Part shown: positions 1-64,000 of the stretch, in pieces
How the letters are laid out: each line of letters starts with the position of its first letter
How positions within the stretch are numbered: position 1 is the stretch's first letter
Source of the DNA: Nitrospira sp.
Lineage (GTDB): Bacteria > Nitrospirota > Nitrospiria > Nitrospirales > Nitrospiraceae
DNA length: 64,000 nucleotides
Reading direction: 5' to 3'
NCBI GenBank assembly: GCA_030123565.1
Contig: CP126122.1
Span: 2,742,800 to 2,806,799, forward strand
Position numbers and translations under genes: made by a program
The notes under the pieces: generated by a model
Told to the model about the DNA's origin: nothing
Databases searched by the model: none
Seen by the model: only the letters and a program-made list of their open reading frames with translations

Positions 1-2
1 CC

Positions 3-917
3 GCGGCCAAGACGGACCGGCTCAATCTGTTGGAGGCCTGTCGCGCAAACTTCAGCCCGATCATCTCCCTCTACTCGGACCCGCAGAACGAGATCCTCGC
101 CCTGATCGAACGGGCCGTCGCCTCGGACAAGCCTCGCATCGACTTTCAGGACGACGTGGGTTTTCGGCAACGGCTTTGGAGCGTCACGGATGCGGGCGTG
201 CTCGACAGGGTCGTCCAGCTCATGAAGACCAAGCTTCTCTTCATCGCCGACGGCCATCATCGCTATGAAACGGCGCTGAACTATCGCCGCGCCCGGCGGC
301 AGCAGGCCGGCGCACCGGCGACACCCCAGCCCTACGACAATGTCCTGATGCTCTTCGCAAGCCTGGAAGATAAGGGCTTGACCGTGTTGCCGACGCATCG
401 CGTCCTGACGACACCGGTACCGGCTGTCGCAGACCTGTTGCGCAGGCTCGATCCGGTCTTTGAGGTCACACCCTTTCCCTTCCAGCCGAACAATGAACCG
501 CAGGTGCGCGGACAATTCATCGAGACCCTGCGCAGCCGCGGGCAGTCCGTGCCGATGTTCGGCCTGGCGTTACAGCATGATCCGCACTATTACCTGCTGG
601 CCTTGCGGGCGGCGCATCGCCCTTCAGCCTCCGCCTCACCGCGCGATCGGCTTGACGTGTCGCTGTTGCAACAACATGTCGTCACGACCCTCTGCCGGAC
701 CCAGCAGGAACAGGAAGCGATCCTCTATTCGAAGGACGACCATGAAGCGTTGAACTGGGTGCGCCAAGGCATCGGCACCGCCGCGCTGCTGCTGAATCCG
801 ACCAAGGTCGCGGAAGTGCAGGCCGTCGCCTCCGCAGGCGAACGGATGCCCCACAAGTCCACGTACTTCTTCCCCAAGCCGTTGACCGGATTGGTCATGA
901 ATGTGATGGAAGGTTGA
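3..917 (+). CDS. DUF1015 family protein, 5'-truncated by the window edge
   Basis: The frame is open from the first bases, so the true start lies upstream. The reading AAKTDRLNL before the first possible internal start (TTG at 30) already fits the family, so that TTG is not the start. The fragment carries the family signature ADGHHRYETAL in the first third of what is visible. DUF1015 proteins are soluble, about 400 residues long, of unknown biochemical role, and often found near serA and related genes. Roughly the last 300 residues are present here. The stop lies 10 bases before the sigma-54 response regulator, so the two are probably co-transcribed. Family membership is secure; function is unknown. 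Confidence 0.85.
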   Translation, partial: AAKTDRLNLLEACRANFSPIISLYSDPQNEILALIERAVASDKPRIDFQDDVGFRQRLWSVTDAGVLDRVVQLMKTKLLFIADGHHRYETALNYRRARRQQAGAPATPQPYDNVLMLFASLEDKGLTVLPTHRVLTTPVPAVADLLRRLDPVFEVTPFPFQPNNEPQVRGQFIETLRSRGQSVPMFGLALQHDPHYYLLALRAAHRPSASASPRDRLDVSLLQQHVVTTLCRTQQEQEAILYSKDDHEALNWVRQGIGTAALLLNPTKVAEVQAVASAGERMPHKSTYFFPKPLTGLVMNVMEG

Positions 918-927
918 GCGGAACTCG

Positions 928-2304
928 ATGAAGGCCAAGGTTCTCATCGTCGACGACGATCAGGACATCGTGACGATGTTGCAGGATCGCCTCGACGCCG
1001 GAGGGTACAAGACCCTGACGGCCGGCGACGGCCAGCGCGGGATCGAACTCATCGAGCAGGAATCCCCCAACCTGGTGTTGCTCGACCTCTACCTGCCCCG
1101 CCTCAAGGGCATGGACGTGTTGAAGCGCATGGCCCAGAACCGGCAGATCGACGACATCCCGGTCATCGTCATGACCGCCGCCGGCACGATTCCCGACGCC
1201 GTCGAAGCCATGCGCCAGGGCGCCTACGACTTCCTCACGAAACCGCTCGAAAAAGACCATCTGCTGATCGTGATCCAAAAGGCGCTCGAGCGGGACTCGC
1301 TGAAGCGGCAGGTGGCCGCCCTCAAGTCCGACGTTCAGAACCGCTATGCCACCATCGTGGGAGACAGCCCGAAGATCAAGGCCATCATCGAATCGGCCCA
1401 ACGGGCAGCCAAGTCGGACGCCAGCATTCTTCTGCTCGGAGAAAGCGGGACGGGCAAGGAACTCTTCGCGCGCTCCATCCACCAATGGAGCCCTCGCCAG
1501 GGCATGCCCATGGTCGTCATCAATTGTGTGGCGCTCACGGAGACCCTGCTCGAGAACGAACTCTTCGGCCACGAACGCGGATCTTTCACCGGCGCGGACC
1601 GGATGCAAAAGGGAAAACTCGAAATGGCCGACGGAGGGACGGTGTTTCTCGACGAGATCGGGGACATGTCCTTGCCGCTGCAGGCCAAACTCCTGCGCGT
1701 GCTGCAGGACAAGGAATTCCAACGGGTCGGCGGGACACGCCCCGTCTCCGTCAACATCCGCTTCGTAGCGGCCACCAACAAAGATCTCAAACAGGCCGTG
1801 AAGGCCGGACAGTTCAGGGAAGATCTCTTTTTCCGACTCAACGTCGTGAGCTTTACGCTCCCCCCGTTGCGGGAACGTAGTGAGGATATCCCGATGCTTG
1901 CGGAATTCTTCCTCAAGCGCCATGCCTATGAGACGAAACGCCCGAACATCACCCTGAGCCAGGCGGCCCACGCCGCGCTGACCCATTATCCCTGGCCCGG
2001 CAACATCCGCGAACTCGACAACGTCATCTCGCGGGCGGTCGTCCTCAGTCCCGGCGACGTCATCGAACCGGACATTCTCGCCTTGTCTCCGGACGAGGCG
2101 ACGGGGAAGGGCGGTTCGGAGAACCAGCTCCCCTACATCAACCTCACCTACCATGAGTCCATGGAAGCGCACAGCGCCTATATCATCGAACGGGCGCTGG
2201 AGAAGGCGGCAGGCAATCAAACCAAGGCGGCGGAGTTCCTCGACCTGCAACGGACCTACCTCGCCCGTTTGATCAAGCAACGAAAACCCAACGTCGGCGA
2301 GTAG
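928..2304 (+). CDS. Sigma-54-dependent response regulator, NtrC family
   Basis: This 458-residue protein has the full NtrC layout. The receiver domain covers about residues 4-120, with acidic pocket D9-D11 and phospho-acceptor D53 in LVLLDLYLP. The AAA+ sigma-54 activation domain covers about 140-370, with Walker A GESGTGKE, the sigma-54 contact loop GSFTGAD (Ser in place of the usual Ala of GAFTGA) and Walker B GGTVFLDEIGD. A Fis-type helix-turn-helix lies at the C-terminus (GNQTKAAEFLDLQRTYLARL). When phosphorylated it should hydrolyse ATP to open promoters bound by sigma-54 RNA polymerase. No sensor kinase is adjacent, so it is an orphan in this window. Start ATG is 10 bases after the DUF1015 stop with gagcgga upstream. 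Target genes are unknown; several possible -24/-12 promoters occur in this window. Confidence 0.95.
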   Translation: MKAKVLIVDDDQDIVTMLQDRLDAGGYKTLTAGDGQRGIELIEQESPNLVLLDLYLPRLKGMDVLKRMAQNRQIDDIPVIVMTAAGTIPDAVEAMRQGAYDFLTKPLEKDHLLIVIQKALERDSLKRQVAALKSDVQNRYATIVGDSPKIKAIIESAQRAAKSDASILLLGESGTGKELFARSIHQWSPRQGMPMVVINCVALTETLLENELFGHERGSFTGADRMQKGKLEMADGGTVFLDEIGDMSLPLQAKLLRVLQDKEFQRVGGTRPVSVNIRFVAATNKDLKQAVKAGQFREDLFFRLNVVSFTLPPLRERSEDIPMLAEFFLKRHAYETKRPNITLSQAAHAALTHYPWPGNIRELDNVISRAVVLSPGDVIEPDILALSPDEATGKGGSENQLPYINLTYHESMEAHSAYIIERALEKAAGNQTKAAEFLDLQRTYLARLIKQRKPNVGE

Positions 2305-2349
2305 ACCGGCAGGGGGGTGACATACGGTTCACGCTTCAGAGGTGTCCTG

Positions 2350-3096
2350 TTACGCCGAGCGATCGGCCTTTCGTGCGGACAAACTCAGCAATCCCGCCGC
2401 CGCATCCCGTTCCACCTGCGCGTAACGCTCCGGCGTCCCCACGTCGGTCCAATAGCCGTCGAAATCGTACCCCAGAATCCGCTCGCCCTCCTGAATGCCC
2501 TGCACATAGGCATCGATGATGGAGGATTCTTTGCCGACCGGCAGGGAACGCAAGAGGCGCGGATGGAGAATATGGATACCGGCAAACATCCGCTCGCCGA
2601 CCGGTGACGTACTGGAACGGCCTCGGCCCGTGATCCGCACCACCTCGGCCCGCTCGGTCACCTCGACGAGTCCCCAGCGGGCAGCCTCGGGATCCTGCCG
2701 CAACACCAGGGTCGCCGCAGCCTGCTGCTCCCGGTGAAACGCCATCAGCGCGCTGAGATCCAGTTCGAACAACGTGTCGCCGTTGAGGATCAGCACCGGC
2801 TCGCCTTGGAAATAGGATTCGACCTGCTTGATCCCGCCTCCGGTACCGAGAATCACTGTCTCGTGCGAATAGGTAAGCTTCATGTCGAACTGCGCGCCGT
2901 CGCCCAGCGCCTGCCGAATCATCGCTCCCAGATGATGGAGATTGATCACCACCTCCTGAACACCGTGCCGCTTCAGGAGCAGGAGGTTCCAGACGATCAT
3001 CGGGGTGCCGGCGATGGGGAGGAGCGGCTTCGGCGTCACGTCGGTGAGGGGCCTCAGCCTGGTGCCGAAGCCCGCTGCGAGGATCATGGCCCTCAT
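2350..3096 (-). CDS. murU: Nucleotidyltransferase, likely N-acetylmuramate-1-phosphate uridylyltransferase (MurU)
   Basis: This 248-residue protein has the sugar-nucleotide transferase signature LAAGFGTRLRPLTDVTPKP at residues 6-24, a metal-binding NGDTLF motif near residue 105, and DGYWTDVGTPERY near the C-terminus. Length and motifs fit the short, single-domain MurU group rather than the longer GlmU or RmlA enzymes. MurU makes UDP-MurNAc from MurNAc-1-phosphate in the peptidoglycan-recycling bypass of de novo synthesis. The upstream gene on the same strand is AmgK-like, the kinase that makes its substrate, and this pairing is the main support for the assignment. A plain mannose- or glucose-1-phosphate transferase remains possible. 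No strong ribosome binding site precedes ATG 3096; the 7-bp repeat array lies directly upstream. Confidence 0.7.
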   Translation of the reverse strand: MRAMILAAGFGTRLRPLTDVTPKPLLPIAGTPMIVWNLLLLKRHGVQEVVINLHHLGAMIRQALGDGAQFDMKLTYSHETVILGTGGGIKQVESYFQGEPVLILNGDTLFELDLSALMAFHREQQAAATLVLRQDPEAARWGLVEVTERAEVVRITGRGRSSTSPVGERMFAGIHILHPRLLRSLPVGKESSIIDAYVQGIQEGERILGYDFDGYWTDVGTPERYAQVERDAAAGLLSLSARKADRSA

Positions 3097-3105
3097 AACA
3101 AGAAG

Positions 3106-3196
3106 TTCTGAGTGCTGAATTCTGAGTTATGAATTAGAAATCGTAAACCTGAGAGGGCAATCTCAACACTCATAACTTAGAACTCAGAACTCGCAG
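3106..3196. repeat. Inverted repeat built of 7-bp units (amgK-murU gap)
   Basis: The left arm (3106-3133) reads as four heptads: ttctgag, tgctgaa, ttctgag, ttatgaa. The right arm (3162-3196) reads as five: ctcaaca, ctcataa, cttagaa, ctcagaa, ctcgcag, which are the complementary type. The arms can pair into a long imperfect hairpin around a 28-bp centre. It fills nearly all of the gap between amgK and murU. The same architecture with different units occurs at 9139-9235 and 10521-10601. Confidence 0.8.
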
Positions 3197-3203
3197 TTGC
3201 GCA

Positions 3204-4304
3204 CTACCGGAGTTCCGCCACATAGGGTACGAGGTGGTTCCGCAGCGTCGCCAACTCGGGATATTTGGAGAGATTGCGCTTCACATACCCAAGTACGCGG
3301 GGGATATCGGCCAGAAATTTGGGATTGCGTTTGACTCGGTCGATATAGACGAACCGGCCTGCGGCCTTGAGATTGCGCTGGATACTGGTCAGGTCGAACA
3401 GGCGGCGAAACGCCGTCCGATCGGCCCAGCCCTGCCCGTGAACGGCGAGGCCGTCGAGAAAGTATTCGATGAGCCCCTCCACCACCGCCTCGTCCAATTC
3501 GATATAGGCATCTTTCAACAGGGAGGCCAGGTCGTATGTGGCAGGCCCCATCAACGCATCTTGAAAATCGATGATGCCGATGCGCGATCCCTCCACCATG
3601 AGGTTGCGTGAATGGTAGTCGCGGTGGACGAAGACCTGCGGCTGTCCGGCCAACAACTCGGCGATACGTTGAAACTCGGCGCGAACCGCCGCATCATCGG
3701 ACGGCTTCATCGGTTGGTCCAGGCGAGCCGTGATGCCGTATTCCAGGAAGTGGTCGAACTCCCACATCAGCAACGGCACATCGAAGCGCCGGTGGAAGGC
3801 GATGCAGCCGGGATCAGGCGGCTGCGTCCCCAGTACCTGAAACTGCACCAATTGATCGATCGCCAGGCGATACAACGATTCCAACTCCACACGATCCGCT
3901 TGGCGGCAGGCCTCCGCCAACGTCAGGTCGCCGAAGTCTTCCAGATACAACAGACCGGCCTCGCGGTCATAGTGGTGCAGCTGCGGCACCGTCACGCCGG
4001 TGCGGCGCAGGTGCCTGAGCACGTTGGTGAAGGGAAGTTCCGCGATGGAGGCGGAGGCGCCGCTCACTGCTTCCTCCGATTTCTTGAAGCCTTCCGGATC
4101 GGCCAACTGCATGAGGATCAAAGACGAGGGCGTGCCCTTCAGGGTGATTCGAAAATATCGTCGATTGGACGCATCACCGGCGAGTTGAACCAGCGCGGCC
4201 AGCTCACCGCGAAAGGGCAGCTTGGTTGCGACGGTTTCGGCAATGAGTGAAGGATCTGGAGGCGCAATGGGCGTGGCTGGTGCGACGGGATTTGTTGTCG
4301 TCAT
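3204..4304 (-). CDS. amgK: Aminoglycoside phosphotransferase-fold sugar kinase, likely anomeric MurNAc/GlcNAc kinase AmgK
   Basis: This 366-residue protein has the APH/choline-kinase fold. The catalytic loop VHRDYHSRNLM carries the Asp and Asn pair, followed by metal-binding GIIDFQDALMGPATYDLASL. The sequence between and around these motifs resembles the COG3178/AmgK group rather than antibiotic kinases. AmgK phosphorylates N-acetylmuramate (and GlcNAc) at C1, feeding MurU. The gene lies directly upstream of the MurU-like gene on the same strand, as in the Pseudomonas recycling operon. The N-terminal ~20 residues are Pro/Thr-rich and probably disordered. The substrate is inferred from family and pairing, not from residues I can check. 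Confidence 0.7.
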   Translation of the reverse strand: MTTTNPVAPATPIAPPDPSLIAETVATKLPFRGELAALVQLAGDASNRRYFRITLKGTPSSLILMQLADPEGFKKSEEAVSGASASIAELPFTNVLRHLRRTGVTVPQLHHYDREAGLLYLEDFGDLTLAEACRQADRVELESLYRLAIDQLVQFQVLGTQPPDPGCIAFHRRFDVPLLMWEFDHFLEYGITARLDQPMKPSDDAAVRAEFQRIAELLAGQPQVFVHRDYHSRNLMVEGSRIGIIDFQDALMGPATYDLASLLKDAYIELDEAVVEGLIEYFLDGLAVHGQGWADRTAFRRLFDLTSIQRNLKAAGRFVYIDRVKRNPKFLADIPRVLGYVKRNLSKYPELATLRNHLVPYVAELR

Positions 4305-4480
4305 ACGATCGGCATTATAGCCAAACCATCCTGAACTGCCAGCAGAAAGTCACCTGTTGCATGGTCCGCAACACAACCCATGACATCATGCGCCCCGCTC
4401 CTGCGCGCCGCCGCACCCACGCGGTTGTCAGCCCCCACCGTGAGCCGGTATCCTGTCGCATCTATTCGAAGGAGGCGCGC

Positions 4481-5452
4481 ATGCAATATGTTCACCTCGG
4501 TCGCGCAGGTGTACGGGTCAGCCGTCTCTGCCTCGGCACGATGAATTTCGGGCCCCACACTTCAGAAGCCGACAGCTTTCGCATCATGGACCAGGCGCTC
4601 GAAGCGGGCATCAACTTTTTCGACAGCGCCAACGTGTACGGGTGGAAAGTCGGCGAAGGTATGACGGAACAGATCGTCGGCCGTTGGTTGGCCCAGGGCG
4701 GCGGCAGACGGGACAAGGTCGTGCTGGCCACCAAGGTCTACGGACGCATGGGCGACTGGCCCAACCAATCGCGCCTGTCGGCGCTGCATATCAAGCAGGC
4801 ATGCGAAGCCAGCCTGCGGCGCCTGCAAACGGACCATCTCGACCTCTATCAGATGCATCACATCGATCGCGATTGCCCTTGGGAAGAAATCTGGCAGGCC
4901 ATGGAGCAGCTCTGTCGCGAGGGCAAGGTGCTCTACATCGGCAGCAGCAACTTCGCCGGCTGGCACATCGCACAGGCGCAGGAACTCGCCAAGTCGCGCC
5001 GTTTTCTAGGCCTCATCTCCGAACAGAGCCTCTACAATCTTCTCGAACGGACCGTTGAGTTGGAGGTGATCCCTGCCTGCCAGGCCTATGGAATCGGCCT
5101 CATTCCCTGGAGCCCCCTGGCGCGCGGCCTCCTCGGGGGCGCATTGAACACAGGCTCGACCGGTCGGCGGGCGACCGAGGATGTCCGCAAGGATATCGAA
5201 ACCCATCGCGCGAAACTCGAAGCCTATGAGCGGCTCTGCGCAACCTTGGAGGCCACACCCGCCGCCGTCGCCCTTGCGTGGCTGCTGCACCAACCGGTGG
5301 TCACAGCCCCCATCATCGGACCCCGCACGTTGGAGCAACTAACCAACGCCCTGCAGAGTCTGGAGGTGAGGTTGGCGCAGGAGACGATTAAAGCGCTGGA
5401 CGAGATCTTCCCCGGCCCGGGAGGGGCGGCACCGGAAGCCTATGCCTGGTAA
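4481..5452 (+). CDS. Aldo/keto reductase
   Basis: This 323-residue NADPH-dependent oxidoreductase has a TIM-barrel AKR fold. The start is ATG 4481, because ggagg lies six bases upstream and the protein begins with the family's usual MQYVHLGRAGVRVSRLCLG. Catalytic residues are visible: Asp and Tyr in FDSANVYG, Lys in VLATKVYG and His in YQMHHID. The C-terminal cofactor-binding loop PIIGPRTLEQL is also present. It resembles the YhdN/Tas-like AKR group; the physiological substrate cannot be read from sequence. It is transcribed alone, divergently from amgK, across a 176-bp gap. Confidence 0.9.
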   Translation: MQYVHLGRAGVRVSRLCLGTMNFGPHTSEADSFRIMDQALEAGINFFDSANVYGWKVGEGMTEQIVGRWLAQGGGRRDKVVLATKVYGRMGDWPNQSRLSALHIKQACEASLRRLQTDHLDLYQMHHIDRDCPWEEIWQAMEQLCREGKVLYIGSSNFAGWHIAQAQELAKSRRFLGLISEQSLYNLLERTVELEVIPACQAYGIGLIPWSPLARGLLGGALNTGSTGRRATEDVRKDIETHRAKLEAYERLCATLEATPAAVALAWLLHQPVVTAPIIGPRTLEQLTNALQSLEVRLAQETIKALDEIFPGPGGAAPEAYAW

Positions 5453-5730
5453 TGCCGACCGCACTGCCACGAACTTAGACCTTCCCTTTCCTCATTGCAG
5501 GGGTACGGCGCGAGGTTGTCATGTCTCCTTGCGTCACTGCGATGACGTGCCGGCGAACATCCATTCCCATCTTCCTCGCGCAGGGCCGGTGAAACCAGTA
5601 GGATGAACACCCGTACCTTCTCTACAGCCTATCGGCCGAGTCTCGCGATTTCGCCTCTTTTTGTGCCTTTCGTGAACCGAAACCCGCGACCACCCTATCG
5701 GGCCTAGAAGCCATCCATCCAAAGCTCGTT
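5453..5730. other. Intergenic stretch without recognisable gene
   Basis: No open frame with a plausible start, ribosome binding site or family resemblance was found on either strand. It separates the aldo/keto reductase from the promoter region of the small secreted protein. Confidence 0.5.
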
Positions 5731-5746
5731 CGGCATCAGATTTGCT
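5731..5746 (+). promoter_or_regulatory. Possible sigma-54 (-24/-12) promoter
   Basis: cGGCAT-N5-TTGCT has the exact GG-N10-GC spacing (GG 5732-5733, GC 5744-5745) and matches nine of eleven positions of TGGCAC-N5-TTGCT. Transcription would start near 5757, inside the palindrome at 5752-5779, about 67 bases before the next gene. Confidence 0.45.
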
Positions 5747-5751
5747 TCCGT

Positions 5752-5779
5752 AACCAGCGAGGTGCGCACCTCGCTGGTT
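5752..5779. promoter_or_regulatory. Perfect 28-bp palindrome upstream of the secreted protein gene
   Basis: The half-site aaccagcgaggtgc is followed directly by its exact reverse complement. It lies just downstream of the possible sigma-54 promoter and 44 bases before the start codon. It could be a dimeric repressor operator overlapping the start site, or it could fold at the mRNA 5' end. The lack of any loop favours a protein-binding site over a terminator. There is no T tract. Confidence 0.6.
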
Positions 5780-5823
5780 GGAATCGGACCTGTCTCACAT
5801 CACGACCACTGCGAGGTATCGGT

Positions 5824-6204
5824 ATGAAAACCTCCCACGCCTTCCTTGCGTCTCTCTTCCTATTCACGCTCATCATGGCGATGCCCCCCTTGGGAATCGC
5901 GCAAGTCCTTCCTCCCGAACCGGAGAGCGACCGACTCGTTGATGAAGAGGTCAATGTCGTCGTCGGTCTCTACACCAGAGAGTATTCTCTCGCCGGCAAC
6001 GGCATCGTCGATTTCAAGACCGCAAGACAGATCATTCAAGCCGGGCAAAACGCCTACGGCAATACGATCGTCGAAACGCTGCCCTTTCCGTTGTTCTATT
6101 GGTATGACGAGAACGCCACGGGCGAATTTCACATGTGGATCGACCGGAAAGGCGAGGGCTGCCGATGCGATATCGTCCCCTACATCACCATGGCGGGCGA
6201 GTGA
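5824..6204 (+). CDS. Small secreted protein of unknown function
   Basis: This 126-residue protein starts with a clear Sec signal peptide (MKTSHAFLASLFLFTLIMAM..., cleavage probably after GIAQ near residue 27). The mature part is about 100 residues, acidic near its start, with two close cysteines near the end (GEGCRCDI). The start is supported by gagg about nine bases upstream. I do not recognise the family. It stands alone, has a possible sigma-54 promoter and palindrome upstream, and faces the VanZ gene convergently. A periplasmic or extracellular role is inferred from the signal peptide only. Confidence 0.7.
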   Translation: MKTSHAFLASLFLFTLIMAMPPLGIAQVLPPEPESDRLVDEEVNVVVGLYTREYSLAGNGIVDFKTARQIIQAGQNAYGNTIVETLPFPLFYWYDENATGEFHMWIDRKGEGCRCDIVPYITMAGE

Positions 6205-6311
6205 CCCCTCAATAGGCAGGAGGAAACCGCCGATGATCCGGCCAGGATCGTCAAGCCAAGACGACCACGATTCAAGAAAATTGCTGCTGGTCTGACGACG
6301 AGATCTTCCCT

Positions 6312-6770
6312 TCAGGCACCTGAAGGCGAAGCAGAGGAAGACAGGGCACGCTGCTCAAGCCGATGCCCGATCCAAGCCCCCAGCAGAGCTCCGGCCGTAT
6401 CGGCAATGAGATCCAACAGGTCCGCTTGGCGAAACGGCACATACAGTTGATGCACTTCATCCGTGAGGCCGTAGAAGGCACTGCCGACCACCGCCATCAT
6501 GACGGCATGCCGCGACACCCACGGTCCTGCCGCATGGCGGCAAGCGCGATAACTCAATGCGCCCAGAATGCCGTACTCACAGAGGTGCAACAGCTTATCG
6601 GAAATTTCCTTGAGGACCGAGGCAATGACTTCCGGCGGGGTCGAAACGGATGACCCTCCGAAAATCAGCGCGGCATACAGCCACACCGGCCCCCAGTATC
6701 GTACAACCGAGCGAGGTCTGTTGAACGACGCCATTCGCAGGCCGGTCGAGACAATCTGATCCGATGCCAT
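6312..6770 (-). CDS. VanZ-like integral membrane protein
   Basis: This 152-residue protein (from ATG 6770) has about four hydrophobic segments and the VanZ-family features DKLLHLCEYGILGAL and FYGLTDEVHQLYVPFR, the latter followed by DLIADTAGALLG. The start at 6770 is chosen because gaggag lies nine bases upstream. An in-frame start at 6857 would add 29 basic, low-complexity residues with no membrane character. VanZ-like proteins are linked to teicoplanin resistance in enterococci, but in Gram-negatives their role is unknown. An 18-bp imperfect palindrome (6309-6326) overlaps the stop codon. Confidence 0.85.
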   Translation of the reverse strand: MASDQIVSTGLRMASFNRPRSVVRYWGPVWLYAALIFGGSSVSTPPEVIASVLKEISDKLLHLCEYGILGALSYRACRHAAGPWVSRHAVMMAVVGSAFYGLTDEVHQLYVPFRQADLLDLIADTAGALLGAWIGHRLEQRALSSSASPSGA

Positions 6771-6926
6771 CTTTCGCGACTCCTCACGTTTCGACGAACC
6801 GACCCTCGTCACCGCACGGCGACGCACTACCGTACCGACGATTCCGGCAGGGGACAATGCCGCCTGTTCGTTGCAACCCTCCTACCCCTATGACATACTG
6901 CCCACGAGTCTGCAAGAAACTTCCCG

Positions 6927-9131
6927 ATGAAGACCATTCAGCTCTGTTTCCTCTGGCACATGCACCAGCCGTACTATACGGACCCGGTCACCGGTTCCGC
7001 CAGTATGCCGTGGGTCCGTTTGCACGCCACGAAGGCCTATTACGACATGGCCTTCCTGCTCGACAAGTTCCCACAGGCCCGTTCCACGTTTAACTTCACC
7101 CCCTCGCTCCTGCTCCAGCTCGAAGAATTTTCCACCGGCCGCGTCCGCGACCTCTTTCTGGAATATGCGCAACGGCCGGCCGCGGACCTCACTCCGGAGG
7201 AAAAGGCGTTTCTCATCCGCCATTTTTTCTCGGCGAACTGGGCCACCATGGTGCGGCCCTTTCCCCGTTACCAGGAACTGCTGGTGAAGCGCGGCATCGA
7301 CGTGCAGGGTCGCGATCTGGATCGTCTGGCCAAACAGTTTTCCACCCAGGAATTCCTCGACCTCCAGGTGTGGCACAACCTTGCCTGGTTCGGGTACGGC
7401 AGCTTGCAACGGTTTCCACGCCTGGTCGAGTTGCGCAAAAAGAATCGCGGATTCACGGAGGACGACAAACAGGAAGTCCTGTCCCTGCAACAGGCGGCGA
7501 TCCGGCAAATCGTCCCGATGTACAGGGCGCTCCAAGAATGCGGGCAAATCGAACTGACCACCACGCCGTTCTTTCACCCGATCCTTCCCCTGGTCATCGA
7601 CACGGAATTCACCCGTCGCGCCAGGCCGGACCTGCCGCTTCCGGCGCGATTTCACGCCCCGGCCGACGCGGAGGCACAGATACAACGCGCCGTCGAATAC
7701 CATGCCAGAACATTCGGCCGGCCCCCTGCCGGACTCTGGCCGTCGGAAGGATCGGTTTGTCCGGAGCTGCTGCCGATGGCGGCGAAGGCAGGAATCAGCT
7801 GGCTGGCGACGGACGAGGGCATCCTCTACCGCTCGCTCCAGACGGCGAACCAGGCCTGGAACCGCCACTACCATCTGTATCAGCCCTACGCCGTCGGCGC
7901 GCCTGATCAACCGCTCACCATCGTGTTCCGCGATCGGGACATCTCCGACGCGTTCGGCTTCGTCTACCACAAGACCACCCCCGAATCCGCGGCAGACGAC
8001 GTCCTCAGGCGGATCCGAGGCCTCGCCCACGATATTCCGCTGGAACGGGGCCTCATCGCCGTGATTCTGGACGGCGAGAATCCCTGGGAGCATTACCATG
8101 ACGGCGGCGAACGGTTTCTCTCGCTGCTGTTTCGCGCCTTCAAACAGGATGGCCTGCACATCGGCCAGGATACCCACGTCCGCATGGAAACGGTCGGTCG
8201 TGCCCTGGAGGCGGTCCCGTCGACCCAACGCCTCGACCACCTGCATTCCGGCTCCTGGATCAACCAGGACTTCAAAATCTGGATCGGCCACCGGGAAGAT
8301 AATCGCGGCTGGGACCTCCTGCAACATACAAGGTCGCGGCTGGTCGAGCTGACACCGTCGTTGACGTCGGAGCAGGCACGCGCGGCCTGGGATGAGCTCT
8401 ATGCCGCCGAAGGGAGCGATTGGTTTTGGTGGTACGGCGACGACTTCGATACCGACTACAAACAGGAATTCGATCGTCTCTTCCGCACCCACCTCCGGAA
8501 TGTCTGGACCTACGCCGGGATCACGCCGCCCGACATCTTGAACCGGCCACTGGTGGAAGCCCGCACGCCTCAGGAGCTGGATCTGGTGCAACTCCCGCTG
8601 GCCTTCATTCACCCGACCCTCGACGGCACCGTTTCCAATTTTTTCGAATGGCGCGGAGCAGGCACCATCAACCCTACCCCGCCGCTGGGGGCGATGTGGA
8701 AATCCGAGGGACTCTTCACGGCGATTTTCTTCGGCTTCGACCAGGAGCGCCTGTACCTCCGGCTGGATCCCGATGAACGGTCCCAGACGCGCCAGGAACA
8801 GTGCACCGTGCACCTGCACATTGAATCGGGCATCCAGCAATACAAGCTGTCGTTCGCCCTCGCGCCGGCCGGGACCGATACGTTCCTGCTCGCCCGCGCG
8901 GACGAGTCCGGCGCCTATCGTGACATCGGATCCTACAGCACGGTTTGCCGGCAAAAGATCCTGGAGTTGGCTGTGCCGTTCAAGGATCTGGAAATCGACA
9001 TCGGAAGTGAATTACGGTTGACGCTCACGGTGTCGGAACAGCAGATGGAAATCGCACGGTATCCCCATCACAATCCGATCACCTTCAACCGGCCGGGAGA
9101 CGAATTCGAAGCCACGATGTGGAGAGTCTGA
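6927..9131 (+). CDS. Glycoside hydrolase family 57 protein (alpha-amylase/glucanotransferase type)
   Basis: This 734-residue protein has the GH57 hallmarks in order: LWHMHQPYY at residues 9-17, a catalytic region GLWPSEGS with candidate nucleophile Glu274, and the candidate acid Asp382 in ILDGENPWEHY. A C-terminal beta-rich region of about 170 residues (from about 560) resembles the accessory domain of long GH57 enzymes. GH57 members act on alpha-glucans such as glycogen or starch by a retaining mechanism, and the protein has no signal peptide, so a cytoplasmic role in glycogen turnover is likely. Its neighbour is a GalT-like uridylyltransferase on the same strand, separated by a heptad repeat. 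Whether it is an amylase, branching enzyme or glucanotransferase cannot be told by eye. Confidence 0.9.
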   Translation: MKTIQLCFLWHMHQPYYTDPVTGSASMPWVRLHATKAYYDMAFLLDKFPQARSTFNFTPSLLLQLEEFSTGRVRDLFLEYAQRPAADLTPEEKAFLIRHFFSANWATMVRPFPRYQELLVKRGIDVQGRDLDRLAKQFSTQEFLDLQVWHNLAWFGYGSLQRFPRLVELRKKNRGFTEDDKQEVLSLQQAAIRQIVPMYRALQECGQIELTTTPFFHPILPLVIDTEFTRRARPDLPLPARFHAPADAEAQIQRAVEYHARTFGRPPAGLWPSEGSVCPELLPMAAKAGISWLATDEGILYRSLQTANQAWNRHYHLYQPYAVGAPDQPLTIVFRDRDISDAFGFVYHKTTPESAADDVLRRIRGLAHDIPLERGLIAVILDGENPWEHYHDGGERFLSLLFRAFKQDGLHIGQDTHVRMETVGRALEAVPSTQRLDHLHSGSWINQDFKIWIGHREDNRGWDLLQHTRSRLVELTPSLTSEQARAAWDELYAAEGSDWFWWYGDDFDTDYKQEFDRLFRTHLRNVWTYAGITPPDILNRPLVEARTPQELDLVQLPLAFIHPTLDGTVSNFFEWRGAGTINPTPPLGAMWKSEGLFTAIFFGFDQERLYLRLDPDERSQTRQEQCTVHLHIESGIQQYKLSFALAPAGTDTFLLARADESGAYRDIGSYSTVCRQKILELAVPFKDLEIDIGSELRLTLTVSEQQMEIARYPHHNPITFNRPGDEFEATMWRV

Positions 9132-9138
9132 CAGGAAG

Positions 9139-9235
9139 GAATGAGGAATTTTGAATGAGGAATGCGATGACAGTTGTTTTGAATTGTCCCTCAGGTCGAT
9201 GCGTCCCTTCATTCCTCATTCCTCATTCCTCATTC
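9139..9235. repeat. Inverted repeat built of 7-bp units (GH57-galT gap)
   Basis: Left arm heptads at 9139-9166 are gaatgag, gaatttt, gaatgag, gaatgcg. Right arm heptads at 9208-9235 are ttcattc, ctcattc, ctcattc, ctcattc, the reverse-complement type. The centre is 41 bp. It ends eight bases before the galT ribosome binding site, so a hairpin here could affect readthrough or galT translation. Confidence 0.85.
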
Positions 9236-9252
9236 GCGACACAGGAGCCTAC

Positions 9253-10254
9253 ATGCCTGAACTGAGAAGAGACCCGATCGTCGGCCGCTGGGTGATCGTG
9301 TCGACCGAACGCAGCGGACGGCCTCAAGACCTGCAGCAACCGTCCTTGCCGCTCCCTTCCTCGGCCATGTGTCCGTTTTGTCCGGGCCAGGAGAGGCTGA
9401 CCCCGAAGGAAATTCTCGCCTACCGCCCGCAGGCCTCGGAGCCCAACAGCCCCAATTGGACCGTGCGGGTGATCCCCAACAAGTTTCCCGCCCTGCAGGT
9501 AGAGGGTGACATGGGGCGGGAAGGCCACGGCCTCTACGACCGCATGAACGGGATCGGCGCCCATGAAGTCATCATCGAAACCACCAACCATAAGGACAGC
9601 CTCGCCGACCTGCCGGCCAAGCGGGTGGAAGATGTGTTGTGGGCCTATCGCGACCGGATTCTGGATCTCAAGAAAGACCTCCGGCTGCGGTACATTTTGA
9701 TTTTTAAGAATCATGGTGCGACGGCGGGTGCGACGCTGGAGCACAGCCATTCCCAACTCATCGCCTTGCCGGTCGTCCCCACCAGCGTCCTCGACGAGAT
9801 CGACGGTTGCCGCCGGCACTTTCAACAGAAGGAACGCTGCATCTACTGTGACATCCTGCGGCAGGAATCGGCGGAGGGCACGCGCGTGGTGTTGGAAAAT
9901 CCGGAATTCCTCTGCCTCACCCCCTATGCGCCGCGTTTCCCGTTCGAAATGTGGATTCTCCCCAAGCGCCACGCAGGGCATTTCGAGGAAAGCCAGCGGG
10001 CTCAATTTGAATTTCTGGCGCCGGTGCTCTGTGAAGCCCTGCGGCGGATGGACAGGGTGCTGGCGCGGCCGGCCTACAACTTCATGCTGCACAGCTCGCC
10101 GCTGCACGAAAAGACCGGGGACTTTTACCACTGGCATCTGGAAATCATCCCGAAACTCACCCAGGTGGCCGGATTCGAATGGGGCACCGGGTTTTACATC
10201 AACCCCGTCTCACCAGAAGAAGCGGCGAAGGCCCTCCGAGACGCGGTGATCTGA
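9253..10254 (+). CDS. galT: Galactose-1-phosphate uridylyltransferase (GalT-like)
   Basis: This 333-residue enzyme of the HIT superfamily begins MPELRRDPIVGRWVIV. It has the zinc-site CPFC near residue 40, the active-site HSHSQ within LEHSHSQLIALP (classical GalT has HPHSQ) and a C-terminal HWHLEI histidine set. ATG 9253 is chosen because aggag lies five bases upstream and the family N-terminus matches. An upstream in-frame ATG at 9151 begins inside the repeat and is rejected. GalT exchanges UMP between UDP-glucose and galactose-1-phosphate in the Leloir pathway. Without galK or galE nearby, and with a GH57 neighbour, a different sugar-1-phosphate nucleotidyl transfer (for example in glycogen metabolism) is possible. 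Confidence 0.85.
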   Translation: MPELRRDPIVGRWVIVSTERSGRPQDLQQPSLPLPSSAMCPFCPGQERLTPKEILAYRPQASEPNSPNWTVRVIPNKFPALQVEGDMGREGHGLYDRMNGIGAHEVIIETTNHKDSLADLPAKRVEDVLWAYRDRILDLKKDLRLRYILIFKNHGATAGATLEHSHSQLIALPVVPTSVLDEIDGCRRHFQQKERCIYCDILRQESAEGTRVVLENPEFLCLTPYAPRFPFEMWILPKRHAGHFEESQRAQFEFLAPVLCEALRRMDRVLARPAYNFMLHSSPLHEKTGDFYHWHLEIIPKLTQVAGFEWGTGFYINPVSPEEAAKALRDAVI

Positions 10255-10321
10255 CCGTTCATCCGGCAGATCCGCCGCCATGCCGTTTGCAATCCGCCTG
10301 AGTCAGCCGTATCATCGCCGG

Positions 10322-10519
10322 ATGATCGTCCAACTCAGCCATCCCACGCGCCAGGTCGAAATCAAGGGCCCCAAACGCACCAAGGAGTTGTTGCGCGAAT
10401 TGAATCTGGTCGTCGAAGCGCATCTGGTGATTCGGGGCGACGAACTCGTTACGGAAGATGAAATGCTGGCTGACGCCGACCGGATCGAAATCCGGCCGGT
10501 CATTTCGGGAGGAGTATAG
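10322..10519 (+). CDS. ThiS/MoaD-like sulfur-carrier protein (probable TtuB role)
   Basis: This 65-residue beta-grasp protein begins MIVQLSHPTRQVEIKG and ends IEIRPVISGGV. The GG near the C-terminus is the adenylation and thiocarboxylation site of ubiquitin-like sulfur carriers, but here one Val follows it, so trimming would be needed before activation. ATG 10322 is chosen because the family fold starts there. An in-frame ATG at 10280 would add 14 residues; neither start has a strong ribosome binding site. The next gene is a TtuA-like tRNA 2-thiolation enzyme, so the protein probably donates sulfur to tRNA. MoaD or ThiS function is less likely because no moa or thi genes are adjacent. Confidence 0.8.
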   Translation: MIVQLSHPTRQVEIKGPKRTKELLRELNLVVEAHLVIRGDELVTEDEMLADADRIEIRPVISGGV

Positions 10520-10520
10520 C

Positions 10521-10601
10521 CATCAGCGATCAGCTCTCAGCCGAGGGATCGAAGTAACGCGATCGCTTCTGTCGCTGAAAGCTGACTGCTGAGCACTGAA
10601 A
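10521..10601. repeat. Inverted repeat built of 7-bp units (thiS-ttuA gap)
   Basis: The left arm (10521-10541) is catcagc, gatcagc, tctcagc, a NNNCAGC unit three times. The right arm (10574-10601) is gctgaaa, gctgact, gctgagc, actgaaa, a GCTGNNN-type unit four times. The 32-bp centre separates them. The unit is unlike those of the two other arrays, but the layout is the same. It fills most of the gap between the two genes. Confidence 0.85.
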
Positions 10602-10614
10602 GCTTGATGAATCC

Positions 10615-11556
10615 ATGAACTGCACCAAGTGTCCGACCAGTACCAAGGCCGTGATCGGCCTGCCCCGGCACAACGCGGCTTTCTGCAAAGATTGCTTCAC
10701 GACGTTCGTGCATGAGCAGGTGGCGCGCGCCATTAAGTCGCACAAGATGTTCACCCCAGAAGATCGCATCCTCGTGGCGGTCTCCGGCGGCAAGGACAGC
10801 CTGGCCCTCTGGCACATCCTGCTCAAACTCGGCTACCGCGCCGACGCGCTTTACGTGAACCTCGGCATCGGCGGCTACTCCGAAGAATCCCATCGAAAAG
10901 TTCAGCTCTATGCCGACACTGTCGCTGCCGCTCATGGCGCCACCCTGCTGGTCCATGTGGTCGAGCAGGAGGCCGGAGCAGGCATTCGCGAACTGGCCAC
11001 CATCCTTCACCGCCCGACCTGCTCGACTTGCGGGACCATCAAACGCTATCAATTCAACCGGGCAGCGGTGGAGCACGACTACGACGTGATGGCCACGGGC
11101 CACAACCTCGATGATGAAGCTGCACGCCTGTTGGGCAACGTGTTGCACTGGCAGGAGGAATACCTGGACAAGCAGGGTCCGGCGCTCCCCGCCTCCGTCG
11201 AGGGTTTCGCCAAGAAGGTGAAGCCGCTCTGTCGGCTGTCCGAACGGGAAATCGCCGCTTATGCGGTCCTCAATCGCATCGACTATATCGTAGAGGAATG
11301 TCCCATGGCGAAGGGCTCGAAGATGCTCCTGTACAAAGAGGTCCTCAATCGGCTGGAGACGGAATCGCCCGGCACGAAGCAGCGTTTCTACTGGGGGTTC
11401 CTGGACAAGCAAACCAAACCGGAGTCAGCGCCTGAATCCATGGCTGCAAAAGATCAACGGACCCTCCATCCCTGTCCTTCCTGCGGACAGCCCACCACCG
11501 CCGACACCTGTTCCTATTGCAAGATGATGGCAAAGGCCAAGACGGCGGCGCGCTAA
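10615..11556 (+). CDS. ttuA: TtuA-like tRNA 2-thiolation enzyme
   Basis: This 313-residue protein has the TtuA/Ncs6 layout. An N-terminal zinc finger uses C3, C6, C24 and C27. The PP-loop ATPase motif SGGKDS lies at residues 57-62. Three further cysteines, C136 and C139 (PTCSTCG) and C229 (EECPM), are spaced like the 4Fe-4S ligands of Thermus TtuA. A second zinc finger, CPSC...CSYC, closes the C-terminus. It should activate a tRNA uridine by adenylation and insert sulfur delivered by a ubiquitin-like carrier, which the preceding gene supplies. The exact modified base (U54 in TtuA, U34 in Ncs6) cannot be read from sequence. TtcA is less likely because it lacks these zinc fingers. Confidence 0.88.
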   Translation: MNCTKCPTSTKAVIGLPRHNAAFCKDCFTTFVHEQVARAIKSHKMFTPEDRILVAVSGGKDSLALWHILLKLGYRADALYVNLGIGGYSEESHRKVQLYADTVAAAHGATLLVHVVEQEAGAGIRELATILHRPTCSTCGTIKRYQFNRAAVEHDYDVMATGHNLDDEAARLLGNVLHWQEEYLDKQGPALPASVEGFAKKVKPLCRLSEREIAAYAVLNRIDYIVEECPMAKGSKMLLYKEVLNRLETESPGTKQRFYWGFLDKQTKPESAPESMAAKDQRTLHPCPSCGQPTTADTCSYCKMMAKAKTAAR

Positions 11557-11594
11557 CGCTTCCGGCTTCACTCTTCCTGGATTTTTACACGAGG

Positions 11595-12268
11595 TCAATA
11601 GACACTCTTGCTGACTTCACTCGAATGGGGACTCTCGTTTCCGCTCGTATCGTACGCGGTTACCGAGAAATAGCAGGTATTTCCAACCTTCAGGTTCGCC
11701 ATCACATAAGAAGTCGCTTTCCCCAGTCGATCGGTGAACCATAGAGCCCTGAGGAGGTGCCCACATAGACCTTGTATCCGGCAAGGTCGCTCTCTGTGTT
11801 GGTATTCCATGACAACGTCGCCGTCGTGCTCGTCGCACTTGCAGTCCCCGACGAAGTCGGAGTGACCGTGAGTGTGACAGGAACGGATACATTTCCTCCT
11901 CTGTTGAGCGCGATCGTCACGTTCCCGTTGTAGGTACCGGCCGCCAATCCACTGGTATTGACCGTCACCACCACCTGTGCCGACGTCGTCATCGTCCCGG
12001 ATGCAGGAGAGGCGCTCAACCAGTTCGCGTTGTCACCACTGTTCCAAGTCACCCGCCTGGCGTTTGACTTGGACAGGCTCACAACCTGACTGGAAGGATT
12101 CGACCCGCCCTGCAAGGCCTGAAACGTGAGACTCGTGGGACTGGCCTGGAGCGCCCATGCTTCCAAACACGTCGCCACACCGATCACTGCCGTGACTAAC
12201 CCTGCGACCATCAATCGAGCCGGCCGGCTGAAAATTGGAGCGTGAAAACCTTGTTCGAGCTGACTCAT
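11595..12268 (-). pseudogene. Secreted BACON-FN3 domain protein interrupted by a frameshift
   Basis: The reading starts at ATG 12268 with aggagg-type spacing (ggaggaagaa), a signal peptide (to about residue 40, ...EAWALQ), then a BACON-like domain (SPTSLTFQALQGG...WLSASPASGT...VTVNTSGLAAGTYNG) and the start of a fibronectin type III domain (ESDLAGYKVYVGTS). It stops at 11702. The rest of the FN3 domain (ATSYVMANLKVGNTCYFSV, AYDTSGNES) continues in another frame to 11595. One added G in the run at 11721-11724 would restore a continuous protein of about 225 residues. This is either a real pseudogene or a base-call error. BACON and FN3 domains suggest binding to carbohydrate or protein outside the cell. 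A possible sigma-54 promoter lies upstream. Confidence 0.8.
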
Positions 12269-12391
12269 TTCTTCCTCCAGGCCTTTATCAGCGATTGATC
12301 ACCCGACCGAAACGTCCTGGGCAACCTGCTCCCTCTACCTTTCATGCCTCGCAAGCATGCCCCTCAAGCAGACTCGAACCTCCAAGAAAAG

Positions 12392-12407
12392 AGCAGTGGT
12401 CATGCCA
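12392..12407 (-). promoter_or_regulatory. Possible sigma-54 (-24/-12) promoter of the BACON-FN3 gene
   Basis: On the minus strand the site reads TGGCAT-N5-CTGCT with exact GG-N10-GC spacing (GG at 12406-12405, GC at 12394-12393). Nine of eleven consensus positions match. The predicted start is about 113 bases before the ATG at 12268. The same TGGCAT/CTGCT form is seen before the pilin at 57134. Confidence 0.5.
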
Positions 12408-12752
12408 GGGTGGACTCAGGACAAAACCGCTGAACTTTGGAGGCCTTCGTCCCGAAAATGCAGGGGAACCGAACGGCGAGGTGTAGGTGCGGCGCTCCAA
12501 GATTTGTACAAAAGAATGCACAAACCGCCGCCAGAAAGGTAGGCCTTTTTCGCACCTCAACCTGACAGGCACGTCACCAGTGGTGGGTTTGGCGGTGGTA
12601 GAAAGTCTGCGTCACATAGACCCAACTAGGTGGCGACCTGTTTGAGAGCCTCGCTTTTAGCGGCTTCGACGGCCAAGAGAAGGGGTCCGCCTCGGCATGG
12701 TCACGTCCGAAAATGGCCAGTATTTCTCCGTCGAATATGGCAGAGTACTCCT
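12408..12752. other. Divergent intergenic region without recognisable gene
   Basis: This 345-base stretch holds short open frames on both strands, none with a ribosome binding site or family resemblance. It must hold the promoter of the Ada/AlkA gene, but I could not identify an Ada box or a clear -10/-35 pair by eye. Confidence 0.5.
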
Positions 12753-14261
12753 ATGGAACCGCTCGACCCTGATAATTGCTACCGTGCCCTCCAGACGCGT
12801 GATGCGCGTTTCGACGGCCGCCTGTTCGTGGGCGTGGTCTCCACCGGAATCTATTGCCGCCCGATCTGTCCGGCACGCACGCCCAAGCGGGAGCACTGCA
12901 GATTTTTCTCCAGCAGCGCCAGCGCTCAGGCGGCGGGATTCCGCGCCTGCCTGCGCTGCCGCCCAGAAATCTCACCCGAACTGGCCTGCTGGCGTGGCAC
13001 GTCGAACACGGTTTCCCACGCCCTGGCGCTGATCGCCGACGGTTTTCTCGATCGTGAGGATGGAACGATCGAGGCGCTCGCCACGCGTGTCGGGATGGGC
13101 GCACGCCAGTTACGCCGGCTCTTCGACCGGCACCTCGGCGCCTCGCCGATCGCGGTCGCCCAGACGCGACGCCTGCTCTTCGCGAAACAGTTGCTTCATG
13201 ACACCAGCCTTTCAATGGCCGACGTGGCCATGGCCGGTGGATTCGGCAGCGTGCGCCGGTTCAACGATGCCTTCCGCACTCTCTACCACCGACCGCCCAG
13301 CGAATTACGTCGCTGCACCATGCACACCGCAGCTGATGTTCCTGCTGAAGCTCCCATCATGCTGCACATTCCCTATCGGCCTCCTTACGATTGGGAGGCC
13401 ATGTTGGACTATCTGCGCGCGCGGGCCATCGACGGCATGGAGATCGTCGAAGACGGCTTCTATCGGCGCAGCCTGTCGCATGAAGGAATCCAGGGCACCG
13501 TCGCGGTTGCGCATGTGCCGGCGCAACAATCGCTGCTGGCCACCATCCACTTTCCGTCGGTCCGCGCGTTACAAACGATCGTCACCTGCGTCCGGCACCT
13601 GTTCGACGTTGGAGCGGACATCGACACGATTACCATGCATTTGGCCAAGGACCGGACGCTCGCGCCGTTGATCGCTTCCCGCCCGGGACTGCGCACCCCC
13701 GGCTGCTGGGACGGATTTGAGGTCGCGGTCCGTGCCGTATTGGGACAACAGGTCACGGTCGAAGCCGCTCGGCGGTTAGGCGGAACGCTCGTCCTCCGTT
13801 ACGGCGAAGCGATTCCTCATGCCGAGGATGTCCGCCTCACCAGGACCTTTCCCTCCGCCCGCTGCCTGGCCATGGCCGACCTGAGCCTCATCGGCATGCC
13901 CGCGGCGCGCCGGGCCACGGTGAAGGCGCTGGCCCAAGCAGCGGTCGCCAATCCACGCCTCTTCACGCCTCTGGGGTCGATTGAGGACAATATTGCGCAA
14001 CTCCGTGCCATTCGCGGGATCGGAGAATGGACCGCGCAATACATTGCCCTGCGCGCCCTGCATGAACCGGATGCGTTCCCGGCGACCGATCTGGGCATCT
14101 TGCGAGGAGCCGCGCGCCTCGCGGGACAAGCGCCCACGGCTCCCCAACTCCTCCGACGCGCGGAGGCCTGGCGGCCATGGCGCGCCTATGCGGCCCAGCA
14201 TTTATGGACCGCCGGCAGCCGTACCGACCACGCACAACAAGAGGTACGCCATGCCCAATAA
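12753..14261 (+). CDS. alkA: Ada-like regulator fused to AlkA DNA-3-methyladenine glycosylase
   Basis: This 502-residue fusion has three parts. The N-terminal Ada zinc domain (about 1-80) keeps the four cysteines, in CRPICP and CLRCRP, including the one that accepts methyl groups from phosphotriesters. An AraC-type helix-turn-helix follows (about 90-185, ending near RPPSELRR). The rest is AlkA: an N-terminal AlkA_N-like region, then a helix-hairpin-helix GPD domain with IRGIGEWTAQYIALR and a likely catalytic Asp in FPATDLGILR. It senses alkylation damage, activates repair genes and excises alkylated bases. ATG 12753 is chosen because MEPLDPDNCYRAL matches the family start. It overlaps the next gene, ogt, by 11 bases, so the two form one adaptive-response operon. 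Confidence 0.92.
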   Translation: MEPLDPDNCYRALQTRDARFDGRLFVGVVSTGIYCRPICPARTPKREHCRFFSSSASAQAAGFRACLRCRPEISPELACWRGTSNTVSHALALIADGFLDREDGTIEALATRVGMGARQLRRLFDRHLGASPIAVAQTRRLLFAKQLLHDTSLSMADVAMAGGFGSVRRFNDAFRTLYHRPPSELRRCTMHTAADVPAEAPIMLHIPYRPPYDWEAMLDYLRARAIDGMEIVEDGFYRRSLSHEGIQGTVAVAHVPAQQSLLATIHFPSVRALQTIVTCVRHLFDVGADIDTITMHLAKDRTLAPLIASRPGLRTPGCWDGFEVAVRAVLGQQVTVEAARRLGGTLVLRYGEAIPHAEDVRLTRTFPSARCLAMADLSLIGMPAARRATVKALAQAAVANPRLFTPLGSIEDNIAQLRAIRGIGEWTAQYIALRALHEPDAFPATDLGILRGAARLAGQAPTAPQLLRRAEAWRPWRAYAAQHLWTAGSRTDHAQQEVRHAQ

Positions 14262-14796
14262 ACTTCGCCTGCTGACAGAAACACTCCTGACGCCGATCGG
14301 CAAGTTGGTGGTCATCTATGATGATGCAGGTCACCTGCGAGCGATCGATTGGACGGACTATGACGACCGTATGCGCCGCCTGCTCGCGCGTCATTACGGA
14401 GAGGACCACATCATGCTGACACCGGCACCCCGTTCAAACGGTCCTGCCTCGGCCATAGCGGCCTACTTTGAGGGAGAACTTCACGCGATCGATTCCATCC
14501 CGACTGCCACGGAAGGCACTCCATTCCAGAAACGTGTCTGGCAAGCGCTGCGCGACATTCCGGCGGGGCAGACGGTGAGCTATGGCGACCTCGCGAAGCG
14601 AATCGGCCAGCCGGCTGCCGTGCGCGCCGTCGGCCTGGCCAACGGCGCCAATCCGATCGGCATCGTCGTGCCCTGTCACCGTGTGATCGGAGCCGACGGT
14701 TCGCTGGCCGGCTACGGTGGAGGTCTGGAGCGGAAGCGCTGGTTGCTGAATCACGAGATGCGGGCATTGCGGAGCTCCTCTCTTCCCTCTGCGTGA
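14251..14796 (+). CDS. ogt: Methylated-DNA--protein-cysteine methyltransferase
   Basis: This 181-residue suicide enzyme transfers the methyl group of O6-methylguanine to its own cysteine. The active site VPCHRVIG is intact and is followed by LAGYGGGLERK. The helix-turn-helix region YGDLAKRIGQPAAVRAVG precedes it. ATG 14251 is chosen because gaggt lies just upstream and the N-terminus (MPNKLRLLTETLLTPIGKL) matches family members. The overlap with the Ada/AlkA gene suggests translational coupling and joint induction by methylation damage. In Ada of E. coli this domain is on the same chain as the sensor; here it is separate. Confidence 0.93.
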   Translation: MPNKLRLLTETLLTPIGKLVVIYDDAGHLRAIDWTDYDDRMRRLLARHYGEDHIMLTPAPRSNGPASAIAAYFEGELHAIDSIPTATEGTPFQKRVWQALRDIPAGQTVSYGDLAKRIGQPAAVRAVGLANGANPIGIVVPCHRVIGADGSLAGYGGGLERKRWLLNHEMRALRSSSLPSA

Positions 14797-14861
14797 CACA
14801 AGACAGCGAAGACAGGAATGGTGCAACAGGTCTTTCACTTTCTCACCGGGAGGTCACAGCC

Positions 14862-15248
14862 ATGAAGGTTCCCTTCACCCTCGGCCCAGTCTGGCATTTC
14901 GGGCTCGCCGTTCGCGATCCGCGCGCCAGCGCCAAATGGTTCATGCGGATACTCGGATTGAGCAAGCAGTTTGAATACGAAGGCGGGGTCGGGATCGGCA
15001 ACGACAACGTCCTGATCGTCTTCTCAGAGGGCAAGCCGTCGCCGAAAACGATCGGCCACATCTCCTTTCATCTCCCGAACATGGCCGCCCTCAAAAAGGC
15101 CTTGGTTCACCTTAAGAAGCTCAAGGTCGAGGTGGAAGATCCGGGCGACGAGATCGGTCCCATAACCGAAGGCTCCCGCAGCATGGGACTCTGGTTTCGC
15201 GACCCCGACGGCTACCGGTGGGAACTGGCCGTCCAAAGCAAGAAGTAG
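14862..15248 (+). CDS. VOC (glyoxalase/bleomycin resistance) superfamily protein
   Basis: This 128-residue single-domain protein has the VOC pattern VWHFGLAVRDPRASAKWF at the N-terminus and FRDPDGYRWEL at the C-terminus, giving a likely metal site from His and Glu. ATG 14862 has ggagg eight bases upstream. Members are dioxygenases, lyases, isomerases or resistance proteins, and no substrate can be inferred here. It lies between ogt and a flavoprotein on the same strand and may be part of a longer operon. Confidence 0.85.
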   Translation: MKVPFTLGPVWHFGLAVRDPRASAKWFMRILGLSKQFEYEGGVGIGNDNVLIVFSEGKPSPKTIGHISFHLPNMAALKKALVHLKKLKVEVEDPGDEIGPITEGSRSMGLWFRDPDGYRWELAVQSKK

Positions 15249-15258
15249 CAGGGTGCCT

Positions 15259-16623
15259 ATGCCGAGCAACCTTCTGAGCGGTCGAGCCGTCATCGTCGCT
15301 GGTGCGGGGCTGGCAGGACTCACGGCTGCCGCCCAGCTGCAGAAGGATGGAGCCAAGGTTACGGTGCTGGAAGCCAGGGATCGAGTCGGCGGGCGCGTAT
15401 GGACGGTGCGTGACGCCTTCACCGGAGGCCAGCATGCCGAGGCCGGCGGCGATATGATCGACGGCGACCAGGACGCCATCCGTCGATTGACGGTTGGGCT
15501 AGGATTGCACTTGACGCCTATTCTGAAAGGAGGGTTTGCCTTCGTCAGGCGAGGTCCTCGACGCCCCTCCCTCCAACCGGTTTCCGTTGCTCGGAGATTC
15601 TGGTCCGACATCGCAAAACACTGTGAGCCATGGATTCGAGCCTATCGTCTGACCGACCAGCGATGGGACGGTCCCATTGCACAGATGCTGGCCGGCCAAT
15701 CCGTCACGGACTGGCTCGATCATATCCACGCCGATCGAAATCTGCGCGCGCGCTTGAACGGCCTGCGAGGGTTCTTTCTGGCGGATCCCGAGGAGCTTTC
15801 GTTATTGGCGCTGGTGGATCAGCTGGCATCGGAATCGTCCGGACCGGGGCATTTTTATCGCATCAAGGGCGGCAATGATCGATTGACCACCGCCCTTGCC
15901 GGCAAAATCGGCGAGCCGCTCCTGCTGCGGACCACCGTACTGGCTGCCACACAGAGCCATGACAAGGTGCGGGTCACGGTCGGCGGACCGGAAGGAGACC
16001 GAACAGAGCTCGCCGGAGACTATCTGGTTCTTGCGCTACCAACCACCACACTGCGACACATCCGGTTCAGGCCGGCCCTGCCGCCGCTTCAACGCAAAGC
16101 CATTCGAGATTTGCCCTATGGCCGGGCGACAAAAACATTGCTCCAATTCGAGCGGCGGTTCTGGCGGCGACGCGAATGCCCACGGGCCTATGGCACGGAT
16201 CTCCCGATCGGCGCGATCTGGGATGGGAACGAAGAGCAACCAGGACGCGCAGGCATCCTCACGCTGCTTGCCGGTGGATCAGCCGGCAGGGACACCCAGA
16301 GGCTCTTGGCCGCCCGCGGTGTCGCCGGTCTCGTGAAAAACCTAGAATGGCTCGGCGCGACTCAGACATCGCTGCTCGCTTCCCGAGTGGTCTGCTGGGA
16401 GGAAGATCCATGGACGCAGGGAGGCTATGCTGTCTTCACAAGGGGCTATAATCCTGAATTCCGTGCCCGGCTCGCCGAACCCCATGGACGGATTCTCTTC
16501 GCCGGCGAGCACACCAGCCTCCGATGGCAAGGGTATATGAACGGCGCGGTCGAAAGCGGATTGCGAGCAGCCGCCGAAGTGCAGGCTCTGGTTTCACACT
16601 ATCGCCGTGGCCTCCACAAGTGA
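15259..16623 (+). CDS. FAD-dependent amine oxidase-like flavoprotein
   Basis: This 454-residue protein has the dinucleotide-binding motif VAGAGLAGLTAAAQL near its start, the GG motif ARDRVGGRVWT, and the C-terminal FAD motif GRILFAGEHTS followed by GYMNGAVESGLRAA. This is the monoamine oxidase/phytoene desaturase layout. ATG 15259 is preferred over the overlapping GTG at 15253 because caggg lies five bases upstream. The oxidised substrate is unknown; the absence of an N-terminal signal peptide points to the cytoplasm. It lies 10 bases after the VOC gene, so the two are likely co-transcribed. Confidence 0.88.
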   Translation: MPSNLLSGRAVIVAGAGLAGLTAAAQLQKDGAKVTVLEARDRVGGRVWTVRDAFTGGQHAEAGGDMIDGDQDAIRRLTVGLGLHLTPILKGGFAFVRRGPRRPSLQPVSVARRFWSDIAKHCEPWIRAYRLTDQRWDGPIAQMLAGQSVTDWLDHIHADRNLRARLNGLRGFFLADPEELSLLALVDQLASESSGPGHFYRIKGGNDRLTTALAGKIGEPLLLRTTVLAATQSHDKVRVTVGGPEGDRTELAGDYLVLALPTTTLRHIRFRPALPPLQRKAIRDLPYGRATKTLLQFERRFWRRRECPRAYGTDLPIGAIWDGNEEQPGRAGILTLLAGGSAGRDTQRLLAARGVAGLVKNLEWLGATQTSLLASRVVCWEEDPWTQGGYAVFTRGYNPEFRARLAEPHGRILFAGEHTSLRWQGYMNGAVESGLRAAAEVQALVSHYRRGLHK

Positions 16624-16739
16624 ATGGCCTATTCGGCGCAAGGTCTTTTACAGGGTTCTGGACATTCGGGTCGCCGACTCTGTCACTCCGCGTGGCGCCC
16701 CTTTGCGTCACGTCTCCCGCCCTGTGTATAAAGAAGACG

Positions 16740-18152
16740 ATGCAGGGGATTTCATGTGGAATGGCCTGCGGGTCCCGAACCGATCTGTGCGCCACCGCTC
16801 CGCGGTCGGACGCGATCTGTCATGCCCCTCGTGCATCCACGACGGCTATCTGTTTATTGCTAATCCTGGCGACGTTCTGTTGGTCGGTGCCGGACGCACC
16901 GGCTCAACCATCGACGGATCGCCCTGCATCATCTGCTCATTCGGTTACCCTCCGCTTCGTCTCCTGGAAACCCGATCACCCGCGCCTGTGGGACGAGGCC
17001 ATCAAGCAATTCACCAAAGCCCATCCCCACATCTCGGTCGTCCGTGAACTGGCCCCCCATTCCTCGACCGCCTACCACGACCTTTTGACGCAGAAGCTGA
17101 AGAACCGCGATGCCACGGTTGACGTCTTTTTCATGGATGTGATCTGGGTGCCGGAGTTTGCTGCGGCCGGTTGGGCCAGGCCGCTCGACGGCCGATTTTC
17201 CTCGACCATGCGCGAGGAATTTCTTCCGGCCACCGTGGCAGTCGGTCGATACGGCGAACACTTCTACGGTGTCCCGAGTCGGATCGATGCAGGCCTCCTC
17301 TATTATCGCAAGGACCTGCTCACGAAATACGGCTTCACCGCGCCAGCTACCTGGGAGGAACTTGTCCACCAGGCCGAGCAGATCCTGGCTGGAGAACGAC
17401 AGGCCCACCCGACGTTGCGCGGCTATTCGGCACCGTTCAAACAATATGAAGGGCTGGTCTGCCACATGTTGGAGTTCATCGCGGGACATGGGGGCGCACT
17501 GTTGACAGCCGATGGAACCAAGTCGACCTTGACCGCACCGGAAACCCTTGCGGCCGTGCAGTTCGTCCGCGACCGAATCATCGGTCGGCTCGCCCCACGC
17601 GCCGCTCTCACCTACCAGGAGCCGGAATCGCTCTCCGTCTTTCTCCAAGGCCATGCGGTCTTCCACCGCAATTGGCCCTATGCCTGGGAACTCGTCAACA
17701 ACGAGACCCGCTCCACCGTCGTCGGGAAGGTCGCTGTCGCACCCCTGCCCGGATTCGCTCCGGGCCGCAACGCCGCGGCGCTCGGGGGCTGGCTCTACGG
17801 CATCAGCACCTACTCGCAGCATCCGGACGAGGCCTGGGCGCTCATCGAATTCTTGTCCGGCCATGCGATGCAGAAGCGGTTCGCGCAAGAGGCGGGCATC
17901 GCCCCATCCCGAGCGGCCTTGTTCTCCGATGCCGATCTCCTGGCTGCTGCGCCGCAGCTGCGGAATCATTTCGCCGTCCTGCAGTCTGCGACCGCCCGCC
18001 CCCGTTCGCCGGTGTACCCCGCCGTCTCACACCTGTTGCAACGGTATTTCAGCCGCGCGCTGGCGATCGACCACCTCGACCTTGCGCGAGAAGCCGCCCT
18101 CACCGATGCACACATCGATCGACTGCTGGCCTTGACGAGGACCGCACCATGA
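16740..18152 (+). CDS. Carbohydrate ABC transporter substrate-binding protein
   Basis: This family 1 extracellular solute-binding protein has about 470 residues from ATG 16740. A hydrophobic segment (TAICLLLILATFCWS) followed by APAQ marks a signal peptide preceded by an unusually long basic leader, so the start could also be ATG 16761. The mature protein shows the maltose/trehalose-binding pattern LRFVSWKPDHPRLWDEAIKQF, VFFMDVIWVPEFAAAGW, and YGVPSRIDAGLLYYRKDLL. It should deliver a sugar or oligosaccharide to the two permeases that follow, with which it overlaps by an ATGA. The ligand is not known; trehalose or maltose is a guess from family similarity. Confidence 0.88.
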   Translation: MQGISCGMACGSRTDLCATAPRSDAICHAPRASTTAICLLLILATFCWSVPDAPAQPSTDRPASSAHSVTLRFVSWKPDHPRLWDEAIKQFTKAHPHISVVRELAPHSSTAYHDLLTQKLKNRDATVDVFFMDVIWVPEFAAAGWARPLDGRFSSTMREEFLPATVAVGRYGEHFYGVPSRIDAGLLYYRKDLLTKYGFTAPATWEELVHQAEQILAGERQAHPTLRGYSAPFKQYEGLVCHMLEFIAGHGGALLTADGTKSTLTAPETLAAVQFVRDRIIGRLAPRAALTYQEPESLSVFLQGHAVFHRNWPYAWELVNNETRSTVVGKVAVAPLPGFAPGRNAAALGGWLYGISTYSQHPDEAWALIEFLSGHAMQKRFAQEAGIAPSRAALFSDADLLAAAPQLRNHFAVLQSATARPRSPVYPAVSHLLQRYFSRALAIDHLDLAREAALTDAHIDRLLALTRTAP

Positions 18153-19060
18153 CCGACTCACCGCGTCTCACACGGCACCGCGACGGCCCGGCGGCTTGGA
18201 TGATGGTGGCCCCGGCGCTGTTCATCACCCTCGTCTTTGCGCTGTATCCCGTGCTCGATTCGCTGTGGGTCAGTCTGCACCACATCTTCATCGGCCTCCC
18301 GATGCTCGGCCGGTCGTTCATCGGCCTGGACAACTATCTCGCGCTGCTCCGCGATCCGGCAGCCCATCAGGCGTTGTTCGTCACCCTCGCCTTCGTCGTC
18401 CTCTCGACGCTGTTGGAGCTGGCCTGCGGCCTAGTGATCGCGTTGGTGATCCATGAGCACTTTCGCGGGCGCGGTCTCGTCCGTGCGGCAATCCTCATTC
18501 CTTGGGCGATCCCCACCGTCGTCGCCTCGCAATTGTGGCGCTACATCTTCAACGATCAGTATGGGTTCGCGAATCTATTGCTGTTCGGCGATCGAATCAC
18601 CGAGTACGTTCCCTGGCTGGCCTACCCAACCGTCACTTTCGGCATCATCGTCCTCGCCGACGTCTGGAAAACGTCCTCCTTCGCCGCCTTGCTGATTTTG
18701 GCGGGGCTCCAAGTCATTCCCGACGATCTGTACGACGCGGCCAAGGTAGACGGTGCAAATCTGTGGCAACGGTTTCGGCATATCACGCTGCCGCTCTTGA
18801 AACCGGCCATGCTGTTGGCGTTGCTGTTTCGCACCATGGACGCGTTTCGAGTCTTCGATCTCGTCTTCGTGATGACGCAGGGCGGCCCCGGCGACGCGAC
18901 CCAGGTCTTGCAGTTCTACGGCTACCAGACGCTCTTCACCGAAGGCCGCCTCGGTTATGGGTCCGCCGTGTCCGTGGCCGTATTCCTGATGATCTTGAGT
19001 CTGTCGCTGGTCTACCTTCGCGCGATCGGATCGAGTCTCTTGGAGCGAGGCCGCACATGA
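18149..19060 (+). CDS. Carbohydrate ABC transporter permease, MalF type
   Basis: This 303-residue inner-membrane protein has about six hydrophobic segments and the EAA loop DAAKVDGANLWQRFRHITLP that contacts the ATPase. ATG 18149 overlaps the binding-protein stop as ATGA and is followed by a second ATGA overlap with the next permease, showing tight translational coupling. Family: binding-protein-dependent sugar permeases (UgpA/MalF/LacF). Confidence 0.92.
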   Translation: MTDSPRLTRHRDGPAAWMMVAPALFITLVFALYPVLDSLWVSLHHIFIGLPMLGRSFIGLDNYLALLRDPAAHQALFVTLAFVVLSTLLELACGLVIALVIHEHFRGRGLVRAAILIPWAIPTVVASQLWRYIFNDQYGFANLLLFGDRITEYVPWLAYPTVTFGIIVLADVWKTSSFAALLILAGLQVIPDDLYDAAKVDGANLWQRFRHITLPLLKPAMLLALLFRTMDAFRVFDLVFVMTQGGPGDATQVLQFYGYQTLFTEGRLGYGSAVSVAVFLMILSLSLVYLRAIGSSLLERGRT

Positions 19061-19872
19061 ATCGACGATTCCTCCTCGCGCTGGGCATCCTCACCACCGT
19101 CGGACTGAGCCTCTTGCCGTTCCTCTGGTTCCTGCTCACCTCGTTCAAGTCGCAGGCCGAGATCGAAGCCACGCCGCCCACCTGGTGGCCATCCGGCAGC
19201 CTGGGATTCTATCGTTCGGCCCTCTTCGACCATCGCCTGTTCGACTACGTAGGCAACAGTATCGTGGTCGCAGGCTCGACGACCGTGCTGGCCCTGCTGA
19301 TTGCGATCCCGGCCGCCTACGCACTGGCCAGGCTCGCCATCCCCGGCAAACAGGGTATTCTGGCGGTCCTGCTTTGTGTCTCGATGTTTCCGCAGATGGC
19401 GATTGCGGGCCCGGTCTGGCGTCTGCTGGATGCCATCGGCGGGCTCAACCACCGCTGGGGTCTCGTCCTTCCCTACGTCGCATTGACCTTGCCCTTGGCG
19501 ATCTGGATCCTGGCCAGCTTCTTCAAGGAACTGCCGCCCGAGTTGGAGGATGCCGCACGCGTCGACGGCTGCGGTCCCTGGACGACATTATTACGCATCA
19601 CCCTCCCGCTGGCGGCGCCGGGAATTTTTACCGCCGCGATTCTGGTGCTGATCTATGCGTGGAACGAGTTTTTCTTCGCCCTCCTGATCCTGACCCAGCC
19701 GGAACAACAGACGCTCCCGGTGGGCATCGCGCTCTTCCAGGGGGAATTCACCATGCCCTGGGGAGAATTGGCCGCCGCCTCGGTCGTGGCGACCCTGCCG
19801 TTGATCCTGGTCGTGTTGTTGTGCCAACGATGGATCGTCAGCGGGCTGTCCGCGGGAGCGGTGAAAGGCTAG
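19057..19872 (+). CDS. Carbohydrate ABC transporter permease, MalG type
   Basis: This 271-residue permease has about six membrane segments, the EAA loop EDAARVDGCGPWTTLLRITL and the typical MalG-like region YAWNEFFFALLIL. It pairs with the preceding permease to form the membrane channel. The stop codon is directly followed by the 185-bp inverted-repeat element that separates it from the ATPase gene. Confidence 0.92.
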   Translation: MNRRFLLALGILTTVGLSLLPFLWFLLTSFKSQAEIEATPPTWWPSGSLGFYRSALFDHRLFDYVGNSIVVAGSTTVLALLIAIPAAYALARLAIPGKQGILAVLLCVSMFPQMAIAGPVWRLLDAIGGLNHRWGLVLPYVALTLPLAIWILASFFKELPPELEDAARVDGCGPWTTLLRITLPLAAPGIFTAAILVLIYAWNEFFFALLILTQPEQQTLPVGIALFQGEFTMPWGELAAASVVATLPLILVVLLCQRWIVSGLSAGAVKG

Positions 19873-20057
19873 CAGAATGTTGAAAAAGGCCGCCAGCTTT
19901 GTACGGACACTGGGCGCTCACCGACTCGCGCCCGTCCGCAAACCTGACGCTCATTATTCTTCGCGTCGCGGACCTCCCTGCGGCCGCGCATGGGACAGGG
20001 CGCGTTTTGACGCGCCGGGGTTGGGCGGGTAAGAACGTTGCCTTTTTGAACATCCTG
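19873..20057. mobile_element. 185-bp MITE-like inverted-repeat element
   Basis: Its ends are near-perfect 18-bp inverted repeats: 19873-19890 (cagaatgttgaaaaaggc) and 20040-20057, whose complement differs at two positions. No coding region is visible inside. A 6-bp perfect hairpin, ggcgcg/cgcgcc, lies at 19999-20016. It begins right after the stop codon of the second permease and ends 31 bases before the ATPase start. I recall similar TTTTTCA-ACATCCTG ends as common in Nitrospira genomes; that recall is unchecked. No flanking target duplication is obvious. Confidence 0.7.
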
Positions 20058-20088
20058 TGAGCACGACTGTCTGCTAGGGGATTAGGTC

Positions 20089-21183
20089 ATGGCCGAATTG
20101 GAATTGCGCGGTATCTCGAAATCCTTTCGCGACCAGACCGTCCTGCGCGACATCTCGCTCCAGGTCCCGGATGGGAGCTTCACGATCCTACTCGGCCCCT
20201 CCGGCTGCGGCAAATCGACGCTGCTGCGCATCATCGCCGGTCTTGAGGCCCGGACCTCGGGCCAGGTCCTCATCGACGGCGCGGCGGTCGATCACCTTGC
20301 GCCTGCGGAACGCGACATCGCCATGGTCTTTCAGCAATACGCCCTCTACCCGCACCTGTCGGTGCGCGAAAACCTGGCCTTCGCCCTCACCATTCGCCGA
20401 ACCCCGCGCCACGTGATCGACGATCGTATCGCTGAAGTCGCGCAGTTGCTGGAGATCCACCAGTTGCTGGGCCGGAAACCCAAGGACCTGTCCGGCGGCC
20501 AACGGCAACGTGTCGCGATGGGACGGGCCATCGTACGAAAGCCCAAACTGTTTTTATTCGATGAGCCCCTGTCCAACCTGGACGCGCAACTCCGCACCTC
20601 GATGCGGATCGAGCTGAAAAAGCTGCAGCAGCGCCTGCAGGCCACCATGGTCTATGTCACCCACGATCAGGTCGAAGCCATGACCTTGGGCGATCGCATC
20701 GTCCTGCTGGATCGTGGTCACATACGCCAAGTCGCACCGCCTCAGGACATCTATGCAGCGCCGGCAGACCCCTTCGTTGCCTCCTTCATCGGCACGCCGC
20801 CGATGAACCTTTGGCAGGGAACGCTCACCACACAAAACGGTCGGACCGTCTTCCGGACCGAAGACCTCACCCTGGCGCTGCCGCCTCTCTTGTCCCGACA
20901 GTCACCGGAGTCGGCCGTCACGCTTGGCATTCGCCCGGAAGACATCAGGCTGGAGAATGAGACCGATGCGCTTCGAGTGGAGGCGTTGGTGGAACTTATC
21001 GAGGACCTTGGAGCAGACCTGCTCCTCCATTGCACGGTCGGACGCCTCAGGCTGGTGGTGCGTGCCGGCCGAGCAGCCGACAAGAAACCCGGCGACTCGG
21101 TGCCGCTTTCGTTCCCCCTGAACAAGCTGCACGTGTTCCTCGACGACCGCCGGCTCGACAGGGCCTTTTCCACGCCCTCTTGA
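20089..21183 (+). CDS. Carbohydrate ABC transporter ATP-binding protein (MalK/UgpC/MsmX type)
   Basis: This 364-residue ATPase has Walker A GPSGCGKST, Q-loop FQQYALYPHLSV, signature LSGGQRQRVAMGRAI, Walker B LFLFDEPLSNLDAQLR and switch His in VYVTHDQVEAMTLGDR. A C-terminal TOBE/OB region of about 130 residues follows, as in MalK. It should energise the importer encoded just upstream, although the inverted-repeat element lies between. UgpC/MsmX-type ATPases may serve several permeases, which would make separate expression tolerable. Confidence 0.92.
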   Translation: MAELELRGISKSFRDQTVLRDISLQVPDGSFTILLGPSGCGKSTLLRIIAGLEARTSGQVLIDGAAVDHLAPAERDIAMVFQQYALYPHLSVRENLAFALTIRRTPRHVIDDRIAEVAQLLEIHQLLGRKPKDLSGGQRQRVAMGRAIVRKPKLFLFDEPLSNLDAQLRTSMRIELKKLQQRLQATMVYVTHDQVEAMTLGDRIVLLDRGHIRQVAPPQDIYAAPADPFVASFIGTPPMNLWQGTLTTQNGRTVFRTEDLTLALPPLLSRQSPESAVTLGIRPEDIRLENETDALRVEALVELIEDLGADLLLHCTVGRLRLVVRAGRAADKKPGDSVPLSFPLNKLHVFLDDRRLDRAFSTPS

Positions 21184-21339
21184 CTGCCGGATCGTCTTTC
21201 TTATCTCTTGATGGAAGGCAGGACGGATGATCGGGAAAATTCCCGTTCGCTTGCAATGCGGCGGGAGACCTCGTAAGCTCCTGAAAGGATTACGCTCTTT
21301 TTCAGTGTGCACCGGAAGATTTTTCACGGACGTGACGTG

Positions 21340-22368
21340 ATGGCGACAACACAACGCGGCTACTACGACATCCTCGGCATTCCGCGCAACGCCTCCGCCG
21401 ACGACATCAAGAAGGCGTTCCGTCGCCGTGCCCGCGAGTTCCATCCCGATCTCCATACCGGCACAAAAAAAACCGAAATGGAGAAGAAGTTCAAGGAATT
21501 GAACGAAGCGCACGAAGTCCTGTCGGATCCCGATAAGCGGAAAAAATATGACCAGTATGGCCAGAATTGGGAACAGGCCGAGGCCTATGAGAAGGCGCGT
21601 CAACAGGCCGGACCCCAGCCCGGTCACGGCGGAACAGCGGGCGGATTCAGCGGCGACTTCGGCGACATTTTCGAAACCTTCTTCGGAAGCCGCGGTCGTG
21701 GCGGCGGGGCGTCGGGCTTTGCCGTCGATGGGGAAGACCTGGAAACCGACGTCGAACTCAACATCCGCGACGTCTTGACCGGCGTCACCAGGCGCATCGA
21801 CCTCACGGAACGAGTCGTCTGCAAGGCCTGCGGCGGCAGCGCCATCGTCCGCGGCCGCCCCTGCGTCGTCTGCGGCGGTTCCGGCACGCAAACCGAAAAA
21901 CGCACGATCGAGGTGCGCATTCCGGCCGGCGTCCAAAACGACACCCGCGTCCGCCTCGCAGGCAAGGGGCAGCCGGGAATCAACGGGGGCAAGCCGGGCG
22001 ACCTCTACCTGCGCGTCCATATCGAGCCCAACGGCATCTTCCGCCAGAAAGGGTCCGACGTGCAGGTCACATTGCCGGTATGGCCCTGGGAAGCGGCGCT
22101 CGGCGCCGAAGTCATGGCCCCGACCTTGACGGAACCGGTGAAGGTCAAAATTCCACCCGGCAGCAAGGCGGACAGCAAGCTTCGCCTGAAGGGCAAGGGC
22201 CTTCCGACCGGCAGTGGCAACCAGGGGGATCTGTTCCTGAAGTTGAAGATCGTCATGCCCACCGCGCTCTCCGATGAGGAGAGGGCGCTCTATGAACAGT
22301 TGGGCCGCATTCGTCACAGCGATCCGCGAGCCGAAATCCTCGCCGCATCACGACGCAGTTCAGCATAA
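21340..22368 (+). CDS. DnaJ/CbpA-like J-domain co-chaperone
   Basis: This 342-residue protein has a J domain at residues 6-70 with the HPD motif (REFHPD), a Gly-rich linker with [10 protein letters not shown], and C-terminal substrate-binding domains. Only two CxxCxGxS/G-type zinc motifs are visible (CKACGG and CVVCGG), half of the four in DnaJ, so the zinc finger is reduced. It should stimulate DnaK ATPase. ATG 21340 is chosen because [15 protein letters not shown] matches family starts. No dnaK or grpE is in the window, so this is probably an accessory co-chaperone. Confidence 0.88.
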
Positions 22369-22394
22369 GCAACACCACTGAGGCAGCCCCTCCC

Positions 22395-23042
22395 ATGAAT
22401 ATCGTCGAATACGCGCTCTTCGCGTTCAGTTCGTTGTTCGTGATCGTCGATCCGATCGCGGTGGTCCCGGCCTTTCTCGCGATGACCCCGCGCGATTCCG
22501 TGGCGCAGCGGCTGAGAACCGCCCGCATGGCCTGCATCGTCGCCGTCGGACTCTTGACCGGGTTCGCCCTGTTCGGGCAGACGATCCTCCAGTTGTTGGG
22601 AATTACGCTGCCGGCGGTTCAGATCGCCGGCGGGCTCATCTTGTTGCTGGTGGCGTTGGACATGTTGCGCGCGCAACGGTCCACGGTACAGGAAACGGCG
22701 GAAGAAACGGCCGCCGGGACCAACAAGGACGACATCGCCATTGCGCCGCTCGCCGTCCCCATGCTGGCGGGGCCGGCCGCGATCTCGACCGTGATCCTGC
22801 TGGAAACGCAGGCCAAGACATTGGCGTTGCGTGCCGTGTTGATGGGGTGCCTTGTACTCGTCGGGTTGGCGAGTTACATTATATTAGCGATCGGAGCCAG
22901 CGGCGCGAAGTGGCTCAATCCCATCGCGGAGAAAATCATCTCGCGATTGATGGGTCTGTTGCTCGCCGCGCTGGCCGTTCAATTTATCGTAAACGCCTTC
23001 ACCGGCGACCAGGGGTTGTTACGCGGACTGTCGGGACATTAA
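22395..23042 (+). CDS. MarC family integral membrane protein
   Basis: This 215-residue protein has about six hydrophobic segments. It starts FSSLFVIVDPIAVVPAFLAM, has APLAVPMLAGPAAISTVILL in the middle and a C-terminal segment ending ALAVQFIVNAF, all characteristic of the MarC/YchE family. The function of the family is unknown; the old link to multiple antibiotic resistance is not supported. It lies 26 bases after the J-domain gene. Confidence 0.9.
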   Translation: MNIVEYALFAFSSLFVIVDPIAVVPAFLAMTPRDSVAQRLRTARMACIVAVGLLTGFALFGQTILQLLGITLPAVQIAGGLILLLVALDMLRAQRSTVQETAEETAAGTNKDDIAIAPLAVPMLAGPAAISTVILLETQAKTLALRAVLMGCLVLVGLASYIILAIGASGAKWLNPIAEKIISRLMGLLLAALAVQFIVNAFTGDQGLLRGLSGH

Positions 23043-23066
23043 TCGACTTAACTGAAGGAGGAACGA

Positions 23067-23663
23067 ATGACGACGAAATTGTTCACATTTGCCACCGCAT
23101 CGGCCCTCGCCTGCGCGCTGACGATCTCCCCCGCCTGGGCGAACCCGGAAGGCGGCTACGGCGGTCATGGCGGCGGCTACGAAAAGGGCCGCCACGGCAT
23201 GGGCGCGGCGATGATGGAAATGATGATGCACGGCGGCGCGGGCCACCTCATCCGTCACCTCCTGAAACATGAAAAAGACATCGGTTTGAGCGCCGATCAG
23301 GTGACCAAGCTCAAGGACATGCAACTCAACCTCGACAAGAACCGCATCAAGATGGAAGCCGATATCCAGGTCGCCGAGCGAGAGCTCAAGGCGTTGACGG
23401 AGGATGAGAAGTCGGATGTCGGAACCATCGAATCCAAGCTCAAACAGAGCGCGGATGTGCAAATCGGGCTCCGACTCCTCTCAATCAAGACCAGACGGGA
23501 TGCGATGGCGCTCCTGACGCCGGAGCAGCGCGCGAAGCAAGAGGCAGAGCACGACAAGATGATGCAGCAGCATAAGGGCGGCTATGACTCTCCCCATGGA
23601 AAGAATCCGCATGGCGGCAATCCTTCCGGCCCCAACCCGCATGGGCAGGCCAAACCCCAATAA
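23067..23663 (+). CDS. Periplasmic Spy/CpxP-like protein
   Basis: This 198-residue protein has a signal peptide (MTTKLFTFATASALACAL..., cleavage near AWA), a Gly/His-rich segment (about 28-70, GGYGGHGGGY), a long alpha-helical core with an LTPEQRAK motif (LTxxQ type) and a His/Pro/Gly-rich tail. This fits periplasmic chaperone and metal-stress proteins of the Spy/CpxP/CnrX group. A strong ribosome binding site, aaggagg, precedes it. Its neighbour is a small PepSY protein. Metal binding by the His-rich parts is an inference. Confidence 0.8.
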   Translation: MTTKLFTFATASALACALTISPAWANPEGGYGGHGGGYEKGRHGMGAAMMEMMMHGGAGHLIRHLLKHEKDIGLSADQVTKLKDMQLNLDKNRIKMEADIQVAERELKALTEDEKSDVGTIESKLKQSADVQIGLRLLSIKTRRDAMALLTPEQRAKQEAEHDKMMQQHKGGYDSPHGKNPHGGNPSGPNPHGQAKPQ

Positions 23664-23696
23664 CCCTGTTGCCTTTCACACGATCGGAGGTCACGC

Positions 23697-24041
23697 ATGA
23701 TCAAGCCCATCGCATTACCGGCCTTGATGGTCGGCGCACTCTGTCTCCTGAGTACCCCTGCCTGGAGCGACAAGGGACATAAGGGCAAGGGCGAGGAGGG
23801 CCACGTCGCTGAGTTGGTGAAGGACGCCAAGGTCACCATCGACCAGGCGATCAAGACGGCCTCGGAGAAGGTGCCTGGCACCGTGGTCGAAGCCGAACTT
23901 GAAAAGAAACACGGCAAGACGGTCTGGGAGGTCGAAGTATTGGGGGCCGACGGCAAGGTGACGGAAGTGCATATCGATGCCGCCGGCGGCGAAGTGATCG
24001 ACACCGAAGCCAAACAGGAGAAGAAGGGCAAGAAACACTGA
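23697..24041 (+). CDS. Small secreted PepSY-domain protein
   Basis: This 114-residue protein has a signal peptide ending near PAWS, a charged spacer (DKGHKGKGEEGH) and one PepSY domain (about 38-105) with VTIDQAIKTASEKVPGTVVE and GKVTEVHIDAAGGEVID. PepSY domains often inhibit proteases or tune periplasmic enzymes. It follows the Spy-like gene by 33 bases and is closed by a strong terminator, so the pair forms a short unit that may respond to envelope stress. Confidence 0.85.
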   Translation: MIKPIALPALMVGALCLLSTPAWSDKGHKGKGEEGHVAELVKDAKVTIDQAIKTASEKVPGTVVEAELEKKHGKTVWEVEVLGADGKVTEVHIDAAGGEVIDTEAKQEKKGKKH

Positions 24042-24046
24042 TGGCC

Positions 24047-24086
24047 AAGAGGCCGGGCACTGTTTCCTGACAGTGCCCGGCCTCTT
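24047..24086 (+). terminator. Strong stem-loop terminator after the PepSY gene
   Basis: The two arms at 24047-24063 and 24070-24086 are perfect 17-bp complements around a 6-base loop (ttcctg). It starts five bases after the stop codon. The following bases are pyrimidine-rich (ccttcccatttt) rather than a full T tract, so termination could be partly bidirectional or factor-assisted. Confidence 0.85.
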
Positions 24087-24273
24087 CCTTCCCATTTTCA
24101 CCCTAATAGCGACTGGTCTCTCCCTTCCTCCCATTCCGCTCGAGTCCATCCATTGCCGATCTTCAAGCGAGCGGATTGACCCTCCCTGTTCATCTGTGCG
24201 AAAGTTTGCGACTCACTGAACATCGCAACACCGTGAACGGCAGACCTGAGTCCCAGTAGATGAAGGAGCGTCC

Positions 24274-25947
24274 ATGACCATCGACCCACGACAGAAAAGT
24301 CACACCTTACTCGACGGACCGGGCCGGGCGCCGGCCCGCGCCATGCTGAAGGCGGTCGGCTTCACGGATGCCGACCTCGAACGGCCCTTGATCGGCGTCG
24401 CCAACACCTGGATCGAAGTTATGCCCTGCAACTACCACCTGCGCCGTCTGTCGGAACGGGTCAAGGAGGGCATCCGCGCTGCGGGCGGCACCCCGATCGA
24501 ATACAACACCATCGCCGTGTCCGACGGCATTTCCATGGGCACCGAGGGCATGAAGGCTTCGCTCATCAGCCGGGAGGTCATTGCGGATTCCATCGAACTG
24601 GTGGCGCGCGGACACCTGTTCGACGGCGTCGTGGCCCTGTCCGGGTGCGACAAGACCATCCCGGGCACGGTCATGGCGCTCTGCCGCCTGAATATCCCGT
24701 CGCTCATGCTGTATGGCGGTTCCATCATGCCGGGGCAATTCCAAGGGCACGACGTCACGATTCAAGATGTCTTCGAAGCGGTCGGCAAACATGCCTCCGG
24801 CAAGATGACCAACGCCGAATTGAAAGATCTGGAAGACCATGCCTGCCCAGGCCCCGGAGCCTGCGGCGGCCAGTTCACCGCCAATACCATGGCCATCGCG
24901 TTCGAATTCCTCGGGATCTCGCCGATGGGACGCAACGGCGTGCCGGCCATGGACCAGCGCAAGGACGACGTGGCCTTCGAGTGTGGGAAATTGGTCATGG
25001 ACCTGCTCAAGAACGACGTCCGTCCCAAACAGATCATCACACGCCGTTCGATCGAAAATGCGATCGCCGCCGTGGCGACGACCGGCGGATCGACCAACGC
25101 CGTGCTGCACCTGCTGGCCGTGGCCCGCGAGATGGGTGTGCGGCTGACCATCGACGATTTCGACAAGATCAACCGGAAGGTGCCGTTGCTGGCAGACCTC
25201 AAGCCGGGCGGCCGCTTCATGGCGGCGGATCTCTTTGCGGCGGGCGGCACCACGCTCGTGGCCAAACGATTGATCGAGGCCAAGGTTCTGCATCCGGATC
25301 AGATCACCGTGACGGGACGCACCATCGGCGAGGAGGCCAAGGCTGCCCAGGAGAAACCTGGGCAACAGGTCCTGCGGCCCCTGTCCAACCCGATCAAACC
25401 GACCGGAGGCCTGGTCATTCTGAAGGGCAACTTGGCGCCGGACGGCTGCGTGGTCAAGGTGGCCGGCCATTCGATCATGACCTTCCGCGGACCGGCTAAG
25501 GTCTACGATCGCGAAGAGGATGCCTTCGCCGCCGTGAAGGCCGGCCAAATCAAGGCGGGCGATGTCGTGGTGATTCGTTATGAGGGTCCATCGGGTGGGC
25601 CCGGCATGAGGGAAATGCTGGGCGTGACGGCCGCCATCGTCGGCGCGGGACTCGGCGATTCCGTGGCGCTGCTCACCGACGGGCGGTTCTCCGGAGCCAC
25701 GCATGGTTTGATGGCGGGCCATGTCGCGCCGGAGGCAGCCAAGGGCGGGCCGATCGCTGCGATCAAGAACGGCGACATCGTCACCTTCGATATCGCCAAA
25801 CGACGGCTGGACGTCGAACTGACCCAGAAGGAACTGGCGGCCAGGCTCAAGAAGGTCAAGTATCCCTCCCCTCGTTACCTGTCGGGTGTGATGGGGAAAT
25901 ATGCCCGCCACGTCTCCTCCGCATCGGAAGGCGCGGTGACGAACTGA
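24274..25947 (+). CDS. ilvD: Dihydroxy-acid dehydratase
   Basis: This 557-residue enzyme of branched-chain amino acid synthesis dehydrates 2,3-dihydroxy acids to 2-keto acids. Iron-sulfur cysteines are visible in [18 protein letters not shown] and [13 protein letters not shown], and the C-terminal signature [20 protein letters not shown] is intact. Length is typical. The ribosome binding site aaggag lies six bases before the ATG. No other ilv genes are in the window. The following secreted-protein gene starts two bases after the stop, which is an unexpected partner. Confidence 0.97.
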
Positions 25948-25949
25948 CC

Positions 25950-26861
25950 ATGCCGACCCTGCTGCGATGGAGTCTCGCTGCGGCGATGCTCGTGGCAGCG
26001 ATGTTCGATCAAGGGGACCGTCGGCTCTCGGCGGCGGAACCGGCCGGGGCCGCCGCCTGCACCGACTGGCAGAGCCGCCATCCGGAATGGCTCTGGTGCG
26101 ACGACTTCGAGGTCGATCGGCTCACCAGCTATTTCGAGTACGACATTCGCCATGGCCGGTTCGTGCGCGAAGCCGGCGCCGGCATCGGCCATTCGATCGG
26201 CATGCGCGCGGAGTACCTCCCGGGTGATCCCCATGCAGGCTCGCTTCACCTTGCCTTCGGCAAGACCCCGAGCCCCTATCTCAAACCGGTCGATGCGGGC
26301 ACCGAACGGTACCGCGACATCTATTGGCGTTTCGACCTGCGTCTCCAACCGGGATGGATCGGCGGCGGCGCCGACAAACTGACCAGGGCCACGATCCTTT
26401 CCAGCGATCGGTTTGCGCAGGCCGCCATCGGCCATCTCTGGAGCGGGTCGCTTCCCGACTCGGACCCCGAACGTCTGTACCTCGATCCGGCCTCCGGAAC
26501 CGATGAACCGGGCAACTTGCGTACGACTACCTACAACGATTTTCCCCGCTTGCGCTGGATCGGGGCGGCCGGCGGCAGGACCCCCCTGTTCAACTCAGCC
26601 AACGTCGGCCGCTGGTTCTGCATCGAGGTCCACATGAAGCTGAATAGCCGCGACGCCGCCGACGGTGTCTTCGAATATTGGATCGACGACCGGCCGGAGG
26701 CGCACCGGACCGGACTGAATTGGATCGGCGCATACGACGACTACGGCATCAACGCCGTGTACCTCGAACAGTATTGGACCTCGATGCCGTTCACGCAGGT
26801 CCAACAGCGCTACTGGGACAACTTCGTCGTCTCCACCGCCCGTATCGGCTGTGCGTTATGA
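25950..26861 (+). CDS. Secreted protein with probable concanavalin-like jelly-roll fold
   Basis: This 303-residue protein has a signal peptide (WSLAAAMLVAAMF...) and a mature region rich in aromatic residues: DDFEVDRLTSYFEYD, RDIYWRFDLRLQPGW, GRWFCIEVHMKLNS, and DGVFEYWIDDRPEA. This pattern (FEYDxR, then W..IE.H.K.NS...DG.F..WID) resembles polysaccharide-lyase and LamG-like sandwich proteins. Catalytic residues cannot be assigned. It begins two bases after ilvD, so the two are almost certainly co-transcribed, although a role in amino acid synthesis seems unlikely. The function is unknown. Confidence 0.65.
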   Translation: MPTLLRWSLAAAMLVAAMFDQGDRRLSAAEPAGAAACTDWQSRHPEWLWCDDFEVDRLTSYFEYDIRHGRFVREAGAGIGHSIGMRAEYLPGDPHAGSLHLAFGKTPSPYLKPVDAGTERYRDIYWRFDLRLQPGWIGGGADKLTRATILSSDRFAQAAIGHLWSGSLPDSDPERLYLDPASGTDEPGNLRTTTYNDFPRLRWIGAAGGRTPLFNSANVGRWFCIEVHMKLNSRDAADGVFEYWIDDRPEAHRTGLNWIGAYDDYGINAVYLEQYWTSMPFTQVQQRYWDNFVVSTARIGCAL

Positions 26862-26963
26862 GGACCGCCGTCAACCGGTCGACACAGATGCATCGCAAAA
26901 ATAGTTAACGGTTTCTTGAGCCGCCGCCTCGAACGACTGAGCTACACCACCGCCCCATTGGTT

Positions 26964-29102
26964 ATGTCGCAGCCACGCGCAGATCCGGGCCAGCAGGCCG
27001 CCACGTCAACCGCGAGCACCGCTTCGCAACGGCCGGTCACGAGCGATCTTTCCCGGCCCGAATGGTTCTTGAATCGCGAGCTGAGCCTCCTGGAGTTCAA
27101 CCGCCGGGTGCTCGACCTGGCCAAGGACCAGAAGGTTCCTCTGCTGGAACGGTTGAAGTTTCTCTGTATCGTGAGCTCCAATCTCGACGAATTCTTCGAA
27201 GTCCGCGTCGCGGGCTTGAAAGAGCAGGTCACCCACGGAATCGAACAGCCCGGCGCAGACGGCCTGACGCCGTCCGAACTCCTGGCCCGCATCGCCGCGC
27301 TCACGCACCAACTGGTCCAGGAACAATACGTCGTCCTGAACCAATCCCTGATCCCGCAACTGGCCGACCAACGTATCCGGTTTCTGAAGCGCACCGAATG
27401 GACGCCCTCGCACATTCGATGGATGCGCCGGTTCTTTTCACGGGAATTGCTGCCTCTCCTGAGTCCGGTCGGGTTGGACCCTGCGCATCCCTTTCCGAAA
27501 CTGCTCAACAAGAGCCTCAATTTTCTGGTCACCCTCGAAGGGACCGATGCCTTCGGCCGCCTCAACGGAACCGCCATCGTGCAAGTTCCTCGTTCACTTC
27601 CACGCGTGATTCGCCTGCCGGCCCGCAGCAGCACCTGGCCGCACGATTTTGCCTTCCTGTCGTCGGTCATCCATGCGTTCGTCCACCGCCTCTTCCCCGG
27701 CATGGACGTCACCGGCTGTTACCAATTCCGCGTCACGAGAAACAGCAATCTCTTCGTGGATGAGGAAGACGTGGACGACCTGCGGCGTGCCCTCGAAGGC
27801 CAGCTGCCGGATCGTCGGTTCGGCGACGCGGTCCGTCTGGAGGTAGCGGACAATTGCCCGCCAGACATGGTGTATTTCTTGCGCGAACAATTCCATCTCC
27901 AAGCACAGGACGTGTATCAATGCCATGGGCCGGTCAATCTGCATCGGCTCATGGCGGTGCCGGACCTCGTGGAACGCCCCGATCTCAAGTTCCAGCCGTT
28001 CACCCCGAGCCTGCCCGCCACCCCGGTGCCGAGTGATGATTGGTTCGAGGCCATCAGGCAGGGCGATGTCCTGTTGCACCATCCCTTCCAGTCCTTTGCG
28101 CCGGTCACCGAATTTCTGCGCCAGGCCGCGACGGACCCCCACGTGCTCACCATCAAGCAGACCCTCTATCGGACCGGGACGGATTCAGCGATCGTACAGT
28201 CTCTGGTCGACGCCGCGCGCGGCGGGAAAGAAGTCACGGTCGTGATCGAATTACGGGCCCGTTTCGATGAGGAAGCCAACATCGAACTGGCCCACGATTT
28301 GGAGGAGGCCGGCGCCCATGTGGTGTACGGCGTGGTGGGGCACAAGACGCATGCCAAGATGAGTCTCGTCCTCCGCCGGGAAGGCCGACAGTTGCGGCAC
28401 TATACCCATCTCGGCACCGGCAACTACCACGTCCGCAACGCCCGGCTCTATACCGACTTCGGACTGCTCACCTGCGATGCGGCGATCGGGCGGGACGCCC
28501 GCATGATCTTTCAACAGTTGACCTCGCCGGGTCGGCCGGGGCGCCTCAAGCACCTGCTCCAATCGCCGTTCACCCTACATGCCACGCTGCTGAAATGGAT
28601 CGGCCGTGAAACCGACCGCGCCAAGCAAGGGCGTCCGGCCAAGATCATCGCCAAGATGAACGCGCTCCTGGAACCTCAGATCATTCGATCCCTCTACAAG
28701 GCCTCCCAGGCCGGCGTGCATATCGACCTGATCGTGCGCGGCCCTTGCGCCTTGCGACCAGGCATCGCGGGTCTCTCCGACCACATTCACGTGCGTTCGA
28801 TCCTCGGGCGGTTCCTCGAGCACAGCCGGGTCTTTTACTTCCTGAACGACGGCGACGAGAGGGTGTTTCTCTCGAGCGCCGATTGGATGGATCGCAATTT
28901 TTTCCGGCGCATCGAAGTCGCCTTTCCGGTGCTGGACAAGACCTTGAAGCAACGGGTCATCGACGAGGGGCTCCGTCCCTACCTGGAAGACAATACCCAT
29001 GCGTGGATCTTGCATCGAGACGGTTCCTACCGGCGGCAGATTCCAGGCCGCAAGACTCCCCGTTCAGCCCAGCAATGGCTGATGAACAGGCTCGTCACGT
29101 AA
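26964..29102 (+). CDS. ppk: Polyphosphate kinase 1
   Basis: This ~712-residue enzyme polymerises ATP gamma-phosphate to polyphosphate. Visible features are the N-terminal NRELSLLEFNRRVLDLA, the catalytic region YGVVGHKTHAKMSLVLRR with the autophosphorylated His, and HLGTGNYHVRNARLYTDFGLL. The end, SADWMDRNFFRRIEVAFPV, is also typical. Start ATG 26964 is chosen over an in-frame TTG at 26916, whose added residues do not look like the family; neither has a clear ribosome binding site. It stands alone. Polyphosphate is a phosphate and energy store, and Ppk1 is widespread in Nitrospira. Confidence 0.93.
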   Translation: MSQPRADPGQQAATSTASTASQRPVTSDLSRPEWFLNRELSLLEFNRRVLDLAKDQKVPLLERLKFLCIVSSNLDEFFEVRVAGLKEQVTHGIEQPGADGLTPSELLARIAALTHQLVQEQYVVLNQSLIPQLADQRIRFLKRTEWTPSHIRWMRRFFSRELLPLLSPVGLDPAHPFPKLLNKSLNFLVTLEGTDAFGRLNGTAIVQVPRSLPRVIRLPARSSTWPHDFAFLSSVIHAFVHRLFPGMDVTGCYQFRVTRNSNLFVDEEDVDDLRRALEGQLPDRRFGDAVRLEVADNCPPDMVYFLREQFHLQAQDVYQCHGPVNLHRLMAVPDLVERPDLKFQPFTPSLPATPVPSDDWFEAIRQGDVLLHHPFQSFAPVTEFLRQAATDPHVLTIKQTLYRTGTDSAIVQSLVDAARGGKEVTVVIELRARFDEEANIELAHDLEEAGAHVVYGVVGHKTHAKMSLVLRREGRQLRHYTHLGTGNYHVRNARLYTDFGLLTCDAAIGRDARMIFQQLTSPGRPGRLKHLLQSPFTLHATLLKWIGRETDRAKQGRPAKIIAKMNALLEPQIIRSLYKASQAGVHIDLIVRGPCALRPGIAGLSDHIHVRSILGRFLEHSRVFYFLNDGDERVFLSSADWMDRNFFRRIEVAFPVLDKTLKQRVIDEGLRPYLEDNTHAWILHRDGSYRRQIPGRKTPRSAQQWLMNRLVT

Positions 29103-29150
29103 ACGACTTCTACCATCCCCTCCACCCGTCGCGCTTTTGAGCAGGGCTGG

Positions 29151-29301
29151 CTACAACGCGTCGGCAGACAAGCTTTCCAGACGTTCCTCGATGCAGGCGG
29201 CGCAGAGTGTGGCTTGAGGCCGACCCCTGAGTCGCGACAAGGAGATCTCGTTCCCGCAGCCACGGCAGAGTCCGTAGGAGGCATCGAATTACGACGTTCA
29301 T
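29151..29301 (-). pseudogene. Small TraR/DksA-type zinc-finger protein interrupted by a frameshift
   Basis: On the minus strand ATG 29301 has aggagg six bases upstream and begins MNV. After a few codons the zinc-finger frame is one base out: a stop (TAA, 29291-29289) precedes SYGLCRGCGNEISLSRL, which continues to ATLCAACIEERLESL and a stop at 29151. The cysteine spacing C-x2-C-x17-C-x2-C is that of the TraR/DksA zinc finger. Removing one base near 29289-29293 gives an intact protein of about 49 residues. It is therefore a broken mini-gene or a base-call error. DksA-like proteins bind RNA polymerase; this short form lacks the coiled coil. Confidence 0.65.
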
Positions 29302-29524
29302 GGCTGCCCTCCTGTTCCTGTGGTGACCCGTCAACAGCAGGCTACAGGCCCGAGGTAACGGGAGCGTACAGAGGAGGTCAACGGTTGGTTAACAGGAGTT
29401 GTCGGTACGGGCTGTGGGGAAGGTCGGACAGGGTTCCAAGACCGCGTCCGACGAGATTGCCATGGACGCGCAGGCTTCCGGGACGGACCGGCGCTTCACA
29501 GCGGATGAACTGTTGATCGGAACC

Positions 29525-30277
29525 TTACTTGGCTGCCGGTCGGTGCCGTTCGATCAGCGCCGTCCAACTCGGTTCAAGATCGCGCTTGGCAGTGGCCAGA
29601 AAACGCTCTTCGGCGCTGGCATCCCGATAGGCCTTCGTGACGCCGACGGTATGGACTGCGAAATAGGCCGGCGTGCCGATCACCTGGAAGTCGGCGACGA
29701 CCTGCGCCAGCGGCTTGCCCCAAAATGTTTCGAAGTAATGTTCCTGTACGTCGTCGGCAGCCTTCTCTTTCAGGACCATCCTGGAGGAACCCAACTCATA
29801 TTCCCCCATGAAGCCGATGCCGCCGGGAGCCACGGTCGTGTCGCTCTGTTTCACGACATCCTTCGGCAGCAGGAACAACGTGACTTCGCGTATCTTGCCG
29901 AATCCCTTTTCCGATGTGCTGAAGGCGACGGCGGCATACCGTCCGGGCGGCACATTCTGCACATAGACCGTGCCGCCTCCCCCGCCGCCGGGCGGCGGAG
30001 CGACGAGGCTTGTGGGAATCAAGGTGGTGCCGCGGAACAGATCGCGATCGTTCTCGACCTTCACCAGGTACAGGCGATCTTCCGTATTCGACGTCCAGAG
30101 GGGGCTCTTGACGGTGATGCCGATCACCGCGCTCTGTTGATCGACCGGCTTGGTGATGTGGACCGGCGAGACGAATTCCCCGGCCAACCGCTGGAACTGT
30201 TTCTTCGGCGGCTTGCCGGCGCAAGCCGCGGTTACCATGATGGCCAGAGCGACGATCGCGATCACCGTTCGATTCAT
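29525..30277 (-). CDS. Putative lipoprotein of unknown function
   Basis: This ~250-residue protein starts at ATG 30277 (gaggga upstream) with a signal peptide and lipobox VTAAC, so Cys19 is likely the lipidated residue. The mature part has a Pro/Gly run (LVAPPPGGGGGG) and a segment VYVQNVPPGRYAAVAFS that resembles carboxypeptidase-regulatory-like beta domains. Nothing further is recognised. It is monocistronic, facing ppk convergently. An earlier in-frame start at 30322 would extend the signal region and is less likely. Confidence 0.7.
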   Translation of the reverse strand: MNRTVIAIVALAIMVTAACAGKPPKKQFQRLAGEFVSPVHITKPVDQQSAVIGITVKSPLWTSNTEDRLYLVKVENDRDLFRGTTLIPTSLVAPPPGGGGGGTVYVQNVPPGRYAAVAFSTSEKGFGKIREVTLFLLPKDVVKQSDTTVAPGGIGFMGEYELGSSRMVLKEKAADDVQEHYFETFWGKPLAQVVADFQVIGTPAYFAVHTVGVTKAYRDASAEERFLATAKRDLEPSWTALIERHRPAAK

Positions 30278-30513
30278 AGAATTCCCTCTGTGTGGATCAA
30301 ACCGGGCATACGGAGTCCCCATGGTAGGGGATCACGTATCCCGCTTCAATACGTACGTCCGTAGGATTTCGCTCCCAGCAGCAGGTCGCGACGTGGCCGA
30401 TCATCTTGAGACAGAGGGCCTTGACGCAGCCGGATGAAGATCGAACGGGAACCTGGTTCGAAGAATGCTGGACGGTATGCAGAGGTTGGAATCGAAAATC
30501 AAGAACGCCCGGC

Positions 30514-31761
30514 TCAGGGTGCGGGAGGAACATCTGCAGCGGTTTTCCCCTTGTTCTGACTCTCCAAGGACAGGCGCTTCAGCACCACTTTGGCCCGTTC
30601 CTCCAAACGTTCGGCCTCGCCGGATCGCTGTTTCCGTCTCAGCAGGGAAGCGTAGTTCTTCAAGGTTTTGGCGTAGGCTTCCAGATCATACCCCGAGGAC
30701 CGCTCATAGATGCCCAGCGCCTGCTTATAGAGGTCTTCGGACTGTTCCAATCGATTCTGGGATTGATACAGCGAGGCCAGATTCTTGATCTCGTCGGCCA
30801 CATGAGGATTCTCCGCCCCCTGCTGCTTCTCTCGAATGGCGATCGCCTGCTGAAAGAGCGGCTCTGCCTGCGAATAGAGGCCCTGCAGCTCGTAGAGTTG
30901 CCCCAGACGGCTCATCGCCTGGGCTGTCTCCACATGGTCGCTTCCAAGGGACTTCTTGAAGATGCTGACCGCGCGCTGATACAGCGCTTCGGCCTGGGGA
31001 TATTGATTCTGAGCCCGATAGGTATCTCCCAGGTTTTCAAGGTTCCTGGCCACGATGGGATGGTGGGGACCGAAGGCCTTTTCATGAATCGTGAGGGCGC
31101 GCTGATAGAGCGGCATGGCGCGGGCATGTTGCCCCTGCGCCTGGTACATCTTCGCCAGGTTGTCGCGCGTGATGGCCGTGAGGCTATGTTCCGGCCCCAA
31201 CTGCTTTTCGAAAATCGCGAGCGCCCGCTGCAACACCGGCTCGGCATCGGCGAAACGCCGTTGATCCTGATAGACGACGGCGATGTTGTTCAGACTCTCC
31301 GCCGTCTTGCTGTTGTCCGCGCCGAAGACCTTCTCGCGAATTTCCCTGGCCCGTTGATGGAGTGCCTCCGATTGCACATAGAGCCCCTGCAACCGGTACA
31401 GTTCACCTAAATCCGTGAGACTAGCCGCCGTCTCGCCATGGTCCGGCCCATAGACCCGTTCTCTGATCGCCAGCGCCTCCTGAAAGAGCGTCTCGGCTCG
31501 CGGATAGCGGCCCAACTCCCGATTGACTTCGCCCAGTTGGCTCAAGGTCTCGGCCATTCGCTTGCCCTGTGGGTCGAGAGTTTCCGCCTCCTTACGGGCC
31601 GCCACGAACGATTCCTCCGCATGGGTATAGTCGCCGGACCGCATGGCGGCATTACCCTCTTGCATGGCGGAACGCCAGCGCTGATCCTGCGCACAACCAG
31701 TGAGGACACCCAACAGGACCATGCCGATGGTAAAAGAGCGGGTGCGCAATCCAATATTCAT
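30514..31761 (-). CDS. TPR-repeat lipoprotein (kinesin light chain-like repeats)
   Basis: This ~415-residue protein starts at ATG 31761 with the signal sequence MNIGLRTRSFTIGMVLLGVL and lipobox LTGC. About eight 42-residue tetratricopeptide units follow, of the A..L..LA.LY..QG..A.A..L..RAL.I.EK..G..HP type (for example LAKMYQAQGQHARAMPLYQR). Such scaffolds mediate protein-protein contacts at the membrane. No enzymatic domain is present. An earlier start at 31854 would place 31 non-signal residues before the lipoprotein signal and is rejected. Confidence 0.85.
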   Translation of the reverse strand: MNIGLRTRSFTIGMVLLGVLTGCAQDQRWRSAMQEGNAAMRSGDYTHAEESFVAARKEAETLDPQGKRMAETLSQLGEVNRELGRYPRAETLFQEALAIRERVYGPDHGETAASLTDLGELYRLQGLYVQSEALHQRAREIREKVFGADNSKTAESLNNIAVVYQDQRRFADAEPVLQRALAIFEKQLGPEHSLTAITRDNLAKMYQAQGQHARAMPLYQRALTIHEKAFGPHHPIVARNLENLGDTYRAQNQYPQAEALYQRAVSIFKKSLGSDHVETAQAMSRLGQLYELQGLYSQAEPLFQQAIAIREKQQGAENPHVADEIKNLASLYQSQNRLEQSEDLYKQALGIYERSSGYDLEAYAKTLKNYASLLRRKQRSGEAERLEERAKVVLKRLSLESQNKGKTAADVPPAP

Positions 31762-32008
31762 GATGATCAACTCTTCGGTGGTGAGGATGGTGTTGTTTGC
31801 GGCTTGACTTGGGTCGTGGAATTCAACCAATACAGACTTACCTCCCTCTGGCACCTCAAATCAACCCCGTGGAAATATCTTTTTCGCCCCCGCCGAACAT
31901 CGTCCATCTTTTCAATGGCTTCGTCCTTTCTTCGCATTACAGCCGGCGACCAAGGAGCACCGGCGGCAGAAGGTTTCCTGATGACGGGGGCGTGACGGGC
32001 AATGAACA

Positions 32009-34033
32009 TTATCGCCTGTCAGCAGGCTGATCGACCTGAGAGGCAAGCTGGGCGATCCTGAAGGTGTCATAGGGCAACACGCTGAAGACCTTGGCCACAT
32101 CGATGGCCGGCTTGCCGGGGCGCAGGACCTTTTGCGCCAGCGTCGCCAGCCACGAAAGCGGCACGAGCACCACGGTCGGGAGCCAGATCACGGTGAGGTC
32201 GGGATTGGCCAGGCGGAGACGATCCAGCAGTTCCCGCTTCGTGGGCGAGACCGGATCGAGCAGATTCAAGGGACTCGGCACCGCGTCCCAGGCGTCCGTC
32301 ATCCAGGCGAGGAACCGACCGGAGAACCCCACATCCACGACTCCGAGACGATCGCTCGCTGAGCCGACGGCCACGAAGATGTTCCCCAATCGCTTTCCGA
32401 GACGGCCGGGCGGGTCGAAATCGCGATAGTCCACCAATGCGCCGGGACGCACGACCTTCACGGACAGACCGAGTTCCTTCCCCAGTTGAACTGCGAGCCG
32501 CTCGGACTCAAGCTTCCCCCACACATAGGGCCCGGACCCCTTGCTGTCCGGCTCCAACGGGTGGTCGTCACCGATCGGGCGACCGGTTCCCTGGGCCAAC
32601 ACCGCCAGACTGCTGACATGGACGAAGTGCGCAATGCCTGCCGCCGCCGCCCCTCGAACCATGTGCTCCGTGGCATCCAATGAATTGCGCTGATGCTCCG
32701 GCCAGCCACCGGCGGTTTCCGCTGCCGCATGAATGACCGTGTCCACTCCCTTGAAGAAATGCGTCGCGACTCCCGTTGCGACATCGGCCACCACATATTC
32801 CGCGCCGGCAACCCGCTCCCATGGAGACGGGTCACGCCGCGCCACCACACGGACCGGACGACCGCGCGAGAGCAACGCCCGCACGATTTCCTTTCCCAAA
32901 AATCCTGTTCCACCGGTCACCAACACACCCCGGCTGTCGACCGGCCTCGGTGCAGCTGCCGCCAACGCCTTGGCCTCCCCGACTTTGAGGGCCTGCGCCA
33001 CCCGCTCACAGATGCGCACGGTCTCCAGCAAACTCTCAGGTGATAGCGGCGACGGCCCACCGCTGCGCGCCGACTCGTAGAAGGCGGAAAAGAGTTCGGC
33101 CAGTCCTGGATAACTGCGTTGGCGCTTCAGAAAACGGTTCGCCATGGCCGAGGTCGTGCCGACGAGCAACTGCCAGGCCTGCCGATAGGGCGCAAACAAC
33201 TTGTCGATGCCGGACGAGCCCGGCCCGATGGCGCGTTGCGTGGTACTCCGGACATAGTCGGCAAACAACGATCCGTTTCGCCCAATCACCCGCAGATAAC
33301 TCTCGACGGGACGGCCCTCCAGCGTCACGATCAAGGTCCCGGTCACGCCGCCGCGTCGCACGAGCGCATGGACCGTCCCCGCCTGACTGACCTCCAGAGA
33401 CAGCAGCTCGGTATGCCCTTCGCCGGCCTGTTCCAACACCTGAAGCAGCAGATAGACCGGATGAGGCAGAATGTCGAGCAGCTGATGGTCCGCGCGGAGC
33501 ACCTTGCGGCCGCCCGGCGCATGGCGGACGGTTCGAAACGAGAAATAGCTTTCCACATGTACGACGCGGCCGATCGCAGGCAGGTACTGAGTCAACAGTC
33601 TGGTGGGTGGCTCATAGAGCAGCTGGTGGCCGGCGCACACCCGAAGTCCCTTCGCCTTCGCCGTCTCCAGGATCTGTTGCGCATCCTCCACCGACTCGGT
33701 AAAGGGTTTCTCGACATAGATGTGGCACCCGGCCTTCAGCGCCATCCTGGCAAGCGGAGCATGGGAAGCGGGAGGGGTAATGATATGCACCACATCGAGC
33801 TGTTCGGACGCAAAGAGTTCTTCCGGCGTTTTGAAACAACCGATCCCCGGCGCGATGTCGCGCATGGCGGCCAGGGCGGCGTCGGACGGGTCCGCCACCG
33901 CGACGAATTGAACGCCGGGACAGCGCACAATCGCGCGGGCATGGTGCTGCGCATGGCGGCCTGCGCCGATGAGGGCGATTCGTAGCGGACGTGAATCCGG
34001 AGTTGTAGGGCTAGAGTTCGTCACGGGCGGCAT
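32009..34033 (-). CDS. Fused Gfo/Idh/MocA oxidoreductase and NAD-dependent epimerase/dehydratase
   Basis: This 674-residue protein joins two Rossmann enzymes. The first half (about 17-365) is Gfo/Idh/MocA type: nucleotide motif ALIGAGRHAQHHARA and catalytic region CHIYVEKPFTES, with Lys about 108. The second half (about 368-674) is an extended short-chain dehydrogenase: GVLVTGGTGFLGKEIVRALL, then HVSSLAVLAQG and YVWGKLESERLA with the YxxxK pair. A nucleotide-sugar modifying role is plausible, for example dehydrogenation at C3 followed by epimerisation, as needed for rare sugars. It lies between the two-component pair and the TPR lipoprotein, not in the glycan cluster. Start ATG 34033; the gap to the next upstream gene is 74 bases. 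Confidence 0.88.
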   Translation of the reverse strand: MPPVTNSSPTTPDSRPLRIALIGAGRHAQHHARAIVRCPGVQFVAVADPSDAALAAMRDIAPGIGCFKTPEELFASEQLDVVHIITPPASHAPLARMALKAGCHIYVEKPFTESVEDAQQILETAKAKGLRVCAGHQLLYEPPTRLLTQYLPAIGRVVHVESYFSFRTVRHAPGGRKVLRADHQLLDILPHPVYLLLQVLEQAGEGHTELLSLEVSQAGTVHALVRRGGVTGTLIVTLEGRPVESYLRVIGRNGSLFADYVRSTTQRAIGPGSSGIDKLFAPYRQAWQLLVGTTSAMANRFLKRQRSYPGLAELFSAFYESARSGGPSPLSPESLLETVRICERVAQALKVGEAKALAAAAPRPVDSRGVLVTGGTGFLGKEIVRALLSRGRPVRVVARRDPSPWERVAGAEYVVADVATGVATHFFKGVDTVIHAAAETAGGWPEHQRNSLDATEHMVRGAAAAGIAHFVHVSSLAVLAQGTGRPIGDDHPLEPDSKGSGPYVWGKLESERLAVQLGKELGLSVKVVRPGALVDYRDFDPPGRLGKRLGNIFVAVGSASDRLGVVDVGFSGRFLAWMTDAWDAVPSPLNLLDPVSPTKRELLDRLRLANPDLTVIWLPTVVLVPLSWLATLAQKVLRPGKPAIDVAKVFSVLPYDTFRIAQLASQVDQPADRR

Positions 34034-34107
34034 CTATGTGCAGCCCTACTATATGCTATTCACGCGGTTTCTTGAAGCCTTCTCGAAAATTACCACAGGC
34101 GGGCGGA

Positions 34108-35106
34108 TCACAGTCCTTGCTTACCGTCGTGGGGGAAACAGCGGTCCATACATTCCGGGCAAAGACCGCCGTTGAACTGGATCGCCGAACGCTCCGCGAT
34201 GAACGTGGCCAGATCATACCACTCGCCGGATTGGTCCGGAACGCGCTTGCACCAGGAACAGAGATTGATGATTCCCTGCGGACGTCCGAGCCATTCCTCC
34301 ACCTCTTGTAACGCTTCGCCGGGCCCTCCGGCCCGACGGAGCCCAGGCCCGCCGGGTGGGGTCTCGTGGAAGACGAGGACGGAACCCAACACCGCGCCGC
34401 CGTCGTCGACCACCGGCGCCACCGTGCAGCGAATGACGCGGCGACCACCCTGTTTTGAGACGAGGATCGCCTCGTCGATCGTCACGAGGCACAGGTTCGC
34501 CATCGCCTGCATGGCCGGGTTCTCGACCTGCCGGATCGGCCCTTCCGTTTGGAGGCCCATCAAGGCCGTCACGGTCATGCCCGTCGCTTCCTCCTGCCTC
34601 CAGCCCGTGAAGGTTTCGGCGGCCGGGTTCAGGTAGGTCACCCGCCCCCCGCAGTCGGTCGTCACGATGCCGTCGCCGATGCAGCGGACCGTGGTGGCGA
34701 TCCATCGCAGACTCTCCCGCATATGGCGGTCATGCCGGGCTCGATGCAACGCCAGTTCGATCGTGGTCCGCAATTCATTCGCTTGATAGGGCTTGAGTAT
34801 ATAGCCGGCCGGCGAGGTGACCTTCGCCCGTTCCAGCGTGTGGTCGTCGGCATAGGCCGTCAGGTAGATGACGGGCACATCCTGTTTCCGCTGGATCTGG
34901 CGGGCAGTTTCGACTCCGTCCATTTTTCCCTTCAATACGATGTCCATCAGAATCAGGTCGGGATGCGTGTCGTCGGCCTTGCGGATCGCGTCTTCGCCGG
35001 ACGTGGCGGTGACCGGAACCCGATAGCCCAGCCGCTGCAGGCTGAGTTGAATGTCTTTCGCGACGACCGGCTCATCTTCCACGATCAAGATGCTGGCTGG
35101 TTCCAT
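34108..35106 (-). CDS. Response regulator with receiver, PAS and C-terminal cysteine motif
   Basis: This 332-residue protein from ATG 35106 has a CheY-like receiver (1-118, phospho-acceptor D55 in LILMDIVLKG, K in YILKPYQ), a PAS domain (about 130-255) and a C-terminal motif with two CxxC pairs (LCSWCKRV and LCPEC, 34 residues apart). The last is seen in many sensor proteins, where it may bind metal. There is no DNA-binding domain, so output is by protein contact. It begins five bases after the kinase gene and is almost certainly its partner. An earlier start at 35157 overlaps the kinase. Confidence 0.9.
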   Translation of the reverse strand: MEPASILIVEDEPVVAKDIQLSLQRLGYRVPVTATSGEDAIRKADDTHPDLILMDIVLKGKMDGVETARQIQRKQDVPVIYLTAYADDHTLERAKVTSPAGYILKPYQANELRTTIELALHRARHDRHMRESLRWIATTVRCIGDGIVTTDCGGRVTYLNPAAETFTGWRQEEATGMTVTALMGLQTEGPIRQVENPAMQAMANLCLVTIDEAILVSKQGGRRVIRCTVAPVVDDGGAVLGSVLVFHETPPGGPGLRRAGGPGEALQEVEEWLGRPQGIINLCSWCKRVPDQSGEWYDLATFIAERSAIQFNGGLCPECMDRCFPHDGKQGL

Positions 35107-35111
35107 GGCGT

Positions 35112-36944
35112 TCACACCCTTTCTGAATATTGCAGTTGATGGAACCGTATCTGCCATTCGGTGCCGGCTCCGCTCTTGAGCTCCGTGCTGCCGTCCAGCT
35201 TCTCCGCCAACAGCGACACAAGTTCCAATCCCAGCGAATCGGGATTGTTGAGCACGCCGTCCTTGGGGATGCCGACGCCGTCATCGCTGACGCAGAGCGT
35301 AAAGGTGCCGTCCATATGGTCCAACAGATCGATATGGACCTTCCCGCCGCCGTCATCGACGAACGCATGTTTCAGGCAATTGGACACCAGTTCGTCGATG
35401 ATCAAGCCGCAGGTCAGCCCCGTGTCGATGTCGAACTCGACATCATCGACGTTCAACTCCAGCACGATGATGTTGGGATCGACTCCGTACGAACGAAACA
35501 GGTGACCGGTCAACGTGCGGATGTAGTCGCCCATTTTGATCCGCGAGAGATCGCTGGATCGATGCAGGGTCTCGTGGAGCAGCGCGATCGACGTGATGCG
35601 GACCTGGCATTCCCGGAACAGCTGGTTGACCAAGGGGTCCTTGATGGAGGCCGATTGCAGGTTCAGCAGGCTGGAGATGACCTGCAGATTGTTTTTGACC
35701 CGATGGTGGACTTCGCGCAACAGACTTTCCTTCTCCTTCAACATGCGGCGGAGCTGGTCTTCCATATCCTTTCGTTCGGTCAGGTCCATGCATGTGCCGA
35801 TGTAGCCGCAGAAGCGCCCGCTTTCGTCGAAGAGCGGCACCCCGGTGTCCATGATCCACCGATATTCGCCGTCGTGTCGCCGCAGCCGATACTCCAGGAA
35901 AAACGGCTGCTCCGACTTGAACGCCTCCAGATAGGACGTCCGACAACGATCCAGGTCGTCGTGGTGAATGCCGGTGAACCAATTGTCGCCGATCTCCTCC
36001 TGCACGGTGCGCCCGGTGAATTCCAGCCAGCGTTTGTTGATGAAGGTGATATGGGTATCGGGCCCGGCCATCCACACCATGACCGGAGCCGTATCCGCCA
36101 TCATGCGAAAGCGGGCTTCGCTGTCCCGCAGGGCCGCTTCGATGCGCTTCTTCTCCGTGACATCGCGCGCGATGGCCGACGCGCCCATGACGCTGCCGTC
36201 CGGATCTTTCACCGGTGAAATCGTCAATGACACATCGATCCGGTCCCCCTTCTTCCGGCGCTGCACCGTCTCCACGTTGCGCACATGTTCGCCGTTGGCG
36301 ATACGGTCCAGCATGGCCGGCACTTCGTCCAACCGGTTCGGCGGGCAAAGCAGAGAAATCGACCGCCCGATGACTTCCTCCGCGCGATACCCATAAACGC
36401 GTTCCGCCCCTCTGTTCCAACTTTGAATCATGCCGTTCAAGGTCATCCCGACGATCGCGTCATCGGAGGATTTGACGATGGCGACCAATTCGGACACCGC
36501 CTCTGCACGCAGCTCCTCGAGTTCCTGATTGGCGGCGGCCAGATCGGCCGTGCGTTCCTGAACCTGTTGCTCGATGTCTTCATTGATGCGCAACAACTCG
36601 GCTTCGTCATGCTGCCGGCGCAAACACAACAACGCCGTCACCCAAATCACCATGAGGGCGAATGCTCGATTCATCACCACGACCCACGTTACCGTCAACA
36701 GCGGACTGCGAAAGAGGTCGAGCACGGTCACCAGGGACGCCAGGGCCGCCACCCAAAACGTCACGCGTGGGTGGGGAATACGAGAGGCGATCAAGACCGG
36801 CACCACGTACAGGGTCGTGATGGTCAATCCCAGCGGCAGCCACCAGTCGATGGCACCGATCACGGCGATCAAGGCCACCGCCATCCCCAACACCGGGTAA
36901 CTGCTGCGTGTCATGCCGAGAAAAAAAGAGGATGGTATTGGCAT
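35112..36944 (-). CDS. Membrane PAS sensor histidine kinase, HisKA_2 type
   Basis: This 610-residue kinase has about four hydrophobic segments in its first ~110 residues, a coiled coil (about 115-150), two PAS domains (about 150-265 and 275-395), a HisKA_2 dimerisation domain with [12 protein letters not shown] and an ATPase domain ([24 protein letters not shown]). HisKA_2 kinases usually pair with receivers that lack DNA-binding domains, matching the next gene. The signal is unknown. A possible sigma-54 promoter lies about 40 bases upstream. No clear ribosome binding site precedes ATG 36944; an in-frame ATG at 36914 is an alternative. Confidence 0.92.
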
Positions 36945-36983
36945 GGTTTTAACGACGAATTTCCTCCGCCCTATCTACGTAGA

Positions 36984-36999
36984 AGCAATCCCCATGCCC
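36984..36999 (-). promoter_or_regulatory. Possible sigma-54 (-24/-12) promoter of the sensor kinase operon
   Basis: On the minus strand the site reads gGGCAT-N5-TTGCT with exact GG-N10-GC spacing (GG at 36998-36997, GC at 36986-36985). It matches nine of eleven consensus positions. The predicted start is about 29 bases before ATG 36944. Confidence 0.35.
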
Positions 37000-37237
37000 T
37001 CATGGTCGATTGCAGCCCATCGATCGGGGTGTCACCCCACAAAGGCTATCAGGCCAAGGCCGGTCTTCGAAGGGCACCGGGCGATTCGATCGCCTTCACG
37101 CTGGACTGTACATTGCCGCATCTGCTTCGTTCAGACTTGAACGGCCAGTCGGATCACGGTTTATCGTTGTCATGACGACCGCCCGCTGTTGCGAATTGAC
37201 CGTTCCTTGAACCAGACGATGCTGCACAGGCCCTCTT

Positions 37238-37267
37238 GGCGCCTGCCACAGGTAAACGGCAGGCGCC
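37238..37267. terminator. Perfect 10-bp stem hairpin downstream of the glycan operon
   Basis: ggcgcctgcc (37238-37247) and ggcaggcgcc (37258-37267) are exact complements with a 10-base spacer. It lies about 130 bases downstream of the last glycan gene on the minus strand. No T tract follows in either direction, so termination would need a factor. The rest of the 455-base gap (36945-37399) shows no convincing gene. Confidence 0.5.
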
Positions 37268-37399
37268 GTGCCGGATCGAGACAAGCAGGGACGGGTATCG
37301 GAACAACACAGGATGTGGAATCGTCGAAGGTGAGAAGCGGTGAATAGTCCGGCGGCCAGTGACAAGGCCGCCAGGACATGTGAACCGACCGGCTGCCGG

Positions 37400-38518
37400 T
37401 TAATGTTTGCGATAGAACGCGGCGATCGTCTGCACCACGTACTGCAGCTGCTCGTCCGTCAGTTCGGCATAGATCGGAAGCGAGAGCACTTCTTCGGCGG
37501 CCAGCTCCGACTGCGGAAACGCGCCCTTTTGATAGCCGAGGTCCCGATAACAGTTCTGCATGTGCAGCGGGAGCGGGTAATACACTTCCGTCCCCACCCC
37601 ATTGTCTTTCAGGAAAGTTCGCAGCTCATCTCGCTTCCGGACACGAAGCGTGAATTGATTGAAGACGTGGAAGTTGCCGGCGTCCACGCTCGGTAGGGTC
37701 ACGCGCTCCAGCAACTTCGCCTCCGTGAACAACTGCGCATAACGCGAGGCATTCCGCCGGCGGCCTTCCGCCCACTGATCCAGCCGCTTCAGTTTCACCG
37801 ACAGGACCGCCGCCTGCAGAGCATCCAGCCGGCTGTTGATGCCGATCGCCTCATGAACATAGCGCACCCTGCTCCCATGGACCCGCAACATGGCGATGGA
37901 TTCGGCCAGTGCCCGGTCGTTCGTGGTCACCATGCCCGCATCGCCGAAGCCTCCCAGGTTCTTGGAAGGGAAGAAGCTGAAACAGGCGAGGTCCCCCAAT
38001 ACACCGGCACGTCGCCCGTTCCGTTCTGCGCCGATGGCCTGGCAGGCATCTTCAATCACGCCGATCTTGCGTCGGCGCGCAATCTCATTGATGGCGTCCA
38101 TATCGGCGCATTGGCCGAAGAGATGCACGGGGATAATCGCCTTGGTCCGTCCGGTGATGGCACGCTCCAGGAGGTTCGGGTCCATATTGAAACTATCCGG
38201 GCGGATGTCGATGAACACCGGTTTGGCTCCCAACCGGGAGATGGCCCCCGCCGTCGCGAAGAACGTAAAGGGCACCGTCACCACTTCATCACCGGCTTTT
38301 ACCCCCAGCGCCATCAAGGCCAGCAGGAGCGCGTCGCTTCCTGAGGCCACCCCGACTGCGTGGGAGCTGCCGATATAGGCCGCCACCGCCTGCTCCAGCG
38401 CCGCCACGCGCGGACCAAGGATAAAGCCTTGCTCGTCACAGGTGGCTTCGATCGCAGCCAGAATTTCGCCGCGCATCGATTGGTACTGGGCCTTCAGATC
38501 AAGCAACGGAATATTCAT
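37400..38518 (-). CDS. DegT/DnrJ/EryC1/StrS family sugar aminotransferase
   Basis: This 372-residue PLP enzyme has PLP-lysine K186 in [15 protein letters not shown]157 in EDACQAIGA and the start [13 protein letters not shown]. Such enzymes transaminate keto sugars of nucleotide-sugars to amino sugars for surface glycans. It resembles the WbpE/WlbC group (UDP-2-acetamido-3-keto sugars) by eye. It is the last gene of the long minus-strand glycan cluster, 12 bases after a glycosyltransferase. The Gfo/Idh part of the fusion at 32-34 kb could supply a 3-keto substrate; that link is inference. Confidence 0.92.
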
Positions 38519-38530
38519 CGTTCCCCCCGT

Positions 38531-39727
38531 TCACCCTCGCGATCGATTCGTCTGCAATCCCATCACACCCTCGCTCGGACGCACGGCACGCAGGAGATGG
38601 GTATACAGAGACTGGTACTGCTTGACCGTCTCTTGAATCGTAAACTCCTCCGGAAAGGTTTCCGCACTTTCCCGGAGCTTGGAGCGATAGCCTTCGTCTT
38701 CCAGTATCCGGCAGACCTGCTCGGCCATGGCCTGCACATCACCGGCTGCGCAGAGTATCCCTTGCACCGGCTCCTTGATCGCTTCGGCGGCGCCGCCTAC
38801 CCGCGTGGCCACGATCGGTAGCCGACCGGCTCTGGCCTCCAGGAGCACGCAGGGCAATCCTTCCCAATGGGATGTCAGGAGGAACAGGTCGAAGGCCTTC
38901 AGAAGGGACGCCACATCCCTCCGCCAACCCAGCAAGGTGACGCGTTCCCGAAGTCCATGCTCCTGCAACAATGCTTCGATCTGCGGCCGCAACTCTCCGT
39001 CGCCGACGAGGACGAACCTTGCCTCGGCGATACGTCGGCGCACGATCGAGGCGACACCGACGAAATCCTGAGGCGATTTTTGCGGCTTCAGACATGAAAC
39101 CGTTCCCACCAGCAGATGCTTAGGCCCCACGCCCAGTAACGCCCGAAGACGGTCACGCTCCGCCGAATCAATTCTCGTGACAAACGGCGCCGGATCGATG
39201 CCGGGCCTCACCACCGAAACCTTCGACGCGGTGAAGAGCCCCCACGCTATTCCTTGACGGCGATCAGCCTGCGACACCGCAATCCAATGGGTGGTGACCA
39301 GGCCGACCATCCATTCAAGCGCGATCAACGTTTTTTTGAGCCAGGAGGGCTGCGCGGGGGTCACGCCGTATCCATGAATCGTATGCAAGACACAAGGGAC
39401 ACCTGCGAGCCAAGCCGCCAGCCGCCCTAGGATACCAGCTTTTGAACTATGGGTGTGCACAATCTTTGGACGCAGGCGCCGAAACGTGTCGACCAACTCC
39501 CACAGGGCGAGCAGGTCTTTCAACGGATGAATCTCGCGGATGAGCGTCGGAACGATGTGAACCTCCACCCCATCGAGCGCCCTTGCCTCCTCGGTCAACA
39601 GGCCTCCGGACCCTGCGATCAGAACCGGCCGGAAGCTTCTCCGGTCCAGACCGGACACCACCTGCATCGCCACTTCCTGGGCGCCGCCCAATTCCAGTTT
39701 CGTAATGACGTGACAGATCACCTGCAT
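38531..39727 (-). CDS. Glycosyltransferase family 4
   Basis: This 398-residue GT-B enzyme begins MQVICHVITKLELGGAQEVA, has HTHSSKAGILGRLAA in its N-terminal domain and the donor-site region HWEGLPCVLLEARAGRLPIVA (Glu of the EX7E motif). It should transfer a sugar from a nucleotide donor to a lipid-linked glycan in the cytoplasm. Sugar and linkage are unknown. It lies between the flavoprotein and the aminotransferase in the same operon. Confidence 0.93.
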   Translation of the reverse strand: MQVICHVITKLELGGAQEVAMQVVSGLDRRSFRPVLIAGSGGLLTEEARALDGVEVHIVPTLIREIHPLKDLLALWELVDTFRRLRPKIVHTHSSKAGILGRLAAWLAGVPCVLHTIHGYGVTPAQPSWLKKTLIALEWMVGLVTTHWIAVSQADRRQGIAWGLFTASKVSVVRPGIDPAPFVTRIDSAERDRLRALLGVGPKHLLVGTVSCLKPQKSPQDFVGVASIVRRRIAEARFVLVGDGELRPQIEALLQEHGLRERVTLLGWRRDVASLLKAFDLFLLTSHWEGLPCVLLEARAGRLPIVATRVGGAAEAIKEPVQGILCAAGDVQAMAEQVCRILEDEGYRSKLRESAETFPEEFTIQETVKQYQSLYTHLLRAVRPSEGVMGLQTNRSRG

Positions 39728-39740
39728 AGGATTCCCGTCG

Positions 39741-41051
39741 TCAGGCAGCCGCCCTCATCCGTAAACGCGCGGCCGTCTGCTGCCCCTGGGCAATCGCATC
39801 CTCCATCGAGGTATGCTCCCACAATCCATATCGCCCGATCGAAGAAATGCCGCGTCGCTCCAGTTCGGCCAGTAATTCTTGTACGGCCTTGCCGCGATGC
39901 CGATCGAACAGCACGTACGCATAATACAGGTCCTTCACATCCGCCATGACGAGATCATCCGAGCGACGCAGCACGCCGGCCTGTTCCAGCCCCCGCCGGA
40001 CCAATTCGATGAGGGAAGCGTCCGATTGACGCTCAGTCGGTCGATGCGAGATTTCGACATAGAGGGAACTGCAGCCGAGGCGTCCCATGGCGGGGGAAAA
40101 ATTCATGGGAAAACCCGCGCGATAGAAGGGATAGCGGTGCTCCGGAAAGTAGATCCAATGTTTGTCGGAGATCCGTTCGCGCGCGACGGCCAGATTCACG
40201 TTGGAAACGGAGACCCATCGCAGCGCCGTCGCCAGTTCACGCATCGATGCCGGCAGATCGACGCAACGGCGCACCAATTCAGGCAAGGGAATCGTCGAGA
40301 CGACCCGTTCATATTCCTCCGTTCGTTCGCCCCGCGCACTGCGGAACAGCGCCCGCCGCCGGCCCGTCTCGATTTCCACCAGCTCGGAATCGTACGAGAG
40401 GTTCTCGACAGAGGAGAGAAACGCCTCCGGCAACACCTTGATGCCGCCGCTCGCAGGATAGAGGAACGAGGGGTTGTAGCCGAACGCCTTGTCCTTGATG
40501 CCGAGGGCGCCGCTGACGACGTCTTTCACATCCGGCTTCGGCACCAGCCAGGACACCCACTCGGAAGTCAGTTCTTCGAGAGGCACCTGCCAGAGCTTTT
40601 CATTGAAGGGCACCATGAAATGTTTCGCAATGCCCTCGCCGAGGCTGTCGAGGATCCATTGCTTGAACGAGCGGTTCTCAGCCGGCGGCTTGGACGAGGG
40701 ATTCGACAGGGTCGCGATGAATCCCAACAAACATTCCCGGACGACCTCGGGCGGAAGCCCATGCGTATTCACTTGGAACGGATATTCCGTATAGGTGTCA
40801 TGCGAAAAGACGTAGGACTTGCGCGCATGCCGCCGCAACTGAGCGGGAAGCAAACTTTCCACCAGCGCCTTGATGGCCGTTTGGCGGAAGTGAAGCAGGT
40901 GCCCGGTGTAGTCGAAGGTGAAGCCGTCCTTGACGTAGGAACGGCAGAGCCCGCCGACCTCCTGCTCGCGCTCCAGGATCTTATAGGGCAGCCCACGCAG
41001 ATGGTAGGCCGCACTGAGCCCCGCCAATCCGGCTCCCACGATCAGGATCAT
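39741..41051 (-). CDS. FAD-dependent protein resembling UDP-galactopyranose mutase / protoporphyrinogen oxidase
   Basis: This 436-residue protein starts with dinucleotide motif MILIVGAGLAGLSAAYHL and has EQEVGGLCRSY, FDYTGHLLHF and late VVSTIPLPELVRRC. Proteins of this type occur in glycan clusters and may isomerise or oxidise an activated sugar, as UDP-galactopyranose mutase does. It lacks a clear match to true Glf, so function is uncertain. It overlaps the preceding WecA-like gene by ATGA, so expression is coupled. Confidence 0.82.
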   Translation of the reverse strand: MILIVGAGLAGLSAAYHLRGLPYKILEREQEVGGLCRSYVKDGFTFDYTGHLLHFRQTAIKALVESLLPAQLRRHARKSYVFSHDTYTEYPFQVNTHGLPPEVVRECLLGFIATLSNPSSKPPAENRSFKQWILDSLGEGIAKHFMVPFNEKLWQVPLEELTSEWVSWLVPKPDVKDVVSGALGIKDKAFGYNPSFLYPASGGIKVLPEAFLSSVENLSYDSELVEIETGRRRALFRSARGERTEEYERVVSTIPLPELVRRCVDLPASMRELATALRWVSVSNVNLAVARERISDKHWIYFPEHRYPFYRAGFPMNFSPAMGRLGCSSLYVEISHRPTERQSDASLIELVRRGLEQAGVLRRSDDLVMADVKDLYYAYVLFDRHRGKAVQELLAELERRGISSIGRYGLWEHTSMEDAIAQGQQTAARLRMRAAA

Positions 41052-42103
41052 ATCGCGCCGCTCCGTCCTGCGGGGTGAGACGCCGCCTCACCGCTCAATG
41101 CCGCACTTCCGCCGGAGACATTCACGCGGGTCAACGCCACGGCGGCCGCGGCCAGGCACAACAAGGTGACGCCGCTCAAAACCACAGCGAGATCCTGACG
41201 GACCGCCATGACGAGGAGACCGACGGCGCCGAGCAGCGCGGCACCGAGATAACTGATCACGACGACTTGTGTGACGGAGAGCCCCCAGTGGCGGAGGCGA
41301 ATCGCCATATGATCAGGGCTGCCGAGAAACACCGGTAACCCGCGCAAGAACCGGATGTACATGACGAACAGGGTGTCGAAGATCGGCATCCCCAGGATCA
41401 TGACCGGAGTCAGGAGGGACACGGAATGGCCTTTCGTATATTTGCCGATCATGGACAAGGCCCCAAGCATCAAGCCGATGAACATCGCGCCTGAATCGCC
41501 CATGTAGATCGACGCCGGCCGCCAGTTGTAGCGAAGGAATCCCAGCAGACTGCCCATGAGCGCGGCCAACATGAAAGCGATAGCCTGATCCCCGTTCAAG
41601 ATCGCCACCACACAGAGAAAGGCGGCGCTGATGAGGCCGACGCCGGCGGACAACCCGTCCATAATGTCCAAAAGGTTGAAGGCATTGATGATGCCGACCA
41701 TCCAGAACACCGTGAGTGCGAGATCGACCCAGTCCGGGAGCGATGCGATCTCGATGCGGATGCCGCTCTTGATCAACACGAACACCGCCAGGAATTGCCC
41801 CGCCAATTTCGTCCCCGGCGACATGACGCCGAAATCATCGATCAACCCCAACATGACGATCAGCGTGCCGGCCAGCACGATGCCGAGCACGTCCTGCCGG
41901 AACTCAAATGTAAAGGCCAGACTCACGAGAAAGGAAAGATAGATGGCCAAGCCGCCCAGATAGGGGACCGGTTCGCGCTGATGTTTCAGCAGGCCATCCG
42001 GGCTATCGACGATGCCGAACTTCAACGCCGCGCGCCGCGCAATCGGCACGCCATAGAGCGACAGGAGCGCCGCAGCCATGAATGTAAGCGTGAGGAGGAT
42101 CAT
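41048..42103 (-). CDS. WecA/MraY-family polyprenyl-phosphate sugar-1-phosphate transferase
   Basis: This 351-residue membrane protein has about ten hydrophobic segments and the family motifs LGLIDDFG (Mg-binding Asp pair), NAFNLLDIMDGLSAG, YMGDSGAMFIG and SPDHMAIRL. It starts glycan assembly by placing a sugar phosphate on undecaprenyl phosphate. WecA/TagO-type enzymes use UDP-HexNAc; MraY uses UDP-MurNAc-pentapeptide. The glycan context favours WecA type. Both neighbours overlap it by ATGA. Confidence 0.93.
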   Translation of the reverse strand: MILLTLTFMAAALLSLYGVPIARRAALKFGIVDSPDGLLKHQREPVPYLGGLAIYLSFLVSLAFTFEFRQDVLGIVLAGTLIVMLGLIDDFGVMSPGTKLAGQFLAVFVLIKSGIRIEIASLPDWVDLALTVFWMVGIINAFNLLDIMDGLSAGVGLISAAFLCVVAILNGDQAIAFMLAALMGSLLGFLRYNWRPASIYMGDSGAMFIGLMLGALSMIGKYTKGHSVSLLTPVMILGMPIFDTLFVMYIRFLRGLPVFLGSPDHMAIRLRHWGLSVTQVVVISYLGAALLGAVGLLVMAVRQDLAVVLSGVTLLCLAAAAVALTRVNVSGGSAALSGEAASHPAGRSGAI

Positions 42104-43239
42104 CGAATGCCCGTCGAATGGCCGTGGCCTGAGAGGGCACTGTGGACAGGCCCTTCCGTCACATCGTCGCGTTCGCTCCGAGCAAACGTCCGGTACAGGT
42201 CAACAAGGCGAGGGCCCCAGACCGCCAAGGAATATCGTTCTTCCACCGTTCGGCGACCGGCCCGCCCGATTCTCATGCGCAAGTCAGGCTGACGGCAGAG
42301 GCGTTCGAGACTGTCGTACCACTCTTCCTCGGTGGAGGCGAGAAACCCGTTTTCACCGTTCGTAATGATGTCGCGGTTGACCCCGACAGGCGAGGCCACG
42401 GCCGGTAAGCCCACCGCGAGATACTGCAGCAGCTTGAGCCCGCACTTGCCCCGCGCCCATTCCGTATCCTCAAGCGGCATCACGCCGATCGTGGCATCCC
42501 GTACATCAGACACCTCCCGCCGCAAATTCCACGGCCGGAACTCGAGGTCCACACCGGGCATTTGCGGAGGCTGCGAACAGACCACGCGGAGTCTCACGTG
42601 GAATCGTGATTGCAGTGCACGGAGGGCCGGCGCCAACAGGTCCAGATAGGCCAAGTTGTAGGCCAATCCTATCCACACAATGGTGATCGGCTCGGACGAA
42701 CGATCGGTCATACCGCCGAACCGGGATCGATCCGGAATGAATCGGTCTGTATCGACCACCGTCGGCACGACACAAACCCGAGACGAAAACTGTTTCGCAT
42801 AGGAAGCAAGCCGTTCATTTCCCACGATGGTTCCCGTCGCCATCGACAACAGAACAGGCATTTTCTTTTCGTGCCCGTGCGTCAGATAAATCGCATCGTC
42901 CATCTCGACCACCATGCGATACCGGCACCAGCGCAGCAGCCGTTCAGCCAACGGAGGCGCATAAGGAAAGAGCTGCCCTTCGATCACGACAAGATCCCGC
43001 CCACCCAGCGTCAGCAACGTCCACAGCCGTCTCAGAAAACGGGCGAGCACATAGGGAACTTTGAGCAACGTCCGCAACGCGGGCCGGCGCACCTCAAGAA
43101 TTGAGAAGTAGATCCCTCCAAACAGAGGATCCACACGACAGTCAATTCCTGCGGCTTGGAAATAAGGCAGGAATTGAAAGACGCGATAGCGACTGCTGGG
43201 ACCGATGATCGAGCTTTTCGAGAAATACGTGACCGTCAT
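42100..43239 (-). CDS. Glycosyltransferase family 4-like protein
   Basis: This 379-residue GT-B protein begins TVTYFSKSSIIGPSSRYRVF. Its C-terminal half has the donor site GLKLLQYLAVGLPAVASPVG and ENGFLASTEEEWYDSL. Its last ~25 residues are polar and probably disordered. It overlaps the WecA-like gene and is the first of five tightly packed genes. A 171-base gap separates it from the GT2 gene upstream, where base composition drops sharply. Confidence 0.92.
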   Translation of the reverse strand: MTVTYFSKSSIIGPSSRYRVFQFLPYFQAAGIDCRVDPLFGGIYFSILEVRRPALRTLLKVPYVLARFLRRLWTLLTLGGRDLVVIEGQLFPYAPPLAERLLRWCRYRMVVEMDDAIYLTHGHEKKMPVLLSMATGTIVGNERLASYAKQFSSRVCVVPTVVDTDRFIPDRSRFGGMTDRSSEPITIVWIGLAYNLAYLDLLAPALRALQSRFHVRLRVVCSQPPQMPGVDLEFRPWNLRREVSDVRDATIGVMPLEDTEWARGKCGLKLLQYLAVGLPAVASPVGVNRDIITNGENGFLASTEEEWYDSLERLCRQPDLRMRIGRAGRRTVEERYSLAVWGPRLVDLYRTFARSERDDVTEGPVHSALSGHGHSTGIR

Positions 43240-43410
43240 CGCACGTGTTTCTTCACAGTTGCCTCAAAATCGCCGCCGGCGACACATTCCTGCCGAATAA
43301 ACAAATAGTACCGGAGTTCACAGGGAAGGATAGGTTTTTCGATGTTTTGGACGATGGTGAAGGGAAGGTGAGGTTCCCCCGATGGGGAAGCTTACGTTTT
43401 GCAAAGAAAA

Positions 43411-45267
43411 TTAAACCTGAATACTCCAATCTTCCCTTGAACACGTGAGCTGAGGATTGTAATACGGATCTCCTTGCTGAATACTTGCCCCCCACCGACT
43501 GATGAAGAATGCTGCATCTTCTCGAGAACGCCCTCCTTTTCTAGAGGCATTCTCATGATGAATCAACATCGCATCGGGGGTATAAATGATACGGTACCCT
43601 TCACAGATCAGACGCAGACATAGGTCGACATCGTTATATTCAACCTTCAATCGACACTCAAAACCTCCAATCTTAGAAAAGAGTCTCGCAGAGAGGAGCG
43701 TGCATGCACCTGTTACTGCACTACAATTTCGTGCAATATGAGGCAACCCATGGTAATGATCCACATCCCCACGAAGATGACGAAAGGCATGCCCCGCTAT
43801 TCCCCTGATACCAAGGACAACTCCCGCATGTTGTATCCTACCTGTTGGGTAAAGCAGCTTTGCTCCAACTGCCCCAACACCAATTCGCTGCGCCTGAGCC
43901 ACCATGACTGTAAGCCAGTCAGGAGAAATTACTTGAGTGTCGTCATTCAAAAACAAAAGAAACTCTCCCCGGGCTTTCGAAGCACCGTAATTATTAATCT
44001 GGGAAAAATTAAAAGGGCCGGGGAATCGATGAACCGACCACTTCCTAGAGAGCACTTTAAGGTATTCTTGTGCCTTCAAATCCCGACTCTCATTATCGAC
44101 AATAATAATCTCATACGAGGGATACGTTGTTAATTTTTCGATGCTCTGGATGCACCGTTGCAGCATATCCCAACGGTCTCTCGTAGGAATAATAATAGAG
44201 ACCAATGGCATACCCAAAGGATGAAATGTCACTTTGAACCTACCCGTTCCAACGCATAGCACATCTGCTCGTTCTCCTCGTCTGATTAAGGCGGCTCGGA
44301 TGGATTTCATCTGAGCATGGTTCCTCGATTGGTCGGATTCGGAGGACGTTTCTAACGGTCTACGTATGGTCCGACAGTGACAGAGCACTTTAGGGATGCG
44401 ACAGATTTTATTCGTCTCTTCCGTTGACCGCAGAACAAGATGGTACAGACCATCGTTCACGATATCTCCCCAATCTCCTCCGATACTCGAAAGAATTTGC
44501 TTCCGTATAATGTTGAAACGGCCGACATAATTCATCCCGATGAGAAGATCGGGGCTCCAACTCGGCTTGAAGAATGGATCTACAAACTCACCTTCTGCGC
44601 GAGCCGTATCTTCATCGCAGTAGAGAAAATCAAGATCTGAAGATTCCTGGAGCTGCATTGCCATAGAAAAAATCGCTTCTGGAGAAAGAAAACAATCCTC
44701 TGAAAGAAAACCTACAAACTCTCCCTGCACATGCTGGAGCACACAGGCAGCTCCTTGTTTCAGGATAGCAGCCGTCTTGAGTTGAATCCTGTGGTCTTTC
44801 ACTGAATACGATCCCACCACACGTTCCAGCATACTCATGGGAGAAAACTCGCTGATCACTAATAATCTCCAATATGGGTATACCTGAGCGCGAATTGATT
44901 CGATGGTCTCTCGCAATCCTTTTTCATCAACACGACTCACCATGAGTATGACAGTAATAACCTGTGGAGCGATCAGCCGTTCTGCAATACTGCGCATGTG
45001 GTGCAGGCTTTCTGAGGAAGGGCTGTGGCGTTTCCGCCAAACCTTATATTCCTTATCCCGCTGATGAAGTGAAAATGGAAGCGCGGAAAGTTGTCCAGAG
45101 GCAAGGCTGAGAAGTTTAACAAGACCTTTTCTTAGGCATGTCCAGGCCCCTTCACTTTCAAAAATTCCCTTCACGCGCCCCAGAAACCAACGAATAGTCA
45201 ACCGTTCGCTCTGAGAGGAATGAGAGGGATTTTCTAAATGTCTTTCATCGTTCACCGGATTCATCAC
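43411..45267 (-). CDS. Glycosyltransferase family 2 with two tandem catalytic-like domains
   Basis: This 618-residue protein has two GT-A regions. The first (about 100-300) has the fold but few clear motifs (VITVILMVSRVDEKGLRE, DFLYCDEDTA). The second (about 350-580) has a clear start LVSIIIPTRDRWDMLQRCIQ, the DxD-type LFLNDDTQV and a late EVEYNDVDLCLR-like stretch (VEYNDVDLCLRL). It could add a rhamnose- or hexose-type unit to a growing chain. Both halves may be active or the first may be structural. Its base composition is much lower in GC than most of the window (23 G/C in the 60 bases at 44101), a sign of transfer. Confidence 0.9.
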   Translation of the reverse strand: MMNPVNDERHLENPSHSSQSERLTIRWFLGRVKGIFESEGAWTCLRKGLVKLLSLASGQLSALPFSLHQRDKEYKVWRKRHSPSSESLHHMRSIAERLIAPQVITVILMVSRVDEKGLRETIESIRAQVYPYWRLLVISEFSPMSMLERVVGSYSVKDHRIQLKTAAILKQGAACVLQHVQGEFVGFLSEDCFLSPEAIFSMAMQLQESSDLDFLYCDEDTARAEGEFVDPFFKPSWSPDLLIGMNYVGRFNIIRKQILSSIGGDWGDIVNDGLYHLVLRSTEETNKICRIPKVLCHCRTIRRPLETSSESDQSRNHAQMKSIRAALIRRGERADVLCVGTGRFKVTFHPLGMPLVSIIIPTRDRWDMLQRCIQSIEKLTTYPSYEIIIVDNESRDLKAQEYLKVLSRKWSVHRFPGPFNFSQINNYGASKARGEFLLFLNDDTQVISPDWLTVMVAQAQRIGVGAVGAKLLYPTGRIQHAGVVLGIRGIAGHAFRHLRGDVDHYHGLPHIARNCSAVTGACTLLSARLFSKIGGFECRLKVEYNDVDLCLRLICEGYRIIYTPDAMLIHHENASRKGGRSREDAAFFISRWGASIQQGDPYYNPQLTCSREDWSIQV

Positions 45268-45419
45268 GATTCTGGATTTTTCAGCATGCAGTCTAAGTTG
45301 AAGTTTTTGAGCAGAAATCTCCTCGCAGTAAGCACCTACAGCAATATTTACTATTCAGTTTCATTCGGTGTTCGGTTCCCATTCACAGCAGCTATTCCAG
45401 CCTCGTCTAATTCGTCTTT

Positions 45420-46784
45420 CTACTCGTTCACAAAAAGTTGCCTAAAAGGATAGGCCAGCTTCCTGATAAGACCCTTAAGCCTTGGGTAATGACTGAGCCA
45501 GAAACGCCACATCGTCGTTAACCGCCATCCATGGTAGCGAGCAATTGACCGGAGGTCGCCCCATATTGATCGTGGGATAACGGCATGAATTCCAGACGCC
45601 CCAAGAGCCTCAAAGCCCTGCACTGCAGAAAGTCCGTTCTTTGCTCGTAGTGTTGCCTCAAGGAATTGCCGCTTGAAATGCCTATCCGGCTCTAAGTGAC
45701 AACCTTCTGCCCACTCATTCCAGGCATTAATAAACACAAATCGATCCTCACTCCGACGCGATTTCATGGTGCAGTCCAACGTTTTCGACAGCCAGTATTC
45801 GTAGTTATGTGGTGTTCCGTTCAGCACAATGAGAGCCCGCTCACGGGCACGAGCCGTATTGTCCCAGGACGGGAATACAGTCTTGAAGACATTTTGGTCG
45901 TGGTACTGACGAGCCAGATAGGACTGTGCGATATCCTGATAGTCTATAGCATTACCATAGAATTGGTCGTAGAACTCAATGCGGTCGTTAACGTTACGAC
46001 AATGAAGATTGTGTGGAGGAAATTCAACACCGCTATCAAAGCCGAACTGGCAATATTTTTCATTGCCATGGGTAAGCGCGGCACAGATATGAATCTTTCC
46101 AATACCCACCTTCTCACAATACTCTCGCCACACCTGCACCGTCCGGCGAGGGTCCGGCAAATGCTGAGGTCGGTACACAATAAGGAACGGTGCTCCGTCG
46201 ACCTTGATATAGCGTGGATCCAGAAAGAATGGGATCAGACTCTTAATAAAATTCAGGTCGTCATCGGGTAGATATTTTTGACTGATGAGAATCTGATGTT
46301 CAGCTGCGTCCCATCGTCTAGTCCAATTTTCATTTGCCCAGCAAAGACAAAACGGCATCTCACTTTCTCGATCGGATAACATCTCGTCGAGCGGTCGATT
46401 TAAGATACGCGTGCCAGAGAACCAATAATAGTGATAACAGAATCCGTCAATACCATACTGTTTGGCGAGCCGGATCTGCTCCTGGCGAGTTTCTCGCAGA
46501 CGTAGATCATAGAAACCCAAATCTGTCGGCAGGTGAGGTTGATAATGCCCATTGAACAGCGGGGATGCCTTCGTCACATTGGTCCATTCCGTGAACCCTT
46601 TTCCCCACCAGCGATCATTTTCTGGAGTAGGGTGAAACTGAGTGAGAAAGAAGGCGATTAGTCGTACCCCGTCCAAGGCTCGTGAATATGAGGCATGAGA
46701 CTCCAAGGTTGAAACAGAATGGTCCTCCTCGCCCGATAAATGCATCATATCGTTATTGATAGACATACTCTCAGTGGCTTCCAT
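45420..46784 (-). CDS. WbsX-like glycoside hydrolase/glycosyltransferase family protein
   Basis: This 454-residue protein has the WbsX pattern: FLTQFHPTPENDRWWGKGFT, EWTNVTKASPLFNGHYQPHL, then YGIDGFCYHYYWFSG and LCWANENWTRRW. The fold is a TIM barrel related to GH99. WbsX proteins occur in O-antigen clusters and their exact reaction is debated. The translational start is uncertain; ATG 46784 directly follows the preceding stop, and 46766 is an alternative. It is AT-rich like its neighbours. Confidence 0.9.
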   Translation of the reverse strand: MEATESMSINNDMMHLSGEEDHSVSTLESHASYSRALDGVRLIAFFLTQFHPTPENDRWWGKGFTEWTNVTKASPLFNGHYQPHLPTDLGFYDLRLRETRQEQIRLAKQYGIDGFCYHYYWFSGTRILNRPLDEMLSDRESEMPFCLCWANENWTRRWDAAEHQILISQKYLPDDDLNFIKSLIPFFLDPRYIKVDGAPFLIVYRPQHLPDPRRTVQVWREYCEKVGIGKIHICAALTHGNEKYCQFGFDSGVEFPPHNLHCRNVNDRIEFYDQFYGNAIDYQDIAQSYLARQYHDQNVFKTVFPSWDNTARARERALIVLNGTPHNYEYWLSKTLDCTMKSRRSEDRFVFINAWNEWAEGCHLEPDRHFKRQFLEATLRAKNGLSAVQGFEALGASGIHAVIPRSIWGDLRSIARYHGWRLTTMWRFWLSHYPRLKGLIRKLAYPFRQLFVNE

Positions 46785-47660
46785 CTATACTGTCCAATGA
46801 AGGCGTCGTATTAACTTTTGTAACATCAAGCGGGCTTCTGGACTTATATGTTTACGAACCCATGCTCTAACGATACTCACGCATCTATTCCAAAACATGG
46901 TGCGTTGGATGGTACTACAGCCTCCTTTGGATCCTACCGCGAGTGACCATAGTGAAATTCTGTCGCCTTTGTATTCATTCGGTACGGCCTTCAGCACGAC
47001 CTGATAGACCTCGCGAAAAGGATTAGTCGACAGAGCGAGCCGAACACTTTCCGGAATTCTCTCCCATCGTTCAGCAAATTCTGTTGCTTCGGGGGCACGT
47101 ATCACGAATTCAGCATGAACAATCTTTAGCCCTGCCTGATCAAACAATGCCTGCATATTCTTAATGCCAAAAAACCGTATATGTGTCCTGTCCAATAATC
47201 CCCAATCTCGATAATCAAAATCCTCTTCCATTAAGCAGGCAACTATTGCAGAGTGCCCAACATGCGGAAGCGAGACAACTATACATCCCTGCTCGTTAAC
47301 CAGCGGTTTCATCGCCTCGAGAACTGCCAAGGGATTGTACAGATGCTCCAGCACATCAGCTGCCAGTACAACATCAAACTTCCCTTCACTCCTGATGCGT
47401 TCAGACCAGGAAGTATCGTTCAAGTCGATCTGATAAACTCGCTCACAAAACATCGCGAGCTTTTTGATCGCCTTAGGATCTACTTCGAGTGCTGTCACTT
47501 GGCAATCACTACGGTCTCGGAGAACACGAGCAATCGACCCAGGCCCCGCGCCGACCTCCAATACTTTTTTCTCGGAACCAATCAAGCGCACGACACGGGC
47601 AGGAGCGGTGTCACCATTCAGGTCAACGGTGTATTCGTACTTATGAGGCATTTCTAACAT
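46785..47660 (-). CDS. SAM-dependent methyltransferase (class I)
   Basis: This 291-residue protein has SAM motif I KVLEVGAGPGSIARVL, motif II TALEVDP and the segment FDVVLAADVLEHLYNP, typical of the Methyltransf_23/UbiG-like group. In this operon it likely methylates a sugar or the terminal residue of a glycan. The last ~60 residues lack the SAM fold and may contact the acceptor. Acceptor identity cannot be read from sequence. Confidence 0.9.
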   Translation of the reverse strand: MLEMPHKYEYTVDLNGDTAPARVVRLIGSEKKVLEVGAGPGSIARVLRDRSDCQVTALEVDPKAIKKLAMFCERVYQIDLNDTSWSERIRSEGKFDVVLAADVLEHLYNPLAVLEAMKPLVNEQGCIVVSLPHVGHSAIVACLMEEDFDYRDWGLLDRTHIRFFGIKNMQALFDQAGLKIVHAEFVIRAPEATEFAERWERIPESVRLALSTNPFREVYQVVLKAVPNEYKGDRISLWSLAVGSKGGCSTIQRTMFWNRCVSIVRAWVRKHISPEARLMLQKLIRRLHWTV

Positions 47661-47705
47661 CAGGATGCTGTATTCCTCTTCGGGTATTTCATGCTCTCGT
47701 TTTTT

Positions 47706-48635
47706 CTATAGCGCGTCCTTTTCAGTTTTCTGCCAGTAGACACCTACACCATCTATCTCTTTCACTTCTGGAGTAAGCCCCTTCTTGGCTATGAACTCAT
47801 CGATCGCCATTTTACAGCCCTGCACTACATGATAGTCATCGACAATGACGTAACCGCCAATAGAAAGCCTTTCGTACAGATTCCTTAAAGCAAGAATGGT
47901 GGACTCGTACATGTCTCCATCCAATCTCAGTATTGCCAAAGAATCGATGGGGGCGGTTGGCAGGGTGTCCTTAAACCAGCCGTTTAAGAACACCAGTTGG
48001 TTATCAAGCAGGCCATACTTCTCAAAGTTATGCTTAACTTCATCCATAGAAACAGCCAGATCCTGATAAGTATAGAATTTATCGTGCTCATCGGCTGGAT
48101 AGCGTGTGACATCAGGTCGTGGCAGCCCCTCAAATGAATCGGCAATCCAGACACGACGATTTTCGATACCGTGCGCATACAGGACAGCCCGCATCAAAAT
48201 ACACGCACCACCACGCCACACTCCTGTCTCAATGAGATCACCCGGAACGTCATTGGCAATCACATCCTCAATAAGCAGACGGAGGTTGTTAAGCCGTCTG
48301 GTTCCGACCATGGTATGCGCCTGACTGGGCCAATCCCACCCATACTCCCGCAATGTGGCATCATATCGGTCTTGGCCCAATACCTTCAGTGGAGGGTCTT
48401 CGTAAATAGTTCCTGTTAAACAGCTCACCATCAGCGATAAATATTCGTCTCGGATTCGTTGCATCTCCTGAATATGTTTCCTCTCCGCTTGCCTCGATCT
48501 CCCAATCGTTGTAACCAAAGGAAGCATTTCGACGACGCCACGAGCGATGCGCCTCACTATGCGCATCGTTCTCGTGGACGTGAATGCACTACGGTCTTTT
48601 CTAAATTTACTTTGCCTCACCAATCTTTCCATCAT
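47706..48635 (-). CDS. TylF/MycF-type sugar O-methyltransferase
   Basis: This 309-residue enzyme has the macrocin O-methyltransferase layout: LIETGVWRGGACILMRAVL (SAM site), WIADSFEGLP, then LDGDMYESTILALRNLY and VIVDDYHVVQGCKMA. TylF-type enzymes methylate sugar hydroxyls and need a divalent metal. It overlaps the Wzt-like gene by ATGA. In ABC-exported O-antigens, terminal methylation can act as the length-stop recognised by the Wzt C-terminal domain, which fits this pair. Confidence 0.93.
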   Translation of the reverse strand: MMERLVRQSKFRKDRSAFTSTRTMRIVRRIARGVVEMLPLVTTIGRSRQAERKHIQEMQRIRDEYLSLMVSCLTGTIYEDPPLKVLGQDRYDATLREYGWDWPSQAHTMVGTRRLNNLRLLIEDVIANDVPGDLIETGVWRGGACILMRAVLYAHGIENRRVWIADSFEGLPRPDVTRYPADEHDKFYTYQDLAVSMDEVKHNFEKYGLLDNQLVFLNGWFKDTLPTAPIDSLAILRLDGDMYESTILALRNLYERLSIGGYVIVDDYHVVQGCKMAIDEFIAKKGLTPEVKEIDGVGVYWQKTEKDAL

Positions 48636-50017
48636 GAAACCAATGCATTCTCTGATGGATACACTTTACGAATTTCAATCTGACCAAACGGAAGCCCAAC
48701 TAACCCGGTCGACGTACTAGTCGCTTTGGATTCCAGCTTGAATGCGTCATGAATCCACTGTAGCTGCACATGCTCGGAAGGGGTACCGTCTGCAACCGCA
48801 ACATCCGCTGAATAGAGACCTTGAGGCAAGATGGGCATTTGAAATGGGAATACTGCGACGGCCCGCTCGCCAGCACTAAAAGAGATTGGAGAGTCGATTG
48901 TAGCCAAATAAGTATTATCTCCAAACAGAATTTGGCCTAGCCTGTCTTTGATAAAAAAACCGACTACGACACGACGAATAGGCACACAGACGATAAATTC
49001 AATAGCCACACACACAGACTCTCCCCCAATCACCCAAGACAATTCTCGCCCAGACTTTTGCTCCAAAAGGCATGCATAAACAATGCGTACACCACCGGCT
49101 CCAAAACCACGCCCATTGCCTCTAAAAGAAAACACCTCAATGTCATTGCGCAACTTTGATTGATTGATAAAGTCGAGTCGCATATCGTGCAACGGAGTAT
49201 TCCCTTGACCGTACTCCATATCAGACTTGACAAGATGGCCTTGAGTGGAGAAAACATTAAATTGATGCTCGCTAGCTAGATAACGCTCACATACCATCTT
49301 TGCAGAACCTTGCATTTGAATTTGTCCATTTTCCAGCCAGAGCGTTTTCTTGCAAAGATTGAGGACCGCCGCTGAATCGTGACTGACGAACAACACCGTC
49401 CCTTGCTCCATGAAATTTCTCAGGAAACGCATGCATTTTTGAACGAAGAACGCATCTCCAACTGCCAGCGCCTCGTCAATGACCAGAATGTCCGCGTTCA
49501 CGTGAGCCATAACCGCGAAAGCCAGCCGAACGATCATCCCGCTCGAATAGGTTTTCACCGGCTGATCGATCGCGGCACCGATGTCGGCAAACGCCAGCAT
49601 ATCGTCTAGTTTTGCTTCGATATCCTGCTGCAGTAGTCCAAGCAACATCCCGTTCAGAAAGACATTCTCACGCCCTGTAAATTCGGGATGAAACCCCGCA
49701 CCGAGTTCCAAGAGAGCGGCCATGCGGCCGTTGATTTCGACGGTTCCGTTCGTCGGGCTCAGCGTTCCCACGATCAATTGCAGGAGCGTGGATTTACCCG
49801 ACCCGTTTCGCCCGATAATTCCAAGTGTTTCCCCCTTCTTGACCTCGAACGAGACGTTCTCAACCGCGAGCACTTCACGATAATACTGCGTACAGGTGAA
49901 TCCGAGACACTTCTGCAGCGGGGGCAGAATCCACTGTTTGCCACGGTCACGCGGACGGTCATACAACCGATAAGCTTTGGACAGATTGCAAACTCTGATC
50001 GCCCAATCAGAGGACAT
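48632..50017 (-). CDS. wzt: O-antigen ABC exporter ATPase with carbohydrate-binding tail (Wzt)
   Basis: This ~461-residue protein from ATG 50017 has Walker A GIIGRNGSGKSTLLQLI, a KTYSSGMIVRLAFAVMA signature and Walker B ADILVIDEALAVGDAFF, followed by a C-terminal domain of about 200 residues. The latter resembles the Wzt-C jelly roll that recognises the glycan end. It pairs with the permease upstream, overlapping it by 11 bases. The methyltransferases downstream may make the recognised cap. An earlier start at 50068 lies within the permease gene. Confidence 0.92.
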   Translation of the reverse strand: MSSDWAIRVCNLSKAYRLYDRPRDRGKQWILPPLQKCLGFTCTQYYREVLAVENVSFEVKKGETLGIIGRNGSGKSTLLQLIVGTLSPTNGTVEINGRMAALLELGAGFHPEFTGRENVFLNGMLLGLLQQDIEAKLDDMLAFADIGAAIDQPVKTYSSGMIVRLAFAVMAHVNADILVIDEALAVGDAFFVQKCMRFLRNFMEQGTVLFVSHDSAAVLNLCKKTLWLENGQIQMQGSAKMVCERYLASEHQFNVFSTQGHLVKSDMEYGQGNTPLHDMRLDFINQSKLRNDIEVFSFRGNGRGFGAGGVRIVYACLLEQKSGRELSWVIGGESVCVAIEFIVCVPIRRVVVGFFIKDRLGQILFGDNTYLATIDSPISFSAGERAVAVFPFQMPILPQGLYSADVAVADGTPSEHVQLQWIHDAFKLESKATSTSTGLVGLPFGQIEIRKVYPSENALVS

Positions 50018-50831
50018 CGGCGAAGGCCTTCCTTGTTTTTTGAAACCACAGCAGCCCAAGCCATGCAACGAGATAGCTACACAGACAATAGACTCCGATG
50101 CCGACCCAGGATGGAGCCTTGCCCCAGATGAGCAAATCCTGAGCTTGCGTGATCAGAAAGGTGAGAGGATTCGCATACAGCAGGGTTCGGTAGGACTCTG
50201 GAAATGCCGACATCGGATAAAAGATGGGCGAGAGAAACAACATCACGGTTGTGAGCGGTCCACTCGCTTGGCCGATATCCCGGACAAATACGCCGGCGGA
50301 GGCAAGAAACCAGGAAATCCCGACGGTGAGCAATGTCAGCGGCAGCAACAACAGGGGCAAGAACAACATCGTCCAATGGAGGGCCTGATGCAACAGCCCA
50401 TAAAACATGATCAACACCAGTGCGCTCATCCCGGCGTGAAAGAGAGCCGCGCCCAGTGAGGTCCAGGCGAGAACCTCCAGGGGAAAGACGACCTTCTTGA
50501 CGTAGTTGCTGTGATTCACAATCAGATAGGGCGCACGGTGGACACACTCTGAAAACAAGGCGTGTAGGATCAAGCCGGAGAACAGCAGTAGGCCGAAATC
50601 GAATGCGCTCTCGCCTTCCAGCCCCCATCGCATTCCAAAGGCTCCCCTGAATACGATCGTATAGACTGCCAACATGACCATCGGATGCAGGAGGGCCCAC
50701 AGGACACCGAGCAGGGACCCTCGGTATCGGCTCGTGATCTCCCGCTTGGTCAATTGCCTGATTAAGTCCCAATGAGCGCTCATACTGGTGAGCACCATGA
50801 GGGGAGAGAGACGGTATTGCTGCGACAACAT
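50007..50831 (-). CDS. wzm: O-antigen/polysaccharide ABC exporter permease (Wzm)
   Basis: This ~274-residue ABC-2 permease has about six hydrophobic segments and the family N-terminus LIRQLTKREITSRYRGSLLG, then VLWALLHPMVMLAVYTIVF. ATG 50831 has gaagg upstream and is preferred over TTG 50849. Together with Wzt it flips the lipid-linked polymer to the periplasm. Their presence argues for the ABC-exporter glycan route rather than Wzx/Wzy. Confidence 0.93.
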   Translation of the reverse strand: MLSQQYRLSPLMVLTSMSAHWDLIRQLTKREITSRYRGSLLGVLWALLHPMVMLAVYTIVFRGAFGMRWGLEGESAFDFGLLLFSGLILHALFSECVHRAPYLIVNHSNYVKKVVFPLEVLAWTSLGAALFHAGMSALVLIMFYGLLHQALHWTMLFLPLLLLPLTLLTVGISWFLASAGVFVRDIGQASGPLTTVMLFLSPIFYPMSAFPESYRTLLYANPLTFLITQAQDLLIWGKAPSWVGIGVYCLCSYLVAWLGLLWFQKTRKAFADVL

Positions 50832-50884
50832 CGAGTAGCCTTCGGCCAAGACAACCGCAGCCGAGATACGGCACCACCGTTGCG

Positions 50885-51649
50885 TTAAAAATCTCGTTGC
50901 TGAAAAATCAGGCAGGCTCCGCTGAGCAACACACCCGCGTAGGCCAATCCATACAGCGATGCGAGTATCAGGTATTCCGGCGCCACCAGAATGCCCACTG
51001 CAGCCTGCCCTTTGATATTGAGCATCTCCAAATTCGGACAGAGGTAATACAAAACGTCCACCAGCGCCTTCGCTGCCCCGCCCTCGCTGTTCGATGTCAG
51101 ACCTCTCAGGTCAGCCGTCAGATGCCCGATCACATAGATGCCCAGCGTCAGAATGGCGCTCAGCGTCGTGGAACTGAAGGTCGAGAAGAAGAGTGCGACC
51201 GCCGTGACCACGAGGATCTCGATGAAGATCAGTTGCACGGATTGAAAGAGGGAGGGCTCGATCGGCACATGGTAGAGCCAGAGCGTAATGAGAAAAACTC
51301 CCAGCATGATCGCCATGTTTACGAATAACGTCAGCACCAACCCGAAGTACTTTCCTAAAATGAAGTAGGTACGGCTGATGGGCCTGGCCATGATCGTGTA
51401 GATCGTGCGCCGTTCGATTTCCTTGTTCACCAAACTGATGCCGATGAAGATCGCGATGGTGACGCCGATGAGATTGATCGCCGCCAATCCCATATCAGCG
51501 ATCATCTTGTGGTGCTCGGTGATGGTCAGGTCTGCCAGTAACACGGACAGGCCGATGAGCAACCCGGCGAACAACACCAGATTGTAAAGGATCTTGTCCC
51601 GAAGGCTTTCACGGAACGCGTTCAACGCAATGACTCCGATCGCACCCAT
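50885..51649 (-). CDS. ABC-2 type transporter permease
   Basis: This ~254-residue protein has six hydrophobic segments and the motif GISLVNKEIERRTIYTIMAR of ABC-2 permeases, followed by RPISRTYFILGKYFG. ATG 51649 is chosen because it lies just after the ATPase stop and has ggagg ten bases upstream. It pairs with the following ATPase. Substrate is unknown; the position next to glycan and O-antigen-ligase genes suggests an envelope role, but these NatB-like permeases serve many purposes. Confidence 0.88.
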   Translation of the reverse strand: MGAIGVIALNAFRESLRDKILYNLVLFAGLLIGLSVLLADLTITEHHKMIADMGLAAINLIGVTIAIFIGISLVNKEIERRTIYTIMARPISRTYFILGKYFGLVLTLFVNMAIMLGVFLITLWLYHVPIEPSLFQSVQLIFIEILVVTAVALFFSTFSSTTLSAILTLGIYVIGHLTADLRGLTSNSEGGAAKALVDVLYYLCPNLEMLNIKGQAAVGILVAPEYLILASLYGLAYAGVLLSGACLIFQQRDF

Positions 51650-51650
51650 A

Positions 51651-52622
51651 TCAGGATGCCCTCCCGCTACACATCGACGGCTGAACACGCGAAACCTCAT
51701 GTGCAGCCTCCTGAAAAAACAGATCTTCCAACGACGCTTTATGCGGCGTCACAGAGAGGAGCCGCCCTCCTTGACGCCTGATCTCGCCCACCACGACATC
51801 CACCGCATCCGGGTTTGGTAAGACGATCAGGCATTGCTGGCCCTGTTGCAGCACACGCGTGGCAAGTGAGTGGATGAAGGCATTGCCTTCCGCCTTGATC
51901 TGCCGACACACGATCTCCACGGACTGCGTATGGTCTTGCCGGACCAGTTCATCGACCCGCCCACTGGCGAGCAACCGTCCCTTCATCACAATGCCGACAC
52001 GGTCGCAGATCATTTCCACATCATGCAAAATGTGTGTGCTGAAAAAGATCGTCTTGCCTCGATCGCGCAGGCTCAGAATCAGGTCTCGCACCTGTTTTCT
52101 CCCGACCGGGTCTAACCCGGTCATCGGCTCGTCGAGGATGACGAGTTCCGGATCATGAATCAGCGCTTGAGCGAGTCCGATGCGTTGCAACATCCCCTTC
52201 GAAAATTTGCGCAATTGCCTGGTTCGCGCGTCGCTGAGCCCGACGAGGCGCAACAAATCGGTCACCCGCTGGGTAATGACCGCACGTTCCAATCCGGCAA
52301 GTTGCCCGTAAAAGCCGAGAAACTCCTCGGCCGTGAGATAGTCGTAAAAATAGGGCGACTCCGGCAAGAAACCGATCCGGCTGCGGGTAGCCACATCGCC
52401 TGCAGGCTGTCCCAGCAAGAGCGCACGTCCGCTGGTCGCACGGACCAAGCCCATGAGAATTTTCAATGTCGTCGTCTTGCCGGCCCCATTTGGGCCAAGA
52501 AAACCAAAAATTTCTCCTCGCTCGACCGTCAAAGAAAGCCCATCAAGCGCCACGAACGGCGGTCGCCCAGGCCAGCCGGGAGCATACGACTTTGTAAGAC
52601 CCTCGATGACGATGTCGTTCAC
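51651..52622 (-). CDS. ABC transporter ATP-binding protein (ABC-2 type)
   Basis: This ~323-residue ATPase has Walker A FLGPNGAGKTTTLKILMG, a signature in RKFSKGMLQRIGLAQALI, Walker B ELVILDEPMTGLDP and the switch STHILHDVEMICDR. The GTG at 52622 is chosen because aggagg lies nine bases upstream; the ATG at 52640 would put that ribosome binding site inside the coding region. Its C-terminal ~90 residues resemble the DUF4162 region of NatA-type ATPases. It is paired with the permease that follows. Confidence 0.9.
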   Translation of the reverse strand: MNDIVIEGLTKSYAPGWPGRPPFVALDGLSLTVERGEIFGFLGPNGAGKTTTLKILMGLVRATSGRALLLGQPAGDVATRSRIGFLPESPYFYDYLTAEEFLGFYGQLAGLERAVITQRVTDLLRLVGLSDARTRQLRKFSKGMLQRIGLAQALIHDPELVILDEPMTGLDPVGRKQVRDLILSLRDRGKTIFFSTHILHDVEMICDRVGIVMKGRLLASGRVDELVRQDHTQSVEIVCRQIKAEGNAFIHSLATRVLQQGQQCLIVLPNPDAVDVVVGEIRRQGGRLLSVTPHKASLEDLFFQEAAHEVSRVQPSMCSGRAS

Positions 52623-52636
52623 AAGACAATTCCTCC

Positions 52637-53602
52637 TCACTGTAGAGCAGGCTGTTGCGTGGCGATTGAGTCAGGTTCTGCTTGAGGACGGGATCCCCCT
52701 GTCCCTACTCGGCAGGCCACCTTTTCATGAATGCGAAGCCGTTCGCGCTTAGACGTCACACCGACCGAACCGGTCATATAATCGATTTGGTATTGACCAC
52801 CTAACGGATCCACAGGCAGCTGCTGAATCACGCCGTGCAACAACAGATCGTCAAGCTTCGCCGGAACCTGCCCATACTTGGCCCGGTAACGGCGGACACC
52901 CTCTTCCAGGAACCGCAGATCCTTCTCCTGAACAATTTCTTTCATCCTGTCGACAAGGGCCTCACGAACCCGTTCATCAGTCACGGTGCGAGAGAATCGA
53001 TCGAGGAATTCGAGCGCCGCAGTGGGATCACCACTCTCAACCGTCATGCGGGCAGCCAAGCGGGGGAGATATGCCGGAGCACCAGGCACCTGCGCCGCAA
53101 TTCGAAGATATTCTCCACCAGCAATCGGATTGCAGAGTTCATAATAAGAGATGTATCCGGCCAAAAACGGCAGCTGCCAAGTCGACTGGTTGTGGCTGAT
53201 GCCCTTGCTCAAGATGGCAAGCCCTTCCTCATGACGACCGACCAGGACCCCAAGGAAAATCCCGGTCGCCTGATAGGGAGGGACAAACGTGGGATCCAAA
53301 TCCGTCAATACATCGACGGCATGGTAGGTCCAACGATATCCAAGCTGCGTATCGCGTTTCGCTCCGATGTGCTGGACTGCCTGCAGCCAAATCAGGTCCG
53401 CAACCACCTGCCGGTAACCGAGTACTGCCAACTTCAAATATTCCCCCTTGGGGAGATAGGCCAGCTGCTCAGCCCGCGCAATCGCATTCCGTTCATGATC
53501 CAGAACATGGAGCAGTCCTGATGCCACGGCCAACAGGCTCAGCCCGCAGAAGGCATGGAGCACTCCCCGCTTCACTGCCGCAATGGATCCGGCGAGCTTC
53601 AC
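52637..53602 (-). CDS. Membrane-anchored TPR-like protein of unknown function
   Basis: This 321-residue protein has one N-terminal hydrophobic segment (about 10-32) and helical repeats with YLKLAVLGYRQVVADLIWLQ, a motif that recurs in proteins next to ABC-2 transporters. The GTG start overlaps the preceding stop as GTGA. It ends in a charged, Pro/Ser/Gln-rich tail. It probably acts as a periplasmic scaffold for the nearby transporter. The function is not known. Confidence 0.7.
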   Translation of the reverse strand: MKLAGSIAAVKRGVLHAFCGLSLLAVASGLLHVLDHERNAIARAEQLAYLPKGEYLKLAVLGYRQVVADLIWLQAVQHIGAKRDTQLGYRWTYHAVDVLTDLDPTFVPPYQATGIFLGVLVGRHEEGLAILSKGISHNQSTWQLPFLAGYISYYELCNPIAGGEYLRIAAQVPGAPAYLPRLAARMTVESGDPTAALEFLDRFSRTVTDERVREALVDRMKEIVQEKDLRFLEEGVRRYRAKYGQVPAKLDDLLLHGVIQQLPVDPLGGQYQIDYMTGSVGVTSKRERLRIHEKVACRVGTGGSRPQAEPDSIATQQPALQ

Positions 53603-55596
53603 CCGGCTGACTCCTTTTCTCCAACGGCAGTTCGGAGGGCGGTGACGTCGACATTCAGGAATACATGGTCGAGACTATTTTTCTGCCACTGCTTGTAGCG
53701 CGTTTGACGTTCCTGAATTTCACGCAGCTGAGCCTTCGCGCCTTCCACCTGGCCCTCATCAACCCACAATTGAGCCAGCAGTACGCGCGCCGGAAGAAAA
53801 TTCGGTTCTAAGGTTTCCGCCTCTTTCGCTCGACGCTCGGCCTCGCCCCGTTTTCCAAGCTGCCAGTAGAGCCGTGCTTGTTCGTATCGATACATCGCCG
53901 AGAACGGTGCCAATTGGATGGCTTGCTCATAGACCAGTACCGCGGCAGCCAACCAAACTCTTCGTTGTTCATTCGAAATCCCAGAGGTGTATGGAGCCCG
54001 TGCAGCCGAAACGTAGAGTTGTCCCAACAGGCCTAACAAGCGACCGTCCAGCGGGTTCAGTGCGATGGCTTCCTTGAACTCTGCATGGGCGTCTTGGAAT
54101 GCCCTGTTCTCGCCCGTTGTCTCAAACACCCTCGCGTAGACCGACCCGAGACCGTGATGGTACAGCGATTTTCCGGGGTCCAAAGCGACCGCGTCCTTCA
54201 ATCTCTTGATCGCCGCATTCGTTTCTCCCGCCATGGCATGGCGGGAGGCAGACTCGAACGTCATCCAGGCAAGCCCGAACCGAATCACTTCCATACAGAC
54301 TATCAACAACAGGCTCGCCGCACTGATTCCCCACAGGATTCGCGAACGGATCAATATGACGTGAACGGGAAACGGTTCGCCCCTGACCAAACGCCCGGCG
54401 GACACAATCAATGCGCCACAGAGAACCAGCATGATCGCAATAGCTGACTCCCGGAGGCTCGAATCGAGTGCGGCATGGACCAGAAGCGCAACTCCCCCAC
54501 CACTCCCCCCAACCATGAGGCTTCTCTGCCAACGCAACAGTCGTCCCCGCAACACTTGCATCAACTCTCTCGCCAACATAACGATCCCGAGCACAAACAG
54601 GAGGATCGCTGCTGGCCCCATCTCGACACCCATTTGCAGATAATCGTTGTGCGGGGTCTGCGCGACCTTTCCATAGCGAGAAATTTCCCCTTCCACAGGG
54701 AAGGCATAGCGGGGATATGTGTACTGATAGAGTCCCAGGCCGATTCCGAACGGATGGTCGATCATTTGGCGAACGGCCCCTTGCCACATCCGCCAACGAG
54801 CATAGGCAGCAGGATTCTGCTGATGTTCAGCGAACACACGATCGCGGAACGGCGAGGGAATCAGGAGAACAATGACAACAAGAAGTACACCGCAGGTACC
54901 CGCTGTTTTCCAGCCACGGCGGATGGTCAGAATGAATATCGTCGCCACAAACAAGACGACCATGCCACCCCGAGACTGAGTCAACAGGACCGCGAAGAGT
55001 ACGCCGCACAATGCCGAACCAAGGCCAAACCACCAGATCACGGCTGGCACCGACGACATGAAAAACATCGACCGTCGTCGATATCCATACAGTGCGCAAC
55101 TCAGGAGGATCGCCCAGGTTACCGTGAGGTATCCGGCCAGAAAATTCGGGTTGAAGAAGGTTCCACTAGGCCTCGCAACCTGCCACGCCAGTCCTTGCAT
55201 GATGGCCCAGCCCGCTTCGCCTAAACCCATCAGCACGATCATCACGGCCAACGTACGAACATGCTCCCACCGGTCAATGAAAGAGACAAGCAAATAGAAA
55301 AACGTGACGTACCCGACGATCATCAGTAGCCATTGCCGACTCGGATGAGCATAGGGCGAGAAGAGCGTCGCCACCATGGCAAGACCGACAAACGACAATA
55401 CAAGGTATCCCATCGGAAGCGCCGGCACGGTGAGAGTTCCATTTCGAATTCCCTTCGCCAGAACGACTCCCAGCCACAGCGCAATCAACAAGCGAATGAC
55501 CATCTGGGCCTGGTGAGTCGTTCCTCCCTCCTGAAGCGGCGAGAAGATTACGAGTGCACCGATCACTACTAGGGGAATGCCAGAGAGGATTTTCAT
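53599..55596 (-). CDS. O-antigen ligase/polymerase family membrane protein with TPR tail
   Basis: This ~665-residue protein from ATG 55596 has about 12 hydrophobic segments in its first ~430 residues and the Wzy_C-type periplasmic signature QTPHNDYLQMGVEMG, preceded by ARWRMWQGAVRQMIDHPFGI. The last ~220 residues are TPR repeats (DPGKSLYHHGLGSVYARVFE, ALNPLDGRLLGLLGQLY). The family includes O-antigen ligase, Wzy polymerase and PglL/PilO pilin oligosaccharyltransferases. It sits directly downstream of two pilin genes, which favours a role on pili; see findings. The start is uncertain because no strong ribosome binding site is visible. Confidence 0.88.
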   Translation of the reverse strand: MKILSGIPLVVIGALVIFSPLQEGGTTHQAQMVIRLLIALWLGVVLAKGIRNGTLTVPALPMGYLVLSFVGLAMVATLFSPYAHPSRQWLLMIVGYVTFFYLLVSFIDRWEHVRTLAVMIVLMGLGEAGWAIMQGLAWQVARPSGTFFNPNFLAGYLTVTWAILLSCALYGYRRRSMFFMSSVPAVIWWFGLGSALCGVLFAVLLTQSRGGMVVLFVATIFILTIRRGWKTAGTCGVLLVVIVLLIPSPFRDRVFAEHQQNPAAYARWRMWQGAVRQMIDHPFGIGLGLYQYTYPRYAFPVEGEISRYGKVAQTPHNDYLQMGVEMGPAAILLFVLGIVMLARELMQVLRGRLLRWQRSLMVGGSGGGVALLVHAALDSSLRESAIAIMLVLCGALIVSAGRLVRGEPFPVHVILIRSRILWGISAASLLLIVCMEVIRFGLAWMTFESASRHAMAGETNAAIKRLKDAVALDPGKSLYHHGLGSVYARVFETTGENRAFQDAHAEFKEAIALNPLDGRLLGLLGQLYVSAARAPYTSGISNEQRRVWLAAAVLVYEQAIQLAPFSAMYRYEQARLYWQLGKRGEAERRAKEAETLEPNFLPARVLLAQLWVDEGQVEGAKAQLREIQERQTRYKQWQKNSLDHVFLNVDVTALRTAVGEKESAG

Positions 55597-55757
55597 TGCC
55601 GTTATCCGAACAGTCGACGCAAGAGCGCCCTCAAGCTGTATCAGAGACCTGACAATTGACAAAGAAAATTTGAATACTAATGCGTGGAGCAGGGGATCGT
55701 AAGAGGATTTCCCTGGTGCTGAACGGAGCCTACATTGACACATCAGACAGAACGAAC

Positions 55758-55786
55758 ACGGGGAAGGGACATGGTCCCTCCCCCGT
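55758..55786 (-). terminator. Stem-loop terminator after the downstream pilin gene
   Basis: A 13-bp stem with one mismatch and a 3-base loop (arms 55758-55770 and 55774-55786) begins 26 bases after the pilin stop. On the minus strand it is followed by gttcgttctgtctg, moderately T-rich. It probably separates strong pilin expression from the glycan genes downstream. Confidence 0.65.
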
Positions 55787-55811
55787 ACCGAAGCCCACCT
55801 TCAAGGAATCG

Positions 55812-56354
55812 TTACTGGATCACATCATCAGGAACAGCCTGGGTCAGCCCCCCCTTGACATCATTCACCGACCAACCGTCGATGGTTGGATCATTGTCGA
55901 TGCTGGCCACTGCCGAAGCCGTGAAGCCCACCGCGCCGGCCGCCGTGCTGGCATTAGATGGCACTGCCGGAGCCGCGTCGGACGACGCCGTACAGCCAGC
56001 CGGAGCACCGCAACTTATCTGATCATAAGGGGTGGTCATGCCAACCGTATAGACCGCACCGCCAGATGGAGCATTTCCGCCAGGAGCAGGACTGCGATAG
56101 GTGTAACGGTTCGTCGTCCCGGCCAGGGCGTACCCGATTTCAGAAAAGCTTCCGTATCGAGATTGTTCACTGAGATAGGCTGTCTCCGCCACGAAAATCG
56201 CGCCGAGGTTAGTCTTGGCTTCCGACTGTCTTGACTTCGCCTGGTAGCGCAAGAAGTTGGGAATGGCGATCGCCGCCAAGATACCGATGATCGCCACGAC
56301 GATCATCAACTCAATCAAGGTAAAACCCTTTTGCCCTTTGACTTGCTTCAACAT
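55812..56354 (-). CDS. Type IV pilin (PilA-like), copy 1
   Basis: This 180-residue prepilin has a short basic leader ([10 protein letters not shown]) and the cleavage and methylation site G-FTLIE followed by the hydrophobic helix [20 protein letters not shown]. Glu5 of the mature protein is present. The C-terminal half has a short disulfide-type loop SCGAPAGC and is rich in Ala, Ser and Thr, so it could carry O-linked sugars. It is the second of two tandem pilins on the minus strand and has a probable sigma-54 promoter 105-120 bases upstream. Both share [11 protein letters not shown] and NRYTYR. Confidence 0.95.
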
Positions 56355-56458
56355 GGATGTCCTCCCTTTCCTATTGTTGTTCCTTCATCCCGGCACTGAC
56401 GTTCTTTCACGGCTCGTTTCACAAAACAGCTTGTTCAAGCCTAGCAGATCAGGGGAAA

Positions 56459-56474
56459 AGCAGATTCTGTGCCC
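56459..56474 (-). promoter_or_regulatory. Probable sigma-54 (-24/-12) promoter of pilin copy 1
   Basis: On the minus strand the site reads gGGCAC-N5-CTGCT with exact GG-N10-GC spacing (GG 56473-56472, GC 56461-56460). The start would be about 95 bases before the pilin ATG. Pilin genes in many bacteria are sigma-54 and PilR dependent, which adds weight. Confidence 0.6.
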
Positions 56475-56609
56475 AACACCTCCTTCCTAATTTCTTTACG
56501 ATTTCTCAGCCACTTATGACTGCTGGGTATGCGATCTCGGTAACCAACACCTTTATCGGTTCCCTTTTTCCGTCATCTTCTGCCAAGTTTTGGCGCACTA
56601 CCACCGTTC

Positions 56610-57134
56610 TCAGCTTGAAACATCGTTGGGCTGTGCCCCGCTCAATCCTTGTTTCGCATCGTTGACATACCACCCGTCGTGCGTGGCATCACCGTCGAGG
56701 TTCGCCGCTGCGGTCGCGGTAAACCCTGTCATAGATGTCGTCGCGTTCCCGACCGTTCCGGTGAAGGTCACAACTCCTGCCATGGGAACTTCCGTCTGAA
56801 TCGTATCGCAACTGCCTGAGGCCCCACAGAGATTGCCGCCGTTCGGACCAAGCCCGGCACCAACACCCGCACCTGTTCGATAGGTGTAGCGATTTGTCGC
56901 ATTACCAGCCAAGACAAAGCCGATATCCGAGAAATTCCCAAACTGCTCCCGCTCGCTGAAAAACGCCGTCTCCGCCACGAAAATTGCTACCAGATTCGAC
57001 CGCGCCTCCGCCTGAGTCGCCTGTACCCGGTATCGAAGAAAATTCGGCATTGCGATGGCTGCCACAATGCCCAAGATAGCAACCACAATCATTAATTCGA
57101 TCAGTGTGAACCCTCGGTCTTTCGATAGCATCAC
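56610..57134 (-). CDS. Type IV pilin (PilA-like), copy 2
   Basis: This 174-residue prepilin has a short leader (MMLSKDRG) and the site G-FTLIE followed by LMIVVAILGIVAAIAMPNFL. Glu5 is present. The C-terminal region carries the same short disulfide-type loop (LCGASGSC) and shares DGWxVNDxKxGL with copy 1, so the two are diverged tandem paralogs. A probable sigma-54 promoter lies upstream. One may be the major pilin and the other a minor or alternate pilin; I cannot tell which. Confidence 0.95.
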   Translation of the reverse strand: MMLSKDRGFTLIELMIVVAILGIVAAIAMPNFLRYRVQATQAEARSNLVAIFVAETAFFSEREQFGNFSDIGFVLAGNATNRYTYRTGAGVGAGLGPNGGNLCGASGSCDTIQTEVPMAGVVTFTGTVGNATTSMTGFTATAAANLDGDATHDGWYVNDAKQGLSGAQPNDVSS

Positions 57135-57218
57135 GATCGCGCAGAGTCACAGGTTTCGTAGAAAACCATTTTTGTCTTCCCTTCTCGATGAGCACACTAC
57201 AAAGATACGCCCTCTATA

Positions 57219-57234
57219 AGCAGACCCTATGCCA
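57219..57234 (-). promoter_or_regulatory. Probable sigma-54 (-24/-12) promoter of pilin copy 2
   Basis: On the minus strand the site reads TGGCAT-N5-CTGCT with exact GG-N10-GC spacing (GG 57233-57232, GC 57221-57220). The start would be about 75 bases before ATG 57134. The -12 region TCTGCTT is identical to that before pilin copy 1. Confidence 0.6.
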
Positions 57235-57510
57235 AAGAACTCCCCTATACAGAACAGCTCATAACATATTGTCGTTATTGAATTTTTCAGTTGATACCTT
57301 GCGTCGTAACAGAACGAGTCCGATCAGGAATGTTGAATCTGGAAAGAAAAGTGCCAAAATTTGGCTGAAGCGAACAGCCTCGGTCGTCACGCCCCTCCCG
57401 AAGACGAAGGTGGCTGTAACTCTATTTTCAGGATCAGTCAAACGAGTGAGGCTTGCCCGAGAGGGAAAAGAACTGCGAGCGAAAAGGCGGACTGGTCGGC
57501 GAGGGATTAA
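57235..57510. other. AT-rich intergenic stretch upstream of the pilins
   Basis: With 57135-57234 it makes a 376-base gap between pilin copy 2 and the TPR gene. Open frames exist on both strands but lack family resemblance or ribosome binding sites. It could hold the upstream activator (PilR-type) sites of the pilin promoter; I could not identify a repeat pair by eye. Confidence 0.45.
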
Positions 57511-59367
57511 TTATTGGGTCGATGTGGTCGTCTTACGGTCGGAAACGCGGCGAATGGCCTGACGGATGCGTTCTTCTTTGGTGGGATCGCCCAAACCAAG
57601 TTCACGGAAACGCTGCATCAGCTTGTCGTTCGAGGGATCGAGTTCCAGTGAATGCAAAAGGGCTTCTCGCCCCTCAGAAAAGGATTGTTGTTTCAAATAA
57701 ATCTCACCCAGGTGCTCATAGATCACGGGATCATCACCGACCAACGCCACAGCCCGCTTCATTTCAGTCAAGGCTTCGGTCAGTAACCCCTTCTTGAAGA
57801 AGGCCCAGGCGAGACTATCGACGTAATACCCGTTGGTCGGCCGGAGTGCGACGGCCTGCTTCGTCAGCCTAATCGCCTCTTCGATTTTCACGCCACGTTC
57901 CGCATAGCTATAGCCCAGGTAGTTCAGCGCATCCGCGTGATGGGGATCCAATGTGAGCGTCTCCTCCATCGCCTTCACCACATCGTCGAACCGGTTCAAT
58001 TTGTCGTAGGCCGTACCGGCATTGAAATGCAGGTCCGCGTTGTCCGGATTGTAGCGAATCCCTTCCAGGAAGGCCTGAAGGGACGGTTCATATTGCTCCG
58101 CTTGAAAATGCGAGAGCCCGAGGACGATATGGGCCTCCGGCTGCTTGGGATTCAATCGGCTGGCCTCTCGAAGGTGTTGGATCGCATCGGCATAGTGCTT
58201 GAGTCGATACTGCAATATCCCCAGATGCAGGTGCCCCTCGAAATACGACGGCTCCAACGTAAGATTGTGCCGGTAGGCGTCGATCGCCTTGGCGTAATCC
58301 TTGGTCTCTTCATACAGGTACCCCAGATAGTCGCGCACCTTGAGTTCAGCCGGACGCACCGTGAGGATCTGATTCAACTGTTGAATGGCCTTGGGATAGT
58401 TTTTCTGCTCTCCGTAGACGAGCCCCATCCTGAGTTGGGCATCGAGATCCGACGGATCCTCCGCCAGCATTCCCTCCAACTCTTGAAGCGCTTCGTCATA
58501 CTGTTTCGCCGACACTTGCAGCCGAATGAGGTGGTGTCGGATTTCCCGATTCTTGGGATTCACTCCCTGCAAGTATCGGCGATAGATGTCGATAGCTTTC
58601 TCACGGTCTTGCTTCGCTTCGTAGACCGACCCCAATGCCACGTACGCCGGCTCAAACGCCGGATTCAACGTGACCGCCTGCTCGAAATGCGCCGTCGCCC
58701 GATCAAAATCCCTTGCCTCGACCCCAATTCGACCTAAATAGTAATAGCCCACCGCCGAGTCGGGGCTCACCTTGATCCCGGACCGAATCGTGTCTTCCGC
58801 TTCGGCGTACTGTTTCTGGTTGGCGAGCAACAATCCCTTGGCAAAGAAATGTTCGCTTCGCTGCGGCTCCTGCTGGATGGCGCGATTGAACAACCGCAAC
58901 GCCTTATCCGGCTTTCCTGCGGCGGCATACATTCCGCCGATTTGACCGAGCATCTGGGCGTCCAAATCCGGCGCATCGGCCACTTCATCGGCAAACCGCA
59001 CGGCTGCAGGCACATCTCCGGCCGCGAAATACAGCACGGCCAGCCGAGCCTTCAGATAATTGGACGAAGGATCGGTCTGAAGCGCGAGTTGATACTCCTT
59101 AATAGCTTGCTCCGTCTCCTGCTCCAACTCGGCCTGATACCCGAGCATGAAGTGATACGAGGCACGGGAATCGGAAGATGGTGCCATGGCACGGGGAGGC
59201 GTCGGCGAAACCGTCGGGACCACAGGCGGAGCGGGACGAGCGGTCGGGGCGCTGTGACAGGCCGCAGCGAAGCACGAGAGGGCGGCCAGCAGAACCGCCG
59301 CGCTCCTCACCCCGGCACCCCCTCGCGGGACGCACGGTCGCCGAAAATCTTCACCCAATCGTTGCAC
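57511..59367 (-). CDS. TPR-repeat lipoprotein
   Basis: This 618-residue protein has a signal region with lipobox FAAAC (Cys37), a Pro-rich spacer and at least twelve TPR units of 34 residues (for example PAYVALGSVYEAKQDREKAI, DALNYLGYSYAERGVKIEEA). The GTG start at 59367 is uncertain; an in-frame GTG at 59310 would give a shorter, more typical signal. Large TPR lipoproteins of this kind are often outer-membrane scaffolds for pilus or polysaccharide secretion, and the neighbours fit, but this is inference. Confidence 0.88.
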   Translation of the reverse strand: MQRLGEDFRRPCVPRGGAGVRSAAVLLAALSCFAAACHSAPTARPAPPVVPTVSPTPPRAMAPSSDSRASYHFMLGYQAELEQETEQAIKEYQLALQTDPSSNYLKARLAVLYFAAGDVPAAVRFADEVADAPDLDAQMLGQIGGMYAAAGKPDKALRLFNRAIQQEPQRSEHFFAKGLLLANQKQYAEAEDTIRSGIKVSPDSAVGYYYLGRIGVEARDFDRATAHFEQAVTLNPAFEPAYVALGSVYEAKQDREKAIDIYRRYLQGVNPKNREIRHHLIRLQVSAKQYDEALQELEGMLAEDPSDLDAQLRMGLVYGEQKNYPKAIQQLNQILTVRPAELKVRDYLGYLYEETKDYAKAIDAYRHNLTLEPSYFEGHLHLGILQYRLKHYADAIQHLREASRLNPKQPEAHIVLGLSHFQAEQYEPSLQAFLEGIRYNPDNADLHFNAGTAYDKLNRFDDVVKAMEETLTLDPHHADALNYLGYSYAERGVKIEEAIRLTKQAVALRPTNGYYVDSLAWAFFKKGLLTEALTEMKRAVALVGDDPVIYEHLGEIYLKQQSFSEGREALLHSLELDPSNDKLMQRFRELGLGDPTKEERIRQAIRRVSDRKTTTSTQ

Positions 59368-59449
59368 AATCGTCCGCTCGACTTGCAGGGAAGCGCCCGA
59401 GGAAAGTGAATGAACTGCTGTGAATTATACCGGCCCAAGAAAGGAAGCG

Positions 59450-60805
59450 TCAAACAGACTCGCGACTCTCCAGACTCTCGAACTTGGCGAACCGATCGTG
59501 AAAGAACAATTCTCGTTTCCCGATCGGACCGTTGCGATGTTTGCTGACCAAAATATCGGCGATTCCTTTCCGCTCCGTACCTGGTTCGTAGACTTCTTCG
59601 CGGTAGATGAACATGACCACGTCGGCATCCTGTTCGATGGCGCCGCTTTCCCGCAGATCGGCCAGCATTGGAATCGGCGGCTTCCTGGCTTCGACGGCAC
59701 GGCTCAACTGCGAGAGCGCGATGACTGGGACGTTGAGTTCTTTCGCCAGACTTTTCAAGGAACGCGAAATGTCGGAAATTTCCTGTTGTCGCGACTCAGC
59801 ATCGCTCTTTCCCTGCATGAGTTGCAAATAGTCCACGATGAGCAAATCAAGGCCGCGTTCCGCCTTGAGCCGCCTGGCCTTCCCGCGCATCTGCTGCACC
59901 GTCACGGCTCCCGAGTCATCGATGAAGATCGGCGCTTGTTCCAACTTGCCGGCTGCTTCCGCCAATCGCCACCAGTCTTCCTTTTGCAGCCTGCCGGTCC
60001 GGAGCGCGTGTGAATCGACGCGGGCCTCGGAACTCAACATACGGAGCACGAGTTGCGGCTTCGACATTTCGAGGCTGAAGATCCCGACGACGGTGCTGGC
60101 ATGGAGGGCGGCATGTTGCGCCATGCCGAGCGCCAGGCTCGTCTTGCCCATGCTCGGGCGTCCGGCAATGACGATCAGATCCGAGGGTTGCAGCCCCGCC
60201 GTGAGATCGTCCAGGTCGTAGTATCCGGTCGGCACACCGGTCACCCGTTCCTTCCGCTTGGACAATCGGTCTACCACATCCAGGCTTTCCTTGATGATCT
60301 GGTTCACCGGCGTGAAGGAGCGATCAAGCTTTCCCTGCGCGAGACCGAAGACCGAGCGCTCGGCAAAGTCGAGTAGCTCGTCGACCGCCGCCGTGCCGTC
60401 ATACCCGCGGGTAATCACTTCCGTCGAGGTCTGAATGAGTCCACGCAACAGCGCCTTATCGCGCACGATCTTGCTGTGGTAGCGAATGTTGGCGGCCGTC
60501 GGCACCACCTGCACGAGTTCAGCCAGATAGGCCGATCCTCCGACCGCATCGAGTTCGGAGCGTCCCTTCAGACATTCCGTCAACGTGATTTGGTCGATTA
60601 CCTCGCCCCGATCGGATAGGTCCAGCATCGCTTGATAGATCTTGCGGTGCGCGGTCCGGTAAAACTCCTCATCCGTCAGGATCTCCATGGCCTTGGCCAT
60701 GGCCTGGTTGTCCAATAGAATGGCGCCCAGGACCGACTGTTCGGCCTCGACATTCTGCGGGGGCAACTTGGGAGAGGTCAGATCGACGGCGGAGAGCGAC
60801 TTCAT
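59450..60805 (-). CDS. dnaB: Replicative DNA helicase DnaB
   Basis: This 451-residue helicase has the N-terminal DnaB domain (LPPQNVEAEQSVLGAIL), Walker A IAGRPSMGKTSLALG, motif GIFSLEMSKPQLVLRML, Walker B LLIVDYLQLMQG and the late DADVVMFIYREE. ATG 60805 is chosen because aaggag lies six bases upstream; the frame is open further upstream inside hisZ but only as an out-of-frame shadow. It overlaps hisZ by four bases. It unwinds DNA at the fork and binds primase. No intein or insertion is visible. Confidence 0.97.
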   Translation of the reverse strand: MKSLSAVDLTSPKLPPQNVEAEQSVLGAILLDNQAMAKAMEILTDEEFYRTAHRKIYQAMLDLSDRGEVIDQITLTECLKGRSELDAVGGSAYLAELVQVVPTAANIRYHSKIVRDKALLRGLIQTSTEVITRGYDGTAAVDELLDFAERSVFGLAQGKLDRSFTPVNQIIKESLDVVDRLSKRKERVTGVPTGYYDLDDLTAGLQPSDLIVIAGRPSMGKTSLALGMAQHAALHASTVVGIFSLEMSKPQLVLRMLSSEARVDSHALRTGRLQKEDWWRLAEAAGKLEQAPIFIDDSGAVTVQQMRGKARRLKAERGLDLLIVDYLQLMQGKSDAESRQQEISDISRSLKSLAKELNVPVIALSQLSRAVEARKPPIPMLADLRESGAIEQDADVVMFIYREEVYEPGTERKGIADILVSKHRNGPIGKRELFFHDRFAKFESLESRESV

Positions 60806-61932
60806 GCCCGACTCCTTCGCCGCATGCGTGTGTGAACGGAGACACCCTTTGCACGGTCCGTGGTCACACCGACCGGATGAGCCGGCGATACATCCCCGGA
60901 CAAGTCGATGGCCCGAAACAGCCGATCGACATCGAGGGCAAAGCCGGTGGATGCCGCCTGGCGACCGAACCGGCCCATCAGATGGTCGTACCGTCCCCCT
61001 CCCCCCAACTCCGCCCCGACCCTCGGAGCAAAGACATCGAACACCATCCCGTCGTAATATTCGAAGCCGCGGAACTCGCCGAGGTCGAGCAGCACGGCCT
61101 GTTGCCGTCCGATCGACGCCAGCCGTTCGTATACCTGAGCCAGTCGATCCAGTGGTCCCAAGAGCGTCCGATCGCGTCCCACCAGCTTCCGCCCCCGTGC
61201 AAGCACTTCCTGACCGCCGCATAATTCCAACACCTCAAGGATGACTCCCGACGTCGATCGGGACAGGCCTTCCCCCGCCAGCAATGTTTCAAGAAGCGGC
61301 ATATCTTTCCTTGCGGCGGCCTGCTCCACACGTTTCCGGCCCTCCGCCGATAGGCCGGACCGGACGAGCAAGGCCGTGAAAAATCCGACATGGCCGACCG
61401 CGACCTTGAACGAGGAGAGCCCCACCCGGTCCATGCATTCGAGTAGGAGCATCAGAACCTCGGCGTCCCCGTCCGCTCCGTTCACTCCGATGAGTTCGGC
61501 CCCCACTTGAAAAATTTCCCGGTCACGGCCTGCATGGTCACGTTCATAACGAAACACCGACGTACGATAACAGAGACGCAGCGGCAGCCTCGTGCCCATC
61601 ATGCCCATGGCGACGGTCCGCGCAATCTGCGCGGTCGCATCGGGGCGCAGCAACAGTAATCGCCCTGTGGTTCGATCGACGATCTGATAACACTTTTCGA
61701 TGATCTCGGACTCCAGACCCGGCGCGAGCACATCCAGGTATTCGAACATCGGCAGGATGATCTCTTCGTACCCCCCTCGCACGAGAACGCCCAGGAGGGT
61801 CTGTTCGAGATAGCGGATACGCTCGGCGGCCTGAGGGAGAATGGTGCTCATTCCGACTGGAATGAGCGACCGTTCCCGGCCAGCCAGATGAAGAGTGGAG
61901 GAAGAAGTGGCCTTCAACGAAAGGGGGCCCAT
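60802..61932 (-). CDS. hisZ: ATP phosphoribosyltransferase regulatory subunit HisZ
   Basis: This 376-residue protein is a HisRS paralog with motif 2-like region LLRPDATAQIARTVAM, YRTSVFRYERDHAGRDREIFQ (split here), and the late GGGGRYDHLMGRFG. It lacks the anticodon-binding domain of true HisRS, which fits HisZ. HisZ binds the short HisG to form the first enzyme of histidine synthesis. The N-terminus up to IPVGMSTILP is needed for the family fold, so ATG 61932 or a nearby start is preferred over 61851. It overlaps dnaB by four bases; hisG is not in the window. Confidence 0.9.
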   Translation of the reverse strand: MGPLSLKATSSSTLHLAGRERSLIPVGMSTILPQAAERIRYLEQTLLGVLVRGGYEEIILPMFEYLDVLAPGLESEIIEKCYQIVDRTTGRLLLLRPDATAQIARTVAMGMMGTRLPLRLCYRTSVFRYERDHAGRDREIFQVGAELIGVNGADGDAEVLMLLLECMDRVGLSSFKVAVGHVGFFTALLVRSGLSAEGRKRVEQAAARKDMPLLETLLAGEGLSRSTSGVILEVLELCGGQEVLARGRKLVGRDRTLLGPLDRLAQVYERLASIGRQQAVLLDLGEFRGFEYYDGMVFDVFAPRVGAELGGGGRYDHLMGRFGRQAASTGFALDVDRLFRAIDLSGDVSPAHPVGVTTDRAKGVSVHTRMRRRSRA

Positions 61933-61950
61933 GGGCGACTGCCGGGCAAT

Positions 61951-63543
61951 CTACAAGCCTTTCGACAGGTCGGCGACCTTGACGGAAAGGATGTGCTTGC
62001 TGTTCGTAATGTGATCGAGCACCGAAGTGGAAAGCGGCGCATCAAGCCCGAAAATCAACAACGCGCGACCGCCGCGCTCTTCCCGCGAACATTGCATGCG
62101 CGCGATATTGATGTTGTGATCGCCCAGGACATGCCCCACCGTGCCGATCACACCGGGGCGGTCCTCGTTCATAATCAAGAGGAGATGGTTGTCCGGCACG
62201 ACCTCCACCTTGAACTGGTCGATCTCGATGATGCGCGGATCCTTGTGATTATAGAGAGTCCCGGCCACTTGGTGGGATTTTTTACCGGACTCCACCCGCA
62301 CCCGGATGACGCTAGTAAAATCGCCGGCATCACTGCTCTTCACCTCTTTGACTTCGATGCCGCGCTCCTTGGCCACGATCGGCGCATTGACATAATTGAC
62401 CGGATCTTCAAGGATGGGGGTCAGGAGCCCCTTCAAGACCGCAATGGTCAGCGGCGCCACATTCAACCCGGCGACCTCTCCACTGTATTCGACGGTCAAC
62501 CGCTCCAATCCACCCTCCAGCAACTGGGCCTGTAGGAGCCCGACCCGTTCCCCCAACGAGAGGTATGGCTGGAGTTGCGGGAGCAGCTCGGGCGACACGG
62601 ACGGAATGTTGACCGCCCCGCGGGCGATCCCCTTGGTGAAATATTCGACGATCTGCTCCGCAATCCCGACGGCCACGTTTTCCTGCGCCTCCGTCGTGGA
62701 GGCCCCGATGTGCGGCGAACAGATGAAATTGTCCAATGCCAGGAGCGGATTGTCCGGCTTCACCGGCTCATCTTCGAACACATCGAACGCAGCGGCTGCC
62801 ACCCGTTTGGACTTCAGCGCCTCGCAGAGGTCCCCCTCATGGACGATACCGCCACGCGCACAGTTGGCGATCATCACGCCCGGTTTCATTTTCGCAATCG
62901 CCTGGGCGTTGATGAGATTTTTGGTTTCGGGAGTCAGCGGGGTGTGGACCGATACCACATCCGCCCGTCGGAAGAGTTCATCCAGCTCGACAATGGTGAG
63001 GCCCATCTTCTGCGCGCGTTCCTCAGCGAGGTAAGGATCATAGGCCAGCACCTGCATGCCCACTCCCTGGGCCAGCTTGGTGAGATAGCCGCCGATTTGC
63101 CCGACGCCGACGATGCCGAGAACCTTATTGTAGAGCTCCACGCCCATGAACTTTTCTTTTTCCCACTTCCCTGCTTTGGTCGAAGCCGTGGCTTGGGGAA
63201 TGCGCCGCGACATGGCGAAAATCATGGCCATCGTATGTTCGGCAGTCGTGACGGTATTGCCTCCGGGCGTATTCATGACGACGATGCCCCGACGCGTGGC
63301 GGCGGGGGTATCGACATTGTCCAAGCCGGAACCGGCTCGTCCCACCACTTTCAGGCGACCGGCTGCGGCAATGACTTCGGCGGTGACCTTGGTTCCGGAC
63401 CGGACGATCAACCCGTCCGCATCCTTGAGTTCCTTCAGAAGTTCCTCTTTCGGCAGTTTCGTTTTGACCACGACCGTAAAGCCGGCCTTCTCCAAAACCT
63501 CCACACCCTGCTTCGACAGACTGTCGCTGACCAGAATTTTCAT
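61951..63543 (-). CDS. serA: D-3-phosphoglycerate dehydrogenase
   Basis: This 530-residue enzyme starts serine synthesis by oxidising 3-phosphoglycerate. It has the NAD motif GIVGVGQIGGYLTKLA, catalytic Arg in CARGGIVHE, Glu in FDVFEDEP and His in CSPHIGAST. A regulatory ASB domain follows, then a C-terminal ACT domain (LLLIMNEDRPGVIGTVGHVL) that should bind serine. The length is that of the long, ACT-containing class. It lies 28 bases after the aminotransferase gene, its likely operon partner. Confidence 0.97.
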   Translation of the reverse strand: MKILVSDSLSKQGVEVLEKAGFTVVVKTKLPKEELLKELKDADGLIVRSGTKVTAEVIAAAGRLKVVGRAGSGLDNVDTPAATRRGIVVMNTPGGNTVTTAEHTMAMIFAMSRRIPQATASTKAGKWEKEKFMGVELYNKVLGIVGVGQIGGYLTKLAQGVGMQVLAYDPYLAEERAQKMGLTIVELDELFRRADVVSVHTPLTPETKNLINAQAIAKMKPGVMIANCARGGIVHEGDLCEALKSKRVAAAAFDVFEDEPVKPDNPLLALDNFICSPHIGASTTEAQENVAVGIAEQIVEYFTKGIARGAVNIPSVSPELLPQLQPYLSLGERVGLLQAQLLEGGLERLTVEYSGEVAGLNVAPLTIAVLKGLLTPILEDPVNYVNAPIVAKERGIEVKEVKSSDAGDFTSVIRVRVESGKKSHQVAGTLYNHKDPRIIEIDQFKVEVVPDNHLLLIMNEDRPGVIGTVGHVLGDHNINIARMQCSREERGGRALLIFGLDAPLSTSVLDHITNSKHILSVKVADLSKGL

Positions 63544-63571
63544 TGTCGTGGCGCCTTACCTGAAGGTGAGT

Positions 63572-64000
63572 CTAGGACTTTCCCATGATGATTTCTTGAG
63601 CCTTCGCAACCCCACTGCCCAGCTTCATGGGATAACCCAGCCCCTTGACGACCATTTCCACCGCCGCCAGGGCCGTGATCACGTCAAAGCTGTCGATGTA
63701 GCCCATATGCGAGATACGGAAGATCTTGCCCTTCAGGTGATCCTGGCCTCCCGCGGCCGTCATGCCGTACTGGGTCCGCAAATTCTTGTAGACCGCCTGA
63801 CCATCCACGCCTTGTGGAGCGAGAATCGCCGTCAACGCATCGCTGGGGCGTTCCTTTGGGAAAAGTTCAAGCCCGGCGGCCTTGACACCTTCGCGCATCG
63901 CCGTCGCCAACATGGCGTGGCGGGCAAAAATCGACTCCAACCCCTCGGCCTTGAGCATGTTCATCACTTCTTTCAGGCCCAGGATGAGCGACACGGCCGG
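63572..64000 (-). CDS. Class V aminotransferase (alanine--glyoxylate/serine--pyruvate type), N-terminus outside window
   Basis: Only the last ~143 residues are present, and the frame is open to the window edge. The visible part has AVSLILGLKEVMNMLK, the substrate-site region FRISHMGYIDSFD and a C-terminal VAKAQEIIMGKS, matching the alanine-glyoxylate aminotransferase family. The PLP-lysine lies beyond the edge. With serA directly downstream it may act as the phosphoserine-pathway or glyoxylate-linked transaminase. This pairing is common in bacteria lacking SerC. Confidence 0.88.
   Translation of the reverse strand, partial: PAVSLILGLKEVMNMLKAEGLESIFARHAMLATAMREGVKAAGLELFPKERPSDALTAILAPQGVDGQAVYKNLRTQYGMTAAGGQDHLKGKIFRISHMGYIDSFDVITALAAVEMVVKGLGYPMKLGSGVAKAQEIIMGKS

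Follow-up and report, generated by a model that had tools for sequence, protein, structure and literature searches.

A heptad stem-loop between thiS- and ttuA-like genes of Nitrospira: probable ORF-less copy of a dispersed element associated with S23 proteins

The intervening sequence (IVS) in the 23S rRNA of Coxiella burnetii has inverted ends, is excised by RNase III and contains an S23 ORF preceded by tandem heptamers (GACAGAT) in variable number; in the part of that report available to us S23 proteins are stated to have no known function (PMC4990558). S23/IVP proteins are homologous to Avd of diversity-generating retroelements (PMC10053308, in the part available). In the accessible sections of the respective papers, three classes of paired 'global regulator binding sites' in Geobacter metallireducens (classes 1–3) were read as IHF/HU sites (PMC2700814), and omega dimers bind 7-bp WATCACW units in tandem, direct or inverted (PMC9499535). 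Heptamer arrays (PMC4679880), paired arrays (PMC2700814) and the occurrence of S23 in IVSs are already in print, as far as the available parts of these sources go. A paper joining the three was not found in the open-access literature. Within the same open-access literature, as far as its texts were available to us, only the Coxiella IVS heptamers came up as a report of S23 genes between inverted heptad arrays.

Here we analyze a heptad hairpin of Nitrospira sp. The window, meaning the whole stretch of 64,000 nt under analysis, covers positions 2742800–2806799 of a 4.62-Mb single-contig genome, labelled G000. The hairpin at 10518–10604 fills the gap that separates a ThiS-like gene from a TtuA-like one (Table 1). 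Its left arm starts with AGC at 10518–10520, continues with TCAGC starting at 10523, 10530 and 10537, and runs into the 3' end of the thiS-like ORF, whose stop codon is at 10517–10519. In the right arm GCTGA starts at 10574, 10581 and 10588, followed by ACTGA at 10595 and GCT at 10602–10604. Terminal inverted repeats able to form a stem-loop were found here by repeat search and RNA folding alike. The heptad inverted repeat that the first-pass annotation had reported between these two genes at 10521–10601 is thus real, its ends being right to at most 3 bases each, and folding with flanks, the check proposed there, gave z scores of -2.88 (94 nt including the element) and -1.94 (150 nt).

Table 1. 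Positions of the hairpin parts, the flanking genes and two further heptad hairpins in the window
Feature	Position	Strand	Basis
ThiS-like ORF, before the element; possible inner start 10322	10280–10519	+	ORF list, PF02597
Left arm, AGC-CA-TCAGC-GA-TCAGC-TC-TCAGC	10518–10541	+	sequence, repeat search, pattern search
Loop, 32 nt, without ORF	10542–10573	no strand	sequence
Right arm, GCTGA-AA-GCTGA-CT-GCTGA-GC-ACTGA-AA-GCT	10574–10604	+	sequence, repeat search, pattern search
TtuA-like PP-loop ORF, after the element	10615–11556	+	ORF list, PF22082, PF01171
Second heptad hairpin, unit GAATGAG / CATTCCT, gap between GH57 and GalT-like genes	9137–9235	no strand	array search, orthologous gaps
Third heptad hairpin, unit TTCTGAG / CTCAGAA	3105–3192	no strand	array search, orthologous gaps

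The element is not an insertion in 23S rRNA, as it sits between protein genes. Since an S23/IVP ORF is absent from the 32-nt loop and no ORF of any kind occurs in the 23 readable thiS-ttuA gaps of the genus, we call it IVS-like and ORF-less and do not call it an IVS. Rfam gave no match at all (E up to 1), nor does the tRNA search explain the element. An intrinsic terminator was rejected for want of a T run, the right arm being followed by TGATGAATCCATG. Directly after ttuA lies a minus-strand ORF with a BACON_2 domain (PF19190, 11702–12268), a relative of which adjoins ttuA in other Nitrospira too.

The motif recurs within the window and throughout the genome. With up to 2 mismatches allowed, the window has five matches to TCAGCNNTCAGCNNTCAGC, against an expectation of 0.20 and with none of 100 shuffles giving as many. 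Genome-wide we counted 28 exact TCAGCNNTCAGCNNTCAGC triples, compared with 0 for the reversed control pattern, and 22 distinct places, after merging overlapping rows, where a hairpin has two or more exact units in either arm. When inverted arrays of any sequence were sought in 464 kb of the genome, eight had period 7, one had period 8 and none had period 5, 6, 9, 10 or 11. Three of the eight lie inside the window, each with a different unit (TTCTGAG, GAATGAG, TCAGCNN), and GTGAAAC is another unit from which the same architecture is built. Four TCAGC hairpins stand within 2.7 kb at C1:2028950–2031661 of this genome and seem to occupy one gap each in a short run of genes. The 6-Mb Nitrospirota genome G179 holds 505 TCAGC triples, yet only one strict hairpin, and its arrays seem to be organised differently.

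In a phylum sample the TCAGC triple was present in 138 of 295 genomes. A collection with one genome per species contained at least 120 stretches with the strict hairpin pattern. The 80 matches listed come from more than a dozen phyla: Nitrospirota, Planctomycetota, Elusimicrobia, Acidobacteriota, Verrucomicrobia, Bacteroidota and Omnitrophota, as well as Armatimonadetes, Chloroflexi, Cyanobacteria, Gemmatimonadetes, Methylomirabilota, SAR324 and several proteobacterial groups. From 82 hairpins at the listed loci we derived the arm consensus AGC-NN-(TCAGC-NN)n. Arms mostly comprise four or five units, most commonly five including the outer AGC. Among 71 placed hairpins, which often fill gaps of 65–130 nt, 67 are outside ORFs (ORFs called by length only), and 50 of these 67 lie between co-directional genes compared with a background of 101/183 (p 0.006). 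Most sites are thus within likely operons. Diverging arm pairs were not seen among these loci, which had been picked by their arrays. Since TGA or TCA occurs in most units, we considered that they might supply stop codons in every frame, an idea given up because the order of the arms differs between unit types.

The fixed bases are constrained. Among the aligned species at the thiS-ttuA site, with G000 left out, difference rates were 0.146 for fixed bases, 0.342 for NN and 0.295 for the loop. Six other gaps, for which one species served to define the units and only the remaining species were compared, gave 0.20–0.23 for fixed bases, 0.45–0.55 for NN and 0.36–0.53 for other positions. Fixed bases thus change at roughly half the rate of variable and loop bases, pairwise difference counts being not independent and repeats possibly aligned out of register. 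The unit had been described in the first-pass annotation as four fixed and three variable bases, which is wrong, as the 82 hairpins show five fixed and two varying. Its further claim of preserved pairing between the arms holds for the fixed bases of these hairpins and not for the variable ones. NN agreed across arms in 25 of 240 cases versus 23.3 in shuffles (sd 4.5), and in the thiS-ttuA alignment of 8 species NN positions form standard pairs in 14–38% of cells; pairing of the variable bases is rejected on this count and this alignment. Covariation between the arms, the test proposed there, failed to appear in the same eight sequences, with 2 pairs changed on both sides versus 2.2 shuffled. 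Of the suspected selection on the hairpin or on a periodic binding site, constraint on a periodic motif is supported, the motif being kept and the pairing of the free bases not. In an unplanned test the second variable base paired less often than shuffled (54 vs 74, sd 6.8), a deficit that was weaker with shuffling within elements (62.5, sd 5.5).

A constrained motif in contiguous heptads would also be expected of an operator- or partition-like DNA site unrelated to S23, on which a ribbon-helix-helix protein like omega of pSM19035 occupies adjacent units. In the accessible part of that work omega dimers need four contiguous 7-bp units for full activity (PMC9499535), which resembles the arms of mostly four or five units found here. 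Against such a site, the arms always converge and match across the loop, the hairpins are mostly found between co-directional genes in likely operons, and the repeat type tracks S23 clades (see below), so that we regard this explanation as rather improbable.

Orthologous gaps show turnover. At 24 thiS-ttuA loci of the genus, 23 of them readable, inspection by eye assigned a TCAGC hairpin to six, a decayed copy to three, a GAGTNNT-type hairpin to six and no array to seven. The sister genome G006, with a TtuA 98% identical, has a short TTCTGAA stretch (by eye), and G315 is one further TCAGC case beyond the 23. The loop sequence of G000 is common to the corresponding gap of G014, G012, G315 and G010 and partly to that of G024 and G008; G000 has one unit fewer than G014. 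Across relatives, the gaps at 3105 and 9137 contain TTCTGAG, GAATGAT, GTGAAAC, another unit or nothing, between flanks that are 70–95% identical. We looked in four relatives for the regions flanking 25 hairpins of G000. The gaps fetched (22 in G006, 19 in G014, 19 in G023, 17 in G008) contain TCAGC arrays, heptads of another kind or an unrelated element, inverted and some 130 bp long, or are empty.

A MITE-like element of about 130–150 bp with inverted ends (GGATGCTCAAAATGG ... AAGGCCGCAGG ... GTACCC..GGGTACG ... CCATTTTCAGCATCC) shares intergenic gaps of Nitrospira with heptad and S23 elements (trxB-thiI gap, L407–L435; also L013, L015 and L027). At trxB-thiI it is present in 23 of 29 genus genomes in one or two copies (by eye).

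A plain mRNA hairpin serving processing, stabilisation or decoupling, which arose locally by 7-nt slippage and template switching and has no dedicated protein, would account for the intercistronic position and the stable fold. It would also fit the missing unit relative to G014 and the likeness of neighbouring NN pairs, which were alike in 49 of 322 cases in the 82 hairpins versus 30 shuffled. Slippage would, however, not yield five fixed and two free bases, the TCAGC unit recurs in more than a dozen phyla among the matches listed, the thiS-ttuA gap is free of arrays in seven genus genomes, and the association with S23 described below is not accounted for. We therefore consider a plain mRNA hairpin unlikely.

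All-against-all blastp of 534 ORFs near 80 named hairpin loci returned generic kinases, ABC transporters and similar, by which a common flanking gene or regulon was rejected, and one recurrent small family, the four-helix-bundle proteins S23/IVP (PF05635). An S23 ORF is located between TCAGC arrays at two loci (L174, L177) and just after the hairpin at a third (L125). PF05635 and TIGR02436 were confirmed for all three proteins, that of L125 also matching the bAvd and DivGenRetAVD models weakly, and solved structures exist for relatives (2GSC, 2RLD). In the phylum sample PF05635 matches occur in 180 of 295 genomes. Two things could not be seen from the first reading of the DNA: the probable nature of the repeat as stem of an S23-type element, and the construction of the same architecture from unrelated units.

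S23 genes are enclosed by matching inverted arrays of 7- or 8-bp units, which vary from gene to gene (TCAGCNN, GTGAAAC, GTAACAA, GGCGAGT, AGTGAAT, GGGTCAA, ACAGAAC and others). Of 30 S23 loci fetched, 22 had full flanks, and 17 of these 22 reached a period-7 score of at least 1.45, compared with 0/27 ttuA loci, 0/22 flanks taken 900 nt away and 3/22 mismatched flanks; the arms of whole elements with different units hence match each other. For all usable S23 loci, several of which are the same gap in different species, 39/58 passed at period 7 and 51/58 at period 7 or 8, with thresholds chosen after the data had been seen and array type labelled partly by eye. Two of the 58, L125 (below threshold) and L177 (above it), had been included on account of their arrays, and without both the figure is 50/56. 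None of 489 control small ORFs (85–150 aa) of this genome passed at period 7. Eight S23 genes are on cyanobacterial and Azospirillum plasmids, six above the threshold and two at 1.42. Some plasmid S23 genes, annotated as four helix bundle proteins, lie between CRISPR genes, as cas6-S23-cas4 (L456, L462) and cas10-S23-cmr3 (L461).

In the fold of a complete element from G021 the two arms pair with each other over the ORF (z -2.17). Of 29 genus genomes, five have S23 with GTGAAAC arms in the trxB-thiI gap, and the protein is under purifying selection (dN/dS 0.07–0.19 in the six pairs whose dS is not saturated). The same S23 gene occupies this gap in two further genera, where both arms consist of another unit, GTGAAAG (G235) or GTGAGGG (G163). 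Before a gene starting with MASRLYDW, G258 and G169, from two other genera, carry S23 with GTGAAAC-type arms. G000 has two regions corresponding to this gap: the more similar one (L023) reads ACGTAAGGCGTCAAGCGTGAGGGGTGAGGCG, 22 nt, CTTACGCTTCACGGCTCACGCCTAACG and has no ORF, and the other (L078) is short and without array. Gene-bearing and solo forms share this gap, a single case with an arm type other than TCAGC, and either form may have come first. In G000 itself the only S23 gene is flanked by GTGAAGC-like arms instead of TCAGC ones, and none with TCAGC arms was seen anywhere in the genus.

In a tree of 58 S23 proteins built on 106 columns, the ten proteins with TCAGC-type arms (eight TCAGC and two TTAGC, L125 and L449 being labelled by eye) form one branch with support 96/86. 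Its members come from Nitrospirota, Acidobacteriota, Bacteroidota and cyanobacterial plasmids. Repeat type clusters on the tree, with one change for the TCAGC type compared to a shuffled mean of 9.5 (0/300 shuffles as low); under a strict automatic TCAGC label covering six rows, three changes stand against 5.9 (0/300). Unit length clusters as well: 7 or 8 required five changes versus 10.1 (0/300), with 47 rows labelled and 11 not. Among pairs below 60% identity, protein identity and unit similarity were weakly rank-correlated (0.13; 33/2000 permutations as high).

At the level of genomes, PF05635 matched in 34 of 35 genomes with at least 20 TCAGC triples versus 146/260 others (p 4e-7), and the control family Y1_Tnp in 24/35 versus 185/260 (p 0.84), both p-values serving as a guide only, genomes being related. 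The genome of this array-rich set lacking a match is G284, with 30 triples; G010 carries the TCAGC hairpin at thiS-ttuA and likewise has no PF05635 match. Imperfect palindromes dispersed between genes in tens of copies are also typical of REP/REPIN-like repeats spread by a RAYT (Y1) transposase. Yet 11 of the 35 array-rich genomes are without Y1_Tnp, with no association overall, and no two hairpins within G000 or within G163 were seen by eye to have loop or NN in common. A REP/REPIN origin is accordingly very improbable, and copy-and-paste spread was rejected on the latter observation.

We conclude that 10518–10604 is probably an ORF-less ('solo') copy of a dispersed IVS-like stem-loop element. 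S23 proteins probably read the repeats of this element, any activity at the present site being our inference. Inverted tandem arrays of 7-bp units make up its arms, and the loop, which in complete relatives carries an S23/IVP gene, here has only 32 nt left. Counting against this reading are the GTGAAGC-like arms of the sole S23 gene in G000, the lack of an ORF in all readable thiS-ttuA gaps of the genus, the two genomes G010 and G284 with no PF05635 match, the single gap found to share solo and gene-bearing forms, and the weak rank correlation. The element would be transcribed together with thiS-ttuA, and the transcript may fold into a stem in which 5-bp blocks alternate with 2-nt internal loops. 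RNase III would probably cut this hairpin, as in rRNA IVSs, and an S23 pentamer may recognise (or copy) the units. Binding of the units by S23 is suggested by the enclosure of S23 genes in arrays, the gap shared by gene-bearing and solo forms and the match of protein clade to repeat type. The broader view seems to us evenly balanced between right and wrong: S23/IVP proteins could be readers (or writers) of tandem arrays, each clade with its own unit and length (7 or 8), within a large, pan-bacterial family of mobile stem-loops whose ORF-less copies fill intercistronic gaps and of which 23S rRNA IVSs would be a special case. S23/IVP genes are common in environmental bacteria, and matching arrays with a clade-linked unit point to the array as a testable substrate.

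The following comparisons refer to the parts of the cited papers available to us. Like the Coxiella IVS (PMC4990558), the family described here combines a stem-loop with inverted ends, tandem heptamers and, where copies are complete, a loop that contains an S23/IVP ORF. Unlike it, the element is found in an intercistronic gap of protein genes and in many copies, has no ORF at 10518–10604 and bears heptads in both arms; excision by RNase III is a feature of the Coxiella IVS (PMC4990558) that for the present hairpin we only infer. TAACTGA arrays of Beggiatoaceae and cyanobacteria (PMC4679880) are likewise intergenic tandem heptamers in many copies, but there the repeats are direct and exact, with a single inverted case reported. 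The parS site of pSM19035 (PMC9499535) resembles our arrays in its contiguous 7-bp units with five fixed bases and in the need for about four such units, and differs in being confined to one plasmid, in its mixed orientations and in its ribbon-helix-helix protein. With Avd of diversity-generating retroelements (PMC10053308), the likeness consists in S23/Avd protein homology. The sites of G. metallireducens (PMC2700814) agree in being tandem 7- or 8-mers, paired on opposite strands at variable distance and dispersed between genes, and the class 3 motif MTYCTGA is close to the unit at 3105–3192; in contrast to the arrays here, no link to S23 is stated in the available part of that report. The broader view would unite degenerate heptamer hairpins such as these paired sites in one system, with a tie by homology to Avd.

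Follow-up and report, generated by a model that had tools for sequence, protein, structure and literature searches.

A Wzy_C protein with a TPR tail, exchanged together with type IV pilins in Nitrospira, is a putative pilin O-oligosaccharyltransferase

In Pseudomonas, pilA-tfpO cassettes are exchanged horizontally against other pilin alleles (PMC12369383, PMC5331068). TfpO and TfpM, which lack the PglL_A and Wzy_C_2 domains, are often encoded beside their own pilin, and the acceptor pilin ends in Ser for TfpO and in Ser/Thr for TfpM (PMC12645811). PilGHI of Myxococcus xanthus was reported to be essential for passage of pilin across the inner membrane (PMC3724824). In Geobacter sulfurreducens, the xap polysaccharide cluster (GSU1498-1508), located directly downstream of pilA-C (PMC3495685, PMC8835794), is required for cytochrome anchoring and electrode growth (PMC3495685). 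Here we describe a locus of Nitrospira sp. (CP126122.1) within a window of 64 kb, the whole stretch of DNA that was analyzed. Its features, in the direction of the minus strand, are as follows.

57511..59367, minus: TPR-repeat protein (Pfam TPRs) with a lipobox-like N-terminus; conserved upstream flank, outside the exchanged cassette
57219..57235, minus: sigma54-like promoter site 5' of pilin 1, sequence TTGGCATAGGGTCTGCT
56610..57134, minus: type IV pilin 1, mature form 166 aa, C-terminus ...NDVSS (N_methyl 9.6e-11)
56459..56475, minus: sigma54-like promoter site 5' of pilin 2, one mismatch
55812..56354, minus: type IV pilin 2, mature form 170 aa, C-terminus ...DDVIQ (N_methyl 3.3e-10)
55755..55789, minus: terminator/attenuator-like hairpin of 16 pairs between pilin 2 and the Wzy_C gene, a consensus match only
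53599..55743, minus: Wzy_C/WaaL-fold ligase-like protein with a C-terminal TPR tail (Pfam Wzy_C 8.6e-22, plus TPRs)
52637..53602, minus: PilG-like protein, one TM and TPR-like helices, no Pfam family (named by synteny)
51651..52640, minus: PilH-like ABC transporter ATPase (ABC_tran 6e-29; synteny)
50885..51700, minus: PilI-like ABC-2 permease (ABC2_membrane_2 8e-10; synteny)
50007..50849, minus: Wzm-type polysaccharide export permease (ABC2_membrane 4e-24)
48632..50068, minus: Wzt-type ATPase with a Wzt_C carbohydrate-binding domain (Wzt_C 3e-27)
47706..48635, minus: TylF-family O-methyltransferase (1e-97)
46785..47660, minus: methyltransferase, named from sequence only
45420..46784, minus: WbsX glycosyltransferase (4e-135)
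43414..45267, minus: GT2 glycosyltransferase (1.4e-28)
42103..43239, minus: GT1-type glycosyltransferase (family match)
41051..42103, minus: WecA-family (Glycos_transf_4) lipid-phosphate sugar-1-phosphate transferase, probable glycan initiator (2e-34)
39744..41051, minus: FAD amine-oxidase family protein of the glycan cluster (family match)
38534..39727, minus: glycosyltransferase, final gene of the cassette (1e-31)
37403..38518, minus: DegT aminotransferase, right edge of the cassette

The initial annotation had described two pilin genes directly 5' of a Wzy_C-type gene, a TPR tail on its product, and a glycan assembly cluster continuing on the same strand. The family matches bear out the gene pair and the tail, the latter also forming a separate domain in the predicted model, and all genes from Wzm through the final glycosyltransferase lie on the minus strand. 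The Ser/Thr richness ascribed to the C-terminal halves of the pilins proved real but moderate: after mature residue 54, Ser and Thr make up 19-21% of these pilins versus 15% of pilins from sister loci lacking Wzy_C. Three genes between Wzy_C and Wzm (PilG/PilH/PilI-like, 53602-50885) had been passed over.

The locus resembles the group I pilA-tfpO arrangement of P. aeruginosa in that a Wzy_C/WaaL-like gene lies directly 3' of a pilin gene, encodes neither PglL_A nor Wzy_C_2, and is exchanged together with the pilin. The Nitrospira cassette differs from that arrangement in several ways: it belongs to another phylum, its Wzy_C protein bears a TPR tail, the pilins come in tandem, PilGHI-like genes and an entire glycan cluster are included, and the (N/D)DV pilin tails have Ser/Thr at the end in some cases only.

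Among solved structures, a search by sequence gave no matches for the membrane part of the Wzy_C-TPR protein, and a profile matched TPR proteins only. Since sequence search fell short, the WaaL fold was recognized by structure comparison: the AF2 model (pLDDT 90) aligned with 7tpg_B over 372 residues (Z 27.3). The WaaL-like core spans residues 50-455 and the TPR domain is separate (model residues 435-665), giving a C-terminal tail of about 230 residues with a predicted periplasmic location. The true start of the gene is probably Met50, at about 55596, because in distant orthologues the alignment begins no earlier than about residue 55. In the alignment, His365 is invariant within an HN-x9-G motif that is present in most rows, and the His of the Wzy_C loop and two Arg are invariant in 15 diverse orthologues. 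On the predicted model, the protein shares the fold and the catalytic His loop (HN-x9-G) with WaaL (7tpg; E. coli WaaL). In contrast, those two are ligase cores alone, without a soluble C-terminal domain, and the Nitrospira protein adjoins pilins rather than an LPS-core cluster.

PglL and PglS also belong to the Wzy_C superfamily and act on pilin-like acceptors, but neither PglL_A (PF15864) nor Wzy_C_2 (PF11846) matched the Wzy_C-TPR protein at E <= 0.01, which rules out its identity as PglL. A search for PglL_A across 148 genomes also found none; it returned no control match either and therefore says nothing about PglL_A absence. Of the initial alternatives, a TfpO/PglL-type pilin ligase or WaaL, PglL is accordingly out, while TfpO and WaaL are both compatible with the fold, which they share with TfpM. 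Like TfpO and TfpM, the protein combines a Wzy_C domain and a WaaL-like fold with the lack of PglL_A and Wzy_C_2, and it is encoded near its own pilin in the same direction, both in the window and in 65 of 66 orthologues.

We compared the neighborhood among relatives. A pilin gene lies no more than 1.5 kb upstream of Wzy_C in all but one of the 66 orthologues with enough flanking sequence, PilG is next after Wzy_C in 61 of 62 loci, and PilHI is present in 56/57. The linkage spans Nitrospirota and one delta-proteobacterial phylum, and the pilin-linked Wzy_C proteins fall into a single clade, separate from unlinked ones (support 99.5 in a reduced tree and 90 in another). N. defluvii (L041) also carries the cassette. 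None of the five other Wzy_C matches of this genome lies within about 1.5 kb of a pilin. The adjacency of pilin and Wzy_C exceeds chance.

The likeness to PilGHI of M. xanthus is one of gene order and protein type. In both, a one-TM protein, an ABC ATPase and an ABC-2 permease follow the pilin in the same order, but in Nitrospira the Wzy_C-TPR gene separates pilA from pilG. The placement of this trio after pilA and before pilD was found in the order of the window and in locus L200, which runs sigma54 response regulator, pilin, PilG, PilH, PilI and a prepilin-peptidase-like ORF, the last read from sequence with no family match. For the PilG-like model, a fold search returned nothing beyond generic TPR-like hits, which scored about as high as unrelated helical repeats do.

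At this site, 17 relatives carry a different pilin type and other PilGHI alleles, and both Wzy_C and the Wzm/Wzt glycan cluster are missing there. A homologue of the DegT aminotransferase adjoins PilI in the cassette-free genomes and thus marks the right edge of the cassette. On the tree of flanking genes, the presence or absence of Wzy_C switches about seven times, and PilG, PilH and PilI change only once. The upstream TPR-repeat gene is kept with or without Wzy_C, and its own tree needs seven changes, as does the core flank. The state of Wzy_C matches the type of pilin tail in 52 of 54 genomes, the two exceptions having short or odd pilin reading frames; across six independent pairs, the tail changed in step with Wzy_C in a mean of 5.7 and against it in none (median sign p 0.031). 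From the co-switching of Wzy_C and pilin tail and the single change of PilGHI, we conclude that pilin, Wzy_C, PilGHI and the glycan genes are one exchangeable cassette. The joint gain and loss of pilin, Wzy_C and glycan genes points to an enzyme that likely coats the pilus with sugar, in the manner of one Pseudomonas pilus system.

We therefore favor, with some reserve, the reading of the Wzy_C-TPR protein as a putative TfpO/PilO-like, pilin-specific O-oligosaccharyltransferase with a TPR tail. Gene order and its conservation, fold, presence/absence pattern and co-exchange with pilin type were computed here; catalytic activity, acceptor, glycan source and the role and membrane side of the tail we infer. 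The downstream cluster would build a lipid-linked glycan through a WecA-family start, glycosyltransferases and methyl capping, and Wzm/Wzt would export it. The WaaL-fold enzyme, via its conserved His loop, may then transfer the glycan to Ser/Thr of a membrane-held pilin, whose globular domain the periplasmic TPR tail would grip, perhaps through the conserved (N/D)DV residues at the pilin C-terminus. PilG/H/I may form the ABC system for pilus biogenesis that is specific to that pilin. Adjacency across phyla, co-exchange with pilin type and joint absence with the glycan cluster support a pilin-modifying role, so that the initially suggested pilin glycosylation locus gains strong circumstantial support, with a WaaL role still carrying some weight.

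Several points run counter to the TfpO-like reading. Co-occurrence of Wzy_C and pilin may be hitch-hiking within one segment, because the whole block of pilin, PilGHI and glycan genes moves together. To our knowledge, TPR tails have not been described for TfpO. Pilin 1 ends in SS and pilin 2 in IQ, and Ser/Thr endings are mixed among Wzy_C-linked pilins, some of which, like pilin 2, lack a terminal Ser/Thr. A bolder proposal, which we regard as tentative, is a new class of pilin O-oligosaccharyltransferase with a WaaL core, a periplasmic TPR receptor for the (N/D)DV tag and pilin-matched PilGHI, its cassette of about 19 kb with its own glycan pathway having been swapped several times with an unglycosylated pilin cassette in Nitrospiraceae, probably for phage or surface recognition.

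In the textbook route to O-antigen, Wzm/Wzt export is combined with a ligase of the WaaL type. Accordingly, the protein could join the exported polysaccharide to lipid A-core, with pilin and glycan genes exchanged as one surface-antigen locus, an explanation that we consider unlikely. WaaL is the best structural match, and within 9 kb of the linked loci Wzm is present in 33 of 39 and Wzt in 30 of 39, both being lost together with Wzy_C. However, the constant partners are pilin and PilGHI, which are kept with Wzy_C in five loci without Wzm/Wzt within 9 kb (L055, L068, L083, L084 and L091). In L158, the block shares a stretch with pilM, a FAD amine-oxidase-type protein follows PilI, and Wzm/Wzt were not detected. 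Neither 7tpg nor E. coli WaaL has a TPR tail. There are also further candidates for a ligase, since each of the 16 cassette-free genomes that were checked retains other Wzy_C proteins.

Less probable still, the protein could be an exopolysaccharide polymerase or transferase whose product binds or anchors to the pilus non-covalently, as suggested for the xap cluster. That cluster, with its ABC transporter ATPase (xapD, GSU1501), likewise directly follows pilin genes and serves the cytochrome anchoring and electrode growth mentioned above, and the Geobacter-like locus L206 has the order pilin, small secreted protein, Wzy_C, PilH, PilI, PilG. The Wzy_C of L206 is distant from the linked clade (66 bits versus 255-634). 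Against this reading, an ABC-exported polymer needs no Wzy polymerase, Wzm/Wzt export favors a ligase, and the tie to pilin tail type is left unexplained. A convergent second recruitment of Wzy_C in L206 and the likewise Geobacter-like L210, suggested by a first tree, was not supported, as keeping them within the pilin-linked clade carries no cost (p-AU 0.505).

It is very improbable that the protein is a pilus-biogenesis factor without remaining ligase activity that works with PilGHI via its TPR tail. In favor of this, PilG is nearly always next where the flank allows and other TM-TPR proteins occupy the Wzy_C slot of L207 and L209; against it, the invariant His and two Arg noted above speak for retained catalysis. 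A TMTC-like O-mannosyltransferase, considered for that slot in L207-L209, was discarded when Pfam gave TPR matches only.

If the TfpO-like reading is true, type IV pili that are glycosylated by dedicated enzymes from exchangeable cassettes would reach from Pseudomonas to the nitrite-oxidizing Nitrospirota and to delta-proteobacteria, and an enzyme with a separate acceptor-binding tail would be open to study alone. The reading would further help to answer two long-standing questions, the role of pilGHI in pili and the retention of a polysaccharide cluster beside the Geobacter pilin genes. Pairs of close relatives with and without the cassette make the pilin-glycan prediction directly testable by pilin mass.

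Within the window, the sigma54-like motif by itself does not reach significance (three found versus two expected). Its conserved position in relatives is its sole informative aspect: such sites stand at equivalent positions 5' of 68 of the 85 Nitrospirota pilins.

The initial annotation had proposed that tandem pilins directly upstream of a Wzy_C-family ligase form a possible pilin glycosylation locus. The gene order of the window bears out the arrangement, with the tandem pilins, the Wzy_C-type ligase and a glycan cluster on the same (minus) strand, as follows.

59367-57511, minus strand: TPR protein, upstream of the pilin genes
57134-56610, minus strand: type IV pilin gene 1
56354-55812, minus strand: type IV pilin gene 2
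55743-53599, minus strand: Wzy_C-TPR gene (714 codons)
53602-52637, minus strand: one-TM protein of no Pfam family
52640-51651, minus strand: ABC ATPase
51700-50885, minus strand: ABC-2 permease
to about 38500, minus strand: Wzm, Wzt, then a series of methyl- and glycosyltransferases

A 16-pair hairpin is located between pilin 2 and the ligase gene. Orthologues beyond the closest relatives align only from Met50 (about 55596) onwards, so this is the probable start of the ligase gene. Both pilins are preceded by sigma54-like sites; this motif is not significant by itself within the window and was found again upstream of 68 of the 85 Nitrospirota pilins. Window pilin 1 (56610-57134) is 94% identical to the pilin of genome G105 (locus L013), whereas the adjacent Wzy_C protein is only 66% identical to its counterpart there and other pilin 1 proteins of the same genus reach about 70-77%; this suggests that pilin 1 alone may have recombined recently.

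The AlphaFold2 model of the Wzy_C-TPR protein, made with 35 orthologues, was confident (pLDDT 90). Structurally, model residues 1-406 matched the WaaL ligase 7tpg_B over 372 residues (Z 27.3, rmsd 4.2); the TPR domain spans 435-665. The invariant His365 (open-frame numbering) lies within an HN-x9-G loop common to this protein and E. coli WaaL, and Arg302 and Arg316 were invariant among 15 diverse aligned orthologues. Judging from a by-eye count of hydrophobic helices beyond the catalytic loop, the TPR tail would be periplasmic, on the same side as the pilin globular domains. A Pfam domain search detected neither PglL_A nor Wzy_C_2 in the protein, an absence shared with TfpO and TfpM (PMC12645811).

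Among orthologues with at least 1.2 kb of upstream sequence, 65 of 66 had a pilin within 1.5 kb upstream on the same strand. A PilG-like gene came next after Wzy_C-TPR in 61/62 and the PilHI pair lay downstream in 56/57, while Wzt and Wzm were found within 9 kb in 30 and 33 of 39 loci, respectively. This arrangement was seen in Nitrospirota and also in the phylum to which a delta-proteobacterial MAG belongs, where nearly all best-scoring matches have a pilin and lower-scoring Wzy_C proteins do not. The genome of the window has further Wzy_C matches, none of them with a pilin nearby. The pilin-linked Wzy_C proteins formed a single group (support 99.5 in a 40-row tree); in a larger tree the support was 90 for the group including L093, a Wzy_C-TPR locus of an unclassified bacterium where no pilin could be recognised within the 3.4 kb upstream. 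In L163 the Wzy_C-TPR gene has pilins upstream (six cysteines, tails of other kinds) and Wzm/Wzt downstream, and PilGHI was not found there. The records of L060 and L073 are titled Nitrosospira, yet they contain clear Nitrospira loci and are probably mislabelled bins.

In Myxococcus xanthus, pilG, pilH and pilI are reported to encode an ABC-type system essential to move pilin across the inner membrane (PMC3724824). In locus L200 the order is sigma54 response regulator, pilin, PilG-like protein, ATPase, permease and prepilin-peptidase-like frame; therefore, on the basis of gene order and protein type, the three genes after Wzy_C-TPR in the window are most likely PilGHI. By eye, the PilG-like protein (52637-53602) has a C-terminal stretch, LPxxPxGGxY...G, that recalls the C-terminus of GspG-type pseudopilins.

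The Wzy_C-TPR gene was present in 32 of 59 Nitrospiraceae genomes, all 32 of which have PilG. PilG occurred without it in 17 others, where the same site after serA-hisZ-dnaB-TPR protein carries one larger pilin, mostly ending in a C....F or C....Y pattern, then PilG, PilH and PilI (the PilH frame being masked by a longer overlapping frame in 4 of the 17). None of these 17 loci had Wzy_C at that site, and no Wzm/Wzt protein was found in them beyond the PilH match. In most, a DegT aminotransferase or ilvD comes next, homologues (judged from their N-termini) of window 37403-38518 and 24274-25944. Thus, genomes carry or lack as one unit the stretch that starts with the pilins and ends near 38500. 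The 16 cassette-free genomes tested kept 1-5 other Wzy_C proteins each.

The flanking-protein tree required 7 changes of Wzy_C state, 6 of them forced by supported branches. Under a tail rule defined after data inspection, Wzy_C state matched pilin-tail type in 52/54 genomes; in the two exceptions the pilin frame was short (97 residues) or odd. Across six independent pairs the tail changed in the same direction in 5.7 on average and never in the opposite direction (sign test, median p 0.031, range up to 0.125). The PilG, PilH and PilI trees each showed one change only (support 98-100), as against 6-7 in the DnaB and TPR protein trees; therefore the cassette is swapped as a single block, and horizontal transfer is the simplest account of this.

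This exchange of a pilin with its ligase gene mirrors Pseudomonas, where pilA and tfpO form a cassette swapped against other pilin alleles (PMC12369383; PMC5331068). Ser/Thr content is 21% in Wzy_C-linked pilins versus 15% in pilins of loci without Wzy_C, with kinship ignored. Given this parallel and the richer Ser/Thr content, the Wzy_C-TPR protein is best explained, and with fair probability, as a pilin O-oligosaccharyltransferase. The main rival, a WaaL ligase hitch-hiking in the same surface locus, seems unlikely: the standard O-antigen route does combine Wzm/Wzt export with WaaL, and exchange as a block weakens the co-occurrence argument, but the constant partners are the pilin and PilGHI, Wzm/Wzt being missing within 9 kb in five loci (L055, L068, L083, L084, L091), and the block of L158 shares its stretch with pilM. 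A cassette of pilin and Wzy_C-type enzyme is of an already known kind; so far as the check reached, novelty lies in the TPR tail, the PilGHI partner, the inclusion of a glycan cluster and the phylum. Among the papers accessible to the search, none of relevance dealt with glycosylation of type IV pili in Nitrospira.

In locus L206 a 61-residue pilin is followed by a small secreted protein, a Wzy_C protein and then PilH, PilI and PilG. This arrangement resembles that of Geobacter, in which pilA-C is directly followed by the xap polysaccharide cluster (GSU1498-1508). In three delta-proteobacterial loci (L208:5346-7124, L207:5580-6167 and L209:11120-12226), the slot between pilin and PilH/PilI is filled by a membrane-plus-TPR protein whose membrane domain is of no known family, possibly a glycosyltransferase of another kind.
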